Positions 1 to 64,000 of a stretch of DNA of 64,000 nucleotides are shown here, piece after piece (within the stretch, counting starts at the first letter, position 1; every line of letters starts with the position of its first letter). The notes below the pieces were generated by a model that made no database searches, had not been told where the DNA came from, and was given only the letters and a program-made list of their open reading frames with translations. The stretch is from Mesorhizobium sp. M4B.F.Ca.ET.058.02.1.1 (lineage in GTDB: Bacteria; Pseudomonadota; Alphaproteobacteria; Rhizobiales; Rhizobiaceae): NCBI RefSeq assembly GCF_003952505.1, contig NZ_CP034450.1, forward strand, positions 930,001 through 994,000, written 5' to 3'. A program made the position numbers and the translations under genes.

Positions 1-82
1 CCTGACGGATGGTCTTTCGAGCTTGCCTTGTCATTTTATTCCGCGCGGGGAGCGCGATCCCGTTCGCTTGAGTGCGCCAAAG

Positions 83-371
83 TCACGGCAGCAACCCCCG
101 CAGCCGTGCGCCTTGATAGGATTTTTTGCTTCGCCACACAACGGCAATCATGGCGGTGCCGGCGGGGCGCCGGTGCCGCTCATGCCCGTCAGATCGCCTT
201 GTCCACGCCACGGGCAGGCCGAGATCGTCCCATTTCTCTTTCATCGCTGACCAGGAACTCGAAGCCGATGACGCTGTCACCGTCCCCGGCCGGCCCGCAT
301 CTGAATTTCAGCCCGTGCCAGCTGCCGCGGCTGCGGAAGGCGGCACCTTCGGCGGCGACCGAGCCCCACAC
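83..371 (-). pseudogene. Possible remnant of a DUF930-like protein
   Basis: On the minus strand two overlapping frames together resemble the C-terminal end of a rhizobial DUF930-type protein: a RSRGSW..LKFRC stretch followed by VIGFEFLVSDE in one frame, then KEKWDDLGLPVAWTRR in the next. A one-base shift near position 240 would join them. An in-frame stop lies directly before the GTG at 371, so no N-terminal half is present. It sits just beyond the clpA terminator. The family assignment rests on memory of motif spacing only. It may be random coding-like sequence, and no intact gene is visible in positions 1-397. Confidence 0.25.
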
Positions 372-397
372 TCACTCTTGACCGCAGCAGATTGCAT

Positions 398-427
398 GAA
401 AAAAGCCCCGTTTCCGGGGCTTTTTTA
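398..427. terminator. Bidirectional rho-independent terminator after clpA
   Basis: A perfect 10-bp stem (AAAAGCCCCG, loop TTTC, CGGGGCTTTT) has a run of A on one side and a run of T on the other, so it can act on both strands. It lies 13 bases after the clpA stop codon. Confidence 0.85.
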
Positions 428-439
428 TCGTCAGGGCTA

Positions 440-2908
440 TCAGCCCTTGCGCGGCAACTGCGGCACCAGGCTACGCTTGCCGCCATCCTTGCCTTTCGGC
501 TCCGGCTTCTGCGCCACCGCCTTCTTGGCCACCGGCTTCTTCGCAACCGTCTTGCGGGGCTTCGGCGCTTCCTCCGGCTCTTCCTTCTTCGGCTTCACCG
601 GAGCCTCGTCAGCCAGCGACTCGAGTTTCAGGCCGGTCTCGCCGGTTTCCTTCTTCTCGACGGTGACGCGCACCGTGCCGCCCTTCTTGAGCTTGCCGAA
701 CAGCACCTCGTCGGCCAGCGGCTTCTTGATGTGCTCCTGGATGACGCGGCCAAGCGGCCGCGCGCCCATGCGCTCGTCATAGCCCTTGTCGGCCAGCCAG
801 GCGACCGCATCCGGCGACAGGTCGAAGGTGACGCCACGCTCGGAGAGCTGAGCCTCGAGCTGCATGACGAACTTCTGCACAACCTGGTGGATGACAGGCA
901 CCGGCAGCGAGCCGAACGGGATGATCGCATCGAGACGGTTGCGGAACTCCGGCGTAAACAGCCGGTTGATCGCCTCGACATCGTCGCCTTCGCGCTTGGT
1001 CGAACCGAAACCGATCGCCGCCCGCTGCGCATCTGACGCACCCGCATTGGTGGTCATGATCAGGATGACATTGCGGAAGTCGATCTGCTTGCCGTTGTGG
1101 TCGGTCAGCTTGCCATGGTCCATCACCTGCAGCAGGATGTTGAACAGGTCGGGATGCGCCTTCTCAACCTCATCGAGCAAGAGCACGCAGTGCGGATGCT
1201 GGTCGACACCGTCGGTGAGCAATCCGCCCTGGTCGAAGCCGACATAGCCGGGAGGCGCGCCGATCAGCCGCGATACGGTATGACGTTCCATGTATTCCGA
1301 CATGTCGAAGCGGATCAGTTCGACGCCGAGCGAGGCGGCGAGCTGCTTGGCGACTTCCGTCTTGCCGACGCCGGTCGGGCCCGAGAACAGATAGGAGCCG
1401 ATCGGCTTTTCGGGTTCACGCAGGCCGGCGCGCGCCAGCTTGATCGCCGACGTCAGCGCGGTGATGGCGGTGTCCTGGCCGTAGACGACGCGCTTCAGCT
1501 CGATGTCGAGACCCTGCAGCACCTTCTCGTCGTCGGCCGAAACCGTCTTCGGCGGGATGCGCGCCATGGTGGCGATCGTGGCTTCGATTTCCTTGATGCC
1601 GATGGTCTTCTTGCGCTTGGCTTCGGGCACCAGCATCTGCGAGGCGCCGGTCTCGTCGATCACGTCGATCGCCTTGTCCGGCAGCTTGCGGTCGTTGATG
1701 TAGCGGGCCGAAAGTTCGACCGAGGCCTTGATCGCCTCGCTGGTGTAGCGGACCTTGTGGAACTCCTCGAAATAGGGCTTCAGGCCCTTCATGATCTCGA
1801 TGGCGTCCTCGATGGTCGGCTCGTTGACGTCGATCTTCTGGAAGCGCCGCACCAAGGCGCGGTCCTTCTCGAAGAACTGGCGGAACTCCTTGTAGGTGGT
1901 CGAGCCGATGCAGCGGATGGCGCCCGACGACAGCGCCGGCTTCAGCAGGTTCGACGCGTCCATGGCGCCGCCTGACGTGGCCCCTGCCCCGATCACGGTA
2001 TGGATCTCGTCGATAAACAGCACCGCGCCGGGATAGTCCTCGAGTTCCTTGACGACCTGCTTCAGCCGCTCCTCGAAGTCGCCGCGATAGCGCGTGCCGG
2101 CGAGCAGCGTGCCCATGTCGAGCGCGAAGATAGTGGCGTTGTGCAGCACCTCTGGCACGTCGCCCTCGACGATGCGCTTGGCCAGACCCTCGGCGATCGC
2201 CGTCTTGCCGACGCCGGGATCGCCGACATAGAGCGGGTTGTTCTTGGAGCGGCGGCACAGCACCTGGATCGTGCGGTTGATCTCCGACTCGCGGCCGATC
2301 AGCGGATCGATCTTGCCGGCCTTGGCCTTGTTGTTGAGGTTGATGCAATAAGCAGTCAGGGCGTCCTGCTGCTGCTTCTTCTTGCCGTTCTCCTCCTGCG
2401 GCTCGGCGCCGTTCTGGCCGCCCTGCTCGTCATCGGCGCCGCGCGGGGTGCGGTTCTCCGAGGCGCCGGGGCGCTTGGCGATGCCATGCGAAATGTAGTT
2501 GACCGCGTCGTAGCGGGTCATCTGCTGTTCCTGCAGGAAATAGGCGGCGTGGCTCTCACGCTCGGCGAAGATCGCGACGAGCACGTTGGCGCCGGAGACC
2601 TCCTCGCGGCCGGACGACTGTACATGGATGACGGCGCGCTGGATAACGCGCTGGAAACCGGCGGTGGGCTTGGAATCCTCGTCATAGCCGGTAACGAGGT
2701 TGTCGAGCTCGGTGTCGATATAGGTGAGAACCGTGTGCTTCAATTCGTCGAGGTCGACGTTGCAAGCGCGCATGACGGCGGCTGCCTCGGTGTCGTCGAT
2801 CAGGGCGAGCAGCAGGTGTTCAAGGGTTGCATATTCATGATGCCGCTCATTGGCGAGCGTCAGCGCCTGATGTAGCGCCTTTTCCAGGCCTTGGGAGAAA
2901 GCCGGCAT
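440..2908 (-). CDS. clpA: ATP-dependent Clp protease ATP-binding subunit ClpA
   Basis: Cytoplasmic AAA+ unfoldase that feeds substrates to ClpP. The 822-aa protein has the Clp N-domain (about residues 1-145), a first AAA module with Walker A GDPGVGKT at 229-236 and Walker B VLFIDE at 296-301, and a second with GPTGVGKT at 510-517. An IGFG motif that would dock to ClpP is visible in the second module. After about residue 765 comes a Lys/Ala/Pro-rich tail that makes it longer than the E. coli protein. It starts 6 bases after the clpS stop, so clpS-clpA form one transcription unit, as expected for adaptor and unfoldase. The tail is probably disordered. Confidence 0.97.
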
Positions 2909-2914
2909 GTTACC

Positions 2915-3280
2915 TCACTTCTTCTCCATCACGCATTGCAGCGGATGCTGATTCTGTCGGGCGAAATCCATGACCTGGGACACTTTGGTCTCGGCCACCT
3001 CGAATGTATAGACCCCGCACTCGCCCACTCCATGATTGTGAACATGAAGCATGATGCGTGTGGCGGCTTCGCGGTCCTTCTGAAAAAAACGCTCCAGCAC
3101 GTGAACCACGAATTCCATGGGCGTGTAGTCGTCGTTGAGGATGAGCACCCGGTAGAGACTGGGCTTCTTGGTCTTGGTTTTGGTGCGCGTGATCACGGCC
3201 GTGCCGCGACCGGCCCCGTTGCCGTCGCCGTCACTCTGCATCCGCACCACGCCTGCCGTGGCAGTCAAACCGGTCGTCAC
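2915..3280 (-). CDS. clpS: ClpS adaptor protein (N-end rule)
   Basis: Adaptor that hands N-degron substrates to the ClpA N-domain. The core shows the family signature [21 protein letters not shown] and [19 protein letters not shown], including the N-degron pocket residues. It ends in [11 protein letters not shown] like rhizobial ClpS. The start is uncertain: ATG at 3298 has no ribosome site, GTG at 3280 follows GGGAGGCAGGA and is preferred here (121 aa), and ATG at 3241 is a shorter option. The first 35 or so residues are low-complexity and probably flexible. The gene is cotranscribed with clpA. Confidence 0.93.
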
Positions 3281-3431
3281 GTAGTCCTGCCTCCCCATGC
3301 GAGTTCGACATGTAGGTGTTCGATGGACGATTTTAAGCCCTTCTGTTTAGCTGACAATATGGCTAGGTGGGCAAACTTCAGCGATTTTCGCAATCGTGTA
3401 GGTGGCTACGGCCCAGATCGAAGCGGGCATG

Positions 3432-3462
3432 AAAAAACCCGGCCGCGCATCCGCGACCGGGT
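3432..3462 (-). terminator. Rho-independent terminator of the phasin gene
   Basis: An 11-bp stem with one mismatch (ACCCGGTCGCG / CGCGGCCGGGT on the minus strand) is followed by six T on the minus strand. It lies about 50 bases after the phasin stop. Confidence 0.8.
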
Positions 3463-3509
3463 CTGTCTTGCAGGCCGGCTGGCCTAGTTTCAGTGCCTTG
3501 CGGCGAAAA

Positions 3510-3839
3510 TTACTTCGCCTTGGCTACGATCGATTCGAACGGCTTGTAGGCTTCCTTGGCGAGTTCGGCATAGAGGTCGCCGATCTTGGCGGCCTCGGCG
3601 ACGAAGCTCTCGTAGCTCTGCTTGGCGTAGTCGGACTGGATCTCGATCGCCTTGTCGAACGACTTGGCCGAGAACAGCTTCTCGAACGCGGCGCTGCCGG
3701 CTTCGAAGCTCTTCTTGGTGTACTCGCCCGCTTCTGTGGCGATCGCCTGCGCGCCCTTGGTGAGCGAAGCAAAGCTCTTCAATCCGGTGTCGGCAAACTC
3801 CTTGCCGAATTTGCTGAAGTCCTCATAGGTCTGGGCCAT
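3510..3839 (-). CDS. Phasin family protein
   Basis: A 109-aa helical protein beginning MAQTYEDFSKFGKEF, with the phasin pattern of repeated amphipathic Ala/Lys/Phe-rich helices and no membrane segment or signal peptide. Phasins coat polyhydroxybutyrate granules. The frame stays open upstream to 3998, but ATG 3839 is preceded by GAAGGGA at proper spacing and the longer N-terminus looks non-coding. The promoter carries two TGC-N3-GCA sites typical of the PHB-responsive repressor PhaR, which supports the phasin call. A strong terminator follows, so it is monocistronic. Confidence 0.88.
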   Translation of the reverse strand: MAQTYEDFSKFGKEFADTGLKSFASLTKGAQAIATEAGEYTKKSFEAGSAAFEKLFSAKSFDKAIEIQSDYAKQSYESFVAEAAKIGDLYAELAKEAYKPFESIVAKAK

Positions 3840-3889
3840 TTCACGCTTCCCTTCGTGGTTGAAACGCCCATTTGCCCCGGGCGCCCTTG

Positions 3890-3931
3890 TGCAATGCACC
3901 GCAAATATATTGTGCGCTGCACAAAAGTCAA
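3890..3931 (-). promoter_or_regulatory. Phasin promoter with two TGC-N3-GCA (PhaR-type) operators
   Basis: On the minus strand TTGACT (3931-3926), a 16-bp spacer and TATATT (3909-3904) form a sigma70-type promoter. One operator, TGC-GCT-GCA on the plus strand at 3913-3921, lies between the two boxes. A second, TGC-AAT-GCA at 3890-3898, lies at the expected start point. Their centres are 23 bp apart. TGC-N3-GCA is the reported recognition unit of alphaproteobacterial PhaR, and the placement fits repression. Confidence 0.7.
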
Positions 3932-4024
3932 GTTTTTGGCCGTTTGCTGGGCACGGGCGGACGGGAAGAGTCCAAAATTCGAATAAAAAGAGGCTCAAAT
4001 CGCCAGAAAATGGTGAACGCGGCG

Positions 4025-4047
4025 GTTACCATAAACGGATTGGTAAC
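4025..4047 (+). promoter_or_regulatory. Inverted repeat upstream of the D,D-carboxypeptidase gene
   Basis: GTTACCA (4025-4031) and TGGTAAC (4041-4047) form perfect 7-bp arms with a 9-base spacer, about 80 bases before the start codon. It could be an operator; the protein that would bind it is unknown. Confidence 0.35.
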
Positions 4048-4127
4048 GCTGCCCGCGATAGCTTGGCCGGAAGCGAGGCAGGCTCACGCCGCCGCCTCCG
4101 GGGCAACGAAATTTCAGGGAAATAGCA

Positions 4128-5528
4128 GTGCGTCAGGCGTTGTTGGGCTTCGTCTCCAAAACCTCCTCCTTTCTCAAGGCGATCACGATCGTCGCCCTGG
4201 CGATGACCGTCGTCGTCGCGGATGCCGCCTCATCGATGGCGGCGAAATCGGCGGCCATCGTCATCGACGCCAAGACGGGCAAGGTGCTCTATTCTTCCGA
4301 CGCTAATGGTCGGCGCTATCCCGCTTCGCTGACCAAGATGATGACCCTCTATCTGACGTTCGAGGCGCTGGCGAAGGGTCGGATCTCGAAGAACACGGCG
4401 GTGCCGTTCTCTGCCCACGCCGCGGCCGAGCCGCCGACGAAACTTGGCGTCAAGCCCGGCGGATCGGTGTCCGTCGACACAGCCATCCTGTCGATGGTGA
4501 CCAAGTCGGCCAATGATTCCGCGACGGCGCTGGGTGAGCTGCTCGGCGGCAACGAAGCCAATTTCGCCCGCATGATGACCGCCAAGGCGCGTGCGCTCGG
4601 CATGAACGGCACGGTCTTCCGCAACGCCAATGGCTTGCCCGATCCCGGCCAGTTCACCACCGCCCACGACATGGCGATGCTCGGCATCGCGCTGAGGGAG
4701 CACTTCCCGCAATATTACGGCTACTTTTCTCAACGCTCCTTCCTTTACGGCCGTCGGCGCATCAATGGTCACAATCGCTTGCTCGGCCGCATCAAGGGCG
4801 TTGACGGAATCAAGACCGGCTACACCCGCGCTTCCGGCTACAATCTGGTCTCGTCGGTCAATGACGGCGATCGCAAGCTCGTCGCTGTCGTCATGGGCGG
4901 CGCCTCGGGCCGCGCCCGCGACAACCAGATGGCGGGCCTGATCAACGCTTATATGCCGAAGGCGTCGACGCGTGGCGGTAGCGCCCTTATCGCCAAGGCC
5001 GGTGGCGGCAATCCGATCAGTGCGCTGGCCAAGGTGCTCCTGCCGAAGCATGACGCGCCGACCCCGGACGAAAAGCCGGCGGTTGAGGAAGAGGCGGTCG
5101 TCGCCTCCGCGGACGACAGCGCGCCCGTCGTCGAGGAGACCACGCCGGTCGTCCAGATCAAGAAGGTCAAGACCGTGGCAGTCGCCGCCGTGGTTCCGTC
5201 GCCAGCGCCGCAAGCCGTCGCGGCCTACGCCGAGCCGGAACCGGCTGCAGCGGTCGATCCGGTCAAGACCGCTTCGGTCCCCTCCGGCTGGGCCGTGCAG
5301 GTGGCGTCCTCGCCAAAGCAATCCGAAGCCCAGGCCTTCCTCGACAAGACGAGCAAGCAGGCGCCGAAGGTGCTGGCCGACGCCGCCGGCTTCACCGTCG
5401 CCTTTGAAAAGGACGGCGTCACCTACTACCGCGCCCGCTTCGGCGGCTTCTCGTCGAAGGATGCCGCGTGGGATGCGTGCAACGCTTTGAAGAAGAAGAA
5501 GATCAGCTGTTACGCCGTCCAGCAGTAG
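4128..5528 (+). CDS. D-alanyl-D-alanine carboxypeptidase (PBP5/DacF-like) with SPOR domain
   Basis: Periplasmic penicillin-binding peptidase (S11 family) that trims the terminal D-Ala of peptidoglycan stem peptides. The 466-aa protein starts at GTG 4128 behind AGGGA. Residues 17-38 form a signal peptide. The active-site triad is visible: SLTK at 67-70, SAN at 127-129 and KTG at 229-231. A Pro/Ala/Glu-rich linker (about 300-380) leads to a C-terminal SPOR domain (about 385-466), which in other proteins binds denuded glycan at the division site. The SPOR fusion is common in rhizobial paralogues. It is transcribed alone and converges with the J-domain gene. Confidence 0.92.
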   Translation: MRQALLGFVSKTSSFLKAITIVALAMTVVVADAASSMAAKSAAIVIDAKTGKVLYSSDANGRRYPASLTKMMTLYLTFEALAKGRISKNTAVPFSAHAAAEPPTKLGVKPGGSVSVDTAILSMVTKSANDSATALGELLGGNEANFARMMTAKARALGMNGTVFRNANGLPDPGQFTTAHDMAMLGIALREHFPQYYGYFSQRSFLYGRRRINGHNRLLGRIKGVDGIKTGYTRASGYNLVSSVNDGDRKLVAVVMGGASGRARDNQMAGLINAYMPKASTRGGSALIAKAGGGNPISALAKVLLPKHDAPTPDEKPAVEEEAVVASADDSAPVVEETTPVVQIKKVKTVAVAAVVPSPAPQAVAAYAEPEPAAAVDPVKTASVPSGWAVQVASSPKQSEAQAFLDKTSKQAPKVLADAAGFTVAFEKDGVTYYRARFGGFSSKDAAWDACNALKKKKISCYAVQQ

Positions 5529-5570
5529 GTCGGCTTGCAATCTCCCGGGAAATTTTTGCGTCGAAGGAGA

Positions 5571-6269
5571 CTAGTTGTGGTTGGAGAGCAAGACGTCCTT
5601 GGCTTCATTGATTCGCGCCGCAAGGAACGACGTGCCGCCGATATCGGGGTGCAGGCGCTGCATCAGGCGGCGGTGCGCCTTGCGGACATCCGCCGCGGCG
5701 GCCCCCGCTTCAAGACCAAGGATCTTGTAGGCCTCCTCCTTAGTCATGGCGCCCGCACCTGGCGCAACACCCAGCCCTTCGCCACCGTCCGGCTCAGCGT
5801 TTTTGCGCCAGATGGGAAATCGGCCGTCAAGATACGTCTCTAGCAACTGGCGGCTCTCCTGATCGCCGGAGAGCTCACGGTAGAGCTGCTGCAACTCGGC
5901 GAGGCTCATCGCGCCAAGCATCTTGCCTTCATGGCGGCCGGCCAGAACGAGCCCTTCCAGTCCGCCGGTCTTGTGATCAAGCTCCATTTCCAGCGCAGCA
6001 GTGCGCACGGTGGAGCGCCTGCCCGGCGGTGGTCTTGATCCGCTGCGGTTCATACGCACCGAGCCAAACCAGGCGATCGCGCCGGCCAGCATCATGCCGC
6101 CGATGCCGCTGCGGCCCACGACGAGCAAGGCTGCGCCGGCCAGCGCCAAAAGAACCGGTCCCAATGTCTTCATGCCATCGGCCATTTTCCCCGGATCGGC
6201 GCGTACGAAGATCGTGGCGGCGCCGAGGAGCAACAGAAGCAATGCGACCAATGCGATCAGTATGCCCAT
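5571..6269 (-). CDS. Membrane-anchored J-domain protein
   Basis: The 232-aa protein has two hydrophobic helices near the N-terminus (about 5-25 and 40-68) and a C-terminal J-domain (about 178-232) with the DnaK-activating HPD in LMQRLHPDIGG. The arrangement is like Tim14/Pam18-type or DjlA-like co-chaperones. The start ATG at 6269 shares one base with the stop of the upstream VWA gene (TGATG), so translation is coupled. A TTG at 6272 is an alternative start. The specific client is unknown. Confidence 0.85.
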   Translation of the reverse strand: MGILIALVALLLLLLGAATIFVRADPGKMADGMKTLGPVLLALAGAALLVVGRSGIGGMMLAGAIAWFGSVRMNRSGSRPPPGRRSTVRTAALEMELDHKTGGLEGLVLAGRHEGKMLGAMSLAELQQLYRELSGDQESRQLLETYLDGRFPIWRKNAEPDGGEGLGVAPGAGAMTKEEAYKILGLEAGAAAADVRKAHRRLMQRLHPDIGGTSFLAARINEAKDVLLSNHN

Positions 6270-7000
6270 CAATTTCCGCCGCCCCGCAAATGCTCGATCA
6301 TCAGCCGATCTTCCGGCCTGCCCCTGGCTTCCAGTGCCGTCAGCCCGCCGGTGGCGAATACGGCTACCGCTGAAAACAATCCCGCAAGGGTCGCGGCAGC
6401 ATGCCGATCAAATCGGAACCAAGCTCCTTTAGACAGCCGCGCAATTTCCTTGAACGCTTTTTCCGCTCCGGAATCATGGCCTTCCTGGAAAATGAAGACT
6501 GGCACGCCATGCAGACCGAGGCTGCCGGCCTTGCTGGCGAGATCGTCGATGCTCTCTTCCATGGCATCGCCGATATAGACAAGCGCATTGACCTTGGTTG
6601 CCGCCGTCTCCTTCAACGCGTGGACGAGCACCTTGCCGATCTGAGTATGGCCGGCGCGGCAGTCGATCCGCGTCATCAGCTGCTTCAAAGCATTGGTGTC
6701 TTTGACGAAACCGGACGAACGGCACTCGCCGAGACCGCGGAAATAGACCAGTTGGACGCTAAGCGTCCCGAGCTTGCCAACGGCATCGAACATCTCGCCC
6801 TGCAGCGCGTTGGCCAGATCCCAGGTCGGCTGCCGGCTCATCGTCGCGTCGAGGGACAGAATCACCCTGCCCGTGCCGCTGGCAGAAGCGCCAAAGGTTC
6901 TCGCCTGCCGGACAAAGGCGTCGATCTCCCCGGCGCTTGATTGAGGCTTGACCGGGGCAGGATCGGCCTTTTGGGGCACGGGCTGCTTGTTGTCGCTCAT
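6269..7000 (-). CDS. VWA-domain protein (putative metal-binding, unknown role)
   Basis: A 243-aa protein with a short Pro/Lys-rich N-terminus and a von Willebrand A-like fold. VILSLDATMSRQP resembles a MIDAS loop (D-x-T-x-S), and LVYIGDAMEE and GVPVFIFQEG are further core strands. No signal peptide is seen, though one hydrophobic stretch lies near the C-terminus (TLAGLFSAVAVFATGGL). It is translationally coupled to the J-domain gene, suggesting joint function, possibly as a chaperone-linked complex. The start ATG 7000 was chosen because the sequence upstream in frame has no conserved look. Confidence 0.75.
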   Translation of the reverse strand: MSDNKQPVPQKADPAPVKPQSSAGEIDAFVRQARTFGASASGTGRVILSLDATMSRQPTWDLANALQGEMFDAVGKLGTLSVQLVYFRGLGECRSSGFVKDTNALKQLMTRIDCRAGHTQIGKVLVHALKETAATKVNALVYIGDAMEESIDDLASKAGSLGLHGVPVFIFQEGHDSGAEKAFKEIARLSKGAWFRFDRHAAATLAGLFSAVAVFATGGLTALEARGRPEDRLMIEHLRGGGN

Positions 7001-7107
7001 GAGATTCAAGATGTGGCGCGGCGCCAATGCTTGCAAGTCCCATGTCCGGCGATAGGGAGGGCCAAAGCATCGGCGGATCACAAGCAGCGCGGCAGGTATC
7101 GTCCGGT

Positions 7108-7545
7108 CTAAAGCAGGCCCAGTTCGGCCAGCTCCTGCCTGAGCTTCGGAGGCATCTCCACCAGGCCTGCCCTGCCCTTGCCGAGATCGGCCGGCGCGTC
7201 GGAGGGTTTGAGATAGCGCCAGCCCTGGAAGGCGCGGCGCGGCTGCCATTCGGTGCGCACGACTTGCGGGTCGAGCATCAGGTGACAGCGGCCGATGCCC
7301 TCGTCGTCGGTGAACGGCCGGATCTCGGTGATCAACTGGCGACATTGCACGTTGCCCTTGATCACCCAATAGAGCGAGCCGCCGTCGGTGACTTCGTCGC
7401 CACGCGTCGGCACCATGCGGGTGGTGTGCCAGTGCTCGGCCGGCTCGCCGGCGCGCCGCCGCTCGTCGAGGCGAAAGTCGATCCACTCTTCGAGATCCTC
7501 GACGCTGTCGCAGCCGACGCAGAGTTTTAGGAGATTGAGAGCCAT
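7108..7545 (-). CDS. DUF1489 family protein
   Basis: A 145-aa soluble protein starting MALNLLKLCVGCDSVEDLEEW, the typical opening of the alphaproteobacterial DUF1489 family. Strongly conserved-looking features are HTTRMVPTR, GGSLYWVIKG, CRQLI and the segment WQPRRAFQGWRYL. No catalytic motif is recognised and the function is unknown. It lies in the same orientation as the VWA gene, 107 bases upstream of it. Confidence 0.85.
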   Translation of the reverse strand: MALNLLKLCVGCDSVEDLEEWIDFRLDERRRAGEPAEHWHTTRMVPTRGDEVTDGGSLYWVIKGNVQCRQLITEIRPFTDDEGIGRCHLMLDPQVVRTEWQPRRAFQGWRYLKPSDAPADLGKGRAGLVEMPPKLRQELAELGLL

Positions 7546-7620
7546 CGCTTAAGGTTTAGTCCGGCACGCGAAACCGTCAACGGCCCTGCCCGACTTCTCC
7601 ACAGTGCCAGCATCAGCCGT

Positions 7621-9024
7621 TCAGCACTCGACGACGTTGACGGCGAGGCCGCCGAGGCTGGTTTCCTTGTACTTCTCGTTCATGTCGAGGCCGGTCTGGC
7701 GCATGGTCTCGATCGCCGCGTCGAGTGGCACGAAGTGGGTGCCGTCGCCCTTGATGGCGAGCGAGGCGGCGGTCACAGCCTTGACGGCGCCGAGCGCATT
7801 GCGCTCGATGCAGGGCACCTGCACCAGCCCGGCGACGGGATCGCAGGTCATGCCGAGATGATGCTCCAGCGCGATCTCGGCCGCATTCTCGACCTGCTCC
7901 GGCGTGCCGCCCATGACGGCGCACAGCCCAGCCGCAGCCATGGCCGAGGCGGAGCCGACCTCACCCTGGCAGCCAACTTCGGCGCCGGAGATCGAGGCGT
8001 TCGACTTAATGATGCCGCCAACGGCGGCCGCCGTCAGCAGGAAGTCGCGTATGCTTGGCTGGTCGGCTTCGGGATGGAAATGCAGCCAGTAGCGCAGCAC
8101 CGCCGGCAGCGTGCCGGCCGCCCCGTTGGTCGGCGCGGTGACGACGCGCCCGCCAGCGGCGTTCTCCTCATTGACCGCCATGGCGTAGATCGACAGCCAG
8201 TCATTGGCGAGCAAGGGGTTCGGCCGGTTCTGCTGCCACTGTTCCAGCAGCTTGTCGTGCAACTGCCGGGCACGGCGGCGCACCTTCAACCCGCCCGGCA
8301 TGATGCCGTCCTGCGAAAGGCCGCGGTCGATGCAGCCCTTCATGGCGCTCCAGATGGCGTCGAGACCCGCGTCGAGCTCCTCGCGCGACATCTGCGTCTC
8401 CTCGTTGACGCGCTTCATCTCGGCGATGGAAAGCCCGCTCTTGGCCGCCATCTTCAGCATCTCGACGGCATTCTTGAAGGGATAAGGCACCTTCTTGCCT
8501 TCCGTCGTCACTGAGCCCTTGGCCTTCATCCGCTGCAGCTCTTCCTCGGAAACGACGAAGCCGCCGCCGATCGAATAATAGATGCGCTTGAGCAGCAGTC
8601 GGTCGCCGGCGTCGTAGGCATAGAACGCCATGCCGTTGGCGTGGCCGGTGAGCGGCGTCTTGCGGTCGAGCACGAGATCGGTCGCGGGATCGAAGCGGTA
8701 AGTCGGGTGACCCGGCGGCGCGATGCGCTTCTCGGCAGCGATCCTGGCAACGATGCCGTCAGCGAGGTCGGGATCGACCGTCTGCGGCGTCTCGCCGGCA
8801 AGGCCGAGGATGACGGCGCGGTCGGAGCCATGGCCGATGCCGGTGTAGGCGAGCGAGCCGTGCAGGCTGGCGCCGATGCGGTCGACCTTGACGCCGGCCG
8901 GCCGCGGCCAGTCGTTTCCGGCTACCTCGTCCAGAAAACGCCGGGCGGCGGTCATCGGCCCCATCGTGTGCGAACTCGATGGACCGATGCCGATCTTGAA
9001 CAGGTCGAAAACCGAAAGGAACAC
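7621..9024 (-). CDS. sdaA: L-serine ammonia-lyase (single chain, iron-sulfur)
   Basis: Converts L-serine to pyruvate and ammonia in the cytoplasm using a [4Fe-4S] cluster rather than PLP. The 467-aa protein has the fused beta-alpha arrangement of SdaA. The start [24 protein letters not shown] is a family hallmark. Cluster cysteines are visible in [17 protein letters not shown] and [10 protein letters not shown]. The length matches the E. coli enzyme. It is divergent from the broken RutB-like gene with a 183-base gap. Confidence 0.96.
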
Positions 9025-9207
9025 GCGCCGTTGTCTCCTGAATCCGTCTCGGCATACATATAGGAATTGCTGAGATGTTTCCGCTGTTTTACGGATCGCG
9101 GCGCCGCGCCCTCCGACCTTGTTTGCTCCGGCAGCGACATTGATTGTCGGGTTGCGCTGGCGGGGCTATTCTCGACAACGCCAGGTATCGTTGCGAGGGA
9201 GGAAGCA

Positions 9208-9904
9208 ATGCTTGCATTGGAGGCCAGGCCGGAACCGGTGTGCATCGTGCCAGCGCAGACGGCCGTCATCGTGGTGGACATGCAAAACGCCTTCGCCTCG
9301 GCGGGCGGCATGTTCGATCTGGCGGGCTTCGACATATCGGGTGCTGCACCGGCCATCGAGGCCAACAAAAGGCTGCTTGCGGCCGCGCGCAAAGCTGGCC
9401 TCACCGTGGTCTATCTCCAGATGTCGTACAGACCGGATCTCGGCGACGCCGGCGACATTTCCTCGCCGAATTACCACAAGGAACTGGGAATGGTGCTGAT
9501 GCGCCAGCGCCCCGAACTGCGCGGCAAGCTGTTGATCGACGACAGCTGGGACTGGCAGATCGTCGATGCGCTGAAGCCGGAGCCGGGCGACCAGATCATC
9601 CGCAAATCCCGCTACAGCGGCTTTTGCAACACCGGTCTGGAAGCGTATCTGCGGGCTCGCAATATCCGCCATCTGCTGTTCAGCGGGGTCGCCACCAATG
9701 TCTGCGTCGATGCGACCGCGCGCGACGGCCTACATGCTGGAATTCTGGCCTGTCCTGGTCGAGGACGCGATGAACCATTCGGGCCCCGACTTCAACCGCC
9801 AGGCAACGCTGTGGAATTTCGAAAACGCGTTCGGATGGGTCACCAGGACCGACATGGTGGTCGAGGCCCTGCGCGCGAAAGCCGCCCGACCCCTGCCGGC
9901 CTAG
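9208..9904 (+). pseudogene. RutB-like isochorismatase-family hydrolase, frameshifted
   Basis: Cysteine hydrolase resembling ureidoacrylate amidohydrolase RutB. ATG 9208 follows GAGGGAGGA. The frame reads normally through VVDMQNAF (catalytic Asp), RKSRYSGF (Lys region) and GVATNVCVDATARD (nucleophile Cys), then loses homology. The expected continuation AYMLEFWPVLVEDA..GPDF..ATLWNFENAFGWV is in the next frame and ends at 9904. One extra G at 9727-9728 explains this. All catalytic residues lie before the break, but the C-terminal third is lost in the shifted product. No other rut genes are nearby. Either a sequencing error or recent inactivation is possible. Confidence 0.85.
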
Positions 9905-9946
9905 CCGACCGTCGAAGCGGCCGGCTCGCCTGTGGTACAAGGGGAC

Positions 9947-10684
9947 ATGGGCGATTCCTTCCATCTTTCGACGGCCGACCTCGCGGCGCTGGCCTTCTTC
10001 CTCATCGTCTGGGTGCTGCATACGCTGGCCTCCGACGGCAGACTGGTCAGCCGCGTCTCGTTGACGACGGCTATGAACGCCCAGCGCGCGACCTGGATGC
10101 GAACCATGGCCGAGCGCGAGATCCGTATCGTCGACACCGCCATCATGACCGGTCTGCAGCAAGGCACCGCCTTCTTCGCATCCTCCTCGCTGATCGCGCT
10201 TGGCGGCTGTTTCGCGCTGCTCGGCGCCTCCGACCAGGTGCTTACGGTGCTGAGCGACCTGCCGCTGAGCGCGACCTCCTCGCGCGAGGCCTTCCAGATG
10301 AAGGTTTTCGGCCTGGTGCTGATCCTGGCCTTCGCCTTCTTCAAGTTCGGCTGGGCCTACCGACTGTTCAATTACTGCTCGATCCTGATCGGCGCCGTGC
10401 CGATCCCGTACGGCGAGGCTTCGCGCAATCCGGTCAGCGAGACGGCGGTCTGGCGCGCGGCGCGCATGAACATGCTGGCCGGCAAGCATTTCAATTCCGG
10501 CCTGCGCGCGGTCTTCTTCTCGATCGGCTATCTCGGCTGGTTCATCGACCCGGTGATTTTCGTGCTGTCGACGCTGCTGCTGCTGGCGGTGCTGGTCCGG
10601 CGCCAGTTCTTCTCTGCGGCCAGGGAGGCCGTCCTCGGTCAGCCGCCCGGGAAGGGCCCGTCGATGCGGCCGGACAGCCAGTAA
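9947..10684 (+). CDS. DUF599 family membrane protein
   Basis: A 245-aa integral membrane protein with four hydrophobic segments (about 13-30, 68-90, 105-135 and 205-232) and the family motif MNAQRATWM with R-I-V-D-T-A-I after the first helix. ATG 9947 is preferred over GTG 9932 because AAGGGGAC precedes it. Function is unknown. Its last 46 bases overlap the convergent YdcF-like gene. Confidence 0.85.
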   Translation: MGDSFHLSTADLAALAFFLIVWVLHTLASDGRLVSRVSLTTAMNAQRATWMRTMAEREIRIVDTAIMTGLQQGTAFFASSSLIALGGCFALLGASDQVLTVLSDLPLSATSSREAFQMKVFGLVLILAFAFFKFGWAYRLFNYCSILIGAVPIPYGEASRNPVSETAVWRAARMNMLAGKHFNSGLRAVFFSIGYLGWFIDPVIFVLSTLLLLAVLVRRQFFSAAREAVLGQPPGKGPSMRPDSQ

Positions 10685-11430
10685 GCGGCAAGCCCGATCC
10701 ATTCGCGGATCGCCATGGTCGTCACCTGCAGCGAATCGGCCGGGTTGTCACGGAACAGGCCGATGCCTTCCTTGCCCGAGGTGCGGTAATCCACCGGCCA
10801 TGGGATGGTCGGGAAGCCAGCCTTGTCGAACAGCGCCTTGGCGCGCGGCATGTGGAAGGCCGAGGTCACTAGCAGCCAGGTCTCGCCCGGCTTCGGCGCC
10901 ACCATCTGCCTGGTGAAGACGGCGTTCTCATAGGTGTTGCGCGACTTGTTCTCGAGGATCAGCCGATCTGCGCTGACGCCGAGCGCGCCAAGCAGGCGCG
11001 GTGCGGTGTCGGCATCGCCCTCGCCGTCCAGGAACAGTTCTCCGGTACCGCCGGATACCACCACCTTGGCCTGCGGGAACCGCCTGGCGAGGATCGCGGT
11101 CTCGACCATGCGGTCGCCGCCACTGTTCAACTCATAGCCGCCGCGTGCGAGGTTGATGGCGCCCTCGAAGCCGCCGCCGAGCACGACGATGCCGTCGACT
11201 TTCTGCGGCAGCGACGGTTTGGCAAAGCGCTCCTCCAGCGGGTTGAGCATCATCGCGCCGAGCGAGGTCCAGGCGGAAAGCGACAGGATCAGGAAGGCGA
11301 GCACGCTGCCGGTGGCGGCCAGCCGCCGACGGCCGAACGCGGCCGCGAGCAGGCCCGCCAGCAGCAGGAAGATCGCCAGGTTGAGCGGCTGGATGAAGAA
11401 CCAGAAAATCTTGGAAAGATAGAAGAACAT
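10639..11430 (-). CDS. YdcF family protein (DUF218)
   Basis: A 263-aa protein with two N-terminal transmembrane helices (about 10-32 and 38-58), then a DUF218 domain: DGIVVLGGG, AKVVVSGGTGE, ENKSRNTYENA and LLVTSAFHMPRA. The family includes SanA/ElyC-type envelope proteins linked to envelope and peptidoglycan homeostasis; the reaction is not established. The last 15 codons overlap the convergent DUF599 gene. Confidence 0.88.
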   Translation of the reverse strand: MFFYLSKIFWFFIQPLNLAIFLLLAGLLAAAFGRRRLAATGSVLAFLILSLSAWTSLGAMMLNPLEERFAKPSLPQKVDGIVVLGGGFEGAINLARGGYELNSGGDRMVETAILARRFPQAKVVVSGGTGELFLDGEGDADTAPRLLGALGVSADRLILENKSRNTYENAVFTRQMVAPKPGETWLLVTSAFHMPRAKALFDKAGFPTIPWPVDYRTSGKEGIGLFRDNPADSLQVTTMAIREWIGLAAYWLSGRIDGPFPGG

Positions 11431-11441
11431 CCCTCACCCCA

Positions 11442-11533
11442 TTACAGCGCCGCGCGCCCCTGGACGCGCAAGGGACGCTGTAACACTTTGATCTTGCGCA
11501 TGATCCTTTCCGAAAATCGATTCCGATTCTCGG
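11442..11533. repeat. RIME-like palindromic intergenic repeat
   Basis: Two adjacent hairpins form a mosaic element: TTACAGCG (11442-11449) pairs with CGCTGTAA (11476-11483) around an inner GC-rich stem, and CCGAAAATCG (11510-11519) pairs with CGATTCTCGG (11524-11533) with one mismatch. The linking sequence TTGCGCATGATCCTTTCC is, from memory, common to intergenic repeats of rhizobial genomes. Only this copy is present here. It lies between ydcF-like and gatA genes, both on the minus strand. Confidence 0.65.
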
Positions 11534-11559
11534 AGCCACGAGCTAGATGAGGGACGACC

Positions 11560-13125
11560 CTACCACCACTTTTCCGGCTGAAATGTGCCGGCCGCCTGCT
11601 CGATGACATGCGCCGTCTGGAACAGCGTCTCCTCGTCGAAGGGACGGCCGATGAGCTGCAGGCCGAGCGGCAGGCCCTTGGCGTCGAGACCGGCGGGGAC
11701 GCTGATGCCCGGCAGGCCGGCCATGTTGACGGTCACCGTGAAGATGTCGTTGAGGTACATCTTGACCGGATCGGAAGCCATGTCCTCGTCGGCGATGCCG
11801 AACGCGGCCGACGGCGTCGCCGGCGTCAGGATGACGTCGACGCCGGCGGCAAACACGTTCTCGAAGTCGCGCTTGATCAGAGTGCGCACCTTTTGCGCCT
11901 GCAGGTAGTAGGCGTCGTAATAACCGGCCGACAGCACATAGGTGCCGATCATGATGCGGCGCTTGACCTCGCGGCCGAAGCCGGCGGCGCGGGTCTTCTC
12001 ATACATGTCGACGATGTCCTTGCCCGGCACGCGCAGGCCGTAGCGGACGCCGTCATAGCGCGCGAGGTTCGACGAGGCTTCGGCCGGCGCCACGATGTAA
12101 TAGGCCGGCAGCGCGTATTTGGTGTGCGGCAGCGAGATGTCGACGATCTCGGCGCCGGCTTCCTTCAGCCAGGCAATGCCCTTCTGCCACAGAGCTTCGA
12201 TGTCCTGCGGCATGCCGTCGACGCGGTATTCCTTGGGAATGCCGACCTTCATGCCCTTGATCGGCTTGCCGATCGCGGCTTCGTAGTCCGGCACCGGACT
12301 ATCGACAGATGTCGTGTCCCTCGGGTCGACGGAGGCCATCGACTTCAACAGGATCGCGGCGTCGCGCACGTCGCGCGCGATCGGGCCGGCCTGGTCCAGC
12401 GACGAGGCGAAGGCGACAATGCCCCAGCGCGAGCAGCGGCCATAGGTCGGCTTGATGCCGACCGTGCCGGTGAAAGCCGCCGGCTGACGGATCGAGCCTC
12501 CGGTGTCGGTGGCGGTGGCGCCGGCGCAGAGGAAAGCGGAAACGGCCGAGGCCGATCCGCCGGACGAGCCGCCCGGCACGAGCTGGGCATTGTCCAGCGT
12601 GCGCTGGGTTTTCGCGCCGCCGGCCGAGACGAAGCCGCCGTCGCCCTGGTGCGTGGTCGGCATCACCACCGTGTCGAGGCGCGAGCGCCGCCACGGGTTG
12701 ATGACCGGGCCGTAGTAGGAGGTCTCGTTGGAAGAGCCCATGGCGAACTCGTCCATGTTGAGCTTGCCCAGCATGACGGCGCCGTCGGCCCACAGATTGG
12801 CGGTGACGGTTGATTCGTAGCGAGGCTCGAAACCGTCCAGCACGTGGCTGCAGGCCTGGGTGTGGACGCCCTTGGTGCCGAACAGGTCCTTGATGCCGAG
12901 CGGAATGCCTTCCAGCGCGCCGCCCTCGCCCTTGGCGAGCTTGGCATCGGAGGCCTTGGCCATGTCGCGGGCCTTGTCGCCGGTGACCGTGACATAGGCA
13001 TTGAGCACCGGATTGGCGCGCTCGATCGCCCGCAGATAGGCCTCGGTGATCTCGGCGGCGGTGATCTCCTTGCCGCGCAGCCTGGCGCGGGCTTCGGAAA
13101 TCGTCAGATGTGTCAGTTCGCTCAT
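11560..13125 (-). CDS. gatA: Aspartyl/glutamyl-tRNA amidotransferase subunit A
   Basis: Glutaminase subunit of GatCAB, which makes Gln-tRNA(Gln) or Asn-tRNA(Asn) from the mischarged forms. The amidase triad is visible: Lys79 in GIKDLF, Ser in GGSSGGSAS (about 186-193) and Ser in [10 protein letters not shown] (about 208-216). The protein is 521 aa, longer than usual. About 30 extra residues (roughly 150-180, rich in Gly and Thr) lie between NPWRRSR and LVPGGSSGG, where most GatA proteins have about ten. ATG 13125 shares one base with the GNAT gene stop (TGATG). gatC is two genes upstream; gatB is not in the window. Confidence 0.95.
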
Positions 13126-13583
13126 CAGGCAAGGCTCTTTTCGTAAAACACCGACCATTCGGAGTCGGGATAGTCCAGCACCGGGCCGCACCGCGAGAAT
13201 CCGGCGCGTTCATAGACAGTCCAGGCGGCGGGGTGGCGGTCGCCGGTTTCCAGCACCAGGCGCGTCATCCCCTCGCTGCGTGCCAGCGCCTCGACCCGCT
13301 CGACAATGCTCGCGCCGATCTTCTGGCCACGATGCGAGGGCCTGGTGTACATGCGCTTGACCTCGCCGATGCCGCTGTCGTGGCGCTTCAGCGCGCCGCA
13401 GCCAACGGCGAGACCATTGTCGCGCGCGATGAAGACCGTCGTGTCCTTGCCGGCCATCTCCTCCACGGTCATGTGGTAGCAGTGCTCCGGCGGCGTCAGT
13501 TCGAGCAGCGTCACGTTGAGTTCCTCGACAAGGATGCGCACATCGTCCTGCAAGGCGGTCTCGACGGCGATCTCGATTGCCAT
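13125..13583 (-). CDS. GNAT family N-acetyltransferase
   Basis: A 152-aa acetyltransferase with the acetyl-CoA loop in [17 protein letters not shown] and the preceding strand [12 protein letters not shown], plus [21 protein letters not shown] at the C-terminal core. The substrate is unknown. It is inserted between gatC (7-base gap) and gatA (TGATG overlap), so it is cotranslated with the amidotransferase. Whether it acts on that complex or is a passenger cannot be told from sequence. Confidence 0.88.
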
Positions 13584-13590
13584 CGGGCCT

Positions 13591-13878
13591 TTACTCCACC
13601 ACCTTCGGGACGAGGAAGAAGTTCTCTTCGGTGGCCGGCGCGTTGGCGACGATGTCGGCGGGCTTATTGCCGTCGGTCACGATATCCAGGCGCTTCTTCA
13701 TCTCCATCGGCGTCACCGAGGTCATCGGCTCGACGCCGGAAACGTCGACTTCGTTCAATTGCTCGACGAAGCCGAGGATGGCGTTCAGTTCGCCGGTCAT
13801 GCGCTGGGCGTCCTCCTCGCTCACCGCAATGCGGGCAAGGTGCGCGACGCGCTTCACTGTCTGAAGATCAACGGACAT
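13591..13878 (-). CDS. gatC: Aspartyl/glutamyl-tRNA amidotransferase subunit C
   Basis: Small scaffold subunit of GatCAB. The 95-aa protein begins [21 protein letters not shown] and shows the family core [22 protein letters not shown] and [10 protein letters not shown] at the end. ATG 13878 was chosen over the upstream frame opening at 13938, whose Arg-rich extension lacks family similarity. It is first in a gatC-GNAT-gatA unit. Confidence 0.94.
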
Positions 13879-13965
13879 TTTTGTTGCCTCGGGAAAACCA
13901 GCGCTATAGCGGCGACGCGCGCGCCGCGCAACCTGCATCGCCGCGCGGATGGCTGAGATTTGGGC

Positions 13966-14382
13966 TTAAGGCAGCGCCACGCCTTCGCAGTGGAAGTAGC
14001 TGCCGCCATTCCCGGCCTGCTCGCTCTCGTCATCGACCGGCCGAACCGAGACAAGGTCGATCTGCTTCGGGCTCATTTGGGTGACCGACAGGACGTCGGG
14101 AAAGACCAAACCCGGCTCCTGGCAGATGGCGGTGACCGCCCAGCTCGGCGAGCGCGATGCCTTGGTGACCTGAAGGAACTCGCAATTGAATTCGATGCCC
14201 TCGAGTCCGCGGGCCGACAGGACGATGTTGCCTGCCTCGATCAAGTCCTGCAGCTTGCCCTTCTTGGCCTGCGCGCACAGTTCCTCCGATTGCAGGTAGA
14301 CGCCGTCGATGAAGCCCTCGGCCGCCGGCGCGGGGGACGCGGCAACCAGCATCGAAACACAAAGTGTCTGCCTCAAAGCCAT
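13966..14382 (-). CDS. Small secreted protein of unknown function
   Basis: A 138-aa protein with an N-terminal signal peptide (MALRQTLCVSMLVAASPAPAA, cleavage near residue 21). Four cysteines in the mature part (ELCAQ, FNCEF, AICQE, FHCEG) suggest disulfides in the periplasm. No family is recognised. It is monocistronic in the minus direction between gatC and the MBL-fold hydrolase. Confidence 0.65.
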   Translation of the reverse strand: MALRQTLCVSMLVAASPAPAAEGFIDGVYLQSEELCAQAKKGKLQDLIEAGNIVLSARGLEGIEFNCEFLQVTKASRSPSWAVTAICQEPGLVFPDVLSVTQMSPKQIDLVSVRPVDDESEQAGNGGSYFHCEGVALP

Positions 14383-14434
14383 GATTTCATTCCATTTCCC
14401 CAATGAATAGTCCCGGCTCGGCGCGTCTCCGCGC

Positions 14435-15145
14435 CTATAACGTGATGGTTTGGCCAATCGCCGGCAAGGCCACATCGACGCCGGAGCCCTCCATGCCGGC
14501 GACGAACTTGTCGGCGGTCTGGTCGATGATCGGGAAGGTGCCGAAATGGCAGGGAACGACCGTGTCGAAGTTGAAGAAGCGCTGGCAGGCGAGCGCCGCC
14601 ACCGCGCCGCCCATGGTGAAGCGGTCGCCGATCGGCACAAGGCCGATCTTCGGCTCATGCAGTTCGTTGATCAGCGCCATGTCTGAGAAGATGTCGGTGT
14701 CGCCCATATGGTAGAGCGTCTTGTCCTGCGGGAAATGCAGCACGAGGCCGCCGGGATTGCCGAGATAGGTGTTGGCGCCGCCCTCGCCGCCGAAGGACGA
14801 GGAGTGCAACGCTTGGACGAAGGTGGTGGTGAAGGCGCCGCAATCGACGGTGCCGCCGATATTGCCGGGATTGATCTTGCTGCCGCTGGCGCCCTGGCCG
14901 ACCAGATACATGCAGATCTCGTAATTGGCGACCAGGACGGCGCCGCTCTTCTTCAGAATCTCCAGCGCGCCGCTGACGTGATCGTTGTGGCCATGGGTCA
15001 AGAGCACGTGCGTCACCCCTTCCGCCGGCCCTTCCCAGCCGCCCGTCCAGGACGGATTGCCGATCAGATAGGGGTCGATCAGGATATTGGCCCCTGCCGT
15101 CTCGACGCGGAACGCCGAATGTCCGTACCAGGTCAGTTTCATCAA
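14435..15145 (-). CDS. Metal-dependent hydrolase, MBL fold (UPF0173 type)
   Basis: A 236-aa metallo-beta-lactamase-fold protein starting [15 protein letters not shown]. Metal ligands are visible in THGHNDH (HxHxDH), in YHMGDTDIF and in VPCHFGTFP. This pattern is that of the UPF0173 family. The physiological substrate is not known. It is divergent from ruvX with 115 bases between starts. Confidence 0.9.
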
Positions 15146-15260
15146 TGCCTTCCTCGATTTTTGCTGCGCCAGAGGATAGAACGCCTCCGGCAGAATTAAA
15201 GTGCCATCACATGCGGTGCGTCAAAAAGGGTGCGCCGCGCTTGAGGTCAGAGGAAAGCAG

Positions 15261-15752
15261 TTGGGCATCATATCGATCGAGGACTTGCCGGCACGTCTCC
15301 AAGGCGGCAGGACCTTGGCCGGGCTCGACCTCGGCGACAAGACGATCGGTGTGGCGGTCTCCGACCGGGGCCTCGCTTTCGCTCATCCGCGGCCTGTCAT
15401 CATGCGCAGGAAATTCTCGCTCGACGCGGCCCTGCTGCTCGCCCAGATGCAGAAGGACAATGTCGGCGCGATCGCGCTCGGCCTGCCCGTCAACATGGAC
15501 GGGTCGGAAGGCCCGCGCGCCCAGAAATCGCGCGCTTTCGTGCGCAACATGGCGTCCCTGTCCGACCTGCCCTTCGTGCTCTGGGACGAAAGGTTGTCGA
15601 CGGTGGCGGCCGAGCGGACGCTGATTGAGATGGATTTTTCGCGCAGGAAGCGCGCCGACAAGATCGATTCGGCGGCGGCGGCCTTTATTCTGCAGGGAGT
15701 GCTGGATCGGCTCCAGTCACTTGAGGAACCGAACCCGACCAGCGATTCCTGA
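15261..15752 (+). CDS. ruvX: Putative pre-16S rRNA nuclease / Holliday junction resolvase YqgF
   Basis: RNase H-fold nuclease of 163 aa linked to 16S rRNA 5' maturation. Catalytic acidic residues are in [17 protein letters not shown], the central strand is [11 protein letters not shown], and further acidic positions are in [13 protein letters not shown] and [15 protein letters not shown] start at 15261 behind AGAGGAAA gives the usual family length. An upstream ATG at 15201 would add an unconserved Arg/Lys-rich extension. The 3' end overlaps the convergent membrane protein gene by 68 bases. Confidence 0.88.
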
Positions 15753-16011
15753 CCCAGGCGGTGATGTTGCGGCGGCGGCGGAACGCCCACAGCGCCATCA
15801 GCAGGAAGCTGTCGAAGACGCAGGCTTTCGCCACCATGCCGGGAATCAGAGCGGGATCGATGCCCAGCATCTCGCCGTAAAGCTGGAACACCAGGTCATG
15901 CAGCGGGCGGCTCAGCATCACGTAGCCGAAATTCATGTCGTTGAGCGACAAGAAGAACCAGCCCCAGAACAGGAGCAGCGGAGCGGCCCAGAGCGCGAAC
16001 AGGGTACGCAT
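15685..16011 (-). CDS. Small membrane protein (DUF6105-like)
   Basis: A 108-aa protein with a first transmembrane helix [20 protein letters not shown], a conserved-looking middle [24 protein letters not shown], and a second hydrophobic segment [13 protein letters not shown] followed by a basic tail. It resembles rhizobial DUF6105 proteins from memory. It is translationally coupled to the upstream gene by a TGATG overlap at 16009-16013. Function is unknown. Confidence 0.7.
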
Positions 16012-16571
16012 CAGCGGCCATCCCTCGAATTCGCTTCCGGACGACCGGAAATGCGTGACAGCAGCGAACTGTGCGCGGCGCCCCGTGCCATGACATGGGC
16101 GGTCGCGCGGAATTCATTGTCGGCCGCGAATGCCTCAACCCGCGCCGAGCGCTGCTCGGCCAGCACCGCGACATAGGAAGCAAGCAGCGCCGTCAGTTGG
16201 ACGGCGACGACCATGAACAGCCCGTCGATGCCTTGCGCCGCGCCGCCGACCAGAACCAGCGACAGCACGCCGGAGGCGGAAATGAAGGCGATGCGCGCGA
16301 CACCATCCGTGGCATCGGGATTTGCCGCTATGTTGAGCAGCGTTTCGACGAAGGCCCAGCAGAACAGCACCGCCACAACCAGCAGCGCGATCGACAGCGG
16401 CGCCACGACGGCGGCGTTTTCCAGGCCGGTGATGCGGCCGTTTTCCACCTCAAGGCCAAGCACGCCAAGGGCTGCCGCGACACCTCGATTGCCGTCGATG
16501 CAGATAAAGGCCAGCAGGGCGAAAACGATCGCCCAGTGCAAGGCCAGAAAAGAGGTCAATACATGCCGCAT
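16011..16571 (-). CDS. Membrane protein of unknown function
   Basis: A 186-aa protein with about four hydrophobic helices (residues roughly 5-25, 55-80, 95-118 and 125-145) and a soluble C-terminal tail rich in Ala and Arg. ATG 16571 (MRHVLTSF) follows CAGGA at five bases. ATG 16604 would add 11 residues and has AAGGA at ten bases. Its stop overlaps the start of the DUF6105-like gene, so the two probably work together at the inner membrane. No family is recognised. Confidence 0.65.
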   Translation of the reverse strand: MRHVLTSFLALHWAIVFALLAFICIDGNRGVAAALGVLGLEVENGRITGLENAAVVAPLSIALLVVAVLFCWAFVETLLNIAANPDATDGVARIAFISASGVLSLVLVGGAAQGIDGLFMVVAVQLTALLASYVAVLAEQRSARVEAFAADNEFRATAHVMARGAAHSSLLSRISGRPEANSRDGR

Positions 16572-16722
16572 GGCGTTCCTGCTTTGCAGGGCAAGGAACG
16601 ACATGGTTAACCAATCCTTGCTCCGACGGGAACAGTGGGCCTTGCGGGCCGCCGCCGCAATGGAAACCATTCATTAAGGTTAACGCCTATCCAGGCCGGG
16701 ATAAGGGACCGCACAGGTCCGC

Positions 16723-18351
16723 TCAGTTCACCGGCGGATAAAGCGTGTCGACGATCATGCGGGCGTCGTGGCGCGAATCGAGCATGCCATAGGTGTTGCG
16801 CCACTGGCCGGCGAGACGCGTCTCGACGAAGGCGTCTGCGATACGCCCTGCCCCCAACCGGCGAAGCTCGGCCGCCGCCGCCGACAGCGCCAGTTGCTCG
16901 GTGAGCAGGCGCGCCGAGCCCTCGTCGGTCGCCGCCACCTGCATGGCAGCCTTGAGCACGCCAATGGTGCCGCGGCCGCCTGCGCCGAGGTCGCGGTCGA
17001 TGCCGGCCAGCACCTCCTCGAACAGGCCTGGCGCGCGGCCCAGCACGCGCAGCACGTCAAGCGCCATGACATTGCCGGAGCCTTCCCAGATCGCATTTAC
17101 CGGAGCCTCGCGGTAGTAGCGGGCGAGCGGCGCCTCTTCGACATAGCCATTGCCGCCGAGGCATTCCATGGCTTCGTAGAGCAGCGGCGGCGCGATCTTG
17201 CAGACCCAGTATTTGACGACCGGCGTCATGGCGCGGGCGAAAGCCGCCTCGCCGCGATCGCTGGCCGCCTCGTCGAAAGAGCGCGCCAGACGAAACGACA
17301 GCGCGGTGGCGGCGGCAACGTCGAGCGCCATATCGGCAAGCACACGCTGCATCAGCGGCTGGTCAACCAGATTGGCGCCGAACACCTGTCGATGGCGGGC
17401 GTGGTGGACGGCTTCGGCCAGCCCTGCGCGCATGATCGCCGATGAGGCGACGGCGCAGTCGAGCCTGGTCAGCGTCACCATGTCCATGATCGTCTTGATG
17501 CCAGCGCCAGGCTCGCCAACCATCTCGCCGATGGCGTTGACGAACTCCACTTCCGAGGAGGCATTGGAGCGATTGCCAAGCTTGTCCTTCAGCCGCTGGA
17601 AGCGGAAACCGTTGCCGGAGCCGTCGCCAAGGATGCGCGGAACGAGGAAGCACGAAAGCCCTTCCGGCACCTGCCCGAGCACCAGGAAGGCGTCGGACAT
17701 CGGCGCCGACATGAACCATTTGTGGCCGGTCAGGCGATAGAATCCGCTGCCCGCCCGCTCGGCCCTTGTCACGTTGGCGCGCACATCGGTGCCGCCCTGC
17801 TTCTCGGTCATGCCCATGCCGAGGGTGAGCCCGGTCTTTTCGACCGGTGGCTTCTGGCTCTGGTCGTATTTGCGGGTCGTTACGCGCGGCGCCCATTCGC
17901 GGAACAGTTTTGGGCTTGCCATCAGCGCCGCCAGCGAGGCGCTGGTCATGGTGATCGGGCAGAGGTGCCCGGTCTCCAACTCGGCGGTGATGTAGAAGCG
18001 CGCCGCCCTCACCTGATGACGGCGGCCGATCTCGGCGTCGCCGTTTTCCCAGACCGAGGAATGCAGTCCGTTGGCGACCGAGCGGCGCATCAGGGCGTGG
18101 TAGGCGGGATGGTACTCGACCAGATCGATGCGCCGGCCCTGGCGATCATGGGTTTTGAGCTTCGGCGTCTCGACATTGGCGAGGCGGGCCAGTTCCTGCG
18201 CTTCCTGCGTCAGCACGAAACGGCCGAGCCCGTCGAGGTCCTTGCGCACCGGTTCAGAAAAGCGCTCGGCAAGCTGGATCAGCAACGGATCGCCCCGCCA
18301 GGCGTTGCCGCCCGTCAGCGGCGGCGGCTGGTTCGTCACGTCGTCGGTCAC
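16723..18351 (-). CDS. aidB: AidB-like acyl-CoA dehydrogenase family protein
   Basis: A 542-aa FAD protein with the size and motifs of E. coli AidB rather than of ordinary 380-aa acyl-CoA dehydrogenases. Shared features are GLTLGMGMTEKQGGTDVRANVT, HKWFMSAPMSDAFLVL and LGGNGYVEEAPLARYYREAPVN near the FAD region. AidB is part of the Ada adaptive response in E. coli and binds DNA. No ada or alk gene is nearby, so a role in alkylation protection is inference. It is divergent from pyrB. Confidence 0.88.
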   Translation of the reverse strand: MTDDVTNQPPPLTGGNAWRGDPLLIQLAERFSEPVRKDLDGLGRFVLTQEAQELARLANVETPKLKTHDRQGRRIDLVEYHPAYHALMRRSVANGLHSSVWENGDAEIGRRHQVRAARFYITAELETGHLCPITMTSASLAALMASPKLFREWAPRVTTRKYDQSQKPPVEKTGLTLGMGMTEKQGGTDVRANVTRAERAGSGFYRLTGHKWFMSAPMSDAFLVLGQVPEGLSCFLVPRILGDGSGNGFRFQRLKDKLGNRSNASSEVEFVNAIGEMVGEPGAGIKTIMDMVTLTRLDCAVASSAIMRAGLAEAVHHARHRQVFGANLVDQPLMQRVLADMALDVAAATALSFRLARSFDEAASDRGEAAFARAMTPVVKYWVCKIAPPLLYEAMECLGGNGYVEEAPLARYYREAPVNAIWEGSGNVMALDVLRVLGRAPGLFEEVLAGIDRDLGAGGRGTIGVLKAAMQVAATDEGSARLLTEQLALSAAAAELRRLGAGRIADAFVETRLAGQWRNTYGMLDSRHDARMIVDTLYPPVN

Positions 18352-18509
18352 GCCCTGTCCTTATCTTGCGAAAGCTACGAATCCGAAGGCTTCGGCGGGT
18401 TATAGCCCAAGCGTTGCCGCGCGCACGACGAAAATACCGGGGAGAAAGCCTGCAATCCAAAGCTGGTGCTTGCGGCTGGGGACACCGCACCCTATAGCAG
18501 CGCCTTGAG

Positions 18510-19475
18510 ATGACCGACGCTTCGTCCTTGCCGCTCTACCCTCATCGCCATCTTCTGGGCATCCGCGATCTTTCCCCCGCCGATATCGAGCTGCTGCTCG
18601 ACCGGGCGGACCGGGCCGTCGCGATCTCGCGGCAGCCGGAGAAGAAAACCTCGACGCTGCGCGGCCGCACCCAGATCAACCTGTTCTACGAGGCCTCGAC
18701 CCGCACGCAGTCGTCGTTCGAACTGGCCGGCAAGCGGCTCGGCGCCGACGTCATGAACATGTCGGTGGCGAGTTCCTCAGTTAAGAAGGGCGAGACGCTG
18801 ATCGACACGGCGATGACGCTCAACGCCATGCGGCCGGACATCTTGATCATCCGTCACCAGTCGGCGGGTGCGGCAGCACTCCTGGCGCAGAAGGTCGGCT
18901 GCTCCGTCGTCAATGCCGGCGACGGCGCGCATGAGCATCCTACGCAGGCGCTGCTTGACGCCCTGACCATCCGCCGCGCCAAGGGGCCGCTATCGAAGCT
19001 GATCGTGGCGATCTGCGGCGACATCCTGCATTCGCGCGTCGCCCGCTCCAACATCATGCTGCTCAATGCGCTCGGTGCCCAGGTGCGCGTCGTCGCGCCC
19101 TCGACGCTGCTGCCCTCGGGCATCGACAGGATGGGCGTCATCGTCGCCCGCTCGATGGCCGAAGGCCTCAAGGACGCCGATGTCGTGATGATGCTGCGCC
19201 TGCAGCGCGAGCGCATGGAAGGCGCTTTCGTGCCGTCGATTCGTGAGTATTTCCGCTATTTCGGCCTCGATGCCGAGAAGCTCAAGGCGGCCAAGGACGA
19301 TGCGCTGGTCATGCATCCCGGCCCGATGAATCGCGGCGTCGAGATTGCGTCCGAAATCGCCGACGGGCCGCAGAGCGTCATCCAGGAACAGGTGGAGATG
19401 GGCGTCGCCGTGCGCATGGCGGTAATGGAAGCGTTGCTCGATCCGCGCCGCAACCATGAGGGGCGCGGCGCATGA
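18510..19475 (+). CDS. pyrB: Aspartate carbamoyltransferase catalytic subunit
   Basis: Second step of pyrimidine synthesis: carbamoyl phosphate plus aspartate to carbamoyl aspartate. The 321-aa protein carries the carbamoyl-phosphate motif STRTQSSFE, the HPTQ motif in [12 protein letters not shown], and [10 protein letters not shown] and [12 protein letters not shown] in the aspartate domain. No pyrI regulatory gene is present. The stop overlaps the start of the adjacent dihydroorotase-like gene (ATGA), as in organisms where PyrB and an inactive PyrC' form one complex. Confidence 0.97.
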
Positions 19476-20758
19476 CGACAACGGTCTTCAGCAAGGCGCA
19501 TATCGTCGATCCCTCGCGCGGCATCGACGAGGTCGGCACGGTCATCGTCGAGGGCAGGAAGATTGTCGCCGCCGGCAAGGCGGCGCTGAACCAGGGTGTG
19601 CCGGAAGGCGCGACTGTCATCGACTGCGCGGGAAAGACCCTCATTCCAGGTTTGATCGATAGCCGCGTCTTCATCGGCGAGCCCGGCGGCGAGCATCGCG
19701 AGACTATTGCCTCGGCGAGTGTGGCGGCAGCGGCGGGCGGCGTCACCTCGATCGTCATGATGCCCGACACCGATCCGGTGATCGACAATGTCGCGCTGGT
19801 CGAATTCGTGCTGCGCACAGCCAAGGATACGGCAAGCGTCAACATCTTTCCGGCGGCGGCGATCACCAAGGGGCTCGACGGCCGCGAGATGACCGAGTTC
19901 GGCCTGCTGCGCGAGGCCGGCGCCGTCGCCTTCACCGACGGGCGCCACACAATCGCCAGCGCCCTGGTGATGCGCCGGGCGCTGACCTACGCCCGCGACT
20001 TCGGCGGCGTCGTCGCGCATGAGACGCAGGACGCCGACCTTGCCTCGGCGGGCGTGATGAATGAGGGCCTCTACGCAAGCTGGCTCGGCCTTGCCGGCAT
20101 TCCGCGCGAGGCGGAATCGATCCCGCTGGAACGTGACCTCGCTTTGGCGCGGCTGACGCGCGGAACTTATCACGCGGCCAAGATCTCGACGGCGATGGCG
20201 GCCAACGCCGTGAGCCGGGCGAAAGCTGACGGTGCCAATGTCACGGCCGGCGTGTCGATCCACAATTTGTCCCTCAACGAGAACGACGTCGGCGAATACC
20301 GCACGTTCTTCCGGCTGACGCCGCCGCTGCGTGCCGAGGACGACCGGCTGGCCATGATTGAGGCGATCAAGGACGGCACCGTCGACATTGTCGTGTCCTC
20401 GCACGATCCGCAGGATGTCGACACCAAGCGCCTGCCCTTCGCCGACGCGGCGGCCGGCGCGATCGGGCTGGAAACGCTGCTGGGCGCGGCGCTGCGGCTC
20501 TATCACAATGGCGACGTCTCGCTGCTCAGGCTTGTCGAGGTGCTGTCGGCCGCTCCGGCGAAACTGTTCGGCCTGCCCGGCGGCACGCTGAAGCCGGGTG
20601 CCGCGGCCGACCTCGCGCTCGTCGATCTGCACGAGCCCTGGATCGTCAGCGAGAGCGGCCTTCGCTCGCGCTCGAAGAACACCTGCTTCGAGGGCGCGCG
20701 GCTGCAAGGCAAGGTCTTGCAAACGATGGTGTCGGGCCGCACAGTGTTTTCAATCTAG
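19472..20758 (+). CDS. pyrC': Degenerate dihydroorotase PyrC' (probably non-catalytic)
   Basis: A 428-aa amidohydrolase-fold protein coupled to pyrB by an ATGA overlap. The normal metal-binding D-x-H-x-H of dihydroorotase after the first strand is replaced: PGLIDSRVF has Arg65 and Phe67 where the two His should be. The later metal His/Asp motif T-D-H-A-P is also altered to SSHDPQD. This pattern matches the inactive dihydroorotase-like partner of aspartate carbamoyltransferase known from Pseudomonas. Its likely role is structural support of the PyrB complex, so an active pyrC should exist elsewhere. Databases often name it dihydroorotase. Confidence 0.88.
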
Positions 20759-20814
20759 GCCGATGGCGGCGTAGTCCGCCATTTCGTGCGGTGAAGGAAA
20801 TGCGGGGTGAAACA

Positions 20815-21402
20815 ATGGGTTATGGCGGTATCCTGGCGCTACTGTTCGGCTATCTGCTTGGCTCGATTCCCTTCGGCCTGCTGATCACTGGCGCCGCCGG
20901 CCTTGGCGACGTGCGCAAGATCGGTTCCGGCAATATCGGCGCCACCAACGTGCTGCGCACCGGCAACAAGGGGCTCGCCGCCGCCACGCTGCTGCTCGAC
21001 GCCCTGAAAGGCACGGCGGCGGTGCTGATCGCCGGCCGCTTCGCGCCGGAGTTCGCGCTTTGGGCCGGCTTCGGTGCCTTCCTTGGCCATCTCTTTCCGG
21101 CCTGGCTCGGCTTCAAGGGCGGCAAAGGCGTCGCAACCTATCTCGGCGTGCTGATCGGCCTTGCCTGGCAGGTAGCGCTGATCTTTGCCGCCGTCTGGCT
21201 CGCCGTCGCCTTCCTGTTCCGCTACTCCTCGCTCGCAGCGCTCACGGCAGCGGTGGCGGTGCCGATCGCGCTCTACTTCCTCAGCACACCCGCTATTGCC
21301 GGCCTGTTCGTGGCGATGAGCCTGATCGTCATCGTCAAGCACCGCGCCAACATCTCGCGGCTTATCGCCGGCACCGAGGGCAAGATCGGGGCCAAGGGAT
21401 GA
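20815..21402 (+). CDS. plsY: Acyl phosphate:glycerol-3-phosphate acyltransferase
   Basis: Inner-membrane enzyme that transfers acyl groups from acyl phosphate to glycerol 3-phosphate, the first step of phospholipid synthesis. The 195-aa protein has five or more hydrophobic helices and the three loop motifs: [24 protein letters not shown] and [16 protein letters not shown] 20815 follows GGGGTGA. The stop overlaps the dprA start (ATGA). Confidence 0.95.
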
Positions 21403-22526
21403 GCAAGCCCGCCGCCGGCCCGCGCCTCAGCGACCGGCAGCGGCTGAGCTGGCTTCGCCTGATCCGCACGCCGAATGTCGGTCCTGCCTCGTTCCGCGAA
21501 CTGATCAACCGCTTTGGCTCCGCCGAGGCCGCGCTCGAAATGCTGCCCGAGTTGATGATCTCCGGCGGCGCCAGCCGCATCCTCCGCATTCCCACTGTGG
21601 CCGAGGCCGAGGCGGAGCTGGACGCGGCAAGGCGGGCCGGCGGCCGTTTCGTCGGCATCGGCGAGGCCGACTATCCGCTTCTGCTGAAGGCCATGGATAA
21701 TCCGCCGCCCCTGCTTGCGGTGAAGGGCGAGGGCGCGGTTTTCCGTCTGCCGGCGGTCGCCGTCGTCGGCGCCCGCAACGCCTCGCTCGCCGGCGTCAAG
21801 ATGGCGCGGATGCTGGCGGCGGACCTTGGCCGCGACGGCTACGCGATCGTCTCCGGCCTGGCGCGCGGCATCGATACGGCAGCGCACCAAGGCAGCCTCT
21901 CTACCGGCACTATTGGCGTGCTGGCCGGCGGGCTCGACATGCCCTACCCGCCCGAGAATGCCGCGCTCTGCATCGAGATCGCCGAGCGTGGCGGCGCCGT
22001 CGTCTCGGAAATGCCGTTCGGCTGGCAGCCGCGCGCGCAGGATTTTCCGCGCCGCAACCGGCTCGTCGCCGGCATGGCGCTGGGGCTGGTGGTGGTCGAA
22101 GCGGCGCAACGTTCGGGCTCGCTGATCAGCGCCAGGCTGGCTGGCGAGATGGGCCGCCTGGTTTTCGCCGTACCTGGTTCGCCGCTCGATCCGCGCGCGG
22201 CCGGCTCGAACGGCCTGCTGAAGGACGGCGCGACGCTGGTGACCGAAGCCGCAGATGTTTCCAGCGCCATCGCGCCGCTGGCAGGGGCGCGTGTTTCAAG
22301 AATAGCACCGCTGGCCGAGCCGCCGGATCTCTCGGCAATGCCGCCGCCACGCGAGGATGATCGCGCGGGCGTGCTCGAGGCGCTCGGCCCGACGCCGGTG
22401 GCGGTCGATGAGGTGATCCGTCACACTGGTCTCAGCGCCGCCCAGGTCTCGATGGTGCTGTTGGAGCTCGATCTCGCGGGACGGCTGGAGCGCCACGCCG
22501 GCGGCAATGTCTCTCTGGTTTCCTGA
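21399..22526 (+). CDS. dprA: DNA processing protein DprA
   Basis: Loads RecA onto incoming single-stranded DNA in natural transformation. The 375-aa protein has an N-terminal helix-hairpin region ([16 protein letters not shown]), a Rossmann-like core with [23 protein letters not shown] and [17 protein letters not shown], and a C-terminal winged helix (about 315-375) starting [15 protein letters not shown]. It overlaps plsY by four bases. Many non-competent alphaproteobacteria also carry it, so competence is not implied. Confidence 0.94.
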
Positions 22527-22584
22527 TGGTTCCACCCGGCGCCGTGGCACTGACGATCGAGTGCTTCCGTTTGGAAATCACCGC

Positions 22585-23463
22585 ATGCGCTATCTGAACG
22601 CGCACAGGCTCGTAACCAATCTGCCCGTCGTGGAGAACTATTTCGCCAGGCGCGCGGCGCCTCGGTCGGGCATGCGGATTTTCTTCCAGGACGAACACAA
22701 TCTGGTGCTTCCTGGCGGGCGTGACGTTCCACCCTCAAGCGCTCCGGGCGTCGTGCCATCCATCTTCGGAGGCGACGAGACGTATCTCGTCCGGATCGCA
22801 AACGAAAAGCAGTACCGCACGGCGGACGTCGTGCTCGAATACAATGTGCCGAACATCGTCAACATCAAATCCAGCGGCCGGTTTCCGAGGCGCTTCAGCG
22901 AGCGGATCGTCTACTGCCCTCCGATCCCCTTCGACTATTCAAATGCAGGCGGCCGGTCGATCGACGTCCTGACCAACATCATCAACACCAGGGAGCCGAG
23001 GCGCGCCTCCCTGATCGAAAGACTGGAGGCTTTTGCGGGCTACAGGAATGTCCAGGGCGTCTACGACCTGCCCGGGCTGCGGTCGCTGTACCAAAGCGCT
23101 AAAATCATCGTCAACCCGCACCAGACCTGGCATCACCACTCGATCGAGGAGTTCAGGGTCCTGCCGGCGCTTTCGCAAGGCTGTCTCGTCGTCAGCGAGG
23201 ACGTGCCGCTGCGAACACACATCCCCTATCATGAATATGTGATCTGGTGCCGGTACGAGGACATTCCCGACGTCGTCGCCGAGACGCTGCGGAACTACGG
23301 CCGCCTTTTCGAGAAGATCCACGGCCCCGCCGGCGGGCTTGCGGAATTGCTGGCGTCGATGCTGGCCGAGTTCGAACGGTCGATGGACAGGGTGATTGCC
23401 GCCGACGCGGCCAGGTCCGGTGCCTCGAGATTACTGTCGGCCATTCGGCGCCGTCTGGGCTAG
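22585..23463 (+). CDS. Glycosyltransferase-like protein (GT-B fold suspected)
   Basis: A 292-aa soluble protein. The C-terminal half has the look of a family 1 or CgeB-like glycosyltransferase: GLRSLYQSAKIIVNPHQTWHHHSIEEFRVLPALSQGCLVVSED, where the acidic EEFR..PALSQGCLVV resembles the sugar-nucleotide-binding E..P.EA.A.G segment. Starts at ATG 22507, GTG 22561 and ATG 22585 are in frame; ATG 22585 has GGAA at proper distance and avoids overlap with dprA. The acceptor is unknown. Its stop overlaps the convergent membrane gene by four bases. Confidence 0.6.
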   Translation: MRYLNAHRLVTNLPVVENYFARRAAPRSGMRIFFQDEHNLVLPGGRDVPPSSAPGVVPSIFGGDETYLVRIANEKQYRTADVVLEYNVPNIVNIKSSGRFPRRFSERIVYCPPIPFDYSNAGGRSIDVLTNIINTREPRRASLIERLEAFAGYRNVQGVYDLPGLRSLYQSAKIIVNPHQTWHHHSIEEFRVLPALSQGCLVVSEDVPLRTHIPYHEYVIWCRYEDIPDVVAETLRNYGRLFEKIHGPAGGLAELLASMLAEFERSMDRVIAADAARSGASRLLSAIRRRLG

Positions 23464-24602
23464 CGGAATAGATATTTCGACACTTCCGGATTGCCGCGGC
23501 GCCACATCACATTGTCCAGGAAGTAGTGATGGACGTTGATGAAGATCAGCACGATGAAGAAGAACAGCGACGAGCCGAGAACTTGCCTGTCATAAGGGAT
23601 CATAGCCGTCAGCACGAACGGGATCAGCCAGAAGCCGAGATAGCCGAGCGCGCCGCCACCGACGATAAATCCCAGGACACGAAGCCTGTAGAGGGGGCCG
23701 AGAAAGGACAGGATCTTCGGTTGCGGATCGCTCGCGGCATCCAGACCGTCGCGCTCGACATTGGTCTGATAGCGCCAGACCACCGCCAGGTACTGGAGCG
23801 AGTGGAGCGCGGGCACCACAAGCAGCCAGAGCGGGTTTATCCTTGCGATCAGGATCCAGAGGTAGAGTGATGCGACATAGGCCACGATGCCGTTGTACGG
23901 CAGGCCGCCGCCGTTCTTTCGCCAACGGTTGACCAGCATCATGACCGTAGCCGCGGTGGATGCTACGGCTACCAGCAGGGCAATGTCGGTGATCCACGAC
24001 GGGGCCGCGAATGTGTAATATTCCAGCCCATAGTATTTGCCCGCGGTGACCGCCGTATTCGTCTGCAGCCAGGCCAGGATCCAGACGGCATAGCTGTTGA
24101 CCAGCAGCACCTTCTTGTCCCGATCGTCGAAGAATTTGCGCTTGAGCACGGCATCCACCATCAGCATGCCGTAGCCCTGCTTGACGTAGTGCCAGCCGAC
24201 GAAGAAGAACATGGCGTTGGTCGCATATCCCAGCAGCCGCGTGTTTGCCGTCGCCGCGCCATAGGCAAAGAAGGCGCTCATGATCAGGGGAACGGCGATG
24301 CCGGCGAAGATGTAGCGGATCTGCAGGCCCTTGTCGTATCCGTCGCCGCTCACCTTGCGTCCGAAATTGCGGTAGAAAATCTGATATGAGTGGGCGAAGT
24401 GGGGATAGTTTACCAGATACGCCACAAAGACCATCGTAGCGGCAACGAGGCCTTCGTACTCGAGCGGCACAAGAAACAGAACCGGCAAGATGAGAAACGC
24501 GCTACCGCCGAGCATGAGGAAGTCGGCGACTGGGCCGAATAGATATTTCTGGGGTTTCGCCGCCGCGGGGGCCAGGGTGTCGGCCGAAAGGTGAAGTGCC
24601 AT
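23460..24602 (-). CDS. Polytopic membrane protein of unknown function
   Basis: A 380-aa protein with about nine to ten hydrophobic helices. Histidines sit in or near helices in VNYPHFAHSYQIFYRNF, GWHYVKQGYG, ALHSLQYLAVVWRY and VHHYFLDNVMWRRG. Repeated H-x-x-x-x-x-Y and HH motifs suggest a metal or haem-dependent membrane enzyme, but this is inference. No family is named. The N-terminal 25 residues are polar and cytoplasmic. Confidence 0.75.
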   Translation of the reverse strand: MALHLSADTLAPAAAKPQKYLFGPVADFLMLGGSAFLILPVLFLVPLEYEGLVAATMVFVAYLVNYPHFAHSYQIFYRNFGRKVSGDGYDKGLQIRYIFAGIAVPLIMSAFFAYGAATANTRLLGYATNAMFFFVGWHYVKQGYGMLMVDAVLKRKFFDDRDKKVLLVNSYAVWILAWLQTNTAVTAGKYYGLEYYTFAAPSWITDIALLVAVASTAATVMMLVNRWRKNGGGLPYNGIVAYVASLYLWILIARINPLWLLVVPALHSLQYLAVVWRYQTNVERDGLDAASDPQPKILSFLGPLYRLRVLGFIVGGGALGYLGFWLIPFVLTAMIPYDRQVLGSSLFFFIVLIFINVHHYFLDNVMWRRGNPEVSKYLFR

Positions 24603-24700
24603 GTATCGCCTCCCTTGCGAATGCCGACTCTAGCTGCCGCCCAGTCTGGCGACAAGGTTGGCACTGCCGGTCTACGCCCGCTTTGTGGATATCGAAGGCA

Positions 24701-24877
24701 TCACGAAACGCGTTTCGGCGACTGCAACTCGCGCCCCATCCTGGCAGCCTGAAAGATCGTCATCAAAACCAGTATCGGCTCGCCATCGGTCGGATTGATC
24801 ATCAGGGCGACGCGGCCAAGTTCGTCGCTCATGGCACAGTTCCAGTCCTTGACCGCGATCACCTTTTTCTCGGACAA
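24701..24877 (-). CDS. Short hypothetical protein (58 aa)
   Basis: A 58-aa frame with a TTG start at 24877 placed 7 bases after GGAGGGG, a strong ribosome site that decides the start. The protein begins with SEKKVIAVKDW and contains DELGRVALMINPTDGEPILVL. No signal peptide or known domain is seen. It lies upstream of the membrane protein gene in the same direction, 98 bases away. Confidence 0.55.
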   Translation of the reverse strand: MSEKKVIAVKDWNCAMSDELGRVALMINPTDGEPILVLMTIFQAARMGRELQSPKRVS

Positions 24878-25020
24878 TTTATTGCCCCTCCCCTTGGACG
24901 CCTCTGCCCGGCCCACTCGATCGATCCAACGGAAAGCTTGGCCCCGGGCCGATCTAAATACAAGCAATCGCTAATATTGTTATAGCTAGCCGACTAACAG
25001 ATGGGCTTCAGGAGGGCCGT

Positions 25021-25560
25021 TTAATCTATATGATCCAATAGTTTGGTCGTCGCGGCGTCACGACGGTGTTCGGAATTGGCTCGATCGATGCCTTCCACGG
25101 TGATGGCGAACATCCCGTTTTCGATCCTGGCTATCCAGCCCTTTGCCTTCAGATACCAGAGATGAAAATCCAGATGTTCTCGCGGACAGCCTGACAAGCG
25201 CTCGAGTTCGTCATCGCCAATGCCGGGATTGTTGACGTCCTGGCGCCGCTTTACATAGAGAAGCGTCAGCAGTTTGGCCTGGATGACGACATCCCGCTCA
25301 AGACCTTTGGTGTTGCTGGCCTCCTCGGTAAGCTCACGGCGAAGGCCCAGATTGTCCCTGTACTGGATGTCGTACTGCGCGCGCTTGACCGGATCCTTCA
25401 GCGTATTGTGGGCTTCCACGATCTCGCTGAAGCGTGAATCATCTCCGGTATCCCGATTGTCGGGATGATAGCGCATGGCAAAATAACGAAATATCCGTTC
25501 AATCGTTTCCGAGTTGGCGTTCGGGCTGATTTCCAGAAGTTCGTAGTAGTCAGTGAACAT
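25021..25560 (-). CDS. J-domain protein with winged-helix-like C-terminal domain
   Basis: A 179-aa protein. Residues 3-65 are a J-domain with HPD in MRYHPDNRDTGD and the helix IV end DPVKRAQYD. After a short linker, residues about 90-165 look like a winged helix: VVIQAKLLTLLYVKRR, IGDDELERLSG, LDFHLWYLKAKGWI and a wing GMFAITVEGIDRA. DnaK recruitment is expected from the J-domain; the second domain suggests DNA binding or protein contact and is an inference. ATG 25560 begins the J-domain directly; the frame is open upstream but unconserved. Confidence 0.75.
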   Translation of the reverse strand: MFTDYYELLEISPNANSETIERIFRYFAMRYHPDNRDTGDDSRFSEIVEAHNTLKDPVKRAQYDIQYRDNLGLRRELTEEASNTKGLERDVVIQAKLLTLLYVKRRQDVNNPGIGDDELERLSGCPREHLDFHLWYLKAKGWIARIENGMFAITVEGIDRANSEHRRDAATTKLLDHID

Positions 25561-25889
25561 TGGTGGTGCTGCCTCGAATCTACACCACTCCCCCATAGGC
25601 AGCTTCGCGCAACTGGTACCCACATGCAAGCAGGCTTCCCGAGAGGGAGTGCCTGGCGATCCGAGCGAAGTGGGCAGCATGCCGGGCGAAGCTGCGAATC
25701 TCCGCCGTCGCCACGACCGTGGACACCACCACGGATGACGGCGAGATCGTCCGCAATGCCATCACCAGTCGGCAACCCCAATTCCCCGCGCCGTGCAAAT
25801 GGTTCTGGCGCGGTCACCGGCTTTGTCAAACGAACGCTAATATACGATATAGCCTGCCGCCCAGCTGCCATGTTAGATCTAGGCGGACA
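25561..25889. other. Intergenic region between divergent genes
   Basis: No gene is convincing here. Long frames cross it but have no ribosome sites or protein-like composition. A 6-bp inverted repeat CCGTGG-N6-CCACGG is at 25717-25734. It presumably holds the promoters of the J-domain gene and of the 98-aa gene. Confidence 0.4.
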
Positions 25890-26186
25890 ATGAAAGTCCT
25901 GTTGATCGCGCTAGCCGTCGCTCACAACTGGTACACCGGCTATCATGATCCGGTTACCGGCTATGAATGCTGCGAGGACAAGAAGGACTGCGGGGTCATC
26001 AGCTCGCGCTATGTCGAGCCGCTGCCTGGTGGCGGTTTCAATGTCCGCACGGGGTCCAAGACCCGATACTTCATTCCCAAGAACCGCGTCATAGAGAGCG
26101 AAGACAGCCAGCATCACATCTGCTTGTCCCCGCCGTTTTCCTATATTCGCTGCTTCTTTGCGCCCCGCACGGAGGCGAGCCGATAG
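25890..26186 (+). CDS. Small cysteine-containing exported protein (98 aa)
   Basis: The protein opens with a short hydrophobic stretch KVLLIALAVAHNW and then HDPVTGYECCEDKKDCGVI, a pattern seen in many small rhizobial secreted proteins (HxW...P..G..CC...DC). A further Cys pair is near the C-terminus (HHICLSPP and IRCFFAP). Disulfide formation in the periplasm is likely. No function is known. The hydrophobic leader is short for a signal peptide, so the true start might differ. Confidence 0.6.
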   Translation: MKVLLIALAVAHNWYTGYHDPVTGYECCEDKKDCGVISSRYVEPLPGGGFNVRTGSKTRYFIPKNRVIESEDSQHHICLSPPFSYIRCFFAPRTEASR

Positions 26187-26361
26187 ACACTCGCTGCATT
26201 TCGCGAGGCCCATTTCGGAGTTGACCGGCGCCCATTGGGCGGGGGGCTTTGGGGCAAGGCGCCGGCCAGTCAGCCGCGCAAAGCAGTGCGCCTAATCTTA
26301 AGGGCGTCGATCATTTCGTCAGCCCACCCCGGCGCCGCCGCCGTTCTTGGGGATGAAGGTC

Positions 26362-26568
26362 TCACTCGGCCTTTAGTACCTGGTGTCTGGTCAACCAGTC
26401 ACGAATGATCAATCGGACGGCTTCAGGTCGGGAAACCTCATGTTCGGCAACAAACTGATCGACGCCCGCGAGCATGTCCGGTTGAAGGCGGACCATGATC
26501 GGCACGCCCTTTCCGGTTGGGACCGGTCCCCGCCGTTTCTTTGATATCACGGTTTCGTGCTTTGGCAT
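26362..26568 (-). CDS. Ribbon-helix-helix DNA-binding protein
   Basis: A 68-aa protein with a basic N-terminal arm (KKRRGPVPTGKG), an RHH beta strand VPIMVRLQPDML and helices AGVDQFVAEHEVSRPEAVRLIIRDWLTRH. This is the CopG/Arc-type fold used by antitoxins and small repressors. No toxin gene is adjacent. TGATATCA palindromes inside and just upstream of the gene suggest self-regulation. Confidence 0.8.
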   Translation of the reverse strand: MPKHETVISKKRRGPVPTGKGVPIMVRLQPDMLAGVDQFVAEHEVSRPEAVRLIIRDWLTRHQVLKAE

Positions 26569-26585
26569 AAAAACTCTGATATCAG
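26542..26585 (-). promoter_or_regulatory. Two TGATATCA palindromes at the RHH gene
   Basis: TGATATCA occurs at 26542-26549, inside the first codons, and at 26577-26584, where it extends to the perfect 10-mer CTGATATCAG just upstream of the start. Centres are 35 bp apart. They are plausible operators for the RHH protein itself. Confidence 0.5.
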
Positions 26586-26599
26586 AATTTCGGTTCTTG

Positions 26600-26740
26600 C
26601 GAAAGCGCTAGAGCCTCACACAAACCGAATTGGAGAAGATCCGATGCCGAACAACTATGTTCGGGCAGCCGCCCAAGGTGCATGACATCCAACAACATTG
26701 TGAAGTTTGGCCCGCTGCCTCGGCGGCGGGCCATTTTGTT
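26600..26740 (+). ncRNA. Candidate small RNA with terminator
   Basis: A hairpin CCGAAC (26647-26652), loop AACTAT, GTTCGG (26659-26664) is followed by about 40 unstructured bases and a GC stem GGCCCGC (26709-26715) / GCGGGCC (26726-26732) ending in ATTTTGTT, which looks like a rho-independent terminator. No protein frame fits. The 5' end is uncertain and no known family was recognised. Confidence 0.35.
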
Positions 26741-26812
26741 AGGCTCCTGTTAGGAGAACCGCCCTCGCCCGTTCCAGGTGAGAAACGATATCACATTGCA
26801 TTCATTGAAAAA

Positions 26813-26863
26813 TTTGGTGAGCGCGATGGGATTCGAACCCATGACCTACTGATTAAAAGTCAG
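26813..26863. repeat. attL: 51-bp copy of the tRNA-Lys 3' half
   Basis: Identical over 51 bases to 44057-44107. It contains the encoded CCA end (26815-26817 on the minus strand), the acceptor and T-arm and the anticodon arm of tRNA-Lys up to the anticodon stem. It is not a functional tRNA because the D-arm half is missing. Confidence 0.92.
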
Positions 26864-27006
26864 CCAAAAGCCATTTTCCGCAAACCCTTGCGCCACAAGG
26901 CTTTGACCGTGTCCGCACCACAAGCCCTTGATTTACAAGGCGACGCTGTTTGACAAATCAGCGACAGCAGACGACACTGAGCGTCACAGGTAGACATTAC
27001 GGGGAC

Positions 27007-27024
27007 GGACACGGGCGCGGACAC
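27007..27024. promoter_or_regulatory. GGACAC repeats near attL (candidate integrase arm sites)
   Basis: GGACAC occurs at 27007-27012 and 27019-27024, 12 bp apart, just before the integrase start, with one inverted copy at 26909-26914. Three more copies lie just inside attR. Paired clusters at both ends suit integrase arm-type sites. Confidence 0.4.
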
Positions 27025-27030
27025 AAATCC

Positions 27031-28389
27031 ATGGCACACAAACTCACCGACACCATCATCAAAAGCTTGCCGAAGCCGGCAAAGGGCAACCGGATCAGCT
27101 ATGACAAGTCCGTGACGGGACTGGGCGTGCGCGTCACGGCGGCTGGCGGGCGAGCCTTCATCCTCAACTACCGCACGCGCGCCACGGGCAAGGAGCGCCG
27201 CTACACGATCGGCTCTTGCGACGACTGGAAGATCGGCGCCGCGCGCGAGGAGGCCAAGCGGCTCAAGCGCCTGATCGACAAAGGCGAGGACCCGCTGGCC
27301 AAGCTCGAAGAAGAGCGCGACGCCAAGACGATGGCCGACCTCTGTACGCGCTACGAGGAGAGGCACCTCGACGCGAAGAAGAAGCGGCCCTCGTCCGTCG
27401 TGGACGACAAGGCCATGATCCGCGATTACATCCTGCCGAAGCTTAAGGAAAAGAAGGTCGCAGATGTCCACTCCACGGACGTCGAGGACCTGCACGCGGC
27501 GATCAGCAAGCGCGGCACGAGCGGCCGGCCGGCACGCTATCGGGCAAACCGCGTGGTCGCGCTGCTCAGCAAGATGTTCAGCCTCGCGCTCAAATGGGGC
27601 TGGCGCGACCATGCCGCCGGCAACCCGGCCAAGGGCATTGACCGCAACACCGAGGCGAAGCGCAAGCGGTACCTGTCGGCCGCCGAGCTGGAGAGCCTGA
27701 CAGCCGCCCTCACCGCGCACAAGGACCAACAGGCCTGCAACATCGTCCGGCTCCTGCTCCTGACCGGCGCGCGGCGCGACGAGGTCGAGAGCATGCGCTG
27801 GAAGTACTTCGACGCCGCCGAGGGAACCTGGGCAGGTGTCGACCTCGACGCCGGCAAGTGGACCAAGCCGGCGTCGACGACGAAGCAGAAGGGATGGCAC
27901 GAGGTGCCGCTGTCGGCTGCTGCCCAGTCGCTGCTGGCCGGCCTGCTCGCGCAGGCGCAGGGAGAGCTGAAGAAGGGCGAGAAGCTGTCCGACTACATTT
28001 TCCCGGGCCGCGGCGGGAAAGGCCATCGCGAGGAGATCAAGACCCAGTGGCGCGAGCTTTGCATTGCGGCCGAGCTGGTCGACGTCACGACGCTCGCCAA
28101 CGGGAAGACCAAGGTCACACCGAACGTGCGCATCCACGACCTGCGCCACACCAACGCCAGCGTGCTGGTCAGCAAGGGGGTGCCGCTAACGATCATCGGC
28201 AGGATGCTGGGCCACAGCCAAGTGAGCACCACGGCCCGCTATGCGCACCTGTATGACGATCCGCTGCGGGAGGCGGCAGAACTCGCCAGCGCGGCCCTTG
28301 CGCCTGTGAAGCCGGCGCCAGAACCAACTCCGGAGGACCCTGAGCCGGCTGGCGCCAATGTCATCCCGATAAAACAGAGGAGGAAATGA
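27031..28389 (+). CDS. int: Tyrosine-type site-specific integrase
   Basis: A 452-aa recombinase of the P4/IntS type. It begins with an N-terminal DUF4102-like domain (MAHKLTDTIIKSLPKPAKGN..YDKSVTGLGVRVT), then a SAM-like core-binding domain (about 100-190) and a catalytic domain with LLLTGARRDEVESMRW (first Arg), HDLRHTNASVLVSKG (His-x-x-Arg), GHSQVSTTARYAHL (His and the nucleophile Tyr). ATG 27031 starts at the family's usual N-terminus; the upstream extension in frame contains att sequence. It lies next to attL, as expected. Its stop overlaps the next gene (ATGA). Confidence 0.95.
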   Translation: MAHKLTDTIIKSLPKPAKGNRISYDKSVTGLGVRVTAAGGRAFILNYRTRATGKERRYTIGSCDDWKIGAAREEAKRLKRLIDKGEDPLAKLEEERDAKTMADLCTRYEERHLDAKKKRPSSVVDDKAMIRDYILPKLKEKKVADVHSTDVEDLHAAISKRGTSGRPARYRANRVVALLSKMFSLALKWGWRDHAAGNPAKGIDRNTEAKRKRYLSAAELESLTAALTAHKDQQACNIVRLLLLTGARRDEVESMRWKYFDAAEGTWAGVDLDAGKWTKPASTTKQKGWHEVPLSAAAQSLLAGLLAQAQGELKKGEKLSDYIFPGRGGKGHREEIKTQWRELCIAAELVDVTTLANGKTKVTPNVRIHDLRHTNASVLVSKGVPLTIIGRMLGHSQVSTTARYAHLYDDPLREAAELASAALAPVKPAPEPTPEDPEPAGANVIPIKQRRK

Positions 28390-28571
28390 CCGTGACGACA
28401 CTGCAGCAGGCCGCAGCGGCCCTGATGGAAGCGATGCAGGCCGAGGCGGACCTCGCCCGGGCGAAGGATCACGCGCTCCTTGAGGCGCTGGCGAAGAGGA
28501 CCCCGAAACGGCGCCAGCTGGAACATCAGGCCCCGACGCCCGAGGACCGCTCCGAAGAGGCTGCGCGGTGA
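28386..28571 (+). CDS. Small hypothetical protein after int (61 aa)
   Basis: Starts within the int stop (ATGA), giving translational coupling. The protein is Ala/Glu-rich and helical (LQQAAAALMEAMQAEADLARAKDHALLEALAKR) with a charged tail. It might be a coiled-coil partner of the integrase or of the following gene. No family is recognised. Confidence 0.6.
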   Translation: MTVTTLQQAAAALMEAMQAEADLARAKDHALLEALAKRTPKRRQLEHQAPTPEDRSEEAAR

Positions 28572-28822
28572 TGGTCGGACAACTTCTCGGCACGACGCCT
28601 ATCCGGCCCGGTTTGGAAAAGGCCTACGATGCCGCAGTCCTCTTCGAGGCGAGGAACCCCGCATGCACACTGCAGGAGGTCGCGCAACACTTGCTCGACG
28701 AGGAAGTGCTGCCGGACTGGTGCGCCTCGGGGTGGGCCGCCGAAGCCGCGGTAGCGGAATGGCGGTCGTTCTGGCACTACCTGGCAAACATTGTTCAGTA
28801 CCGTAGCTGGATGGCGCACTGA
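28571..28822 (+). CDS. Small hypothetical protein (83 aa)
   Basis: Starts in a TGATG overlap with the preceding gene, so int and two small genes form one unit ending at the terminator 28851-28879. The protein is acidic with several Trp (LPDWCASGWAAEAAVAEWRSFWHYL) and a segment ACTLQEVAQHLLDEEV that could be a helix-turn-helix. It could be an integration accessory factor; this is inference. Confidence 0.6.
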   Translation: MVGQLLGTTPIRPGLEKAYDAAVLFEARNPACTLQEVAQHLLDEEVLPDWCASGWAAEAAVAEWRSFWHYLANIVQYRSWMAH

Positions 28823-28850
28823 TCGGAGCGGTAGGCCATCTAAAACTGAC

Positions 28851-28879
28851 AAAAGAGCGCCCACGGGGCGCTCTTTTTT
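28851..28879 (+). terminator. Rho-independent terminator after the int operon
   Basis: Perfect 8-bp stem GAGCGCCC-ACG-GGGCGCTC followed by six T; four A precede the stem. It lies 28 bases after the stop at 28822. Confidence 0.9.
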
Positions 28880-29000
28880 GTTTTCGGCGCGAGCTCGTAG
28901 CCCCGCTGCCGAGGCGTTTTAGTCCAGAGCAGCCTGTTGATCGGTCCAGAATCCAGCACACGGCGGCAACTTATCCGCTAAGCTACTGATTTCATTCATA

Positions 29001-29026
29001 GTCCCTGGGAGGTACCTGCCAGGGAC
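29001..29026. promoter_or_regulatory. 26-bp near-perfect palindrome
   Basis: GTCCCTGG-G-AGGTACCT-G-CCAGGGAC is symmetric at 24 of 26 positions. It lies 105 bases before the small HTH gene, in a 308-base gap without genes (28823-29130). It is a candidate operator for a regulator of the element. Confidence 0.55.
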
Positions 29027-29052
29027 CATGGACGACATCTCCGGACTAAAGG

Positions 29053-29095
29053 ACATTTCACGGCACATGCCGGCGACAGCTAGAGCCGGAAATGT
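29053..29095 (+). promoter_or_regulatory. Structured leader before the HTH gene
   Basis: Nested inverted repeats: ACATTTC (29053-29059) with GAAATGT (29089-29095) enclose CCGGC (29070-29074) with GCCGG (29085-29089, sharing one base). The hairpin would lie in the 5' leader of the HTH mRNA. No known riboswitch was recognised. Confidence 0.35.
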
Positions 29096-29130
29096 GGACC
29101 TCGAACAGACAAGGACCCCCGGAGAGAAAG

Positions 29131-29352
29131 ATGAACGCCCACGACATTATGACGGAGTACGTGACCCAGTCTCAGCTGGCGGCAGCGCTGGGCCTCACGA
29201 CCAAGACACTGCAGCGCTACGGACAGTTGCCCGACGGGCTCCCCTCCCTCCGCCTCGGCGGAAAAACCCTTTATCGCGTGAGCACCGTTCGCAACTGGAT
29301 CGCTAAGCGCGAGACCAAGCCGAATCCGCGCCGGGCGGGGTCGCCACGATGA
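29131..29352 (+). CDS. Small MerR/AlpA-like HTH protein
   Basis: A 73-aa protein starting at ATG 29131 behind GGAGAGA. The helix-turn-helix is visible in VTQSQLAAALGLTTKTLQRYGQLPDGLPSLRLGGKTLYRVSTVRNWIAKRE, the layout of AlpA/excisionase-type proteins used by satellites and islands to control excision or replication. It overlaps the next gene by four bases and heads the replication module. Confidence 0.72.
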   Translation: MNAHDIMTEYVTQSQLAAALGLTTKTLQRYGQLPDGLPSLRLGGKTLYRVSTVRNWIAKRETKPNPRRAGSPR

Positions 29353-29459
29353 CCGCCGCGACGCTGCTGGTCGCCCTGGCTGCGGGAGCCGCGACAGGGC
29401 TGCTGATCAGCGCCGTGGTCACCCTCACCGAAACCAAGGGTGGCGCCCGCCGTCGCTGA
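29349..29459 (+). CDS. 36-aa single-pass membrane peptide
   Basis: An ATGA overlap with the HTH gene sets the start. The peptide has one hydrophobic helix, TLLVALAAGAATGLLISAVVTL minus its edges (residues about 4-25), and a basic end GGARRR. It is too short for common gene callers. The overlap with the gene before it makes translation plausible; the role is unknown. Confidence 0.5.
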   Translation: MTAATLLVALAAGAATGLLISAVVTLTETKGGARRR

Positions 29460-29497
29460 CACCGGGCCTCACCGAACCGAAGGCGGAAACCATTCCA

Positions 29498-29875
29498 ATG
29501 ACCATCCCCGATCTCGACGCTTGGCGGGCGCTCTGCCCGTTCATTATCTGGCGCGACAGGACCGGCCGCGAAGTCCTCGCCAACCGCCTGCACGTTCCGA
29601 TCCTGCAGCGATATCGCGGTGTCGCGTCGGTCGCCGATCCGACAGAACAGGTAGCATGGGTCGAGCGCGAGCTGCTCTGGCACGGCGACGCAAACGCCCC
29701 GTGGTCGGCCACGGTCGGCGCCACGGCATCGCTTGCCCGCGTCAATCGCATGCTCGCTCAATGGGGCCTGCCGGCGCTGCCAAAGCCACCTCGGCCGGGC
29801 GCCAGCCCAAGGGGCGCTCGGGCCGACAGCGCGCAGCCTTGGGCCGCGCATTTCCGGCAGAAGGCCGCATCCTGA
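29498..29875 (+). CDS. Hypothetical protein (125 aa)
   Basis: Soluble protein with Trp-rich segments (LDAWRALCPFIIWRDRTG, QVAWVERELLWHGD) and a Pro/Arg-rich C-terminal tail. It ends one base before the next start, within the replication operon. No family is recognised. Similar small genes usually accompany primase genes in islands; a link to replication is inference from position. Confidence 0.6.
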   Translation: MTIPDLDAWRALCPFIIWRDRTGREVLANRLHVPILQRYRGVASVADPTEQVAWVERELLWHGDANAPWSATVGATASLARVNRMLAQWGLPALPKPPRPGASPRGARADSAQPWAAHFRQKAAS

Positions 29876-29876
29876 A

Positions 29877-30599
29877 ATGGTTTACGACCTCGCGCAGCGC
29901 GTGACAGTGCCGCCGCTCCTGAAGGCCGAGTTCGCCAAGGCGCGCGACACGGTCGAGCACGCGCGAGGCTGGCGTCGCCACCAGGCGGCGCGCCTGCTGG
30001 CCGAAGACTATGGCTACCGCAACGGCTGGCGTCTCCCGGCCCGGCCCTTGTCCTTCTGTCTGGGGCAACTAGAGCGGCGATCGAACCAGACACGGCGCAG
30101 CGAGATCGGCTACCCGCAAGAGGGGTTTGAAAAACCGATCTTCTATCGCGCCGACGGGCGGCCGGCGGCGATCGTCGCGCATCCCTACCACATCGACGAG
30201 CGGCAGCTGGCCGGTCTCCGCGAGCGGTATCTGCTACGCTTCGAAATCGACGCGACCTACCCGGCATGGCTCGCGCTCGGGCTCGGCGCGAAGCTGCTTG
30301 TCATCACGCCGGACGATGAGCGCATCGCCGCGCTCGACGCCGAGGTGGCGCGTCTGCAGGACACCTACCTCAAGGGCTCGCTGGCCGCTTGGCGCGCGCA
30401 TCTGCGCGGCGAAGGCATGCCGATGACGGTCGGGCGGCGCGGCGGCCACGCCGCGCCCGGCTTCGGCTCGATCGCGCCGCACGATCCCGAGCGGGCCGCC
30501 CAGCGGGCCGCCTTTTTCCAGCGCCAACAACCCCGACAGGAACGCGCCGCCGTGGAACAGCGAACGCAACTCAGATTTTTCAGGAAACCGGACCAATGA
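29877..30599 (+). CDS. Hypothetical protein (240 aa), replication operon
   Basis: Starts one base after the previous stop and ends in an ATGA overlap with the primase gene, so it is firmly in the operon. The sequence has a basic N-terminal half (VEHARGWRRHQAARLLAEDYGY) and a middle FYRADGRPAAIVAHPYHIDE, followed by a helical segment and a Gln/Arg-rich tail. No catalytic motif is recognised. Tight coupling to the primase suggests a replication accessory protein. Confidence 0.65.
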   Translation: MVYDLAQRVTVPPLLKAEFAKARDTVEHARGWRRHQAARLLAEDYGYRNGWRLPARPLSFCLGQLERRSNQTRRSEIGYPQEGFEKPIFYRADGRPAAIVAHPYHIDERQLAGLRERYLLRFEIDATYPAWLALGLGAKLLVITPDDERIAALDAEVARLQDTYLKGSLAAWRAHLRGEGMPMTVGRRGGHAAPGFGSIAPHDPERAAQRAAFFQRQQPRQERAAVEQRTQLRFFRKPDQ

Positions 30600-33145
30600 A
30601 CGCCATGGCCAAAACCACCCCTCTCAGCCCCACCGAAGTGCGCCTGCGCGTGAAGGCCCACGGCTACTCGCCGCTGCCGAACAAGGCGAAAGAGTGCGTC
30701 CTGCGGGAGTGGCCGACGGTCGAAGCCACAGAGGAGCTTATCACCAAGAAGTGGAGCCGGATGCTCGGATGCACCGCGACCGGCATCCGCCTCGACGATG
30801 ACCTCGCCGTCATCGACATCGACGTCGATGACGAGGTGCAGATCAAGAACATACTCAATCGACTTTATGACGCTTTTCCCGACACGCTCGGCAATCCCGA
30901 CGTGCCGCTGCTGATCCGCCATGGCGGCGGCGCCAAGCTCGCCATTTTCATCCGCACTGACGAGCCGTTCAGCCGCATCGCCTCGCGTGGCTGGACCAAG
31001 CCCGGCGAGACCGTCGACGACGGGGTCCACAAGGTCGAAATCTTCTCCAGCGCCTCGGCTCGCCAGTTCGGTGCCGTCGGCCCGAGGAGCTTCGCCAAAG
31101 ATGGCAGCATCGAGACCGAGTACAGGTACAAAGACCGCTCGCCGCTCGACACGCCGAAGTCCGCGTTACCCCTCGTCACTAAGAAGCGGTGTTTCGAAGT
31201 CGCCGACATCGTCGAGGAAGTGCTCGACGCCGCCGGCTGGTCGCCTGTCGAGCGGACCACCAAGGGCGAGAGTTCCGTCGAAGCCAAATACGATCTCACC
31301 GAGGATATGAAGTTCGATTGCAAAGACGGCGTCACTCGCACGCTGGCCGAGCTGCCCGACGCGGCGGCGGCATGGCGGGTCGCCGGTCAAACCCTACGCT
31401 GCTCGGCGGCGTGGCTCGAAGGGCCGGGCGCCAAGAAAACAGAGCGATGCATCATCGGGCTCGACCACGCCGGCAACGTGTTCGTTCACGAGTTCACGAC
31501 CGGCAACCACTACCCGGTGTCGGCCGCGCCCGAGGCCCGCGACATCAAGGTCACCGATCTGGCGCAGAAGCTGAAGGAAAAGGGCTATGCGCCGCCGCGC
31601 CTGATCCAAGTCAAGGCCGGCGCGCTGCACGAGTTGGCAACCGAGGCCGAGCAGGCGCTGCTCGAAGCTCATGCGCCTTTTTACGTGCACGGCGGCGCGA
31701 TCAAAAGGCCCGTGGTCGAAGAGGTCGAGGCCTCGCACGGGCACAAGACCAAGGTTGCCCGGCTCACGCCAGCGACCCCCGACATGATGCGCGATCATCT
31801 CAGCCGCGTGGCGAACTGGGAAAAGTACGACCTGCGCAGCAAGAAACTCGTGCCGACAGACCCGCCTCGCGACGTCGCGGCGACATTGCTGGCGCGCGAT
31901 GGCGAGTGGAAGCTGCCGAAGCTCGTCGGCGTCATCACCACGCCGACGCTCCGGCCCGACGGCACCATCTTGAGCGAGCCGGGCTACGATCCCGAGACCC
32001 GGCTGCTGCTCGTCGAGCCGCCGATGCTGCCGCCGATCCCCGACCAACCGACCCGCGACGCCGCGCTCGCCGCGCTCGGCACCCTCGACGCCCTGCTCGC
32101 CGAGTTCCCGTTCGTGAACGACGCCAGCCGGTCGGTGGCGCTGTCAGAGCTGATCACGCCCGTCGTTCGCGGCGCAATGACGCTGGCGCCGCTCCACGCG
32201 AACACCGCGCCCGAGGCTGGGACCGGCAAGAGCTACATCGTCGACATCGCATCCGCGATCGTAAGCGGGCAACGCTGCCCGGTGTTCGCGGCCGGGCACA
32301 CCGGGGAAGAGACAGATAAGCGCATCGGCGCCGCGCTCATGACAGGGCAGGCGCTGGTCTCGATCGACAACCTGAATGGCGAGCTCGGCGGCTCCAGCGT
32401 GTGCCAAGCGGTCGAAAGGCCCGTGGTCGACGTCCGCGTGCTCGGGCAATCCAAAAACGTGCGCGTCGAGAACCGGGCGACCTTCTTCGCCAACGGTAAC
32501 AACATCAAGCTTGTCGAGGACGTCGTGCGGCGCACGATCCTCTGCTCGCTCGACGCGAACATGGAGCGACCCGAACAGCGCGAGTTCAAGGCCAAGCCCT
32601 ACGACCTCGTCATCGCCGACCGTGGCCGCTACATCGCCGCCGCGCTCGTGATCGTGCGCGCCTACGTCGTGGCGGGATGCCCCGACACGCTGCCAGCGCT
32701 CGCCTCGTTCGAAGACTGGTCGCGGCTGGTCCGCTCGGCTCTGGTCTGGCTTGGCCGGGCCGACCCGGTCGAGACGCAGGAAGCCGCCCGGCGAGACGAC
32801 CCGAGCAAGAACCTGTTTCGACAGTTCGTCGCCTCTTGGCGCGAGACCAGCGGCACCGACCAGCAACTGACCGCCACCGAGCTGAAGAAGCTGGCGGAAG
32901 AGAAGACCAATATCAGCCCGTTCGAACCAAAGCATCTCGAACTGCACGCCGCTCTCGTCGCTATCGCGGCGCCGCCCGGCCGCGGCGAAATTAGCGCGCT
33001 ACGGCTCGGGGTGTGGCTCGGCGAGCGCTTCGGGCAAATAGTTGACGGCGTGAAGCTCCACGGCGGCAAGGACAAGCACACAAAGGTCAACGTGTACTGG
33101 CTGACTGAGACGGCGCCGCATGGTAGCGGCGCTGGCGAAGGGTAG
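30596..33145 (+). CDS. Prim-pol / helicase replication protein
   Basis: An 849-aa protein. The N-terminal part (about 1-160) resembles a bifunctional primase-polymerase: LAVIDIDVDDE with D74 and D76 as motif I, LLIRHGGGAKLAIF as motif II and KVEIF (E148) as motif III. After a middle region, an ATPase domain shows Walker A EAGTGKS (K545) and Walker B-like ALVSIDNL (D591), then a sensor-like VRVENRATFFANGNNI. This is the one-protein primase-helicase design of plasmids and phage satellites. ATG 30596 overlaps the previous stop. The candidate origin begins three bases after its stop. Confidence 0.85.
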   Translation: MNAMAKTTPLSPTEVRLRVKAHGYSPLPNKAKECVLREWPTVEATEELITKKWSRMLGCTATGIRLDDDLAVIDIDVDDEVQIKNILNRLYDAFPDTLGNPDVPLLIRHGGGAKLAIFIRTDEPFSRIASRGWTKPGETVDDGVHKVEIFSSASARQFGAVGPRSFAKDGSIETEYRYKDRSPLDTPKSALPLVTKKRCFEVADIVEEVLDAAGWSPVERTTKGESSVEAKYDLTEDMKFDCKDGVTRTLAELPDAAAAWRVAGQTLRCSAAWLEGPGAKKTERCIIGLDHAGNVFVHEFTTGNHYPVSAAPEARDIKVTDLAQKLKEKGYAPPRLIQVKAGALHELATEAEQALLEAHAPFYVHGGAIKRPVVEEVEASHGHKTKVARLTPATPDMMRDHLSRVANWEKYDLRSKKLVPTDPPRDVAATLLARDGEWKLPKLVGVITTPTLRPDGTILSEPGYDPETRLLLVEPPMLPPIPDQPTRDAALAALGTLDALLAEFPFVNDASRSVALSELITPVVRGAMTLAPLHANTAPEAGTGKSYIVDIASAIVSGQRCPVFAAGHTGEETDKRIGAALMTGQALVSIDNLNGELGGSSVCQAVERPVVDVRVLGQSKNVRVENRATFFANGNNIKLVEDVVRRTILCSLDANMERPEQREFKAKPYDLVIADRGRYIAAALVIVRAYVVAGCPDTLPALASFEDWSRLVRSALVWLGRADPVETQEAARRDDPSKNLFRQFVASWRETSGTDQQLTATELKKLAEEKTNISPFEPKHLELHAALVAIAAPPGRGEISALRLGVWLGERFGQIVDGVKLHGGKDKHTKVNVYWLTETAPHGSGAGEG

Positions 33146-33147
33146 TT

Positions 33148-33286
33148 CTGCGGGTAGTTGCGTATAGTTGCGGGTATCGTTTTGCTCAAACGCAGCAAAC
33201 TGTCAGTGGTAATACACGCCATCCGATATGACAGTTACGTTGAGACGGCTGGAATGATACCCGCAAGCCTCCGCAACTACCCGCAG
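33148..33286. other. Candidate replication origin: concentric dyad with four iterons
   Basis: Arm CTGCGGGTAGTTGCG (33148-33162), 5 bases, TTGCGGGTATC (33168-33178) is mirrored exactly by GATACCCGCAA (33256-33266), 5 bases, CGCAACTACCCGCAG (33272-33286). The octamer TGCGGGTA thus occurs four times, two per strand, each pair 20 bp apart. An inner repeat AACTGTCA (33198-33205) / TGACAGTT (33229-33236) shares the same axis at 33217. It starts three bases after the primase-helicase gene, as the origin does in SaPI-type satellites. Confidence 0.7.
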
Positions 33287-33701
33287 CCGTTTGAAATATC
33301 GCGACCGTCGCGTGCTGGAGCACATGCGAGAGCGACCGCTGTGCCTGTCGCATGCTACGCGGACGTGCCCGAGCCGCCGGCACGCCTGCCGATCGTTGTA
33401 GCCAACGGAGGGCCGCCGGCAACGAATTAAGGCTCACCTTTCTCTATACTCCCTAAAGAAAGCAGTTGCGCCAGGCCGCCGGGTGCGTCTCGACGACGGT
33501 CTTGCGTCCAGCCGCCCTCCCTGCTAGGAATATAGTCCTCGGCATCGCTCTGGTATCCCGGTTTCCGCCGCCATGCCAGACCCGACCCGGGAAAGCGTCC
33601 TCCGCTCTGGTTCGGTGCGCGGAGGCCGCACCATTGGGCGGCCCTGCTCCCTTCGGTAAGGAGCGGGGCCGCCACCCCCATCGAAAGGACGCTCCCAGAC
33701 C
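33287..33701. other. Gene-free stretch after the candidate origin
   Basis: Frames on both strands lack ribosome sites and protein-like composition. A short inverted repeat GCTCC-N9-GGAGC is at about 33645-33663. The promoter of the next gene is presumably here. Confidence 0.4.
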
Positions 33702-34313
33702 ATGGCGCGCGGACGAGGAAGACCCCCGAAGTTCTCCGAAGAGCAGGCGTTCGCCGCTGCTAAAGCCGGCGGCGGCATGTTCGCGATCGCCGATCGTCTG
33801 GGCGTCGACCGGCGTACGCTGGTCAAATGGCAGAACAGGCACCCCGGTTTTAAAGAGGCTGTAGAGAGGGGCCGCAAGGCTGACGCCGAGAAGCCGACCC
33901 AGGAGCAATACGAGGCCGCCGTCGACCTCCATGAGCGCGCGCAGTCGCTGCGCTCGCTGCTGGCCGACCTGACGCCGCCCGAACCCGCCAAGCCCGATCC
34001 TCGTGACGCCGAGCGCGCTGCAGAGCTGAAGACCGAGGTCGAGAAGATCGCGCCGAGGCCGCTCTCACCCAACCCCGACCGGCTTGACGTTGCGGTGATG
34101 ATCGCGGCGGCGGCGAAACCCTCGATCGCCCGGAGCAGGCGCGGACCGGAGCCGCAGGCAAGAGCAGAGCCGACACCGGAGCACCGGCCGCCCAGACGGA
34201 CAGCCTCGCCAGCAACTGACGAAGACACGCCGGAGCTGCCCTCGCCCGATGACGCATGGCGACGGCGTTTCGGCAACGGCGCGGAGTTGCAAGACCCGCG
34301 CAGCGGATGGTGA
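33702..34313 (+). CDS. HTH protein resembling a terminase small subunit
   Basis: A 203-aa protein beginning MARGRGRPPKFSEEQAFAAAKAGGGMFAIADRLGVDRRTLVKWQNRHPGFKEAVERG when read in pieces: an AT-hook-like GRGRPPKF, a helix-turn-helix (residues about 25-48) and a helical segment. This opening is typical of phage small terminase subunits and related HTH proteins. The C-terminal half is Pro/Arg-rich and probably disordered. No large terminase gene follows. In satellites a small terminase redirects packaging of a helper phage; that role is a hypothesis here. Confidence 0.55.
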   Translation: MARGRGRPPKFSEEQAFAAAKAGGGMFAIADRLGVDRRTLVKWQNRHPGFKEAVERGRKADAEKPTQEQYEAAVDLHERAQSLRSLLADLTPPEPAKPDPRDAERAAELKTEVEKIAPRPLSPNPDRLDVAVMIAAAAKPSIARSRRGPEPQARAEPTPEHRPPRRTASPATDEDTPELPSPDDAWRRRFGNGAELQDPRSGW

Positions 34314-34462
34314 CAAGTTCGCGACAAATAGCGACAACAGCCATCAACTGATAAGTAATCAGAGGACATCTGACGACAACCAACTGATTTCTTTCTATTT
34401 TTCTTGTGCTAGGGATTTATTCCTGTATTGTGTCCGTTGGTAGTCCACCGGAGCACCGAAAA

Positions 34463-35929
34463 ATGTCCCCTTCCAACCGTGACCGCCTGCTCGCCGATCT
34501 CGCCGACGACAACGACGAGAATGGCCTTGGCGACGGGCTTAGCGATGGTCTCGAAGACGACAACGAAGGCGGCGCGCCCGCCGCGCCAGCTATGCCGCCG
34601 TCGTCGTCGACAGCCCGCCCGGCGCCCTCCGAAGACGATGACGAGGGTTACACGTCCGAAGCCCAGCAACGCGCCGCCGAAGGTAAAGCCACTTTGCGGC
34701 CGCCCGACGTGAGCAATCTCTCCGCCCTGCCCCTCGACGAGCTGCTGAGGGCCCTCGTCAACGCGACCAAGCCGAAGCGCCGCACACGTGGGCTCAACGC
34801 CGATGCCCTCCTGCGATCGAAGCAGATTGACCGCATCGCTGCCAAGCTCGCCAGCACCGAGAAAAATCTCGCCGCGCTCGAAGCCCGCCGTGCCGACGTC
34901 GACGTGCTCGACGATCGGGCGCTGAACACCTTCCAACGGCAGCTTACGGACGCCGAGGCGACGATCAAGACCTTGCGCATGGCCCACGCGGCCCATGTCG
35001 GCATCCACGAGCGCGAGAGCGCCGAGGAAGCCCGGCAGGCTCTGGAAACCAGTACGCGCACGACAATCGCCAATCACGCCGCACAATACGCCGCAGGCCT
35101 TCAGGAGCTCCATTTCTACGCCGCCCAGATCGTCGCCCTCGGCGCCACTCTCGACGACCACAGGCAGGCCATGGAAGGTGCTTCCTACGTCGCCCGCGAG
35201 CGGGGCCAGCCGGAACTCGCCTTCGATCCGGAAATCCTCCGCCGCGCCGTCTGCCGCCTCTTTGAGACCGAGCCGAAGGCGGCCGTGATGCCCGAACGCT
35301 GGGGCGAGACCGATGAACAATGGCACAAGCGCCTGTTTCAGACGCTGCAAAGCCACGCCGAAGGCCGCATTCGCGGCGACGATCGCGACCAGCGGAACCT
35401 GAGGCAGGATAGGCCGCGCATTGAACGGGCCAGGAAACTCTATGTCGAGCGCGGCGACGACGAGGACGACACCGCGTACGGCCTGCGCCAGCTGGCGCAC
35501 CTTGCCGAGCAGCTGCCGTGCCGGCAGGCCGAAGGCGAGAGCGACAGCGACCACATGGCCCGGCTGCTCGGCGTGCTGGCGAAGACGCTGGGCATCACCC
35601 GCCAGGGCGAAAGCGACAGCGCCTATCTGCTGCGCGTCGGCAATGCCCGCGCCATTGCCGCCGACCGCATCGGCGACGTGCTCGACACGACCGGTCAGAA
35701 GGCGATCCCGACCATTGAGGTGCATTGCTCCAGCCCGGCGACCGCCGAGCGCCTGCGCCGCCAGCGCGGTCACCAACGCCTTGTCGGCGAGTTGGACCCG
35801 TGGGCCGGCGGCCAAAAGGTCTCGGTCCACAGCCGCATGACCGTCGCGCCGCCGCCCCGGTCCCTGCCGCCATCGCAACCGCTGCCGTCGTGGGTGCAGG
35901 ACGACGTCGCCCGCTTCGGCGACAGCTAA
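34463..35929 (+). CDS. Large hypothetical protein (488 aa), coiled-coil centre
   Basis: Not recognised. The N-terminal 75 residues are highly acidic and low-complexity (DDNDENGLGDGLSDGLEDD). Residues about 110-230 are predicted to be long helices (KQIDRIAAKLASTEKNLAALEARRAD) likely forming a coiled coil. A duplicated segment is visible: DEDDTAYGLRQLAHLAEQL, ESDSDHMARLLGVLAKTLG and ESDSAYLLRVGNARAIA are degenerate repeats. No signal peptide or membrane helix. ATG 34463 is an inferred start in an AT-rich leader. Position after a terminase-like gene suggests a structural or scaffold role, unproven. Confidence 0.7.
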   Translation: MSPSNRDRLLADLADDNDENGLGDGLSDGLEDDNEGGAPAAPAMPPSSSTARPAPSEDDDEGYTSEAQQRAAEGKATLRPPDVSNLSALPLDELLRALVNATKPKRRTRGLNADALLRSKQIDRIAAKLASTEKNLAALEARRADVDVLDDRALNTFQRQLTDAEATIKTLRMAHAAHVGIHERESAEEARQALETSTRTTIANHAAQYAAGLQELHFYAAQIVALGATLDDHRQAMEGASYVARERGQPELAFDPEILRRAVCRLFETEPKAAVMPERWGETDEQWHKRLFQTLQSHAEGRIRGDDRDQRNLRQDRPRIERARKLYVERGDDEDDTAYGLRQLAHLAEQLPCRQAEGESDSDHMARLLGVLAKTLGITRQGESDSAYLLRVGNARAIAADRIGDVLDTTGQKAIPTIEVHCSSPATAERLRRQRGHQRLVGELDPWAGGQKVSVHSRMTVAPPPRSLPPSQPLPSWVQDDVARFGDS

Positions 35930-35941
35930 TGGAGAACTGCA

Positions 35942-36172
35942 ATGCCAACCGCAAACAACCGCTTCAACGCCTTCAACTCTAGCCTCGCCACGCTCGCCAG
36001 ACAGTCGGGAGCGCCTGAAGACCGCACCGCCGCCATCCGCGCGGCTCATGAGCAGGCCCGGCGTGACGAGCTGGCGTGGCCGGCGAGCAAGGCGAAAGTT
36101 CCGCCACCCAACGGCAACCAGGACCTGACCCTGCAACAGCTCAACGCGCTGGCGATCGGCCCCAACACATGA
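35942..36172 (+). CDS. Hypothetical protein (76 aa)
   Basis: Starts 12 bases after the 488-aa gene behind GGAGA, so it is in the same unit. The protein is polar, Ala/Asn/Gln-rich, with NNRFNAFNSSLATLARQSGAP and LTLQQLNALAIGPNT. No domain is recognised. Confidence 0.6.
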   Translation: MPTANNRFNAFNSSLATLARQSGAPEDRTAAIRAAHEQARRDELAWPASKAKVPPPNGNQDLTLQQLNALAIGPNT

Positions 36173-36204
36173 CGTGCTTCGTCTGATCCGGAAGTTCGAC
36201 CACC

Positions 36205-36492
36205 ATGGCCGTCATCACGAAAAGGGGTTTCCCGCCAGTCGCCGCCACCATCGGCTCGTATGCCGCGCAGTTTGGCGGCCCGGCTGGCGCTAATGGCGTC
36301 GTCCTCGACGACGCCATTCAGCCGCGGAACGGCAGCAACCAGACGCGGCTCGAATACCTCCTGCAGGGGCCCGACAGCGGCGATGCCGGTGCCCGCTTCA
36401 ACTGGCGTTCGATGTGCACAGTCACGCCAGTCGAGCAGATGGTGCGAACGCTGCTGCCTTACATGCCACCCCTGACAAGACCTTCCCGCTGA
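36205..36492 (+). CDS. Hypothetical protein (95 aa), possibly truncated
   Basis: Continues the plus-strand unit, 32 bases after the previous gene. It opens MAVITKRGFPPVAATIG and has ARFNWRSMCTVTPVEQMVRTLLPYMPPL before an abrupt end. The sequence character changes just after its stop, where the less GC-rich right module begins, so its C-terminus may have been cut by a recombination junction. No domain is recognised. Confidence 0.5.
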   Translation: MAVITKRGFPPVAATIGSYAAQFGGPAGANGVVLDDAIQPRNGSNQTRLEYLLQGPDSGDAGARFNWRSMCTVTPVEQMVRTLLPYMPPLTRPSR

Positions 36493-36541
36493 GCTTGCAA
36501 CAGCTGGCGAGCCGCGCGCATGTGCAGCGACGGGTGGACTT

Positions 36542-37033
36542 TCAGAACCGATCCCTGCCGAACTTTTCCCTGATATACTCGATCGGTGACCGAACGCGCC
36601 TATGTGTCATCCGCATGTAAGGCTCGAATATGGAAGGCATTTGCCTCAGGAATTCGTCTGCCTCCCGCAGCCGTTGTTGATTTCGATCAGTCTTTGCGGT
36701 TGTGTCGTCGTCCGGGTACATTCGCTCAGGCTGGGATAGTGGTTCGAATTGTCTAACCAGCTTCGCGAATGAGGAAATTCTGGCGAAAGCGTCCGGGCCA
36801 AAAAGAAACTTTCCTTCAAGTATTCCTTCACGAGTTAGGAGTTGGCATTCTTCGCCAGCTTCCTTGTTTGTCACGAGCGATAGAGCAGCTGTCTCAAGCT
36901 TGGAGTAGACCGCCTGTCGACGGTCGAAAAGATCGAGCAGTACCTTTTGATGCGCTGTCCTCCATTGAAGGAATGCGATGATCGCAACAGCTATGCCGAT
37001 TGTTGGCGTGAGAAGCGCAGCCAGAGTCTGCAT
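36542..37033 (-). CDS. Membrane-anchored hypothetical protein (163 aa)
   Basis: N-terminal transmembrane helix (LLTPTIGIAVAIIAFLQW) followed by a cytoplasmic helical domain with KVLLDLFDRRQAVYSKLE and FARISSFAKLVRQFE. The pattern of one helix plus FDRR..VY resembles many orphan bacterial proteins of unknown role found beside islands. ATG 37033 follows GGGGAAGGGAACA. It is downstream of the XRE gene in the same direction. Confidence 0.65.
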   Translation of the reverse strand: MQTLAALLTPTIGIAVAIIAFLQWRTAHQKVLLDLFDRRQAVYSKLETAALSLVTNKEAGEECQLLTREGILEGKFLFGPDAFARISSFAKLVRQFEPLSQPERMYPDDDTTAKTDRNQQRLREADEFLRQMPSIFEPYMRMTHRRVRSPIEYIREKFGRDRF

Positions 37034-37107
37034 TGTTCCCTTCCCCAAAGTTGGATCGACGTGGCGATCAGCATCCCATCGCCGGCACCGTGAGCTTCGG
37101 TATCTCG

Positions 37108-37320
37108 CTATTCTTCCTCCGACAATAAATCCATCGGCCTTACGCCTATTGCTTCAGCGATCTGCCAGAGCGTAATGACCGTTGGGTTCCTTTTTCCCAT
37201 CTCCAATCCGCTTACGTAGGCACGGTCTACGCCCATTCGATCGGCGACCTCATGCTGCGTGAGGTTAGCCGCGATGCGGCAACGCTTCACGTTCTTCGCA
37301 ACGAGCTGACGCATGTCCAT
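37108..37320 (-). CDS. XRE-family transcriptional repressor
   Basis: A 70-aa single-domain Cro/CI-type HTH: NVKRCRIAANLTQHEVADRMGVDRAYVSGLEMGKRNPTVITLWQIAEAIGV in pieces shows the five-helix fold, with recognition helix RAYVSGLE. It has no ligand or dimer domain beyond that. It is divergent from the SEL1-repeat gene; a palindromic operator lies between, so both promoters are probably controlled by it. Confidence 0.85.
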   Translation of the reverse strand: MDMRQLVAKNVKRCRIAANLTQHEVADRMGVDRAYVSGLEMGKRNPTVITLWQIAEAIGVRPMDLLSEEE

Positions 37321-37339
37321 ACGGCATGCGTGGCGAATT

Positions 37340-37370
37340 GTGCACTTTAATGCGACGCACTATAGTGCAC
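37340..37370. promoter_or_regulatory. Palindromic operators between xre and SEL1 genes
   Basis: GTGCACT (37340-37346) and AGTGCAC (37364-37370) are inverted with 17 bases between. The right half is part of the perfect 12-bp palindrome GCACTATAGTGC (37357-37368). The site lies in the 72-base gap between divergent starts and is the natural binding site of the XRE protein. Confidence 0.7.
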
Positions 37371-37392
37371 CATACAATGGTGAGGGGCTGTC

Positions 37393-38595
37393 ATGTCTGC
37401 ACTAAAGAATCTCGCATGCCAGTTCGTGGTGCTGACGTTCTTTGCGTCCACTGCGTTATCCGCTGAGCAGGTGGACGAAGGGCCGCGCAATCTCGATCGC
37501 GCCGTGACCCTTTATCGGCAAGGAAATTTCGTGGGGGCGCTGTCCATTATCAGACCGCTAGCGACGTCCGGCGATGCCCGTGCAGAAACTTATCTCGCCA
37601 AGATGCTTCTCTCAGGTCAGGGTGTTCAGAGGGATGCGCCCGCTGGATTGGCGCTGTTGCGTGCTGCAGCTGATCAGGATTATCGCGAAGCAGAATTCCT
37701 GCTCGGGGCTGCATATGCGTCAGGAGAGCCAGGCCTACCGGTAGATTACGTGGAGGCCTTGAAATGGCTGATAATAGCTAGAGCCCAAGACGGGCTAGCA
37801 TACGGCATGCTGAGGGATCAGATGGGCGCCGAGAACGTGGCGACAGCCACTGCCAGGGCCGCGCGCTGGCGCGAAGACACCGACCGCAGAAAAGTGCAAG
37901 CTGCCTTGGCTCTCGGCAATAAGAATGAAGTTTCGGATTATCTTACCCGACTTGCTGATGAAGGCATACCAGCTGCCCAATATGAGCTGGGTTTGTTATA
38001 CGCCGCCGGAGTACCGGATGGCATCCCTTCGAAGAAGGTGCCAGGGTTGATGGATTTTCTACCGAATGACCGAAAGGCTGCAGAATTATTTCTTAGGGCG
38101 GCATCGTTAGGTTATCCGCCGGCTCAGTCGAGGTTTGGGGCAATACTTTACGAAGGTCGAGGAGTGACCGCCGACAAGGCCGAGGCGGCGAAATGGTTCG
38201 AAAAGGCAGCTGCCCAGTCGGAAGTCAGCGCGATGATTGCGCTGGCGGACATGCTAGCAGCGGGAGATGGTGTCCGACAGGATCAAGGTCGAGCGTTCAC
38301 ATTGTACAGCCATGCTGCGGGCAAAGGTGATCCAGCGGCAATGAAGGCGCTGGGCGAGAGTTATGCAAGCGGCAGGCTTACCGAGAGAGACACCAAGCTT
38401 GCGTATATGTGGCTCACTCTGGCCAGTCAAATATATAGAAAAGAGCTTGTTGAGGTCTCTGCAAAAGAGGCCGACCTAACCCGCCTTGGCTTGGTCGAGC
38501 TGATGTCCCAGGATGAAATAGATCGTGCCAAGAACGCCACAGACATGTGCTTGAGCACATACTACCAACAATGCGGGGCATCATCTCTTCAATGA
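37393..38595 (+). CDS. Secreted SEL1-like repeat protein
   Basis: A 400-aa protein with a signal peptide (residues 1-23, cleavage after ALSA) and repeated SEL1/TPR units: GDARAETYLAKMLLSGQGV, YREAEFLLGAAYASGEPG, PAAQYELGLLYAAGV, PPAQSRFGAILYEGRGV, VSAMIALADMLAAGDGV and PAAMKALGESYASGRL. Such proteins mediate protein contacts in the periplasm; specific role unknown. Base composition is lower in GC than the integrase-primase half. Start ATG 37393 follows GAGGGG. Confidence 0.85.
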   Translation: MSALKNLACQFVVLTFFASTALSAEQVDEGPRNLDRAVTLYRQGNFVGALSIIRPLATSGDARAETYLAKMLLSGQGVQRDAPAGLALLRAAADQDYREAEFLLGAAYASGEPGLPVDYVEALKWLIIARAQDGLAYGMLRDQMGAENVATATARAARWREDTDRRKVQAALALGNKNEVSDYLTRLADEGIPAAQYELGLLYAAGVPDGIPSKKVPGLMDFLPNDRKAAELFLRAASLGYPPAQSRFGAILYEGRGVTADKAEAAKWFEKAAAQSEVSAMIALADMLAAGDGVRQDQGRAFTLYSHAAGKGDPAAMKALGESYASGRLTERDTKLAYMWLTLASQIYRKELVEVSAKEADLTRLGLVELMSQDEIDRAKNATDMCLSTYYQQCGASSLQ

Positions 38596-38643
38596 GCGCT
38601 GCTTATGTTTGTGAGATTTTGACCGATCGATGTTCCGGTGCTC

Positions 38644-39477
38644 TCATCCGAAAGGCAGCTCAGCGCGTCGGTCCTGGCTAGCATAACGTCTCGCACGCCA
38701 CCCCATCGCCGTCGCGATCCAGTTTCCCGCCCAAGAGCAGTTCTGCAGATACCATTGGGCCTCGTCACACGAACTGATCTGCTTGCACGTCCGCCGCGGC
38801 TCGCATGAGTTGCCGCTCTGCGCGACCAGCTTGCGGCTGACGATGCCGAGCGGCTGGCTCGGCGGCGCCGCGCCGTCAGTGTGCGACGAGCGCCAGTCCC
38901 AAGGCGGTTCGAAGTTGCCGACCCAAAGACCGATCTTGGCCGCCTGCGCCTTCGCCTGCTGTGGTGCGTAGGAGCCAAGACTGTAGAGCGGCCAGTCGAG
39001 CGCTTGGCCATGCTCGACCATCCACGCCGCCACGCTGACGCCGTCGGCGCGCCGGCAGTCCCCGACGAAGCGGTGATAGCGATCCCAGGTCACGAACGTG
39101 CACTGCACCGGCCTCGATGCGGCCAGGAACGCATCCAGCGCTTCCGCCGATCGCCGGCCGCAAGGATATTCGAAGCCCTTGGCATCGTCGCAGTATTGTT
39201 TGCTCTCCGGCGCGTCGATCCCGTTGAAGCGTATCCGCTGCCCGTGGACTTCGATCGTGTCGCCGTCGATCACGGAGGCTACGCCGGCGATGGCGACCAG
39301 CTTCGGCTTAATCAAGTTCTGCAAATTGATTTCCGGTAGCGATCCGCTGTTATGCATGACAAATTGCGTCACCAAGGCCGCAAATGCGGCTACGGTCACG
39401 AACACAAGCCGCAAAGGCACAGCCGACAACCAGCGTGCTCGATTACGCTTAGTTCCGCTGCGCTTTCGCCAATGCAT
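38644..39477 (-). CDS. SNase-like nuclease, C-terminal excalibur motif frameshifted
   Basis: Membrane-anchored or exported thermonuclease. ATG 39477 follows GGGGGA. A hydrophobic helix (LVFVTVAAFAALVTQFVM) precedes an SNase domain with VIDGDTIEV, IRFNGIDAPESKQ and catalytic Arg/Glu region RSAEALDAFL, ending VGNFEPPWDWR. Near the end, NCSW is followed in frame by unrelated sequence; the next frame reads GGKLDRDGDGVACETLC and stops at 38678, the expected Ca-binding excalibur motif. One G is missing in the run at 38730-38732. The nuclease domain itself is intact. Confidence 0.8.
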   Translation of the reverse strand: MHWRKRSGTKRNRARWLSAVPLRLVFVTVAAFAALVTQFVMHNSGSLPEINLQNLIKPKLVAIAGVASVIDGDTIEVHGQRIRFNGIDAPESKQYCDDAKGFEYPCGRRSAEALDAFLAASRPVQCTFVTWDRYHRFVGDCRRADGVSVAAWMVEHGQALDWPLYSLGSYAPQQAKAQAAKIGLWVGNFEPPWDWRSSHTDGAAPPSQPLGIVSRKLVAQSGNSCEPRRTCKQISSCDEAQWYLQNCSWAGNWIATAMGWRARRYASQDRRAELPFG

Positions 39478-39607
39478 TAGGTATCCCCCGACACCGAACA
39501 CGATAATGCGCCTTCCACACTTTGTTGTCGAATCCATTGTTGGACAGGCTTGCGATTGGCCTTGCATTACGCAATGTTAGCAGCGGGTTAGAGGATTTGG
39601 GGGGACC

Positions 39608-39880
39608 ATGAAGCGATTTTCTTTGACCGCCGCTGCGTTTGTTTGCTTGGCGGGTTGTGCTACGCCACCGGACAAGATTGCAGGCGTGCCAAATGCGGGC
39701 CCTTGTACCCAGGCCGATAAAGAACGCTTGGCCGTTTTGACAAACCAACAGAACAAGGCCGCGACCGGTGACGCTCTCGGTGTGTTCTTGATTGGCGTTC
39801 CGGTTTCCTCGATGTCTGGCGGCGACCACGAAACCGAAATTGCCGTGCTGAAAGGTCGTTGTGGTCCGCCGAAAACCTGA
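39608..39880 (+). CDS. Small lipoprotein (90 aa)
   Basis: Signal peptide KRFSLTAAAFVCLAGC with lipobox LAGC, Cys17 as the lipidation site. The mature part is short with two more Cys (GPCTQ, GRCGPP) and a weakly hydrophobic GVFLIGVPVSSM. It would be anchored in the outer or inner membrane. Function is unknown. It is transcribed divergently from the nuclease gene. Confidence 0.75.
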   Translation: MKRFSLTAAAFVCLAGCATPPDKIAGVPNAGPCTQADKERLAVLTNQQNKAATGDALGVFLIGVPVSSMSGGDHETEIAVLKGRCGPPKT

Positions 39881-39923
39881 TGGTGACGGAGCGTCTCGGG
39901 TCAGAACATGAGGGGAATTCGCA

Positions 39924-40655
39924 ATGCCCGTGACGAGCGGTTCGGGTAATCCAAAGTGGACACGCGACGAGACCTTACTGGCGCTCGATCTGCTTTATCG
40001 GCATGGCAAGCCGATCGACAAAAATCACCCGGACGCTGCGGAGCTGTCGCGGCTGTTGCGGGCGGCAAACATCTACCCCCAGACTGACCGGAAAGAAAGT
40101 TTCCGTAACGCTGACGGCGTGGCGCTGAAGACGCAAAATCTGTTTTCTGCCTTGCACCCTGAGCGCCGATTGAGTTCTTCCGAAATGGACAGGACCGTCG
40201 TTGTCGAGTTCCCAGATAGCCGCAAGTTCGAACTGGCAGAGATAGCAGCCGCAATTCGACAGGCGTTGGTCGGCAACTCATCGGGCGAGACTGATGAAGA
40301 CGACGACCTTGAAGTCCCGGAAGGGAAGTACCTCGCCGCGCGTCATCGCCAGAGAGACCGGAGGCTCCGAATGCGGCTGATCGACAAGCGGCGTGCCAGC
40401 GGGCTGAGATGTGAAATCTGCGATTTCTCCGTGGACGCAAGCGCCCCTAAATCGACCGACAGCTTTTTTGAGGCCCACCACACAACACCGCTGGCCGCGG
40501 CAGAAGGCGAACGAACAACCCGGCTTTCCGACATGGCCCTAGTCTGCGCCTGCTGTCATCGCTTCATTCATCGGCTGATTTCTGACAACAAACGCTGGGT
40601 AGGGATTGCCGAAGCTGCACAGGCTTGGAAGGCTCTCGCACTTAGATCGTTGTGA
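39924..40655 (+). CDS. HNH endonuclease
   Basis: A 243-aa protein. The C-terminal half has a McrA-like HNH site: CEICDF (first Cys pair), FFEAHHTTPL (HH), DMALVCACCHRFIHR (Cys pair and final His). The N-terminal half (about 10-90) is a helical domain with KWTRDETLLALDLLYRHG and ALKTQNLFSA, found in other predicted restriction-like HNH proteins. It may be a modification-dependent restriction enzyme; target unknown. No methylase is adjacent, which favours a type IV-like role or a homing enzyme. Confidence 0.82.
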   Translation: MPVTSGSGNPKWTRDETLLALDLLYRHGKPIDKNHPDAAELSRLLRAANIYPQTDRKESFRNADGVALKTQNLFSALHPERRLSSSEMDRTVVVEFPDSRKFELAEIAAAIRQALVGNSSGETDEDDDLEVPEGKYLAARHRQRDRRLRMRLIDKRRASGLRCEICDFSVDASAPKSTDSFFEAHHTTPLAAAEGERTTRLSDMALVCACCHRFIHRLISDNKRWVGIAEAAQAWKALALRSL

Positions 40656-40686
40656 ATCTGCCTTACTATTTCTCTGGAGGGGTTGG

Positions 40687-40995
40687 ATGCGTCCCGTTTG
40701 CTTGATGGCGCTATTTTTTGCAGCGCCCGGAGTCGGCTGGGCACAGCAGCAGGAGATGGCCGCGCCGCAGCCGAGGTGCTGGCTAGGATCAATGAGCTAT
40801 TCGCCTGGAGCAACTGTTCGAGCCGGCGATAACGTTATGCTGTGTACGCCCGCGTTCGCTTGGGAACCGGCCACAAAATCCGCAGCGTCAGGGTGCATTT
40901 TCAAAAGTGAGTTTTATAATTCCGGCGCTGTGGTGAGCGGCAACGAATGCCAGCCCGACGGCACGTGGACGACAGTTTCTCCAGCTAAGCCTTAA
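40687..40995 (+). CDS. Small secreted protein (102 aa)
   Basis: Signal peptide RPVCLMALFFAAPGVGWAQ, cleavage near residue 19. The mature part has Cys in RCWLGS, MLCTPA, GCIFKS and NECQPD, suggesting two disulfides. ATG 40687 follows GGAGGGG. The pattern GATV.AGDN..LC..G.W resembles small periplasmic proteins of unknown role. No family is named. Confidence 0.65.
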   Translation: MRPVCLMALFFAAPGVGWAQQQEMAAPQPRCWLGSMSYSPGATVRAGDNVMLCTPAFAWEPATKSAASGCIFKSEFYNSGAVVSGNECQPDGTWTTVSPAKP

Positions 40996-41010
40996 GACGT
41001 GTCGTGCTGG

Positions 41011-41304
41011 TCAGGCGGTGCCTTCGGTCGAACTCTCCTCGTCCATCGCATGCGGCACCGGCAGATAGGCGTTAGCCATCAACCAATCGTCCAAGATGGT
41101 CTCGACCAGATCGAGCTTCCCTTTGCCCATCTCGGCGGCCAGGCCATTCAGCATCTCGTCGGTGCGCGGATCGAGACTGAGCCCGCCCACATTCCTGAGC
41201 AGCAGCGCAGCCCTTCGCAACAGCACTTGCAATTCGGCCCGCGAGGCGTCTGCTATGTGATCGGCAGTGCTTTCCAGTTCATGCACGAATTGATGACGGG
41301 ACAT
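41011..41304 (-). CDS. Hypothetical protein (97 aa)
   Basis: A small helical protein (HELESTADHIADASRAELQVLLRRAALLLRNVGGL) with an acidic C-terminus. The middle LDPRTDEMLNGLAAEMGKGKLDLVETILDDWL looks like a helical bundle. No family is recognised. It is downstream of the 58-aa gene on the minus strand with an 11-base gap, so the two are probably cotranscribed. Confidence 0.6.
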   Translation of the reverse strand: MSRHQFVHELESTADHIADASRAELQVLLRRAALLLRNVGGLSLDPRTDEMLNGLAAEMGKGKLDLVETILDDWLMANAYLPVPHAMDEESSTEGTA

Positions 41305-41315
41305 CGGTTACGCTC

Positions 41316-41492
41316 CTAAAGGAATTTCTCGCCCTCGCCGCGGTGTTCGAAGCAGAACCAGTGGGGCGCCTGCTTCGGCCTAGCGAAGCCCCAGGCGGCA
41401 TCTTTGCTGCAGCCGTCGTGCTCGCAGACGTGGTGCTGCACGCCGGGCGGGGTGCCATATTCAGGCTTGGGCAATCGGATTTCGTCGCTCAT
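41316..41492 (-). CDS. Small putative zinc-binding protein (58 aa)
   Basis: Begins MSDEIRLPKPEYG and carries HHVCEHDGCSKDAAWGF followed by HWFCFEHRGEG, so C-x4-C and C-x2-H could bind one zinc ion. ATG 41492 was preferred over the earlier frame opening at 41528 because the extension has no conserved look. Function is unknown. Confidence 0.6.
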   Translation of the reverse strand: MSDEIRLPKPEYGTPPGVQHHVCEHDGCSKDAAWGFARPKQAPHWFCFEHRGEGEKFL

Positions 41493-41572
41493 AAGCAACA
41501 GTGAACGAAATGAGAACAAAGCTGTCAAGCCGCCTCTTGACCAGAGCCGCCGCCGTTCCTCATTTCAGGGTA

Positions 41573-41891
41573 ATGCCCGAGCAACCCGAGAAGTGGCCGA
41601 GAGGTGCCGCCTGGACCCTGACGCATGCCCACGATGCGGGGCAGGTCGCAGGCATCAGGTGCGGCTACTGTCGCGTCACGCGCTACTACCAGCCCGGCAG
41701 AGCTTAGGGAGGTGATCGGGAACGTCACGATTGACAAAGTGCGGGATAAGGTACGCTGCCAAGAATGCAAAAGCCGTGAGTGGATGAGGGCCCAGCTCTT
41801 TCATCCGACCGGAGAGCAGGCGCACACAATCCGGTACAGGCGGCTTGTGGAAATCCGATGGGAGAAACGAGTGATCTGGTGGGACGAATAG
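41573..41891 (+). pseudogene. Zinc-ribbon-like small protein, frameshifted
   Basis: The first frame starts at ATG 41573 (CAGGG upstream) and reads to RCGYCRVTRYYQP, then stops early at 41705-41707. The next frame continues AELREVIGNVTIDKVRDKVRCQECKSREWM and ends RWEKRVIWWDE at 41891. Joining them gives about 105 aa with two C-x2-C pairs, a plausible zinc ribbon. An extra C in the run at 41693-41695 accounts for the break. I recall similar intact proteins in rhizobia but cannot verify. Confidence 0.6.
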
Positions 41892-41937
41892 CTGCGGGAG
41901 CCTTTGCGGCTCTCGCAGCCAACTGCATGTCAAAAGC

Positions 41938-42498
41938 TTATTCGCCGGAACGCAGGATGCCTGTCTTACCCGGGTACTGGGCCTTGCTGTTCTGACGCCA
42001 CCAGAACTCGACGCTCACGGGGATGTGCCATTTCTTTGCAAGCCGGTCGACCTCCTTCCAAGCGTCAGATGCCGACTGGCCCTGGACCGAGATACCCAAA
42101 TCGGGATGGTACTTAAACCCGTCGTCCTCGAAGCGTTCTGCCTTGGCAGGTACGCCCAGGGCTCCAACGAGAGCATCGCCGTCGAGCTTACTCTTGGCTC
42201 TCACATGCTTGATCATCGTCAGCAAGATAGAAGCCCAGCGAGGGCTGGGTAAGTTTTTACTGTTGATGGTCACCTTAAGAGGCTTCGTAAACGCCAGGCC
42301 CGGAGCTGTGGTGAAATGCAGGGCTGGGCCGTCTGTTGAGATCGCCTCCTCTGGCTCGTCGTCACGCTCTAGTCCCAGCTGTTCCATAGCCTCGCGCACG
42401 ATCCGGTCGATGGTCTCGGTAGGCGTCTTCGTGCCGAACCAGGTCGAGATCGATTTAAGGTCCGAGAAAGTAGCGTCGTTGATTCTAATCACAGGCAT
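41938..42498 (-). CDS. RHH-like DNA-binding protein with unknown C-terminal domain
   Basis: A 186-aa protein. The N-terminus MPVIRINDATFSDLKSIS with FGTKTPTETIDRIVREAMEQL looks like a ribbon-helix-helix or SeqA-like N-domain. A central region rich in acidic residues precedes a C-terminal domain with PRWASILLTMIKHV, LGISVQGQSASDAWKEVDRLAKKW and VSVEFWWRQN. A start at ATG 42501 or 42498 follows AAGGA. The promoter has two identical palindromes, suggesting self-repression. The C-terminal fold is not recognised. Confidence 0.7.
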   Translation of the reverse strand: MPVIRINDATFSDLKSISTWFGTKTPTETIDRIVREAMEQLGLERDDEPEEAISTDGPALHFTTAPGLAFTKPLKVTINSKNLPSPRWASILLTMIKHVRAKSKLDGDALVGALGVPAKAERFEDDGFKYHPDLGISVQGQSASDAWKEVDRLAKKWHIPVSVEFWWRQNSKAQYPGKTGILRSGE

Positions 42499-42527
42499 CA
42501 TTGGGTCCTTCCCTCCGCGTTAACACC

Positions 42528-42577
42528 AGAGGATATGTAACATATAAGCTGATTTTGCAAGAGGATATGTAACATAT
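42528..42577 (-). promoter_or_regulatory. Tandem 18-bp repeat with ATATGT-A-ACATAT palindromes
   Basis: AGAGGATATGTAACATAT occurs identically at 42528-42545 and 42560-42577 (period 32). Each contains a 13-bp palindrome with one central base. On the minus strand TTGCAA lies between the copies, so they flank or overlap a promoter 35-75 bases ahead of the RHH-like gene. Confidence 0.75.
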
Positions 42578-42919
42578 TCTCTGAGCGGCCGTTGGATGCT
42601 CATAACCCGCTAACTGTTTTTCCTCTTCGAGAAGAGCAAGCGCATCGCGCCCACCCCCAAATGCCCCTGCCCGGCCGCTTCTACCGCGACCGACCAAGCG
42701 TCTGCGCTAGGTCATAGTACGGCGGGGTCTGTTGCCCGCAGGGTCTCCAAACCGCCTATGGTGGCGCGCGCCATCAGCTTGGCGCTCGGGGGGGGGGGCG
42801 CCGTGACATCGCGCCCCCGCGGCGACTTGTAGAAGCACAACGGCGACGCGGCGATATCGCCGCATTTCAACGGCGTAATGCGAGCGCCGGGGCTGCGAAA
42901 CCGGGCAAGACCTCCCAGT
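42578..42919. other. Gene-poor stretch with G11 tract
   Basis: No convincing gene. An 11-G run at 42788-42798 lies between GGCGCTC and CGCC. One minus-strand frame (42712-42975) crosses it and could be a decayed gene end, but it lacks a ribosome site. The run is also a likely place for sequencing error. Confidence 0.4.
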
Positions 42920-43754
42920 TCACAGTTTCGCTTTGACGGCTTTTTGGAACGTGGCACGCATGTGCCTGATTTCACTGGTCGTCAGCTTCCCGCCGATCGC
43001 CGAGCCGCAGATTGGTAGAAGCTTTTTGTCAAGCTCAGCAGGAACGCCCCGGTCTGTCTCCCAATAGGCCGCAACCCCCTCGATATCGGTTTTTCCAAGC
43101 CCATCGACGAAGGTAGTGACCGTTACGGCTATAGTGGCCAGGTTATGGGCTTCTCCTGTCGCCGGAGTAGATGCGGCCTTCGCAGCAGCCACCTTTATGA
43201 CTTCTTCTTTCTCTTCCCTCACCGATAGAAAGGTCTTGATCGTATCGGCTCCCCACTCCGTTGTCGTGTCTGCTTCCAACATGAGTTGCTGGGACTGCGA
43301 CCCGCGACTTGGCGCAATGCCGAGCAGATGCACTCTTACCCCATAGTTTTGCGCAATCTGAACGCCCACGCGAACATCTTCATCCCCCGACAGAAGAATG
43401 GCATCGCCGATGGACTTTAGTCGGGCCAATTCGATCATATCAGTCACAATAAGGGAATCGACGCCCTTTTGCTGCCCGTGGCTGTTTATGAAACCTAGCC
43501 GAAGTTTGACATCGTCTAGACCTGCCACCGCAGCTTGATCGGTCGTTGGCCGGCTGCCACTTACGGCACCATCATACCAGTAAATTCTCAGGAGCTTTGT
43601 GTCTGGGGCTCTCTGCGCCACCTTCTTTCAGGCATTCCACGGCCTGTTTTGCGTCAAGGCTAACTGCCGTTCTGGCCTTCTTGCTGCCAGTTAGCGCAGT
43701 GCTGCCCTGTGCGAAAAGGTAGCCCGCGTCCACAAAGACTGCGCACCGATCCAT
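42920..43754 (-). pseudogene. NYN-domain (PIN-like) RNase, frameshifted
   Basis: The first frame starts at ATG 43754 with MDRCAVFVDAGYLFAQGS, the first NYN strand with catalytic Asp, and runs to AVECLKE before losing homology. The second frame continues VAQRAPDTKLLRIYWYDGA, KGVDSLIVTDMIELA, AILLSGDEDVRVGVQIA and GVRVHLLG, the remaining acidic motifs, then a C-terminal region of about 100 residues. One extra G at 43621-43622 separates them. NYN proteins are RNases, some of them in defence or RNA decay. Intact length would be about 277 aa. Confidence 0.75.
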
Positions 43755-43777
43755 TGTCCCCGCCCCACAAATAGCAA

Positions 43778-43799
43778 GGGCTCCCGCAGGAGCCCTTTT
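43778..43799 (+). terminator. Hairpin terminator at the right cargo end
   Basis: Perfect 7-bp stem GGGCTCC-CGCA-GGAGCCC followed by TTTT on the plus strand. It points to the right although the NYN gene runs left; it might insulate the tRNA side from readthrough. Confidence 0.55.
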
Positions 43800-43978
43800 A
43801 TGCCGTCACGGCCACAATTTACGTATCGGGACGCGACGGAGTAACCGGTTAAATGGCACGTACGCTGTCACTTCGCAAGTGAGATTATTCACATTTAGCG
43901 TGAAACTCAATATCAACAATGTGTTGACGAATTGTTTGTTCCGCGGTTTGTCCGGACGAATTCCCTCCCCGATTTTAC

Positions 43979-44011
43979 GGACACCGCACGGACACAAAAT
44001 CAGATGGACAC
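43979..44011. promoter_or_regulatory. GGACAC repeats near attR (candidate integrase arm sites)
   Basis: GGACAC occurs at 43979-43984, 43990-43995 and 44006-44011, close to attR and in the same orientation as the two copies near attL. The stretch 43803-44056 holds no gene and includes the 10-bp palindrome TAACCGGTTA at 43842-43851. Confidence 0.4.
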
Positions 44012-44056
44012 GAAAACCGGCGCTCACCTCTTACAAATTATTGATTTTACTTAGTT

Positions 44057-44107
44057 TTTGGTGAGCGCGATGGGATTCGAACCCATGACCTACTGATTAA
44101 AAGTCAG
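44057..44107. repeat. attR: 51-bp direct repeat inside tRNA-Lys
   Basis: Identical to 26813-26863. It forms the 3' half of the intact tRNA-Lys gene, showing that the element brought a replacement 3' end. Confidence 0.92.
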
Positions 44108-44134
44108 TTGCTCTACCGGCTGAGCTACGCGCTC
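44059..44134 (-). tRNA. tRNA-Lys(UUU)
   Basis: Seventy-six bases including the encoded CCA. On the minus strand the acceptor stem pairs GAGCGCG with CGCGCTC, the D-arm reads AGCTCAGCCGGTAGAGC, the anticodon loop is CTTTTAA with anticodon TTT between ACTGA and TCAGT, and the T-loop is GTTCGAATC. It is the integration target of the adjacent element and its 3' half is regenerated by attR. Confidence 0.97.
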
Positions 44135-44429
44135 CCGCGGGCTCGAATAAGGCCGCCCTCGAAATTGCGCGGAACATAGGGAGAGTGCCTCGACGGGTCA
44201 ACCGGAAAAACATGGCCTCCAGGCTGGATTTTCGCTGTGTTCGGCGCGGCATTGTGGCCATGCGGGCATGCGCGGCATAGCGCATGAGAGGGCGAAGGGC
44301 TTGCCTCCGTAAAACGCCACCACCGTCAAGGCGCATTCTGCAATCTGAACGGGAACCTGGGAACAATTGCCTATGTCGCCCGTTTTTTCGGACACAAGGG
44401 ACGTCAACAACCCTTCGAGGAGAAGAGCG

Positions 44430-44885
44430 ATGAACAGGATCGCATCCAGCCTGCTGGCGGCCGCGCTGTCGGCGTCTTTCGTGGCGGCGGACATTGTGCC
44501 AGTCAATGCCCAGCCAAATTATGTACCGCTGGGCCAGGGGCTGTCTTCGGACGTCCAGACCGTGCAGTACCGGGACTGGAGGAGACACCGCGCGCTCAAT
44601 CGCGAATTCTCGCGCCGGGACGGTGTCGTGTACTGGAATGGCCATCGCGGTTATCGCGAATATCGTCGCGGCTATCGCCGTCACGGCGACTTCTGGTTCC
44701 CGCTGGCGGCCTTCGCCACGGGCGCGTTGATTACCGGTGCCATCATCAACAACCAGAACCGTGTCTATCGCGGTGGCGATGCCCATGTCCAATGGTGCTA
44801 CGACCGCTACCGCTCCTACCGCGCCTGGGACAACACGTTCCAGCCGTACAACGGCCCGCGTCAGCAGTGCTATTCGCCCTACTGA
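44430..44885 (+). CDS. BA14K-like exported protein
   Basis: A 151-aa protein with a signal peptide (NRIASSLLAAALSASFVAAD) and a C-terminal motif HVQWCYDRYRSYRAWDNTFQPYNGPRQQCYSPY in pieces, the hallmark of the Brucella BA14K antigen family (C..RYRSYD..T..Y.G....C). Before it a weak transmembrane segment FWFPLAAFATGALITGAII is present, preceded by Arg/Tyr-rich sequence. ATG 44430 follows GAGGAGAAG. The family has a lectin-like reputation in Brucella; function here is unknown. Confidence 0.88.
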   Translation: MNRIASSLLAAALSASFVAADIVPVNAQPNYVPLGQGLSSDVQTVQYRDWRRHRALNREFSRRDGVVYWNGHRGYREYRRGYRRHGDFWFPLAAFATGALITGAIINNQNRVYRGGDAHVQWCYDRYRSYRAWDNTFQPYNGPRQQCYSPY

Positions 44886-44977
44886 CCTGATCATCGGAAC
44901 ACGGGAGGCTGCGGAGGCCCGTGCCGGCAACGGCACGGGCCTTTCGCGACATCCCGGTCAAGGAAGCGATCCGCGGA

Positions 44978-45454
44978 TCAACTGGCCCAGCCGATGGTCT
45001 TGAAGATCAGATACAGGCCTCCGCCTTCACCGCGTGGGGAGCGGTAAGCGCCGAGTGCATCGCAGATGCGAACCATTGCCCCGCTCAGCCCCCAGCCGAG
45101 CGCCTCCAGGTCATTGTTCGTGTCGAGCACATAGGCCTGAGCCAGCTCATCAATGCCTTTTTCCTCGCCGAAGGACCGAACCCGCTTGGCGTCTTCGAGG
45201 AGTTCGCCAGGCAGGTTTGAATTTGCCCAGGCCCACAGCCAGTTGTCAGCTTTGGCGCTCGTACTGCCCGCAATCTGGATCTCGGCGACGACCTTGATAA
45301 CGCCTTGCTCCGAGAACAGGAGCTTTCGTGCCTTCAGATCGTAGTCGTAGCGCGGCCAGCTGCCGAGGCGGAAATCCTTCTGCAGGCGGTCGTTCTTGGC
45401 TTTCAGCTGATCGAAAGCCTCTTCGCGCCAGCCAGTATACCAATCTGGATTCAT
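44978..45454 (-). CDS. DUF6882-like protein
   Basis: A 158-aa soluble protein with RYDYDLKARKLLFSEQG, a Trp-rich core NWLWAWANSNLPGELLEDAKRVRSFGEE and a C-terminal YLIFKTIGWAS. The WLWAWAN.N.P motif is characteristic of DUF6882, a family from polymorphic-toxin immunity-like contexts. No toxin gene is adjacent. It lies 33 bases before glpK in the same direction as glpK. Confidence 0.7.
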   Translation of the reverse strand: MNPDWYTGWREEAFDQLKAKNDRLQKDFRLGSWPRYDYDLKARKLLFSEQGVIKVVAEIQIAGSTSAKADNWLWAWANSNLPGELLEDAKRVRSFGEEKGIDELAQAYVLDTNNDLEALGWGLSGAMVRICDALGAYRSPRGEGGGLYLIFKTIGWAS

Positions 45455-45486
45455 TCACCCCTCACCCAGCCGATCTCGCTGCCGAT

Positions 45487-46980
45487 TTATGGCACGCTCA
45501 GCGTCCTGCGCACAGCGTCACGCCAGCCCGCCAGCTTGGCGGTGCGGGCCGCAGTGTCCATCTCCGGCTTGAAGCGGCGGTCGAGCGCCCAGGTCTTGGC
45601 GAACTCCTTTGCCTTCGGCCACACACCCGCCTTCGAGCCGGCAAGCCAGGCAGCACCGAGCGCCGTCGTTTCCAGGATGGTCGGTCGGTCGACCGGCGCA
45701 TCGAGGATGTCGGCCAGCCGCTGCATCGTCCAGTCGGAAGCCACCATGCCGCCGTCGACCCGCAGCACGGTCTTGGCGGAAGCCCCCTTCCAGTCCTTGC
45801 GCATGGCGTCGAGCAGGTCGCAGGTCTGGTAGGCGACGGATTCCAATGCCGCGCGGGCAAACTCCGCCGGGCCTGAGTTGCGGGTCAGGCCGAAGATCGC
45901 GCCGCGCGCCTCGGCGTCCCAATGCGGCGCGCCGAGGCCGACGAAGGCCGGCACCAGATACACATTCTGCGCCGGATCGGCGGCTGCCGCGAGCGCGCCG
46001 CTCTGCTCGGCCTTGCCGATCACCTTGATGCCGTCGCGCAGCCATTGCACGGCGGCGCCGGCGATGAAGATCGAGCCTTCCAGCGCATAGGTGGTCTTGC
46101 CGTTCAGCCGGTAGGCGATTGTGGTGAGCAGCCGGTTCTTCGAGCGCACCAGATCGGCGCCGGTGTTGAGCAGCGCGAAGCAGCCGGTGCCGTAGGTCGA
46201 CTTCATCATGCCCGGCTCGAAACAGGCCTGGCCGATGGTCGCGGCGTGCTGGTCGCCGGCGACGCCGAGGATTTTTATCTCGGCGCCGAACAGGCCCTTC
46301 TCGGTGACTCCATAGTCATCGGCGCAGTCTTTCACTTGCGGCAGCATGGCGGCCGGGATGCGCAGGATCGACAGCAGCTCGTCGTCCCAGACATTCTTCT
46401 CGATGTTGTAGACCAGCGTGCGCGAGGCGTTGGTGGCGTCGGTGGCGTGCACCTTGCCGCCCGTGAGCCGCCAGATCAGGAAACTGTCGATGGTGCCGGC
46501 GAGCAGCTCGCCCTTTTCGGCGCGCTTCCTGGCGCCTTTCACCTTGTCCAGCATCCAGGCGATCTTGGTGCCGGAGAAATAGGGATCGAGCAGCAGGCCG
46601 GTTTTCTTGGTGAATGTCTTTTCCAGCCCCTGCTTCTTCAATTTCTGGCAGAGCGGCGCGGTCCGGCGATCCTGCCAGACGATGGCGTTGTGAATCGGCT
46701 TGCCGGTCGCCTTGTCCCAGATGACGACGGTCTCGCGCTGGTTGGTGATGCCGATCGCCGCCACGTCCGAAGCGTTGCGGCTGGCAGCCTTCAGCGCGGC
46801 CTTCACGGTCGCCACCACGCTTGCCCAGATCTCCTGCGGATCGTGCTCGACCCAGCCCGAGGCTGGATAATACTGGTTGAATTCCTGCTGGCCGGCGCCG
46901 GCTACCTTCATCTGGTCGTCGAACAGGATAGCCCTGCTCGATGTCGTCCCCTGGTCGATGGCAAGCACAAAGCCGCTCAT
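45487..46980 (-). CDS. glpK: Glycerol kinase
   Basis: Phosphorylates glycerol to glycerol 3-phosphate. The 497-aa FGGY kinase starts [20 protein letters not shown] (ATP loop) and shows [37 protein letters not shown] and [18 protein letters not shown] 46980 was chosen over 47001. It is the last gene of the glpR-D-S-T-P-Q-U-V-K locus, separated from glpV by a GC hairpin that may lower its expression. Confidence 0.97.
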
Positions 46981-47007
46981 TTCCGCTCCTCCGCTCTTCA
47001 TGCAACA

Positions 47008-47033
47008 GGGGAGACGGCAAAAGCCGCCTCCCC
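47008..47033 (-). promoter_or_regulatory. Intercistronic GC hairpin between glpV and glpK
   Basis: GGGGAGACGGC-AAAA-GCCGCCTCCCC is an 11-bp stem with one mismatch and no long T run. Such hairpins after binding-protein genes usually stabilise the upstream mRNA, giving more binding protein than downstream product. Confidence 0.6.
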
Positions 47034-47074
47034 CGCAGGATCCATGCGGGCGCTGACGCCCGCATCAGGCAGTC

Positions 47075-48802
47075 TTACTTCTGCCAGCTCTTCACGAGCT
47101 CGTCGTAGTTGATGGTGATCGGCTTTTCCTTCTCGTTCTCGATCTTGAGCTGAGGCGCGAGATTGCCCTTCTTGACCGCGTCCGCGTTCCAGTAGGCGAG
47201 GTCATGCTCTTCGGCCATCTTCGGGCCGATATCGCCCTGGACGCCCGACTTCTCGATGCGGCTCATGACCTTTTCCTGCTCGGCGCAGAGCGAGTCCATC
47301 GCTTCCTGCGCGGTCTTGGCGCCGGACGAGGCATCGCCGATCGCCTGCCACCAGAGCTGAGCCAGCTTCGGATAGTCAGGCACGTTGGTGCCGGTCGGCG
47401 ACCACTGGATGCGAGCCGGCGAGCGGTAGAACTCGATCAGGCCGCCGAGCTTCGGAGCACGCTCGGTGAAGCTCTTGTCGTGGATCGTGCTCTCGCGGAT
47501 GAAGGTCAGGCCGACATGGCTCTTCTTCACGTCGACGGTCTTCGAAGTGACGAACTGCGCGTAGAGCCAGGCGGCCTTGGCGCGGTCGGTCGGCGTCGAC
47601 TTCATCAGCGTCCAGGAACCCACGTCCTGATAGCCGAGCTTCATGCCGTCCTTCCAGTAGACGCCGTGCGGCGACGGCGCCATGCGCCACTTAGGCGTGC
47701 CGTCGTCGTTCATCACCGCCTTGGCGCCGGCGTCGACCATCGAAGCAGTGAAGGCGGTGTACCAGAAGATCTGCTGGGCGACCGCACCCTGCGCCGGCAC
47801 CGGGCCGGATTCGGAGAAGGTCATGCCCTGCGCTTCGGCCGGAGCGTAAGCCTTCAGCCAGTCGAGATACTTCTGGATCGAATACACCGAGGCCGGGCCG
47901 TTGGTGTCGCCGCCGCGCGCCGTGCAGGAGCCGACAGGACGCGAGTTCTCGTCGACCTTGATGCCCCATTCGTCGACCGGCAGGCCGTTCGGGATACCCT
48001 TGTCGCCATTGCCGGCCATGGACAGCCAGGCATCGGTGAACCGCCAGCCGAGCGACGGGTCCTTCTTGCCGTAGTCCATGTGGCCATAGACCTTCTTGCC
48101 GTCGATCTCGCGGCCGGTGAAGAACTCGGCGATGTCCTCATAGGCCGACCAGTTGACCGGCACGCCGAGGTCGTAGCCGTACTTGGCCTTGAAGTCGGCC
48201 TTGTTCTTCTCGTCGTTGAACCAGTCGTAGCGGAACCAGTAGAGGTTGGCGAACTGCTGGTCGGGAAGCTGGTAGAGTTTCTTGTCCGGCGCCGTGGTGA
48301 AGGAGGTGCCGATGAAGTCCTTGAGGTCGAGGTTCGGATTGGTGACGTCCTTGCCGTCGCCCGCCATCCAGTCGGTCAGGTTGCGCACCTGCTGGTAGCG
48401 CCAGTGCGTGCCGATGAGGTCGGAGTCGTTGACCCAGCCGTCATAGAGGTTCTGGCCGGTCTGCATCTGGGTCTGGATCTTCTCGACGACGTCGCCTTCC
48501 TGGATCGTGTCGTGCGTGACCTTGATGCCGGTGATGGCGGAGAAGGCCGGCGCCAGCACCTGCGATTCATAGGAATGGGTGGCGATGGTTTCCGAGACGA
48601 CCTTGATCTCCATGCCGGCAAACGGCTTGGCGGCGTCAATAAACCACTGCATCTCCTTTTCCTGGTCGGCGCGCGAAAGCGTCGACAGCGGGCCTATCTC
48701 CTTGTCCAGAAAGGCCTTCGCCTCATCCATCCCGGCGTAGGCATTGCCTGCCCCGAGCAATAGGACAAGGGCGGTCGTTGATGTTAAAAATTGCCGTCGC
48801 AT
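47075..48802 (-). CDS. glpV: Glycerol ABC transporter, substrate-binding protein
   Basis: Periplasmic solute-binding protein of 575 aa with signal peptide RRQFLTSTTALVLLLGAGNAYA. It is larger than typical sugar-binding proteins and contains MEIKVVSETIATHSYESQVLAPAFSAITGIKV in pieces and TIQEGDVVEKIQTQMQTG, the usual family 1 solute-binding core. Its place next to glpU, glpQ, glpP and glpK matches the rhizobial glpSTPQUV glycerol importer. Because glycerol is small and neutral, the substrate is assigned by context. Confidence 0.93.
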   Translation of the reverse strand: MRRQFLTSTTALVLLLGAGNAYAGMDEAKAFLDKEIGPLSTLSRADQEKEMQWFIDAAKPFAGMEIKVVSETIATHSYESQVLAPAFSAITGIKVTHDTIQEGDVVEKIQTQMQTGQNLYDGWVNDSDLIGTHWRYQQVRNLTDWMAGDGKDVTNPNLDLKDFIGTSFTTAPDKKLYQLPDQQFANLYWFRYDWFNDEKNKADFKAKYGYDLGVPVNWSAYEDIAEFFTGREIDGKKVYGHMDYGKKDPSLGWRFTDAWLSMAGNGDKGIPNGLPVDEWGIKVDENSRPVGSCTARGGDTNGPASVYSIQKYLDWLKAYAPAEAQGMTFSESGPVPAQGAVAQQIFWYTAFTASMVDAGAKAVMNDDGTPKWRMAPSPHGVYWKDGMKLGYQDVGSWTLMKSTPTDRAKAAWLYAQFVTSKTVDVKKSHVGLTFIRESTIHDKSFTERAPKLGGLIEFYRSPARIQWSPTGTNVPDYPKLAQLWWQAIGDASSGAKTAQEAMDSLCAEQEKVMSRIEKSGVQGDIGPKMAEEHDLAYWNADAVKKGNLAPQLKIENEKEKPITINYDELVKSWQK

Positions 48803-48877
48803 GTGTTTCCTCCAGTTTTGGTTTCAAGTGCGATCTGGAGCGGTCGCCGGCACGCGGCCGCTCCAACAGTTTCCCCT

Positions 48878-49171
48878 CTATACGTAGCGGAACACGCCGA
48901 TGGCGTAGACTACGGAGAGAGCGAGAGCCCACCACAGGTTGGGTCCAACCAGACCCAGCCAAGCGAGATGGATGAAGGCGCTGCCGAGCAGCGACAGGAA
49001 GAGACGGTCGCCGCGCGTCGTCTCGAAGCGGAGCACGCCGACGCGCGGATTGCCGCCCGGCGAGGCATATTCCCAGGCCGCCATGCCGCAAAGCAGCAGG
49101 AAGACGGTGCCGAAGAAAGCCGCCGTCGGCCAGGTCCACGCCATCCAGGAGAGGTCGAGGTTCATGGTCAT
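48878..49171 (-). CDS. glpU: GlpU, DUF2160 membrane protein of the glycerol transporter
   Basis: A small membrane protein of 97 aa with three helices (about 14-35, 57-75 and 78-95) and the DUF2160 opening LSWMAWTWPTAAFFG. It is found only with this type of glycerol importer and is probably an accessory subunit. The first ATG (49171) overlaps the glpQ stop by ATGA; a second ATG at 49165 has better spacing to GGGAGGG. Confidence 0.88.
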   Translation of the reverse strand: MTMNLDLSWMAWTWPTAAFFGTVFLLLCGMAAWEYASPGGNPRVGVLRFETTRGDRLFLSLLGSAFIHLAWLGLVGPNLWWALALSVVYAIGVFRYV

Positions 49172-50082
49172 ACCCTCCCCAGGGCAAAGCCCTTGGCGAT
49201 GTAGTTGCGGACAAACCAGATGACGAGCGCGCCGGGGATCAGCGTCAGCACGCCGGCGGCGGCGAGCAGTCCCCAGTCCATGCCGGCGGCCGAGACGGTG
49301 CGGGTCATGGTGGCGGCGATCGGCTTGGCGTCCGTGGTGGTCAGCGTGCGCGCGATCAACAATTCCACCCATGAGAACATGAAGCAGAAGAAGCAGGCGA
49401 CGCCGATGCCGCTGGCGATCAGCGGCATGAATATCTTCACGAAGAAGCGTGGGAACGAATAGCCGTCGATATAGGCCGTCTCGTCGATCTCCTTCGGCAC
49501 ACCGGACATAAAGCCTTCGAGGATCCACACCGCCAGCGGCACGTTGAACAGGCAGTGCGCCAGCGCCACCGCGATATGGGTGTCGATCAGGCCGAAGGCG
49601 GAATAGAGCTGGAAGAACGGCAGCGCGAACACCGCCGGCGGCGCCATGCGGTTGGTCAACAGCCAGAAGAACAGATGCTTGTCGCCGAGGAAGCGATAGC
49701 GCGAGAAGGCGTAAGCCGCCGGTAGCGCCACGGCGACCGAGATCACCATGTTCATCACCACATAGGTGATCGAGTTGATATAGCCCGAATACCAGGACGG
49801 GTCGCTGAAGATGGTGCGATAGTTGGCGAGCGTCGGCGCATGCGGATAGAGCGTCAGCGACGAGACGATCTCAGCATTGGTCTTGAAGCTCATGTTGATG
49901 AGCCAGTAGATCGGCAGCAGGATGACGATGATGTAGAGCGTCGGCACGATCCACCACCAGCGCGATTCCTCGCCGCGGCGCCGCATCAGGCGCGCCACCT
50001 CGTCCTGCGACAGGGCGCTGCTCAGCCCTTCCGAAACCGCCGTCTCGCTCACTCTGTTCGCTCTTTCGTTAACGCCGGTCAT
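49168..50082 (-). CDS. glpQ: Glycerol ABC transporter permease GlpQ
   Basis: A 304-aa inner-membrane permease with six helices and the cytoplasmic EAA loop PKEIDETAYIDGYSFPRFFVKIFMPL, which contacts the ATPases. It has a longer cytoplasmic N-terminus (residues 1-42) than usual. It is one base from glpP and overlaps glpU by four. Confidence 0.93.
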   Translation of the reverse strand: MTGVNERANRVSETAVSEGLSSALSQDEVARLMRRRGEESRWWWIVPTLYIIVILLPIYWLINMSFKTNAEIVSSLTLYPHAPTLANYRTIFSDPSWYSGYINSITYVVMNMVISVAVALPAAYAFSRYRFLGDKHLFFWLLTNRMAPPAVFALPFFQLYSAFGLIDTHIAVALAHCLFNVPLAVWILEGFMSGVPKEIDETAYIDGYSFPRFFVKIFMPLIASGIGVACFFCFMFSWVELLIARTLTTTDAKPIAATMTRTVSAAGMDWGLLAAAGVLTLIPGALVIWFVRNYIAKGFALGRV

Positions 50083-50083
50083 C

Positions 50084-50950
50084 TCAGCGCTCCGCGTCGT
50101 AGTTGGTCATCACGGTGTAGAAGACCCATGACAACAGCAGGATGATCAGGAAGTAGACCAGCGACATCGCCGCCGCCGGACCGAGGTCGAACTGGCCAAG
50201 CGCCGTCTTGACCAGGTCGATCGACAGGAACGTCGTCGAATTGCCGGGACCGCCGCCGGTGACGACGAAAGGCTCGGTGTAGATCATGAAACTATCCATG
50301 AAGCGCAGCAGCACTGCGATCAAAAGCACGCGCTGCATCTTCGGCAGCTGGATGTAGCGGAACACCGCCCAGCGCGAGGCGCCGTCGATCTTGGCCGCCT
50401 GGTAGAAGGCATCCGGGATCGAGACCAGGCCGGCATAGCAAAGCAGCACGACGAGGCTGGTCCAGTGCCAGACGTCCATTATGATGACGGTGACCCACGC
50501 GTCGATCGGATCCTGGACATAGTTGTAGTCGATGCCGAGCGCATTGACGTAGTAGCCGAGCAGGCCGATGTCGTTGCGGCCGAAGACCTGCCAGATCGTG
50601 CCGACGACATTCCATGGGATCAGCAGCGGCAGCGCCATCAACACCAGGCAGACCGGCACGCCCCAGCCCTTCTTCGGCATGTTGAGCGCGATGAAGATGC
50701 CGAGCGGCACCTCGATGATGAGGATGATGAAGGAGAAGATCAGGTTGCGGACCATCGCTTCCCAGAAGCGGTCGGAGGACAAGAGCTCCTCGAACCACTC
50801 CGTGCCGGCCCAGAAGAAGACGTTGTTGCCGAACGTGTCCTGCACCGAATAGTTGACGACGGTCATCAGCGGGATGACGGCCGAGAACGCCACCAGCACC
50901 AGCACCGGCAGCACAAGGAACCAGGCCTTGTTGTTCCAGGTCTTTTCCAT
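50084..50950 (-). CDS. glpP: Glycerol ABC transporter permease GlpP
   Basis: A 288-aa permease with six helices. The EAA-type loop is SIPDAFYQAAKIDGASRWAVFRYIQLPKM in pieces. It pairs with GlpQ as the heterodimeric channel. Its start is adjacent to the glpT stop with no gap, so all six transporter genes are one operon. Confidence 0.93.
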   Translation of the reverse strand: MEKTWNNKAWFLVLPVLVLVAFSAVIPLMTVVNYSVQDTFGNNVFFWAGTEWFEELLSSDRFWEAMVRNLIFSFIILIIEVPLGIFIALNMPKKGWGVPVCLVLMALPLLIPWNVVGTIWQVFGRNDIGLLGYYVNALGIDYNYVQDPIDAWVTVIIMDVWHWTSLVVLLCYAGLVSIPDAFYQAAKIDGASRWAVFRYIQLPKMQRVLLIAVLLRFMDSFMIYTEPFVVTGGGPGNSTTFLSIDLVKTALGQFDLGPAAAMSLVYFLIILLLSWVFYTVMTNYDAER

Positions 50951-52033
<1,083 letters not shown>

Positions 52034-52043
52034 CGCTTCCTCC

Positions 52044-53126
<1,083 letters not shown>

Positions 53127-53164
53127 GATGCCTCCTCCCCGGCTCTGTGCATCACACGGCCATC

Positions 53165-54691
53165 CTATTCGGCCGCCGCGACATGGCGGCGACTTATTCC
53201 ACGCATGAATTCGTCGAGCGTCGCGGCCTGCTCGCGACTGAGATGCAGGCCACGCTTGGTCCGGCGCCACAATACATCCTCAGCGGTCAGCGCCCATTCG
53301 TTTTCGACGAGGTAGCGAACCTCGGCTTCGTAGAGATCAGCGCCGAAGTTGCGGCCGAGATCGGCATTCGACTTGGCGAGCCCCAGCACGGCCTGCGCCA
53401 GCGTGCCGTAGAGCCGGGTCAACCGACGCGCCAGGCGCTGATCGAGGAACGGATAGGCGCTCTTCAGTTTCGCCACTTGCGCCTCGAAGCCGGTGGGCGG
53501 GAAATTGCCGCCCGGCAGCGGCGCGTTCGATGTCCAGGGCTTTCCGCGCTTGCCGAGGAAGCTTTCGATCTTTTCCAGCATCGATTCCGACAGCCGGCGA
53601 TAGGTGGTGATCTTGCCGCCGAAGGCGTTGATGATCGGCGCGGACCCCTCGCCGCCATCGGTTTTCAGAACATAGTCGCGGGTCGCTTCCTGCGCCCTAG
53701 AGGCGCCGTCGTCATAAAGCGGGCGCACGGCCGAATAGGTCCAGACGATGTCGGAACGCTTGACCGGTTGCGCGAAATACTCGCTTGCCGCGGCGCAGAG
53801 ATAGTCAATCTCGGTGTCGCTGATCTTCACATCATGCGGATCGCCCGGATAGTCGCGGTCGGTGGTGCCGATCAGCGTGAACTCTTCCTCATAGGGAATG
53901 GCGAAGATGATGCGGCCATCCTTGTTCTGGAAGAAATAGGCGCGCGGATCATCGAACTTCTTGGCGATGACGATGTGGCTGCCTTGCACGAGGCGGACAT
54001 TGTGGACGTCATTCTGGCCGACCGTCGCCGAAAGCACGTGATCGACCCAGGGGCCGGCGGCGTTGACCAGAAGCCTGGCCTTGACTTCCTCGGTGTCACC
54101 GGTCCTCAGCTCCTCGAGCCGGATTGCCCAGAGGTCGCCTTCGCGACGCGCGCCGACGACCTTGGTGCGGGTGCGGATGATCGCGCCGCGGTCGGCGGCG
54201 TCGCGAGCATTCAGCGCCACCAGGCGGGCATCGTTGACCCAGCCGTCGGAATATTCGAAGGCCTTGCGAAACAGCGGCTTCAGGGGCTTGCCGGCCGGAT
54301 CCGTCCCCATGTCCAGCGTCTTCGTCGCCGGCAGCAGTTTGCGCCCGCCAATATGGTCGTAGAGGAAAAGGCCGAGCCGGATCAGCCAGGCCGGCCGCAG
54401 GCCCTTGGCGTAAGGCAACACGAAACGCATCGGCCAGATTATGTGCGGCGCGTTCTTCCACAGAACCTCGCGCTCCATCAGCGCTTCGCGTACCAGGCGG
54501 AATTCGTAGAACTCAAGATAGCGCAAGCCGCCATGGATCAGCTTGGTCGAGCCGGACGAGGTGCCGCTGGCCAGATCGCTCATCTCGGCGAGAAAAACCG
54601 AGAAGCCGCGACCAACCGCGTCGCGGGCGATGCCGCAGCCGTTGATGCCGCCGCCAATGACAAAAATGTCATGGATCGGTGATGCGTCCAA
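53165..54691 (-). CDS. glpD: Aerobic glycerol-3-phosphate dehydrogenase
   Basis: Membrane-associated FAD enzyme that oxidises glycerol 3-phosphate to dihydroxyacetone phosphate, passing electrons to quinone. The 508-aa protein has the Rossmann motif DIFVIGGGINGCGIARDA, SGTSSGSTKLIHGGLRYLE, and the C-terminal helix-rich domain ending with LSREQAATL. It is between glpR and glpS, all on the minus strand. Confidence 0.97.
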   Translation of the reverse strand: MDASPIHDIFVIGGGINGCGIARDAVGRGFSVFLAEMSDLASGTSSGSTKLIHGGLRYLEFYEFRLVREALMEREVLWKNAPHIIWPMRFVLPYAKGLRPAWLIRLGLFLYDHIGGRKLLPATKTLDMGTDPAGKPLKPLFRKAFEYSDGWVNDARLVALNARDAADRGAIIRTRTKVVGARREGDLWAIRLEELRTGDTEEVKARLLVNAAGPWVDHVLSATVGQNDVHNVRLVQGSHIVIAKKFDDPRAYFFQNKDGRIIFAIPYEEEFTLIGTTDRDYPGDPHDVKISDTEIDYLCAAASEYFAQPVKRSDIVWTYSAVRPLYDDGASRAQEATRDYVLKTDGGEGSAPIINAFGGKITTYRRLSESMLEKIESFLGKRGKPWTSNAPLPGGNFPPTGFEAQVAKLKSAYPFLDQRLARRLTRLYGTLAQAVLGLAKSNADLGRNFGADLYEAEVRYLVENEWALTAEDVLWRRTKRGLHLSREQAATLDEFMRGISRRHVAAAE

Positions 54692-54730
54692 GAAATCCTC
54701 CAGCGATTTCGCATTGCAGCATTTTTGGTC

Positions 54731-54785
54731 TTTTGCGAAACCGTTACGGAATTAATTCGAAATACGAACGAATGTCAAACGAAAT
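54731..54785 (-). promoter_or_regulatory. CGAA-repeat region before glpD (candidate GlpR operators)
   Basis: TTTTGCGAAA (54731-54740), the palindrome ATTCGAAAT with TTCGAA at 54756-54761, and CGAA at 54765, 54769 and 54780 crowd a 55-base stretch between glpR and glpD. DeoR-type regulators, including GlpR, bind TTCG/CGAA-containing repeats, so these are likely operators. Confidence 0.55.
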
Positions 54786-54818
54786 ATCACAGCGCCGTGA
54801 AAGCCACGTTAGCCGGCC

Positions 54819-55586
54819 CTAGCCGAGCGATGTTTCGATCAGCTGAACCTCTGCCTCCTCGCAGATCTTGCGCACCGAGGGGATGTCGCAACGATCGGTG
54901 ATGAAGGTGTTGACCTGCGACAGATGGCCGATGCGAACCGGCGCGGTGCGTTCGAACTTGGTCTGGTCGGAAACCAGGATGACGTGCCTGGCGTTGGCGA
55001 TGATGGCTTGCGCCACTTTCACCTCGCGAAAATCGAAATCGAGCAGCGCGCCATCATGGTCGATGGCCGAGGCGCCGATGACGGCGTAGTCGACCTTGAA
55101 CTGGCGGATGAAGTCGACGGCGGCCTCGCCGACGACGCCGCCGTCGGAGCCACGCACGACGCCGCCGGCAATCACCACCTCGATCGAAGGATAGACACGC
55201 ATCCTATTGGCAACATTGATATTATTGGTGATGACCATGAGGCCGTTGTGGTCCAGCAAGGCCTTGCTGACGGACTCGGTCGTGGTGCCGATGTTGATGA
55301 AGAGCGAGGCGTTGTCGGGGATCAGCCTGGCGGCGGCGCGGCCGATCGCCTCCTTCTCCTCGGCGGCGATCTTGCGGCGCGCCTCATACTCCATGTTCTC
55401 GATGCCGGAGGGGAACAGGGCGCCGCCATGGATGCGTGTGAGCAGGCGCTGGTCGCAGAGATCGTTGAGGTCCTTGCGGATGGTCTGCGGCGTCACGTTG
55501 AAATGCGTGGCCAGATCGTCCACCAGCACACGGCCATGATCCTGGGCCATCTGGACGATTTCAGCATGGCGCGGGGACAGAAACAT
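54819..55586 (-). CDS. glpR: GlpR, DeoR-family regulator of glycerol genes
   Basis: A 255-aa DeoR-family protein with an N-terminal HTH (LSPRHAEIVQMAQDHGRVLVDDLATHFNVTPQTIRKDLNDL in pieces) and a C-terminal sugar-phosphate sensor domain with INIGTTTESV, ITNNINVA and VVIAGGVVRGSDGGVVG. Glycerol 3-phosphate is the expected inducer. It is the first gene of the locus and has its own operator-like repeat upstream. Confidence 0.9.
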   Translation of the reverse strand: MFLSPRHAEIVQMAQDHGRVLVDDLATHFNVTPQTIRKDLNDLCDQRLLTRIHGGALFPSGIENMEYEARRKIAAEEKEAIGRAAARLIPDNASLFINIGTTTESVSKALLDHNGLMVITNNINVANRMRVYPSIEVVIAGGVVRGSDGGVVGEAAVDFIRQFKVDYAVIGASAIDHDGALLDFDFREVKVAQAIIANARHVILVSDQTKFERTAPVRIGHLSQVNTFITDRCDIPSVRKICEEAEVQLIETSLG

Positions 55587-55598
55587 CTAGTGCCTCCC

Positions 55599-55632
55599 GT
55601 TTTCGTTTTTCTTGTGTATATCCGAAAACGAA
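55599..55632 (-). promoter_or_regulatory. Operator-like repeat before glpR
   Basis: GTTTTCG (55599-55605) and CGAAAAC (55623-55629) are inverted 7-bp arms with 17 bases between; CGAA at 55629-55632 makes a direct pair on the right. They resemble the CGAA repeats ahead of glpD, consistent with autoregulation by GlpR. Confidence 0.55.
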
Positions 55633-55708
55633 AGCAATGAAAAGGCAGATGCCGGCTAATGAAAATCATATGATCGCAAAACCGGCGCAGCTCGATAGGG
55701 GGCTTGCC

Positions 55709-57121
55709 TCAAGTAAGGCAGCGTGCGATTTCGGTGATGACATCAAATGCCGCGTCGATATCGTCCGCCGTCGCCTCGAACTGGCCGGCCTGGAAGCGGA
55801 TCGCGACCCCACCATCCACTTTGGTCTGGGTCAGGTAGATGCGGCCATCGTCGTTGATGGCATTGACCAGTCGAAGGTTGTGTTCATCTGAATCGGCGCC
55901 CGCCCCTCCCTTATGCCGAAACGAAAATAGCGACAGCATCGGCTCGGTAACGATGTCGAAATCCGCCTCGCCTGCCAGGCGCTTGGCGAGGCCTTCGCTC
56001 CAGGCGACGTGGTTACGGATCATGGCGCGCAGGCCTTCCAACCCATGCGCCCGCAACAGGAACCAGAGTTTGAGCGCCCGGAACCGCCGACCGAGCGGCA
56101 CCGACCATTCGGAATAGTTGATGATACCGTCATGACCATGGGTCTTGAGATAGTCCGGCTTGATGGCCAGCGTACGCACCAGATCTTCGGGCTGGCGGAT
56201 GAACTGGATCGAGCAGTCGAACTGCGCGCCCAGCCATTTGTGCGGATTGAAGACGATCGAATCGGCGCCTTCGACGCCGGCCCAGAAATGCCGATACTCC
56301 GGGCAGATCATCGCCGATCCGGCCCAGGCGGCGTCGACATGCAGATAGAGGCCGTGCCGTTTGGCGACAGCAGCCGCGGCGGCGATGTCGTCGGTGCCGC
56401 CGGTGCTGGTGCCGCCGACGCAAGCGATGATACCCGCCGGCCGCATACCGGCGTTGCGGTCGGAGACGATCGCGGCTTCGAGCGCCGCGGTGTCCATGGC
56501 ACGGAAACGGCCGGCGACCGGAATGCGGACGAGGTTCTCCTCGCCGATACCGGCGACCCAGATGGCGCGATCGATGGAGGTGTGAACCTGATCCGAGGAA
56601 TAGACGCGAAGCCTCGCCTGCCCTGTCAGCCCCTCCTTGTTCCCCTGCCAGTCGAGCGCCCGCTCGCGCATGGTCAGCACCGCGGCCAGCGTTGCCGACG
56701 AAGCCGAATCCTGGATGACGCCGGAAAAGCCATCGGGCAGGCCGAGCGCCTGGCGCATCCAGTCGACGGTACGGGTCTCCAACTCGGTCGCCGCCGGCGA
56801 GGTCTGCCACAGCATGCACTGCGCCGCCATCGCCGAAACCAGATATTCGGCAACCACCGAGACCGGGGCGGCATTGGCCGGGAAATAGGCGAAGAAGCGC
56901 GGGTGCTGCCAATGCGTCATGCCGGGCACGATCTTTTCCTCGAAATCGGCAAAGATCCTGTCCATCGGTTCCGCGGTTTCCGGCGGCGAGACCTCGATGG
57001 CATGGAAAACCTCGCCAGGGGCAAGCGCTGGGCGCACCGGCCGTTCGCGCAAGGTGTCGCGGTAGTCGACACCCCAGTCGGCGGCACGCCTAGACCAAGT
57101 GCGGAATTCGTTATTGTCCAT
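55709..57121 (-). CDS. PLP-dependent decarboxylase (aromatic L-amino acid type)
   Basis: A 470-aa group II decarboxylase. The PLP lysine is in VFNPHKWLGAQFDCS, with HVDAAWAGSAMICPEYR before it, the usual AADC site. The N-terminal THWQHPRFFAYFPANAAP is the swinging domain motif. The substrate (tryptophan, tyrosine, phenylalanine or dopa) cannot be told from sequence. Start ATG 57121; upstream lies a TTAACATGTTAA palindrome. It is monocistronic. Confidence 0.92.
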   Translation of the reverse strand: MDNNEFRTWSRRAADWGVDYRDTLRERPVRPALAPGEVFHAIEVSPPETAEPMDRIFADFEEKIVPGMTHWQHPRFFAYFPANAAPVSVVAEYLVSAMAAQCMLWQTSPAATELETRTVDWMRQALGLPDGFSGVIQDSASSATLAAVLTMRERALDWQGNKEGLTGQARLRVYSSDQVHTSIDRAIWVAGIGEENLVRIPVAGRFRAMDTAALEAAIVSDRNAGMRPAGIIACVGGTSTGGTDDIAAAAAVAKRHGLYLHVDAAWAGSAMICPEYRHFWAGVEGADSIVFNPHKWLGAQFDCSIQFIRQPEDLVRTLAIKPDYLKTHGHDGIINYSEWSVPLGRRFRALKLWFLLRAHGLEGLRAMIRNHVAWSEGLAKRLAGEADFDIVTEPMLSLFSFRHKGGAGADSDEHNLRLVNAINDDGRIYLTQTKVDGGVAIRFQAGQFEATADDIDAAFDVITEIARCLT

Positions 57122-57176
57122 GTTTCCTCCCAGTAGCCGGCCGCCGCGCCGGCAAATGCAACCGCTCGGGTGTTGA

Positions 57177-57188
57177 TTAACATGTTAA
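57177..57188 (-). promoter_or_regulatory. TTAACATGTTAA palindrome before the decarboxylase
   Basis: A perfect 12-bp palindrome 55 bases upstream of the decarboxylase start. It is a candidate operator; the binding protein is unknown. Confidence 0.4.
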
Positions 57189-57225
57189 ATATATGAAGGC
57201 AATGATTCAGCGAGGTCGCGCCGCC

Positions 57226-57957
57226 CTACCCCGGAAAATCCGGCAGGCTGGCGAAAGCCGTCTTCAGCGCGTTCGACCAGCCGTCCGAGATGGTGCGGTA
57301 ATAGTGATCGTCCTGGCCGATGCGCTTCTTAAGGCTGACCTTGAAGGCGTCCTTCTCGTAGAACAGCAGGTCGAGCGGCAGGCCGACCGACAGGTTCGAC
57401 TTCAGCGTCGAATCGAAGGACACCAAAAGCAGCTTCACCGTCTCGGCCAGGCTCATCGTGCGTTCATAGGCGCGGATGATGATCGGCTTGCCGTATTTGG
57501 TCTCGCCAATCTGGAAGAACGGCGTGTCGTCGGTCGATTCGATGAAATTGCCCTCGGGATAGATCATGAACAGCCGCGGCGGGCTGCCCTTGATCTGGCC
57601 GCCGAGGATGAAGGAGGCGTTGAAGTAGGAATCGGCCTTGTCGCCTGCGGGCGAGGAATGAGCGATGACCTCCTTGACCGTATCGCCTACCAGCCGCACC
57701 GTCTGGTACATGGACGGCGTCTCGAGCAGCGTCGCATGGCGATCCGCCACTGCCTTGGTGCGCTCGTCGAGCAGGCTGACCACGGCCTGCGTGGTCGCCA
57801 GATTGCCGGCCGACATCAGCACAATGACGCGCTCGCCGGGCTCCTCCCAGACATGCATCTTCTTGAAGGTCGAGATCGAATCCATGCCGGCGTTGGTGCG
57901 CGTGTCCGACATGAACACGAGCCCGCGATCGATCTTCAGGCCGACGCAATAGGTCAT
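57226..57957 (-). CDS. anbu: Anbu (proteasome-like peptidase)
   Basis: A 243-aa member of the Ntn-hydrolase family close to HslV and proteasome beta subunits. The start MTYCVGLKIDRGLVFMSDTRTNAG is the family hallmark; Thr2 becomes the N-terminal nucleophile after Met removal. Lys in the third strand and GGQIKGSPPRLFMIYPEGN are further core parts. It is last of a four-gene unit with transglutaminase, alpha-E and ATP-grasp genes. The gaps are 30 bases to each neighbour. The process is thought to involve peptide ligation and breakdown; substrates unknown. Confidence 0.92.
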   Translation of the reverse strand: MTYCVGLKIDRGLVFMSDTRTNAGMDSISTFKKMHVWEEPGERVIVLMSAGNLATTQAVVSLLDERTKAVADRHATLLETPSMYQTVRLVGDTVKEVIAHSSPAGDKADSYFNASFILGGQIKGSPPRLFMIYPEGNFIESTDDTPFFQIGETKYGKPIIIRAYERTMSLAETVKLLLVSFDSTLKSNLSVGLPLDLLFYEKDAFKVSLKKRIGQDDHYYRTISDGWSNALKTAFASLPDFPG

Positions 57958-57987
57958 GGGTACTCTTTAGCAGCGATTCCGCTGGAA

Positions 57988-58782
57988 TTACTGCTCTACC
58001 GTGACAGTCACCGCAAGCTGTTCCTGCGCCTGTCCCAGCCTAATCCCCGATACCGGTGAGGCGTCCCGGTAGTCGCGCCCGGTCGCCACGCGCACATAGC
58101 GCTCGTCGGGGGAGATTCCGTTGGCGGCATCGAAAGCAACCCAGCCGAGGCCTTGGACATGCGCCTCGGCCCAGGCGTGGCTCGCCGCCTGCTGGACCGC
58201 CGCATCCATCATCAGATAGCCGCTGACATAGCGGGCCGGAAAGCCCATGGCGCGCGCCGCGGCAGCGAAGATATGGCTGTGGTCCTGACAGACGCCGGTT
58301 CTAAGCGCCAGTGCCTCTTCGGCCGGCGTCATCACAGTGGTGGCGCCAGGCTTGTAGGCGACACGCTCACCGATCGTGCCCATCAGCCGATGAAGCCGCT
58401 CGATATCCGTGCCCTTGCCCGCCGAGGCGGCAAGCTCGCGAATGCCTTCGCCGGCGGCGGTCAGCGGCGTCTCCTGCGCGAACAGCCAGAGCGGCGCAAA
58501 ACCCTGGTGTTGACCGGATACGCCCGTGGTGTCGCGCGTCACCACCTCGCCCGAAGCTTCAATGGCGATGGCGTGAGGCTCGCCTTCGACGCTCAAAAGC
58601 CGGGTGTCGTTGCCGAAATGGTCGGTGAAGCGTACCTCCTCGCGCGCGCCATCGATCTTCAAAGCCCAGGACTGAACGGTCTGTGTGTGGCCGCTGACTG
58701 GCAGCAGCCGCAGCCGCTGCAAGAGATACTGCACCGGCGCATCGTAGCGGTAGTCTGTCCGATGGGTGATCTTGAGCCGCAT
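57988..58782 (-). CDS. Transglutaminase-like cysteine protease
   Basis: A 264-aa protein with an N-terminal bacterial transglutaminase-like beta domain (KITHRTDYRYDAPVQYLLQRLRLLP in pieces) and a catalytic core: RTGVCQDHSHIFAAAARAMGFPARYVSGY (Cys), ASHAWAEAHVQGLGWVAFDAANG (His and Asp). The catalytic triad Cys-His-Asp is complete. It is third in the Anbu operon. Confidence 0.92.
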   Translation of the reverse strand: MRLKITHRTDYRYDAPVQYLLQRLRLLPVSGHTQTVQSWALKIDGAREEVRFTDHFGNDTRLLSVEGEPHAIAIEASGEVVTRDTTGVSGQHQGFAPLWLFAQETPLTAAGEGIRELAASAGKGTDIERLHRLMGTIGERVAYKPGATTVMTPAEEALALRTGVCQDHSHIFAAAARAMGFPARYVSGYLMMDAAVQQAASHAWAEAHVQGLGWVAFDAANGISPDERYVRVATGRDYRDASPVSGIRLGQAQEQLAVTVTVEQ

Positions 58783-58812
58783 GGCGTCAGTTTCCGGTTG
58801 CGAGCCTGATGC

Positions 58813-59754
58813 TCAATAGAACTTGTAATCCAGCGCGATCTCGTCGCCGAGCCTGGTGTTGTCGCGGATGAAATTGGCCAGGAACTCGTGCAGGCCGGCG
58901 TCGAATATGTCCTTGATTGAGCCCGCCCTCAGCATTGCCTGCGTCTTTTCGGCCGTGGCGTGACATGCATGGCGCTCGCCATAGTCGTCGCCCAGGAATT
59001 TCAGGTGTTCGGCGAGGAAGCGGTAGCAGAAGGTCAGGGAACGCGGCATGCGCACGTTGAGGATGAGGTAGTCGGCGATGTTGGTCGGCTTGTAGTCGGC
59101 GTCGTAGACCCAGCGGTAGGAGCGATGCGCCGACACCGAGCGCAGGATCGATTCCCACTGATAGTTGTCGAGCGTTGAGCCGACCCAGGAGATCGACGGC
59201 AGCAGCACGTAGTATTTGACGTCGAGGATGCGGGCCGTGTTGTCGGCGCGCTCGACATAGGTGCCGAGCTGCGAGAAATCGAAGATCTCGTTGCGCAGCA
59301 TGGTGCCGTAGAACGAACCGCGGATCAGCGCTGTCTCGCGCTTGATGGCGTCGAGCACGTTCGGCAGGTCGCGCTCGTCGATGGGCCTGGCCAGCATGCG
59401 CTTCAGCGACATCCAGGCCTCGTTGATGCTCTCCCAGGTCTCGCGCGTCAGCGCGGTGCGCACCATGCGGGCATTGTTGCGGGCGGTCTCGATCGAGGAC
59501 ATGGTGCTCGACGGGTTCGAGGTGTCGCGCAGCAGGAAGTCGGAAACGTTGGCAGCGGTATAGTCCTGGTATTTCTGGCTGAAGGCGATGTCGGAGCCCG
59601 CGCTCAGCAGCACCGAGTTCCACTCCTCGGACGCATTCTGCGTACGGGTGAGCGCCATGCGCAGGCCGGCATCGACAAGGCGGGCCATGTTTTCGGCCCG
59701 CTCAATGTAGCGGTTCATCCAGTAGAGCCCGTTGGCGGTACGGCCCAAAAGCAT
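58813..59754 (-). CDS. Alpha-E domain protein
   Basis: A 313-aa all-helical protein of the alpha-E family. The start MLLGRTANGLYWMNRYIERAENMARLVDAG is the family signature. Conserved E-R-A-x-N motifs reappear in YVERADNTARILD. It always accompanies the circularly permuted ATP-grasp enzyme and is thought to be its partner. A heptamer repeat lies just upstream, in the gap to the ATP-grasp gene. Confidence 0.93.
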   Translation of the reverse strand: MLLGRTANGLYWMNRYIERAENMARLVDAGLRMALTRTQNASEEWNSVLLSAGSDIAFSQKYQDYTAANVSDFLLRDTSNPSSTMSSIETARNNARMVRTALTRETWESINEAWMSLKRMLARPIDERDLPNVLDAIKRETALIRGSFYGTMLRNEIFDFSQLGTYVERADNTARILDVKYYVLLPSISWVGSTLDNYQWESILRSVSAHRSYRWVYDADYKPTNIADYLILNVRMPRSLTFCYRFLAEHLKFLGDDYGERHACHATAEKTQAMLRAGSIKDIFDAGLHEFLANFIRDNTRLGDEIALDYKFY

Positions 59755-59775
59755 ATCAATTTGCCCCGATGTCGA

Positions 59776-59803
59776 GCGAATAGCGAATAGCGAGTAGCGA
59801 GTA
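59776..59803. repeat. Four-copy heptamer tandem repeat
   Basis: GCGAATA-GCGAATA-GCGAGTA-GCGAGTA forms an exact period-7 array in the 91-base gap between the ATP-grasp and alpha-E genes. Similar arrays are, from memory, frequent between genes in Mesorhizobium. Copy number may vary between strains. Confidence 0.8.
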
Positions 59804-59845
59804 GGGAAGAATGCGTCTCATGATTGCTGCGTCCCCCTGCCCAGC

Positions 59846-61315
59846 TCAATCATCCAGCACCCACGTATCCTTGGTACCGCCGCCCTGCGAGGAATTGACC
59901 ACCAGAGAGCCCTCTTTGAGGGCCACGCGCGTCAAGCCGCCGGGCACGATCTGGATGCGGTCGGAGACCAGCACATAGGGCCTGAGGTCGACATGGCGGG
60001 GCGACAAGCCCTTCTCGGTGAGGATCGGGCAGGTCGACAGCGCCAGCGTCGGCTGGGCAATGTAGTTCGATGGCTTTGCCGCGAGCTTCTTGGCAAAGTC
60101 CTGGCACTCCTTCTTGGTCGCCGCAGGCCCGACCAGCATGCCGTAGCCGCCGGAGCCGTGCACTTCCTTGATGACCAGCTCGCTGATGTGCTCCAGCACA
60201 TATTTCAGGCTGTCCCCCTCGGAGCAGCGCCAGGTCGGGATGTTGCCGAGGATCGCCTTGCGGCCGGTGTAGAACTCGACGATCTCGGGCATGTAGGAAT
60301 AGATTGCCTTGTCGTCGGCGATGCCGGTTCCCGGCGCATTGGCAATGGTGATGTTGCCGGCGCGGTAGACGTCCATGATGCCGGGCACGCCAAGTGCCGA
60401 GTCCGGGCGGAAGGTGAGAGGATCGAGGAAAGAATCGTCCACGCGCCGGTAGAGCACGTCGATCTGCTTGTAGCCTTCCGTCGTGCGCATCGCGACATGG
60501 CCGTCGACGACGCGCAGGTCCTGGCCCTCGACCAGCTGCACGCCCATCTGGTCGGCGAGGAAGGCATGCTCGAAATAGGCGGAGTTGTAGCTGCCCGGCG
60601 TCAGCACGGCGATGGTCGGCGCATCCTTGGTGCCCTTTGGCCGCACCGCGGCCAGCGACTGGCGTAAGAGCTGCGGATAGTTTTCGACCGGCCGCACCTT
60701 GATCTGCTGGAACAGCTCGGGGAAGAGCTGCATCATCGTCTCGCGGTTCTCCAGCATGTAGGAGACGCCGGAGGGCGTGCGGGCATTGTCCTCCAGAACG
60801 TAGAACTCGTTCTCCGAGATGCGCACGATGTCGACGCCGATGATGTGGGTATAGACGCCGGCCGGCGGCCTGACCCCGATCATTTCCGACAGGAAGGCCT
60901 CGTTCTTGGCGACCAGTTCCCTGGGCACACGGCCGGCGCGCAGGATTTCCTGACGGTGGTAGATGTCGTCGAGGAACGCGTTCAGCGCCTGGACGCGCTG
61001 CTCGATGCCTTGCGTCAGGCGGCGCCATTCATTGCCGGAGATGATGCGCGGGACGATGTCGAAGGGGATCAGCCGTTCTGAGGCTTCCTGCTCGCCATAG
61101 ACGGCAAAGGTGATGCCGGTCTTGCGGAAGACGCGCTCGGCGTCCTGCATTTTCTGGGTAAGCCTGGCCGGGTCTTGCTCCTTCAGCCAGCGATCATAAG
61201 CCGAATATGGTCTTCTCAGTCCGGAAACTTCCGGAAGCATTTCATCAAACGCTGCCAATCGCGTACTCCCCTGTGACACCATTTCACTGGCGTCGTCGGA
61301 GAAAATCAAGCGCAA
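59846..61315 (-). CDS. Circularly permuted ATP-grasp type 2 protein
   Basis: A 489-aa predicted peptide-ligase-like enzyme of the CP_ATPgrasp_2 family. Characteristic segments are ITFAVYGEQEASERLIPFDIVPRII in pieces, RQEILRAGRVPRELV, NARTPSGVSYMLENRE, and VIKEVHGSGGYGMLVGPAATKKE with the Gly-rich ATP loop. It is first in the Anbu operon, which fits predictions that ATP-grasp, alpha-E, transglutaminase and Anbu work together on a peptide tag. Start ATG 61315. Confidence 0.92.
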   Translation of the reverse strand: MRLIFSDDASEMVSQGSTRLAAFDEMLPEVSGLRRPYSAYDRWLKEQDPARLTQKMQDAERVFRKTGITFAVYGEQEASERLIPFDIVPRIISGNEWRRLTQGIEQRVQALNAFLDDIYHRQEILRAGRVPRELVAKNEAFLSEMIGVRPPAGVYTHIIGVDIVRISENEFYVLEDNARTPSGVSYMLENRETMMQLFPELFQQIKVRPVENYPQLLRQSLAAVRPKGTKDAPTIAVLTPGSYNSAYFEHAFLADQMGVQLVEGQDLRVVDGHVAMRTTEGYKQIDVLYRRVDDSFLDPLTFRPDSALGVPGIMDVYRAGNITIANAPGTGIADDKAIYSYMPEIVEFYTGRKAILGNIPTWRCSEGDSLKYVLEHISELVIKEVHGSGGYGMLVGPAATKKECQDFAKKLAAKPSNYIAQPTLALSTCPILTEKGLSPRHVDLRPYVLVSDRIQIVPGGLTRVALKEGSLVVNSSQGGGTKDTWVLDD

Positions 61316-61430
61316 TCGGTGATTTGATGGATGCCGGCGGTCGTTATGTCAGGACTGCTTAAGATTGAGGCAGGGCCGACGGGGCTGGGTCAGGCTTTGC
61401 CTTGCGCCCGGGCAAACGACAAAGGGCGAC

Positions 61431-61667
61431 TCAGAAGGCGCGGAAAGTGACGATGGTGAACGTGTCCTTGATGCCGGGCAGAATCTGCACCTTCTCGTTG
61501 ATGAAGTGGCCGACGTCCTGCTCATCCTCGACATAGAATTTGGCGAGCAGGTCGTAATTGCCGGCGGTCGAGTAGATTTCCGAGGCGATCTCGGCATCGG
61601 CAAGCGCGCCCGCGACCTCATAGGCCTTGCCCAGATCGCACTTAATCTGCACGAAAAATGCCTTCAT
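61431..61667 (-). CDS. Stand-alone Lrp/AsnC ligand-binding (RAM) domain protein
   Basis: A 78-aa protein corresponding only to the C-terminal RAM domain of Lrp/AsnC regulators: KAFFVQIKCDLGKAYEVAGAL, IYSTAGNYDLLAKFYVED and LPGIKDTFTIVTFRAF. The DNA-binding half is absent. Such single domains bind amino acids and can modulate full Lrp proteins. It lies 116 bases upstream of the Anbu operon in the same direction. Confidence 0.88.
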   Translation of the reverse strand: MKAFFVQIKCDLGKAYEVAGALADAEIASEIYSTAGNYDLLAKFYVEDEQDVGHFINEKVQILPGIKDTFTIVTFRAF

Positions 61668-61887
61668 TGCCGGTCCTGCCTAGCCTCTGCGCGAATAAGC
61701 GGCCCTTTTGGCAGAGTGGCGCCCAGCTTTCAAGCACCAGCCGAAAGGCGCCGAGCAACGAGCACCAAGCATGGCGGCATCGCCGAATCGCGGCGCCTGC
61801 GATTTGCTGAAACCACCAAGCGGCGCCATGCGTATGTTAGGATGCATCTTCGGACTGCGATTTCCCCTGGGGACAATGGAGGCAGGC

Positions 61888-62307
61888 ATGCGCCGCTCGT
61901 TATTCGCATTCGCAATCATTCCATTCCTTTTCCTGTCCTCGGCGCTTGCAGGCGACGCCGAGGTCAAGGCGGCGCAGACGGTCATCGACAGCCAGTTGAA
62001 AGCCTTCATCGCGAATGACGGCGTCAGGGCCTACAGTTTCGCCGCGCCGAATGTGAAACGCGTCTTCCCGACGGTCGACATGTTCATGAACATGGTGACC
62101 AACGGCTACGCGCCGGTGCGCAAGCCGCAGAGCTATGCCTTCGGCAAAGTCGAGCAGACCGGTCCGACCTCGATTATCCAGCAGGTGATGATCGTCGGGC
62201 CTGATGGCAAGGATTACGAGGCGGTGTATACGCTGGAGCAGCAGCCCGACGGTAGCTTCCAGATCACCGGCTGCAGCCTGCGGGCCTCGACGTCGCTCAG
62301 CACCTGA
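61888..62307 (+). CDS. DUF4864 exported protein
   Basis: A 139-aa protein with a signal peptide (RRSLFAFAIIPFLFLSSALAG) and a DUF4864 domain: AAQTVIDSQLKAFIANDGVRAYSFAAPNVKRVF in pieces and QQVMIVGPDGKDYEAVYTLEQQPDGSFQITGC. The fold is NTF2/SnoaL-like. ATG 61888 has GGAGG at a good distance; ATG 61876 is an alternative. It converges with tgt. Confidence 0.85.
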   Translation: MRRSLFAFAIIPFLFLSSALAGDAEVKAAQTVIDSQLKAFIANDGVRAYSFAAPNVKRVFPTVDMFMNMVTNGYAPVRKPQSYAFGKVEQTGPTSIIQQVMIVGPDGKDYEAVYTLEQQPDGSFQITGCSLRASTSLST

Positions 62308-62312
62308 GCCGG

Positions 62313-63443
62313 TCAGAGCACCGGAATATCACCCCGCGCCCAGCCTTCGGAGATCTCTGCGGCACGTGCATCGAAGGCCTGCGCTTCGATCGTGGCGCGG
62401 ATGTCCTGCATCAATTTCTGATAGTAGGAAAGATTGTTCCAGGTGAGCAGCATCGCGCCAAGCGACTCCTGCGAACGCACCAGATGATGCAGGTAGGCGC
62501 GCGAATAGTCGCGTGCGGCCGGGCAGTCGCTCTCCTCGTCCAGCGGCCGCGGATCGTCGGCATGGCGGGCATTGCGCAGGTTGACCTTGCCGCGGCGCGT
62601 ATAGGCGAGGCCATGGCGGCCGGCGCGGGTTGGCATCACGCAATCGAACATGTCGATGCCGCGCGCCACCGATTTCAAGATGTCGTCCGGCGTGCCGACG
62701 CCCATCAGGTAGCGCGGCCGGTCGGCAGGCAGTTCCGGACAGGTGATGTCGAGCATGTCCAGCATCACCGCCTGCGGCTCGCCGACGGCCAGCCCGCCGA
62801 CGGCGTAGCCTTTCAGGTCCATGGCCTTCAGCGCCTGCGCGGAGCGCACGCGCATGGCCGCGCTGTCGCCGCCCTGGACGATGCCGAACATCGCCTTGCC
62901 CGGCTGGTCGCCGAAGGCCGCCTTGCAGCGCTCGGCCCAGCGCAGCGACAATTCCATCGCGCGCTCGATCTCCTTCGGCTTGGCTGGAAGTGCCGTGCAT
63001 TCGTCGAGCTGCATCTGGATGTCTGAGTCGAGCAGGCCCTGGATTTCGATCGACCGCTCCGGCGACATTTCGTAGGGCGCGCCGTCTATATGCGAGCGGA
63101 AGGTGACGCCCTTTTCCGAGAGTTTTCTCAGCTTCGACAGCGACATCACCTGGAAGCCGCCGCTGTCGGTGAGAATCGGATGCGGCCAGCGGGCGAATTC
63201 ATGCAGGCCGCCGAGCTTCGCCACGCGCTCGGCGCCCGGCCGCAGCATCAGATGATAGGTGTTGCCGAGGATGATGTCGGCGCCGACGCCGCGCACCTGG
63301 TCCATGTACATGGCCTTCACGGTGCCACCGGTGCCGACCGGCATGAAGGCCGGCGTCCGGATCTCGCCGCGCGGCATCGAAATCACGCCGCGCCGCGCCC
63401 TGCCGTCGGTGGCAAGCAGCTTGAAGGTGAAAGCCTCAGCCAT
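62313..63443 (-). CDS. tgt: Queuine tRNA-ribosyltransferase (zinc site degenerate)
   Basis: Exchanges guanine 34 for preQ1 in tRNAs with GUN anticodons. The 376-aa protein has the active-site Asp in [15 protein letters not shown], and further [17 protein letters not shown] and [10 protein letters not shown]. The zinc site C-x-C-x2-C...H of E. coli Tgt reads S305-D-C307-P-A-A310 and N336 (TWNNLSYYQ), so three of four ligands are lost. The rest is normal, so a zinc-free subfamily is likely. It overlaps the upstream 89-aa gene by 8 bases. Confidence 0.95.
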
Positions 63444-63705
63444 GGAAGTCCTTGTCGTGCACAGGCGCGCCGGGTGCCTGCTCGTCGAGCGACTGCCGGT
63501 AGCGGATGCAGCCGCGCATGAATTTTTCCCAGGGCGGCACCGCGATGGCAGGTTCGGTCTTTTCCGGCAGCAGGGCCCAGAGGTCGGGGTGATGCCAGCA
63601 GAGATCGTGGCCGGTGGAGTCGCGATGGGTGCGAATGCCGGCGCGCAGTTTCTTCACCTCCGCGACCAGAGCGTCGCGGTCCATGTGTTCCAGATCATCG
63701 TCCAT
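63436..63705 (-). CDS. Small hypothetical protein between tgt and queA (89 aa)
   Basis: A soluble, acidic protein with [41 protein letters not shown] in pieces and [22 protein letters not shown] and HH residues hint at metal binding. ATG 63705 overlaps the queA stop (63695) and it overlaps tgt, so it is fully coupled to both. The conserved place suggests a link to queuosine synthesis, unproven. Confidence 0.75.
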
Positions 63706-64000
63706 CGCTCGTCTCCGCTCGGTAAAGCAAGCTGGCGTCTCCGTAGGAGTAGAACCTGTAGCCGCTGTCGATGGCATGCGCATAGGCCGCGCGCATCGTC
63801 TCCAGCCCGCTGAAGGCCGAGACCAGCATGAACAGCGTCGAGCGCGGCAGATGGAAATTGGTCATCAGGAGATCGGCCGTCCGGAAACGGTAGCCGGGCG
63901 TGATGAAGATATCGGTCGGACCCGACCAGGCGGCGAGCCTGCCGTCCGGCGTGGCCGCGCTTTCCAGCAGGCGCAGCGACGTCGTGCCGACGGCGATGAT
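63695..64000 (-). CDS. queA: S-adenosylmethionine:tRNA ribosyltransferase-isomerase, C-terminal part
   Basis: Partial: the gene runs off the right edge; 101 residues are visible on the minus strand. The visible frame reads [50 protein letters not shown] and [21 protein letters not shown], typical of the QueA C-terminus. QueA adds the ribosyl group of AdoMet to preQ1 in tRNA after Tgt. It is first in a queA-hypothetical-tgt unit. Confidence 0.95.

Follow-up and report, generated by a model that had tools for sequence, protein, structure and literature searches.

What is the function of the symmetric cluster of short repeats that follows a primase-helicase gene in this Mesorhizobium-related genome? 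The window analysed here is the whole stretch of 64,000 nucleotides, and the cluster lies at 33148..33286 (no strand assigned), where an earlier sequence-only reading had seen a replication origin of a new type. On the grounds of its position and symmetry, a survey of related loci and a published footprint on a related plasmid, we propose that a PICI-like integrative element of 17.2 kb very probably starts its replication at this dyad, which would be bound by the primase-helicase of that element.

The element and its primase-helicase

The element (26,813-44,107; 17.2 kb) is bounded by a 51-bp direct repeat which represents the 3′ half of tRNA-Lys. The left attachment-site copy (26813..26863, no strand) is 100% identical to the right copy (44057..44107, no strand), and the latter lies inside the higher-scoring tRNA-Lys 44059-44134. 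These are the only two copies of the attachment core in the window at up to 3 mismatches; no third was found. Two tRNAs were also the only matches of the whole window to Rfam at gathering thresholds. The left flank matched in 60 of 61 genus genomes, in many of them in the 51-bp core alone and in some in pieces of the flank that stop short of the core.

The clearest genes are all on the + strand, in the order integrase, excisionase/AlpA-like gene, primase-helicase, dyad and TerS-like gene, which agrees with the PICI order given in PMC6092414. They encode a tyrosine integrase (26950..28389, start codon uncertain; PF00589 E 1.9e-22, PF13356 E 3.5e-16, phrog_1 integrase E 2.3e-69), a small AlpA/excisionase-like HTH protein (29092..29352; phrog_597 E 5.1e-8 and phrog_66, excisionase and transcriptional regulator, E 8.1e-8), the primase-helicase (30596..33145) and a small HTH protein like the terminase small subunit, TerS (33702..34313; phrog_309 E 8.1e-9, residues 3-59). 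The AlpA-like product also matches phrog_57, terminase small subunit (E 5.1e-7), and remains under the cut-off for Pfam HTH_17; it is a candidate for the AlpA/MerR-type regulator that Gram-negative PICIs carry. The right part of the element includes less clear genes on both strands, among them those for Sel1-repeat, nuclease-like, HNH and NYN proteins. Genes for phage structure or lysis were absent from the ORFs scanned, a subset of the total. The integrase and attachment-site repeats that characterize PICI satellites are both present and support a PICI-like element integrated at tRNA-Lys, which appears satellite-like as the sequence-only reading had supposed.

G+C and AT skew shift near 36.5 kb (positions 36500-44050 of the window), and the right part of the element, with its Sel1, SNase, HNH and NYN genes, may have inserted at this tRNA-Lys earlier or independently. 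It also includes a short direct repeat, AGAGGATATGTAACATAT, at 42527-42584, which is the second-best inverted repeat of the window and is located near the NYN-domain gene (42920-43621).

The primase-helicase is an 849-aa protein counted from its ATG. It matches phrog_29234, of unknown function (E 2.2e-165), and phrog_19930, DNA polymerase/primase (E 1.8e-19), while its score against Prim-Pol PF09250 is 17.2 bits, under the cut-off of 22.8. A structure model (mean pLDDT 69.7) gave four Foldseek matches at E 0.001 or better, ASFV PrimPol as the best fold match together with poxvirus D5/E5 (E 3.9e-5 to 7.6e-4), with low TM-scores to the query of 0.22-0.27; comparison by sequence with solved structures gave a single meaningless match (E 0.92). 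The protein is probably an archaeo-eukaryotic prim-pol with a D5-like helicase. Its C-terminus is predicted to adopt a winged-helix arrangement. When this domain was searched alone by fold, nothing appeared at E 0.001, and no replication initiator is conspicuous among the 50 VIA-align matches listed, which excludes nothing. The alpha protein of phage P4 is also a primase-helicase, with a TOPRIM-type primase and a C-terminal winged helix that binds iterons. In contrast, no TOPRIM family matched the 849-aa protein at E 0.01, which sets it apart from the P4 alpha type.

A dyad in two shells

The stop codon of the gene ends at 33145 and two bases intervene before the dyad starts at 33148. The outer shell is composed of two arm pairs, 33148-33162 with 33272-33286 (15 bp) and 33168-33178 with 33256-33266 (11 bp), parted on each side by a 5-base spacer (33163-33167 and 33267-33271) in which one of the five positions pairs by chance. 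The inner shell is a palindrome with 8-bp arms, AACTGTCA at 33198..33205 (+) and TGACAGTT at 33229..33236 (+). The outer and inner axes both fall at 33217.0; the arms of 15, 11 and 8 bp on one axis, the equal spacers and the position directly after the stop are all as first described. The dyad is the top inverted repeat of the window (score 19 vs 13 for the next; ungapped, span up to 150), and a run of at least 8 pairs on its outer axis occurred in 7 of 20,000 shuffled loops. Between the outer arms, the centre (33182..33252, no strand) is AT-rich, with 50.7% AT vs 38.0% for the element, a trend shared by the family, and is the proposed melting region.

The outer arms carry the word TGCGGGTA at 33149 and 33169 (+) and at 33258 and 33278 (-). 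The sequence-only reading had described an iteron present twice per arm at 20-bp spacing. The copies and their spacing are confirmed, but each arm is better described as three 10-bp units with a degenerate middle unit, TGCGGGTAGT / TGCGTATAGT / TGCGGGTATC on the left (33149..33178, +) and, inverted, TGCGGGTAGT / TGCGGAGGCT / TGCGGGTATC on the right (33256..33285, -); the 20-bp spacing is then two 10-bp steps across the degenerate unit. TGCGGGTA occurs five times in the window where 0.91 are expected, and none of 100 shuffles reaches five.

The fifth and last copy, at 30111 (-), stands alone about 480 bp upstream of the primase-helicase ATG. It favours a reading of the dyad as a control site, a copy-number/incompatibility locus or an operator, which would be bound by the protein while replication starts elsewhere. 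Phage P4 offers a parallel, with an ori plus a separate iteron locus, crr. Against such a control site, no second TGCGGGTA cluster was found in the window, and deletion of the matching 300-bp stretch of plasmid pWTY27 abolished replication (PMC3583192). We regard a control site as very unlikely and retain the interpretation of the dyad as an origin.

A geometry retained with changing words

Relatives of the primase-helicase were found with a single-protein search in 14 of 146 genomes of the genus and with an alignment search in the family (11 of 297 genomes), the order (24 of 397) and the class (11 of 385), where each of these three counts includes the genome of the window. Among viral contigs, the single-protein search gave no match and the alignment search gave 67 loci; at E 0.001, 60 phage and 23 plasmid records also matched, of which three and ten respectively were retrieved. 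The locus set comprised 148 loci, 126 of them with a helicase match and a stop codon. Exclusion of L002-L004 and of loci with less than 240 bp of downstream DNA left 121, and removal of 19 that were at least 90% alike gave 102 dereplicated loci. In each, the 260 bp after the stop were surveyed for inverted repeats with a score threshold of 13.

The closest relative of the primase-helicase (79% identity), at locus L001, belongs to a genome of the same genus and is found in the same order of integrase, primase-helicase, dyad and TerS-like gene, the last from the same family (phrog_309). The L001 dyad is a diverged form of that in the window: of the four intact iteron units, one on the left and two on the right have GG in place of TA, the fourth has diverged to TGCAGAG, and AACTGTCA/TGACAGTT are unchanged. 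An absence of the dyad next to close homologues, which would have spoken against the sequence-only reading, was not observed; a comparable structure occurs at 52 of the 102 loci. The gene and its array also occur together on the plasmids pA32H2, pMNOD06 and pWTY27. In pA32H2, of 6.5 kb with four annotated genes, the primase-helicase relative is annotated as a hypothetical protein. These plasmids bear on the idea that the dyad is a packaging (pac) site read by the adjacent TerS-like protein, whose gene lies 415 bp downstream in the window and has its counterpart in L001. Two of the plasmids with the array, pA32H2 and pMNOD06 (the latter with an incomplete gene table), have no annotated terminase gene, and what the survey found the array to follow are primase-helicase genes, the nearness of terS having been examined in the window and L001 only. 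A pac site is therefore very unlikely.

An inverted repeat scoring at least 13 follows the stop in 52 of 102 loci, vs 9 of 6,120 shuffles and 10 of 1,965 windows taken elsewhere in these loci; the remaining 50 loci fall under that score. At a score of at least 16 the figures are 41 of 102, none and two. In the 52 loci the median distance from the stop to the repeat is 11 bp. In 35 of the 52, one 7-mer occurs three or more times in each half (up to 1 mismatch), compared to 1, 0, 0, 0 and 0 in five shuffled sets; the window itself counts only two and three copies because its middle unit is degenerate. Most iteron spacings are of 8-10 bp (167/207), and 109 of the 207 are of exactly 9 bp. The 52 loci were picked for an inverted repeat and the head-to-head order of the iterons is therefore not independent, whereas their tandem repetition is. 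Partner units across the arms are 0.93 alike vs 0.80 for units shifted by one (34 loci with clear periods), a comparison biased because the axis was picked by score. The median span is 113.5 bp and the median centre 62 bp; with 139 bp and 10-bp units the window is at the long end (75th percentile 137). The centre has an AT content of 0.506 vs 0.385 for the locus and exceeds the locus mean in 50 of 52. The 7-mers themselves vary: the 52 loci have 48 distinct strings, including some that are a single word in shifted register. A symmetric repeat cluster after the gene is the layout of many related phages, plasmids and islands, in which the words vary.

The inner palindrome also recurs. In 19 of 50 loops (two of the 52 loci were omitted for length) the best inner inverted repeat is on the iteron axis, irrespective of its sequence, vs a mean of 2.5 and a maximum of 7 in 300 shuffled sets, and taken singly most of these coaxial repeats are no longer than in shuffles. 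AACTGTCA ranks first among the 8-mers of the 102 regions, with 18 loci vs a maximum of 11 in ten shuffled sets, and both halves of the palindrome are present within one mismatch in 13 of 102 loci, vs at most two in 20 shuffled sets. Ten of 102 loci, one of them an archaeal virus, have two or more copies of TGCGGGTA, vs 1 of 1,965 other windows. By eye, words like TTTCAGCC or GGCTGAAA can be seen just inside the iterons in several loci (e.g. L022, L027, L029 and L033), GGCTGAAA being present in 14 of 102, and could possibly form a third symmetric shell. Two loci, L129 and L142, have exceptionally long inverted repeats after the gene, with arms of 56 and 65 nt which span the iterons and beyond.

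The dyad folds far better than shuffled sequence both as RNA (z -9.4) and as DNA (z -8.7), with 0 of 200 shuffles as good in each case. So stable a predicted RNA fold directly after a stop codon raises the alternative of an RNA hairpin that closes the primase transcript at its 3′ end and serves as attenuator, terminator or stabiliser. Such a hairpin would be expected to leave G:U pairs, yet the arm mismatches in the 52 loci comprise 16 of G:U type, 19 of A:C type and 73 transversions, without a G:U preference. Moreover, the arms hold tandem repeats at 8-10 bp, the loop between them measures 44-146 nt (5th to 95th percentile of the 52 loci), a simple scan found no promoter-like or terminator-like site in the dyad, and on pWTY27 the Rep protein binds the related sequence in its DNA form (PMC3583192). 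An RNA element was rejected on the lack of G:U preference and the tandem-repeat arms, and we consider this explanation very unlikely. The two-level, two-fold symmetry with changing letters would rather be expected from selection by protein rings that face each other on double-stranded DNA.

We infer that the element would continue to replicate from the dyad in the following way. The primase-helicase would attach to the iterons by means of its C-terminal domain. With three units in each arm, oriented head to head, two hexamers would come to face one another, and the AT-rich centre with the coaxial inner palindrome would lie between them. This centre would then be melted by the helicase, the prim-pol domain would prime and the host polymerase would copy both ways. 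In a matrix-permutation test on the 52 loci, iteron similarity correlated with that of the C-terminal domain (0.34) and of the helicase (0.33), with partial values of 0.176 (9/999 permutations) and 0.158 (38/999) respectively; the two are tracked almost equally, so that either may read the iterons. Some words are shared by proteins with unlike C-termini. TGCATAGG is common to L024, L142 and L094, and TGCGGGTA recurs in L005 vs L022, L023, L032, L039, L129 and L109, although the C-terminal domains share only 10-32% identity in these pairs. This may reflect convergence, an exchange of modules or recognition through another domain.

Comparison with known replication origins

The published SaPI/PICI origin layout matches that of the dyad (PMC6092414, PMC7581432). 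SaPI/PICI origins lie immediately 3′ of the initiator gene, and this is also the position of the dyad in the window. The SaPI Rep C-terminus recognises the iterons (PMC6092414; PMC7581432). The probable archaeo-eukaryotic prim-pol with a D5-like helicase is a difference from SaPIs; SaPI5 Rep is also called D5-like (PMC7581432). Strict head-to-head symmetry and a coaxial inner palindrome, as observed in the dyad, are unmentioned in the excerpts of these papers used here.

The closest experimental parallel among the plasmids carrying the gene and its array is the Streptomyces plasmid pWTY27, whose RepA is related to the primase-helicase (tblastn 25.7%, residues 90-488 of the 516-aa query, E 3e-25). 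According to PMC3583192, replication needs repA, repB and the 300-bp non-coding stretch after repA, and RepA leaves a footprint at 405-447 and 462-509. The arms located by our survey, and placed before comparison with the published coordinates, are 405-426 and 481-502, within this footprint. When the search window was extended to 320 bp, the best repeat became an outer pair, 338-569, around these arms; a 149-bp piece with the footprint is insufficient for replication (PMC3583192). The locus also works in linear form and the authors read replication as bidirectional (PMC3583192). Like the dyad, the pWTY27 origin has inverted iteron clusters after the gene and a long discontinuous inverted repeat; its iterons are of 8 bp and its centre is unprotected (PMC3583192). 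It differs in that primase and helicase are separate genes, in its iteron word, GTGGGAAC, and in a weak inner repeat, for which 49 of 50 shuffles are as good.

Plasmid pRN1 combines a prim-pol, an SF3 helicase and a winged-helix protein with a stem-loop of about 100 bp 3′ of the gene; the structure of this stem-loop is kept while its sequence drifts, and it is required and, together with the replication operon, sufficient (PMC4234260). The authors describe this origin as having no iterons (PMC4234260). In each of its 21-nt arms (L149 5084-5183), however, TGTCCA occurs twice at 9 bp, a weakly significant periodicity that 425 of 20,000 shuffled arms equal, and pRN1 may therefore represent this design in a two-unit version. 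BPP-1, which is related to the phage offered as a parallel in PMC4234260, was rejected as an example of this design: only a 9-bp inverted repeat and no iterons were found.

Taken with the family survey, these published origins support the interpretation given by the sequence-only reading, that of an origin next to rep with iterons on both sides of an AT-rich centre, as in SaPIs. They do not support its "new type", since the layout matches those of SaPI/PICI (PMC6092414, PMC7581432), of pWTY27 (PMC3583192) and of the pRN1 stem-loop (PMC4234260), which are origins of the same kind. The dyad is very probably an origin of the known SaPI/PICI and pWTY27 kind, in a prim-pol/D5-like replicon. What recurs beyond this is a combination of three units per arm with a coaxial inner palindrome and a word that can be exchanged: neither the coaxial palindrome nor the three-per-arm rule was found in the excerpts of PMC4234260, PMC3583192, PMC6092414 and PMC7581432 used here.

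The analysis provides a 139-bp target and its proposed cognate protein for a satellite-like element, from a Mesorhizobium-related genome, that has been little studied, along with dozens of natural variants in which the origin geometry is kept and the recognition word varies. We tentatively suggest, as a possibility somewhat short of even, that these represent a widespread class of origin with a fixed geometry (three iterons per arm spaced by about 9 bp, with the arms head to head on either side of an AT-rich centre, and an inner palindrome on exactly their axis) and a freely rewritten word, suited to two facing prim-pol/D5-like helicase hexamers. Such a class would span phages, satellites and plasmids of bacteria and archaea, and the pRN1 stem-loop would be a reduced form of it. 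Several units would take up a new word together within an unchanged geometry, and related elements would so become mutually blind. The variant family and the 139-bp target make two questions accessible to experiment: the way in which a self-loading primase-helicase recognises iterons, and the possibility that the stem-loops of the pRN family are iteron origins in disguise.
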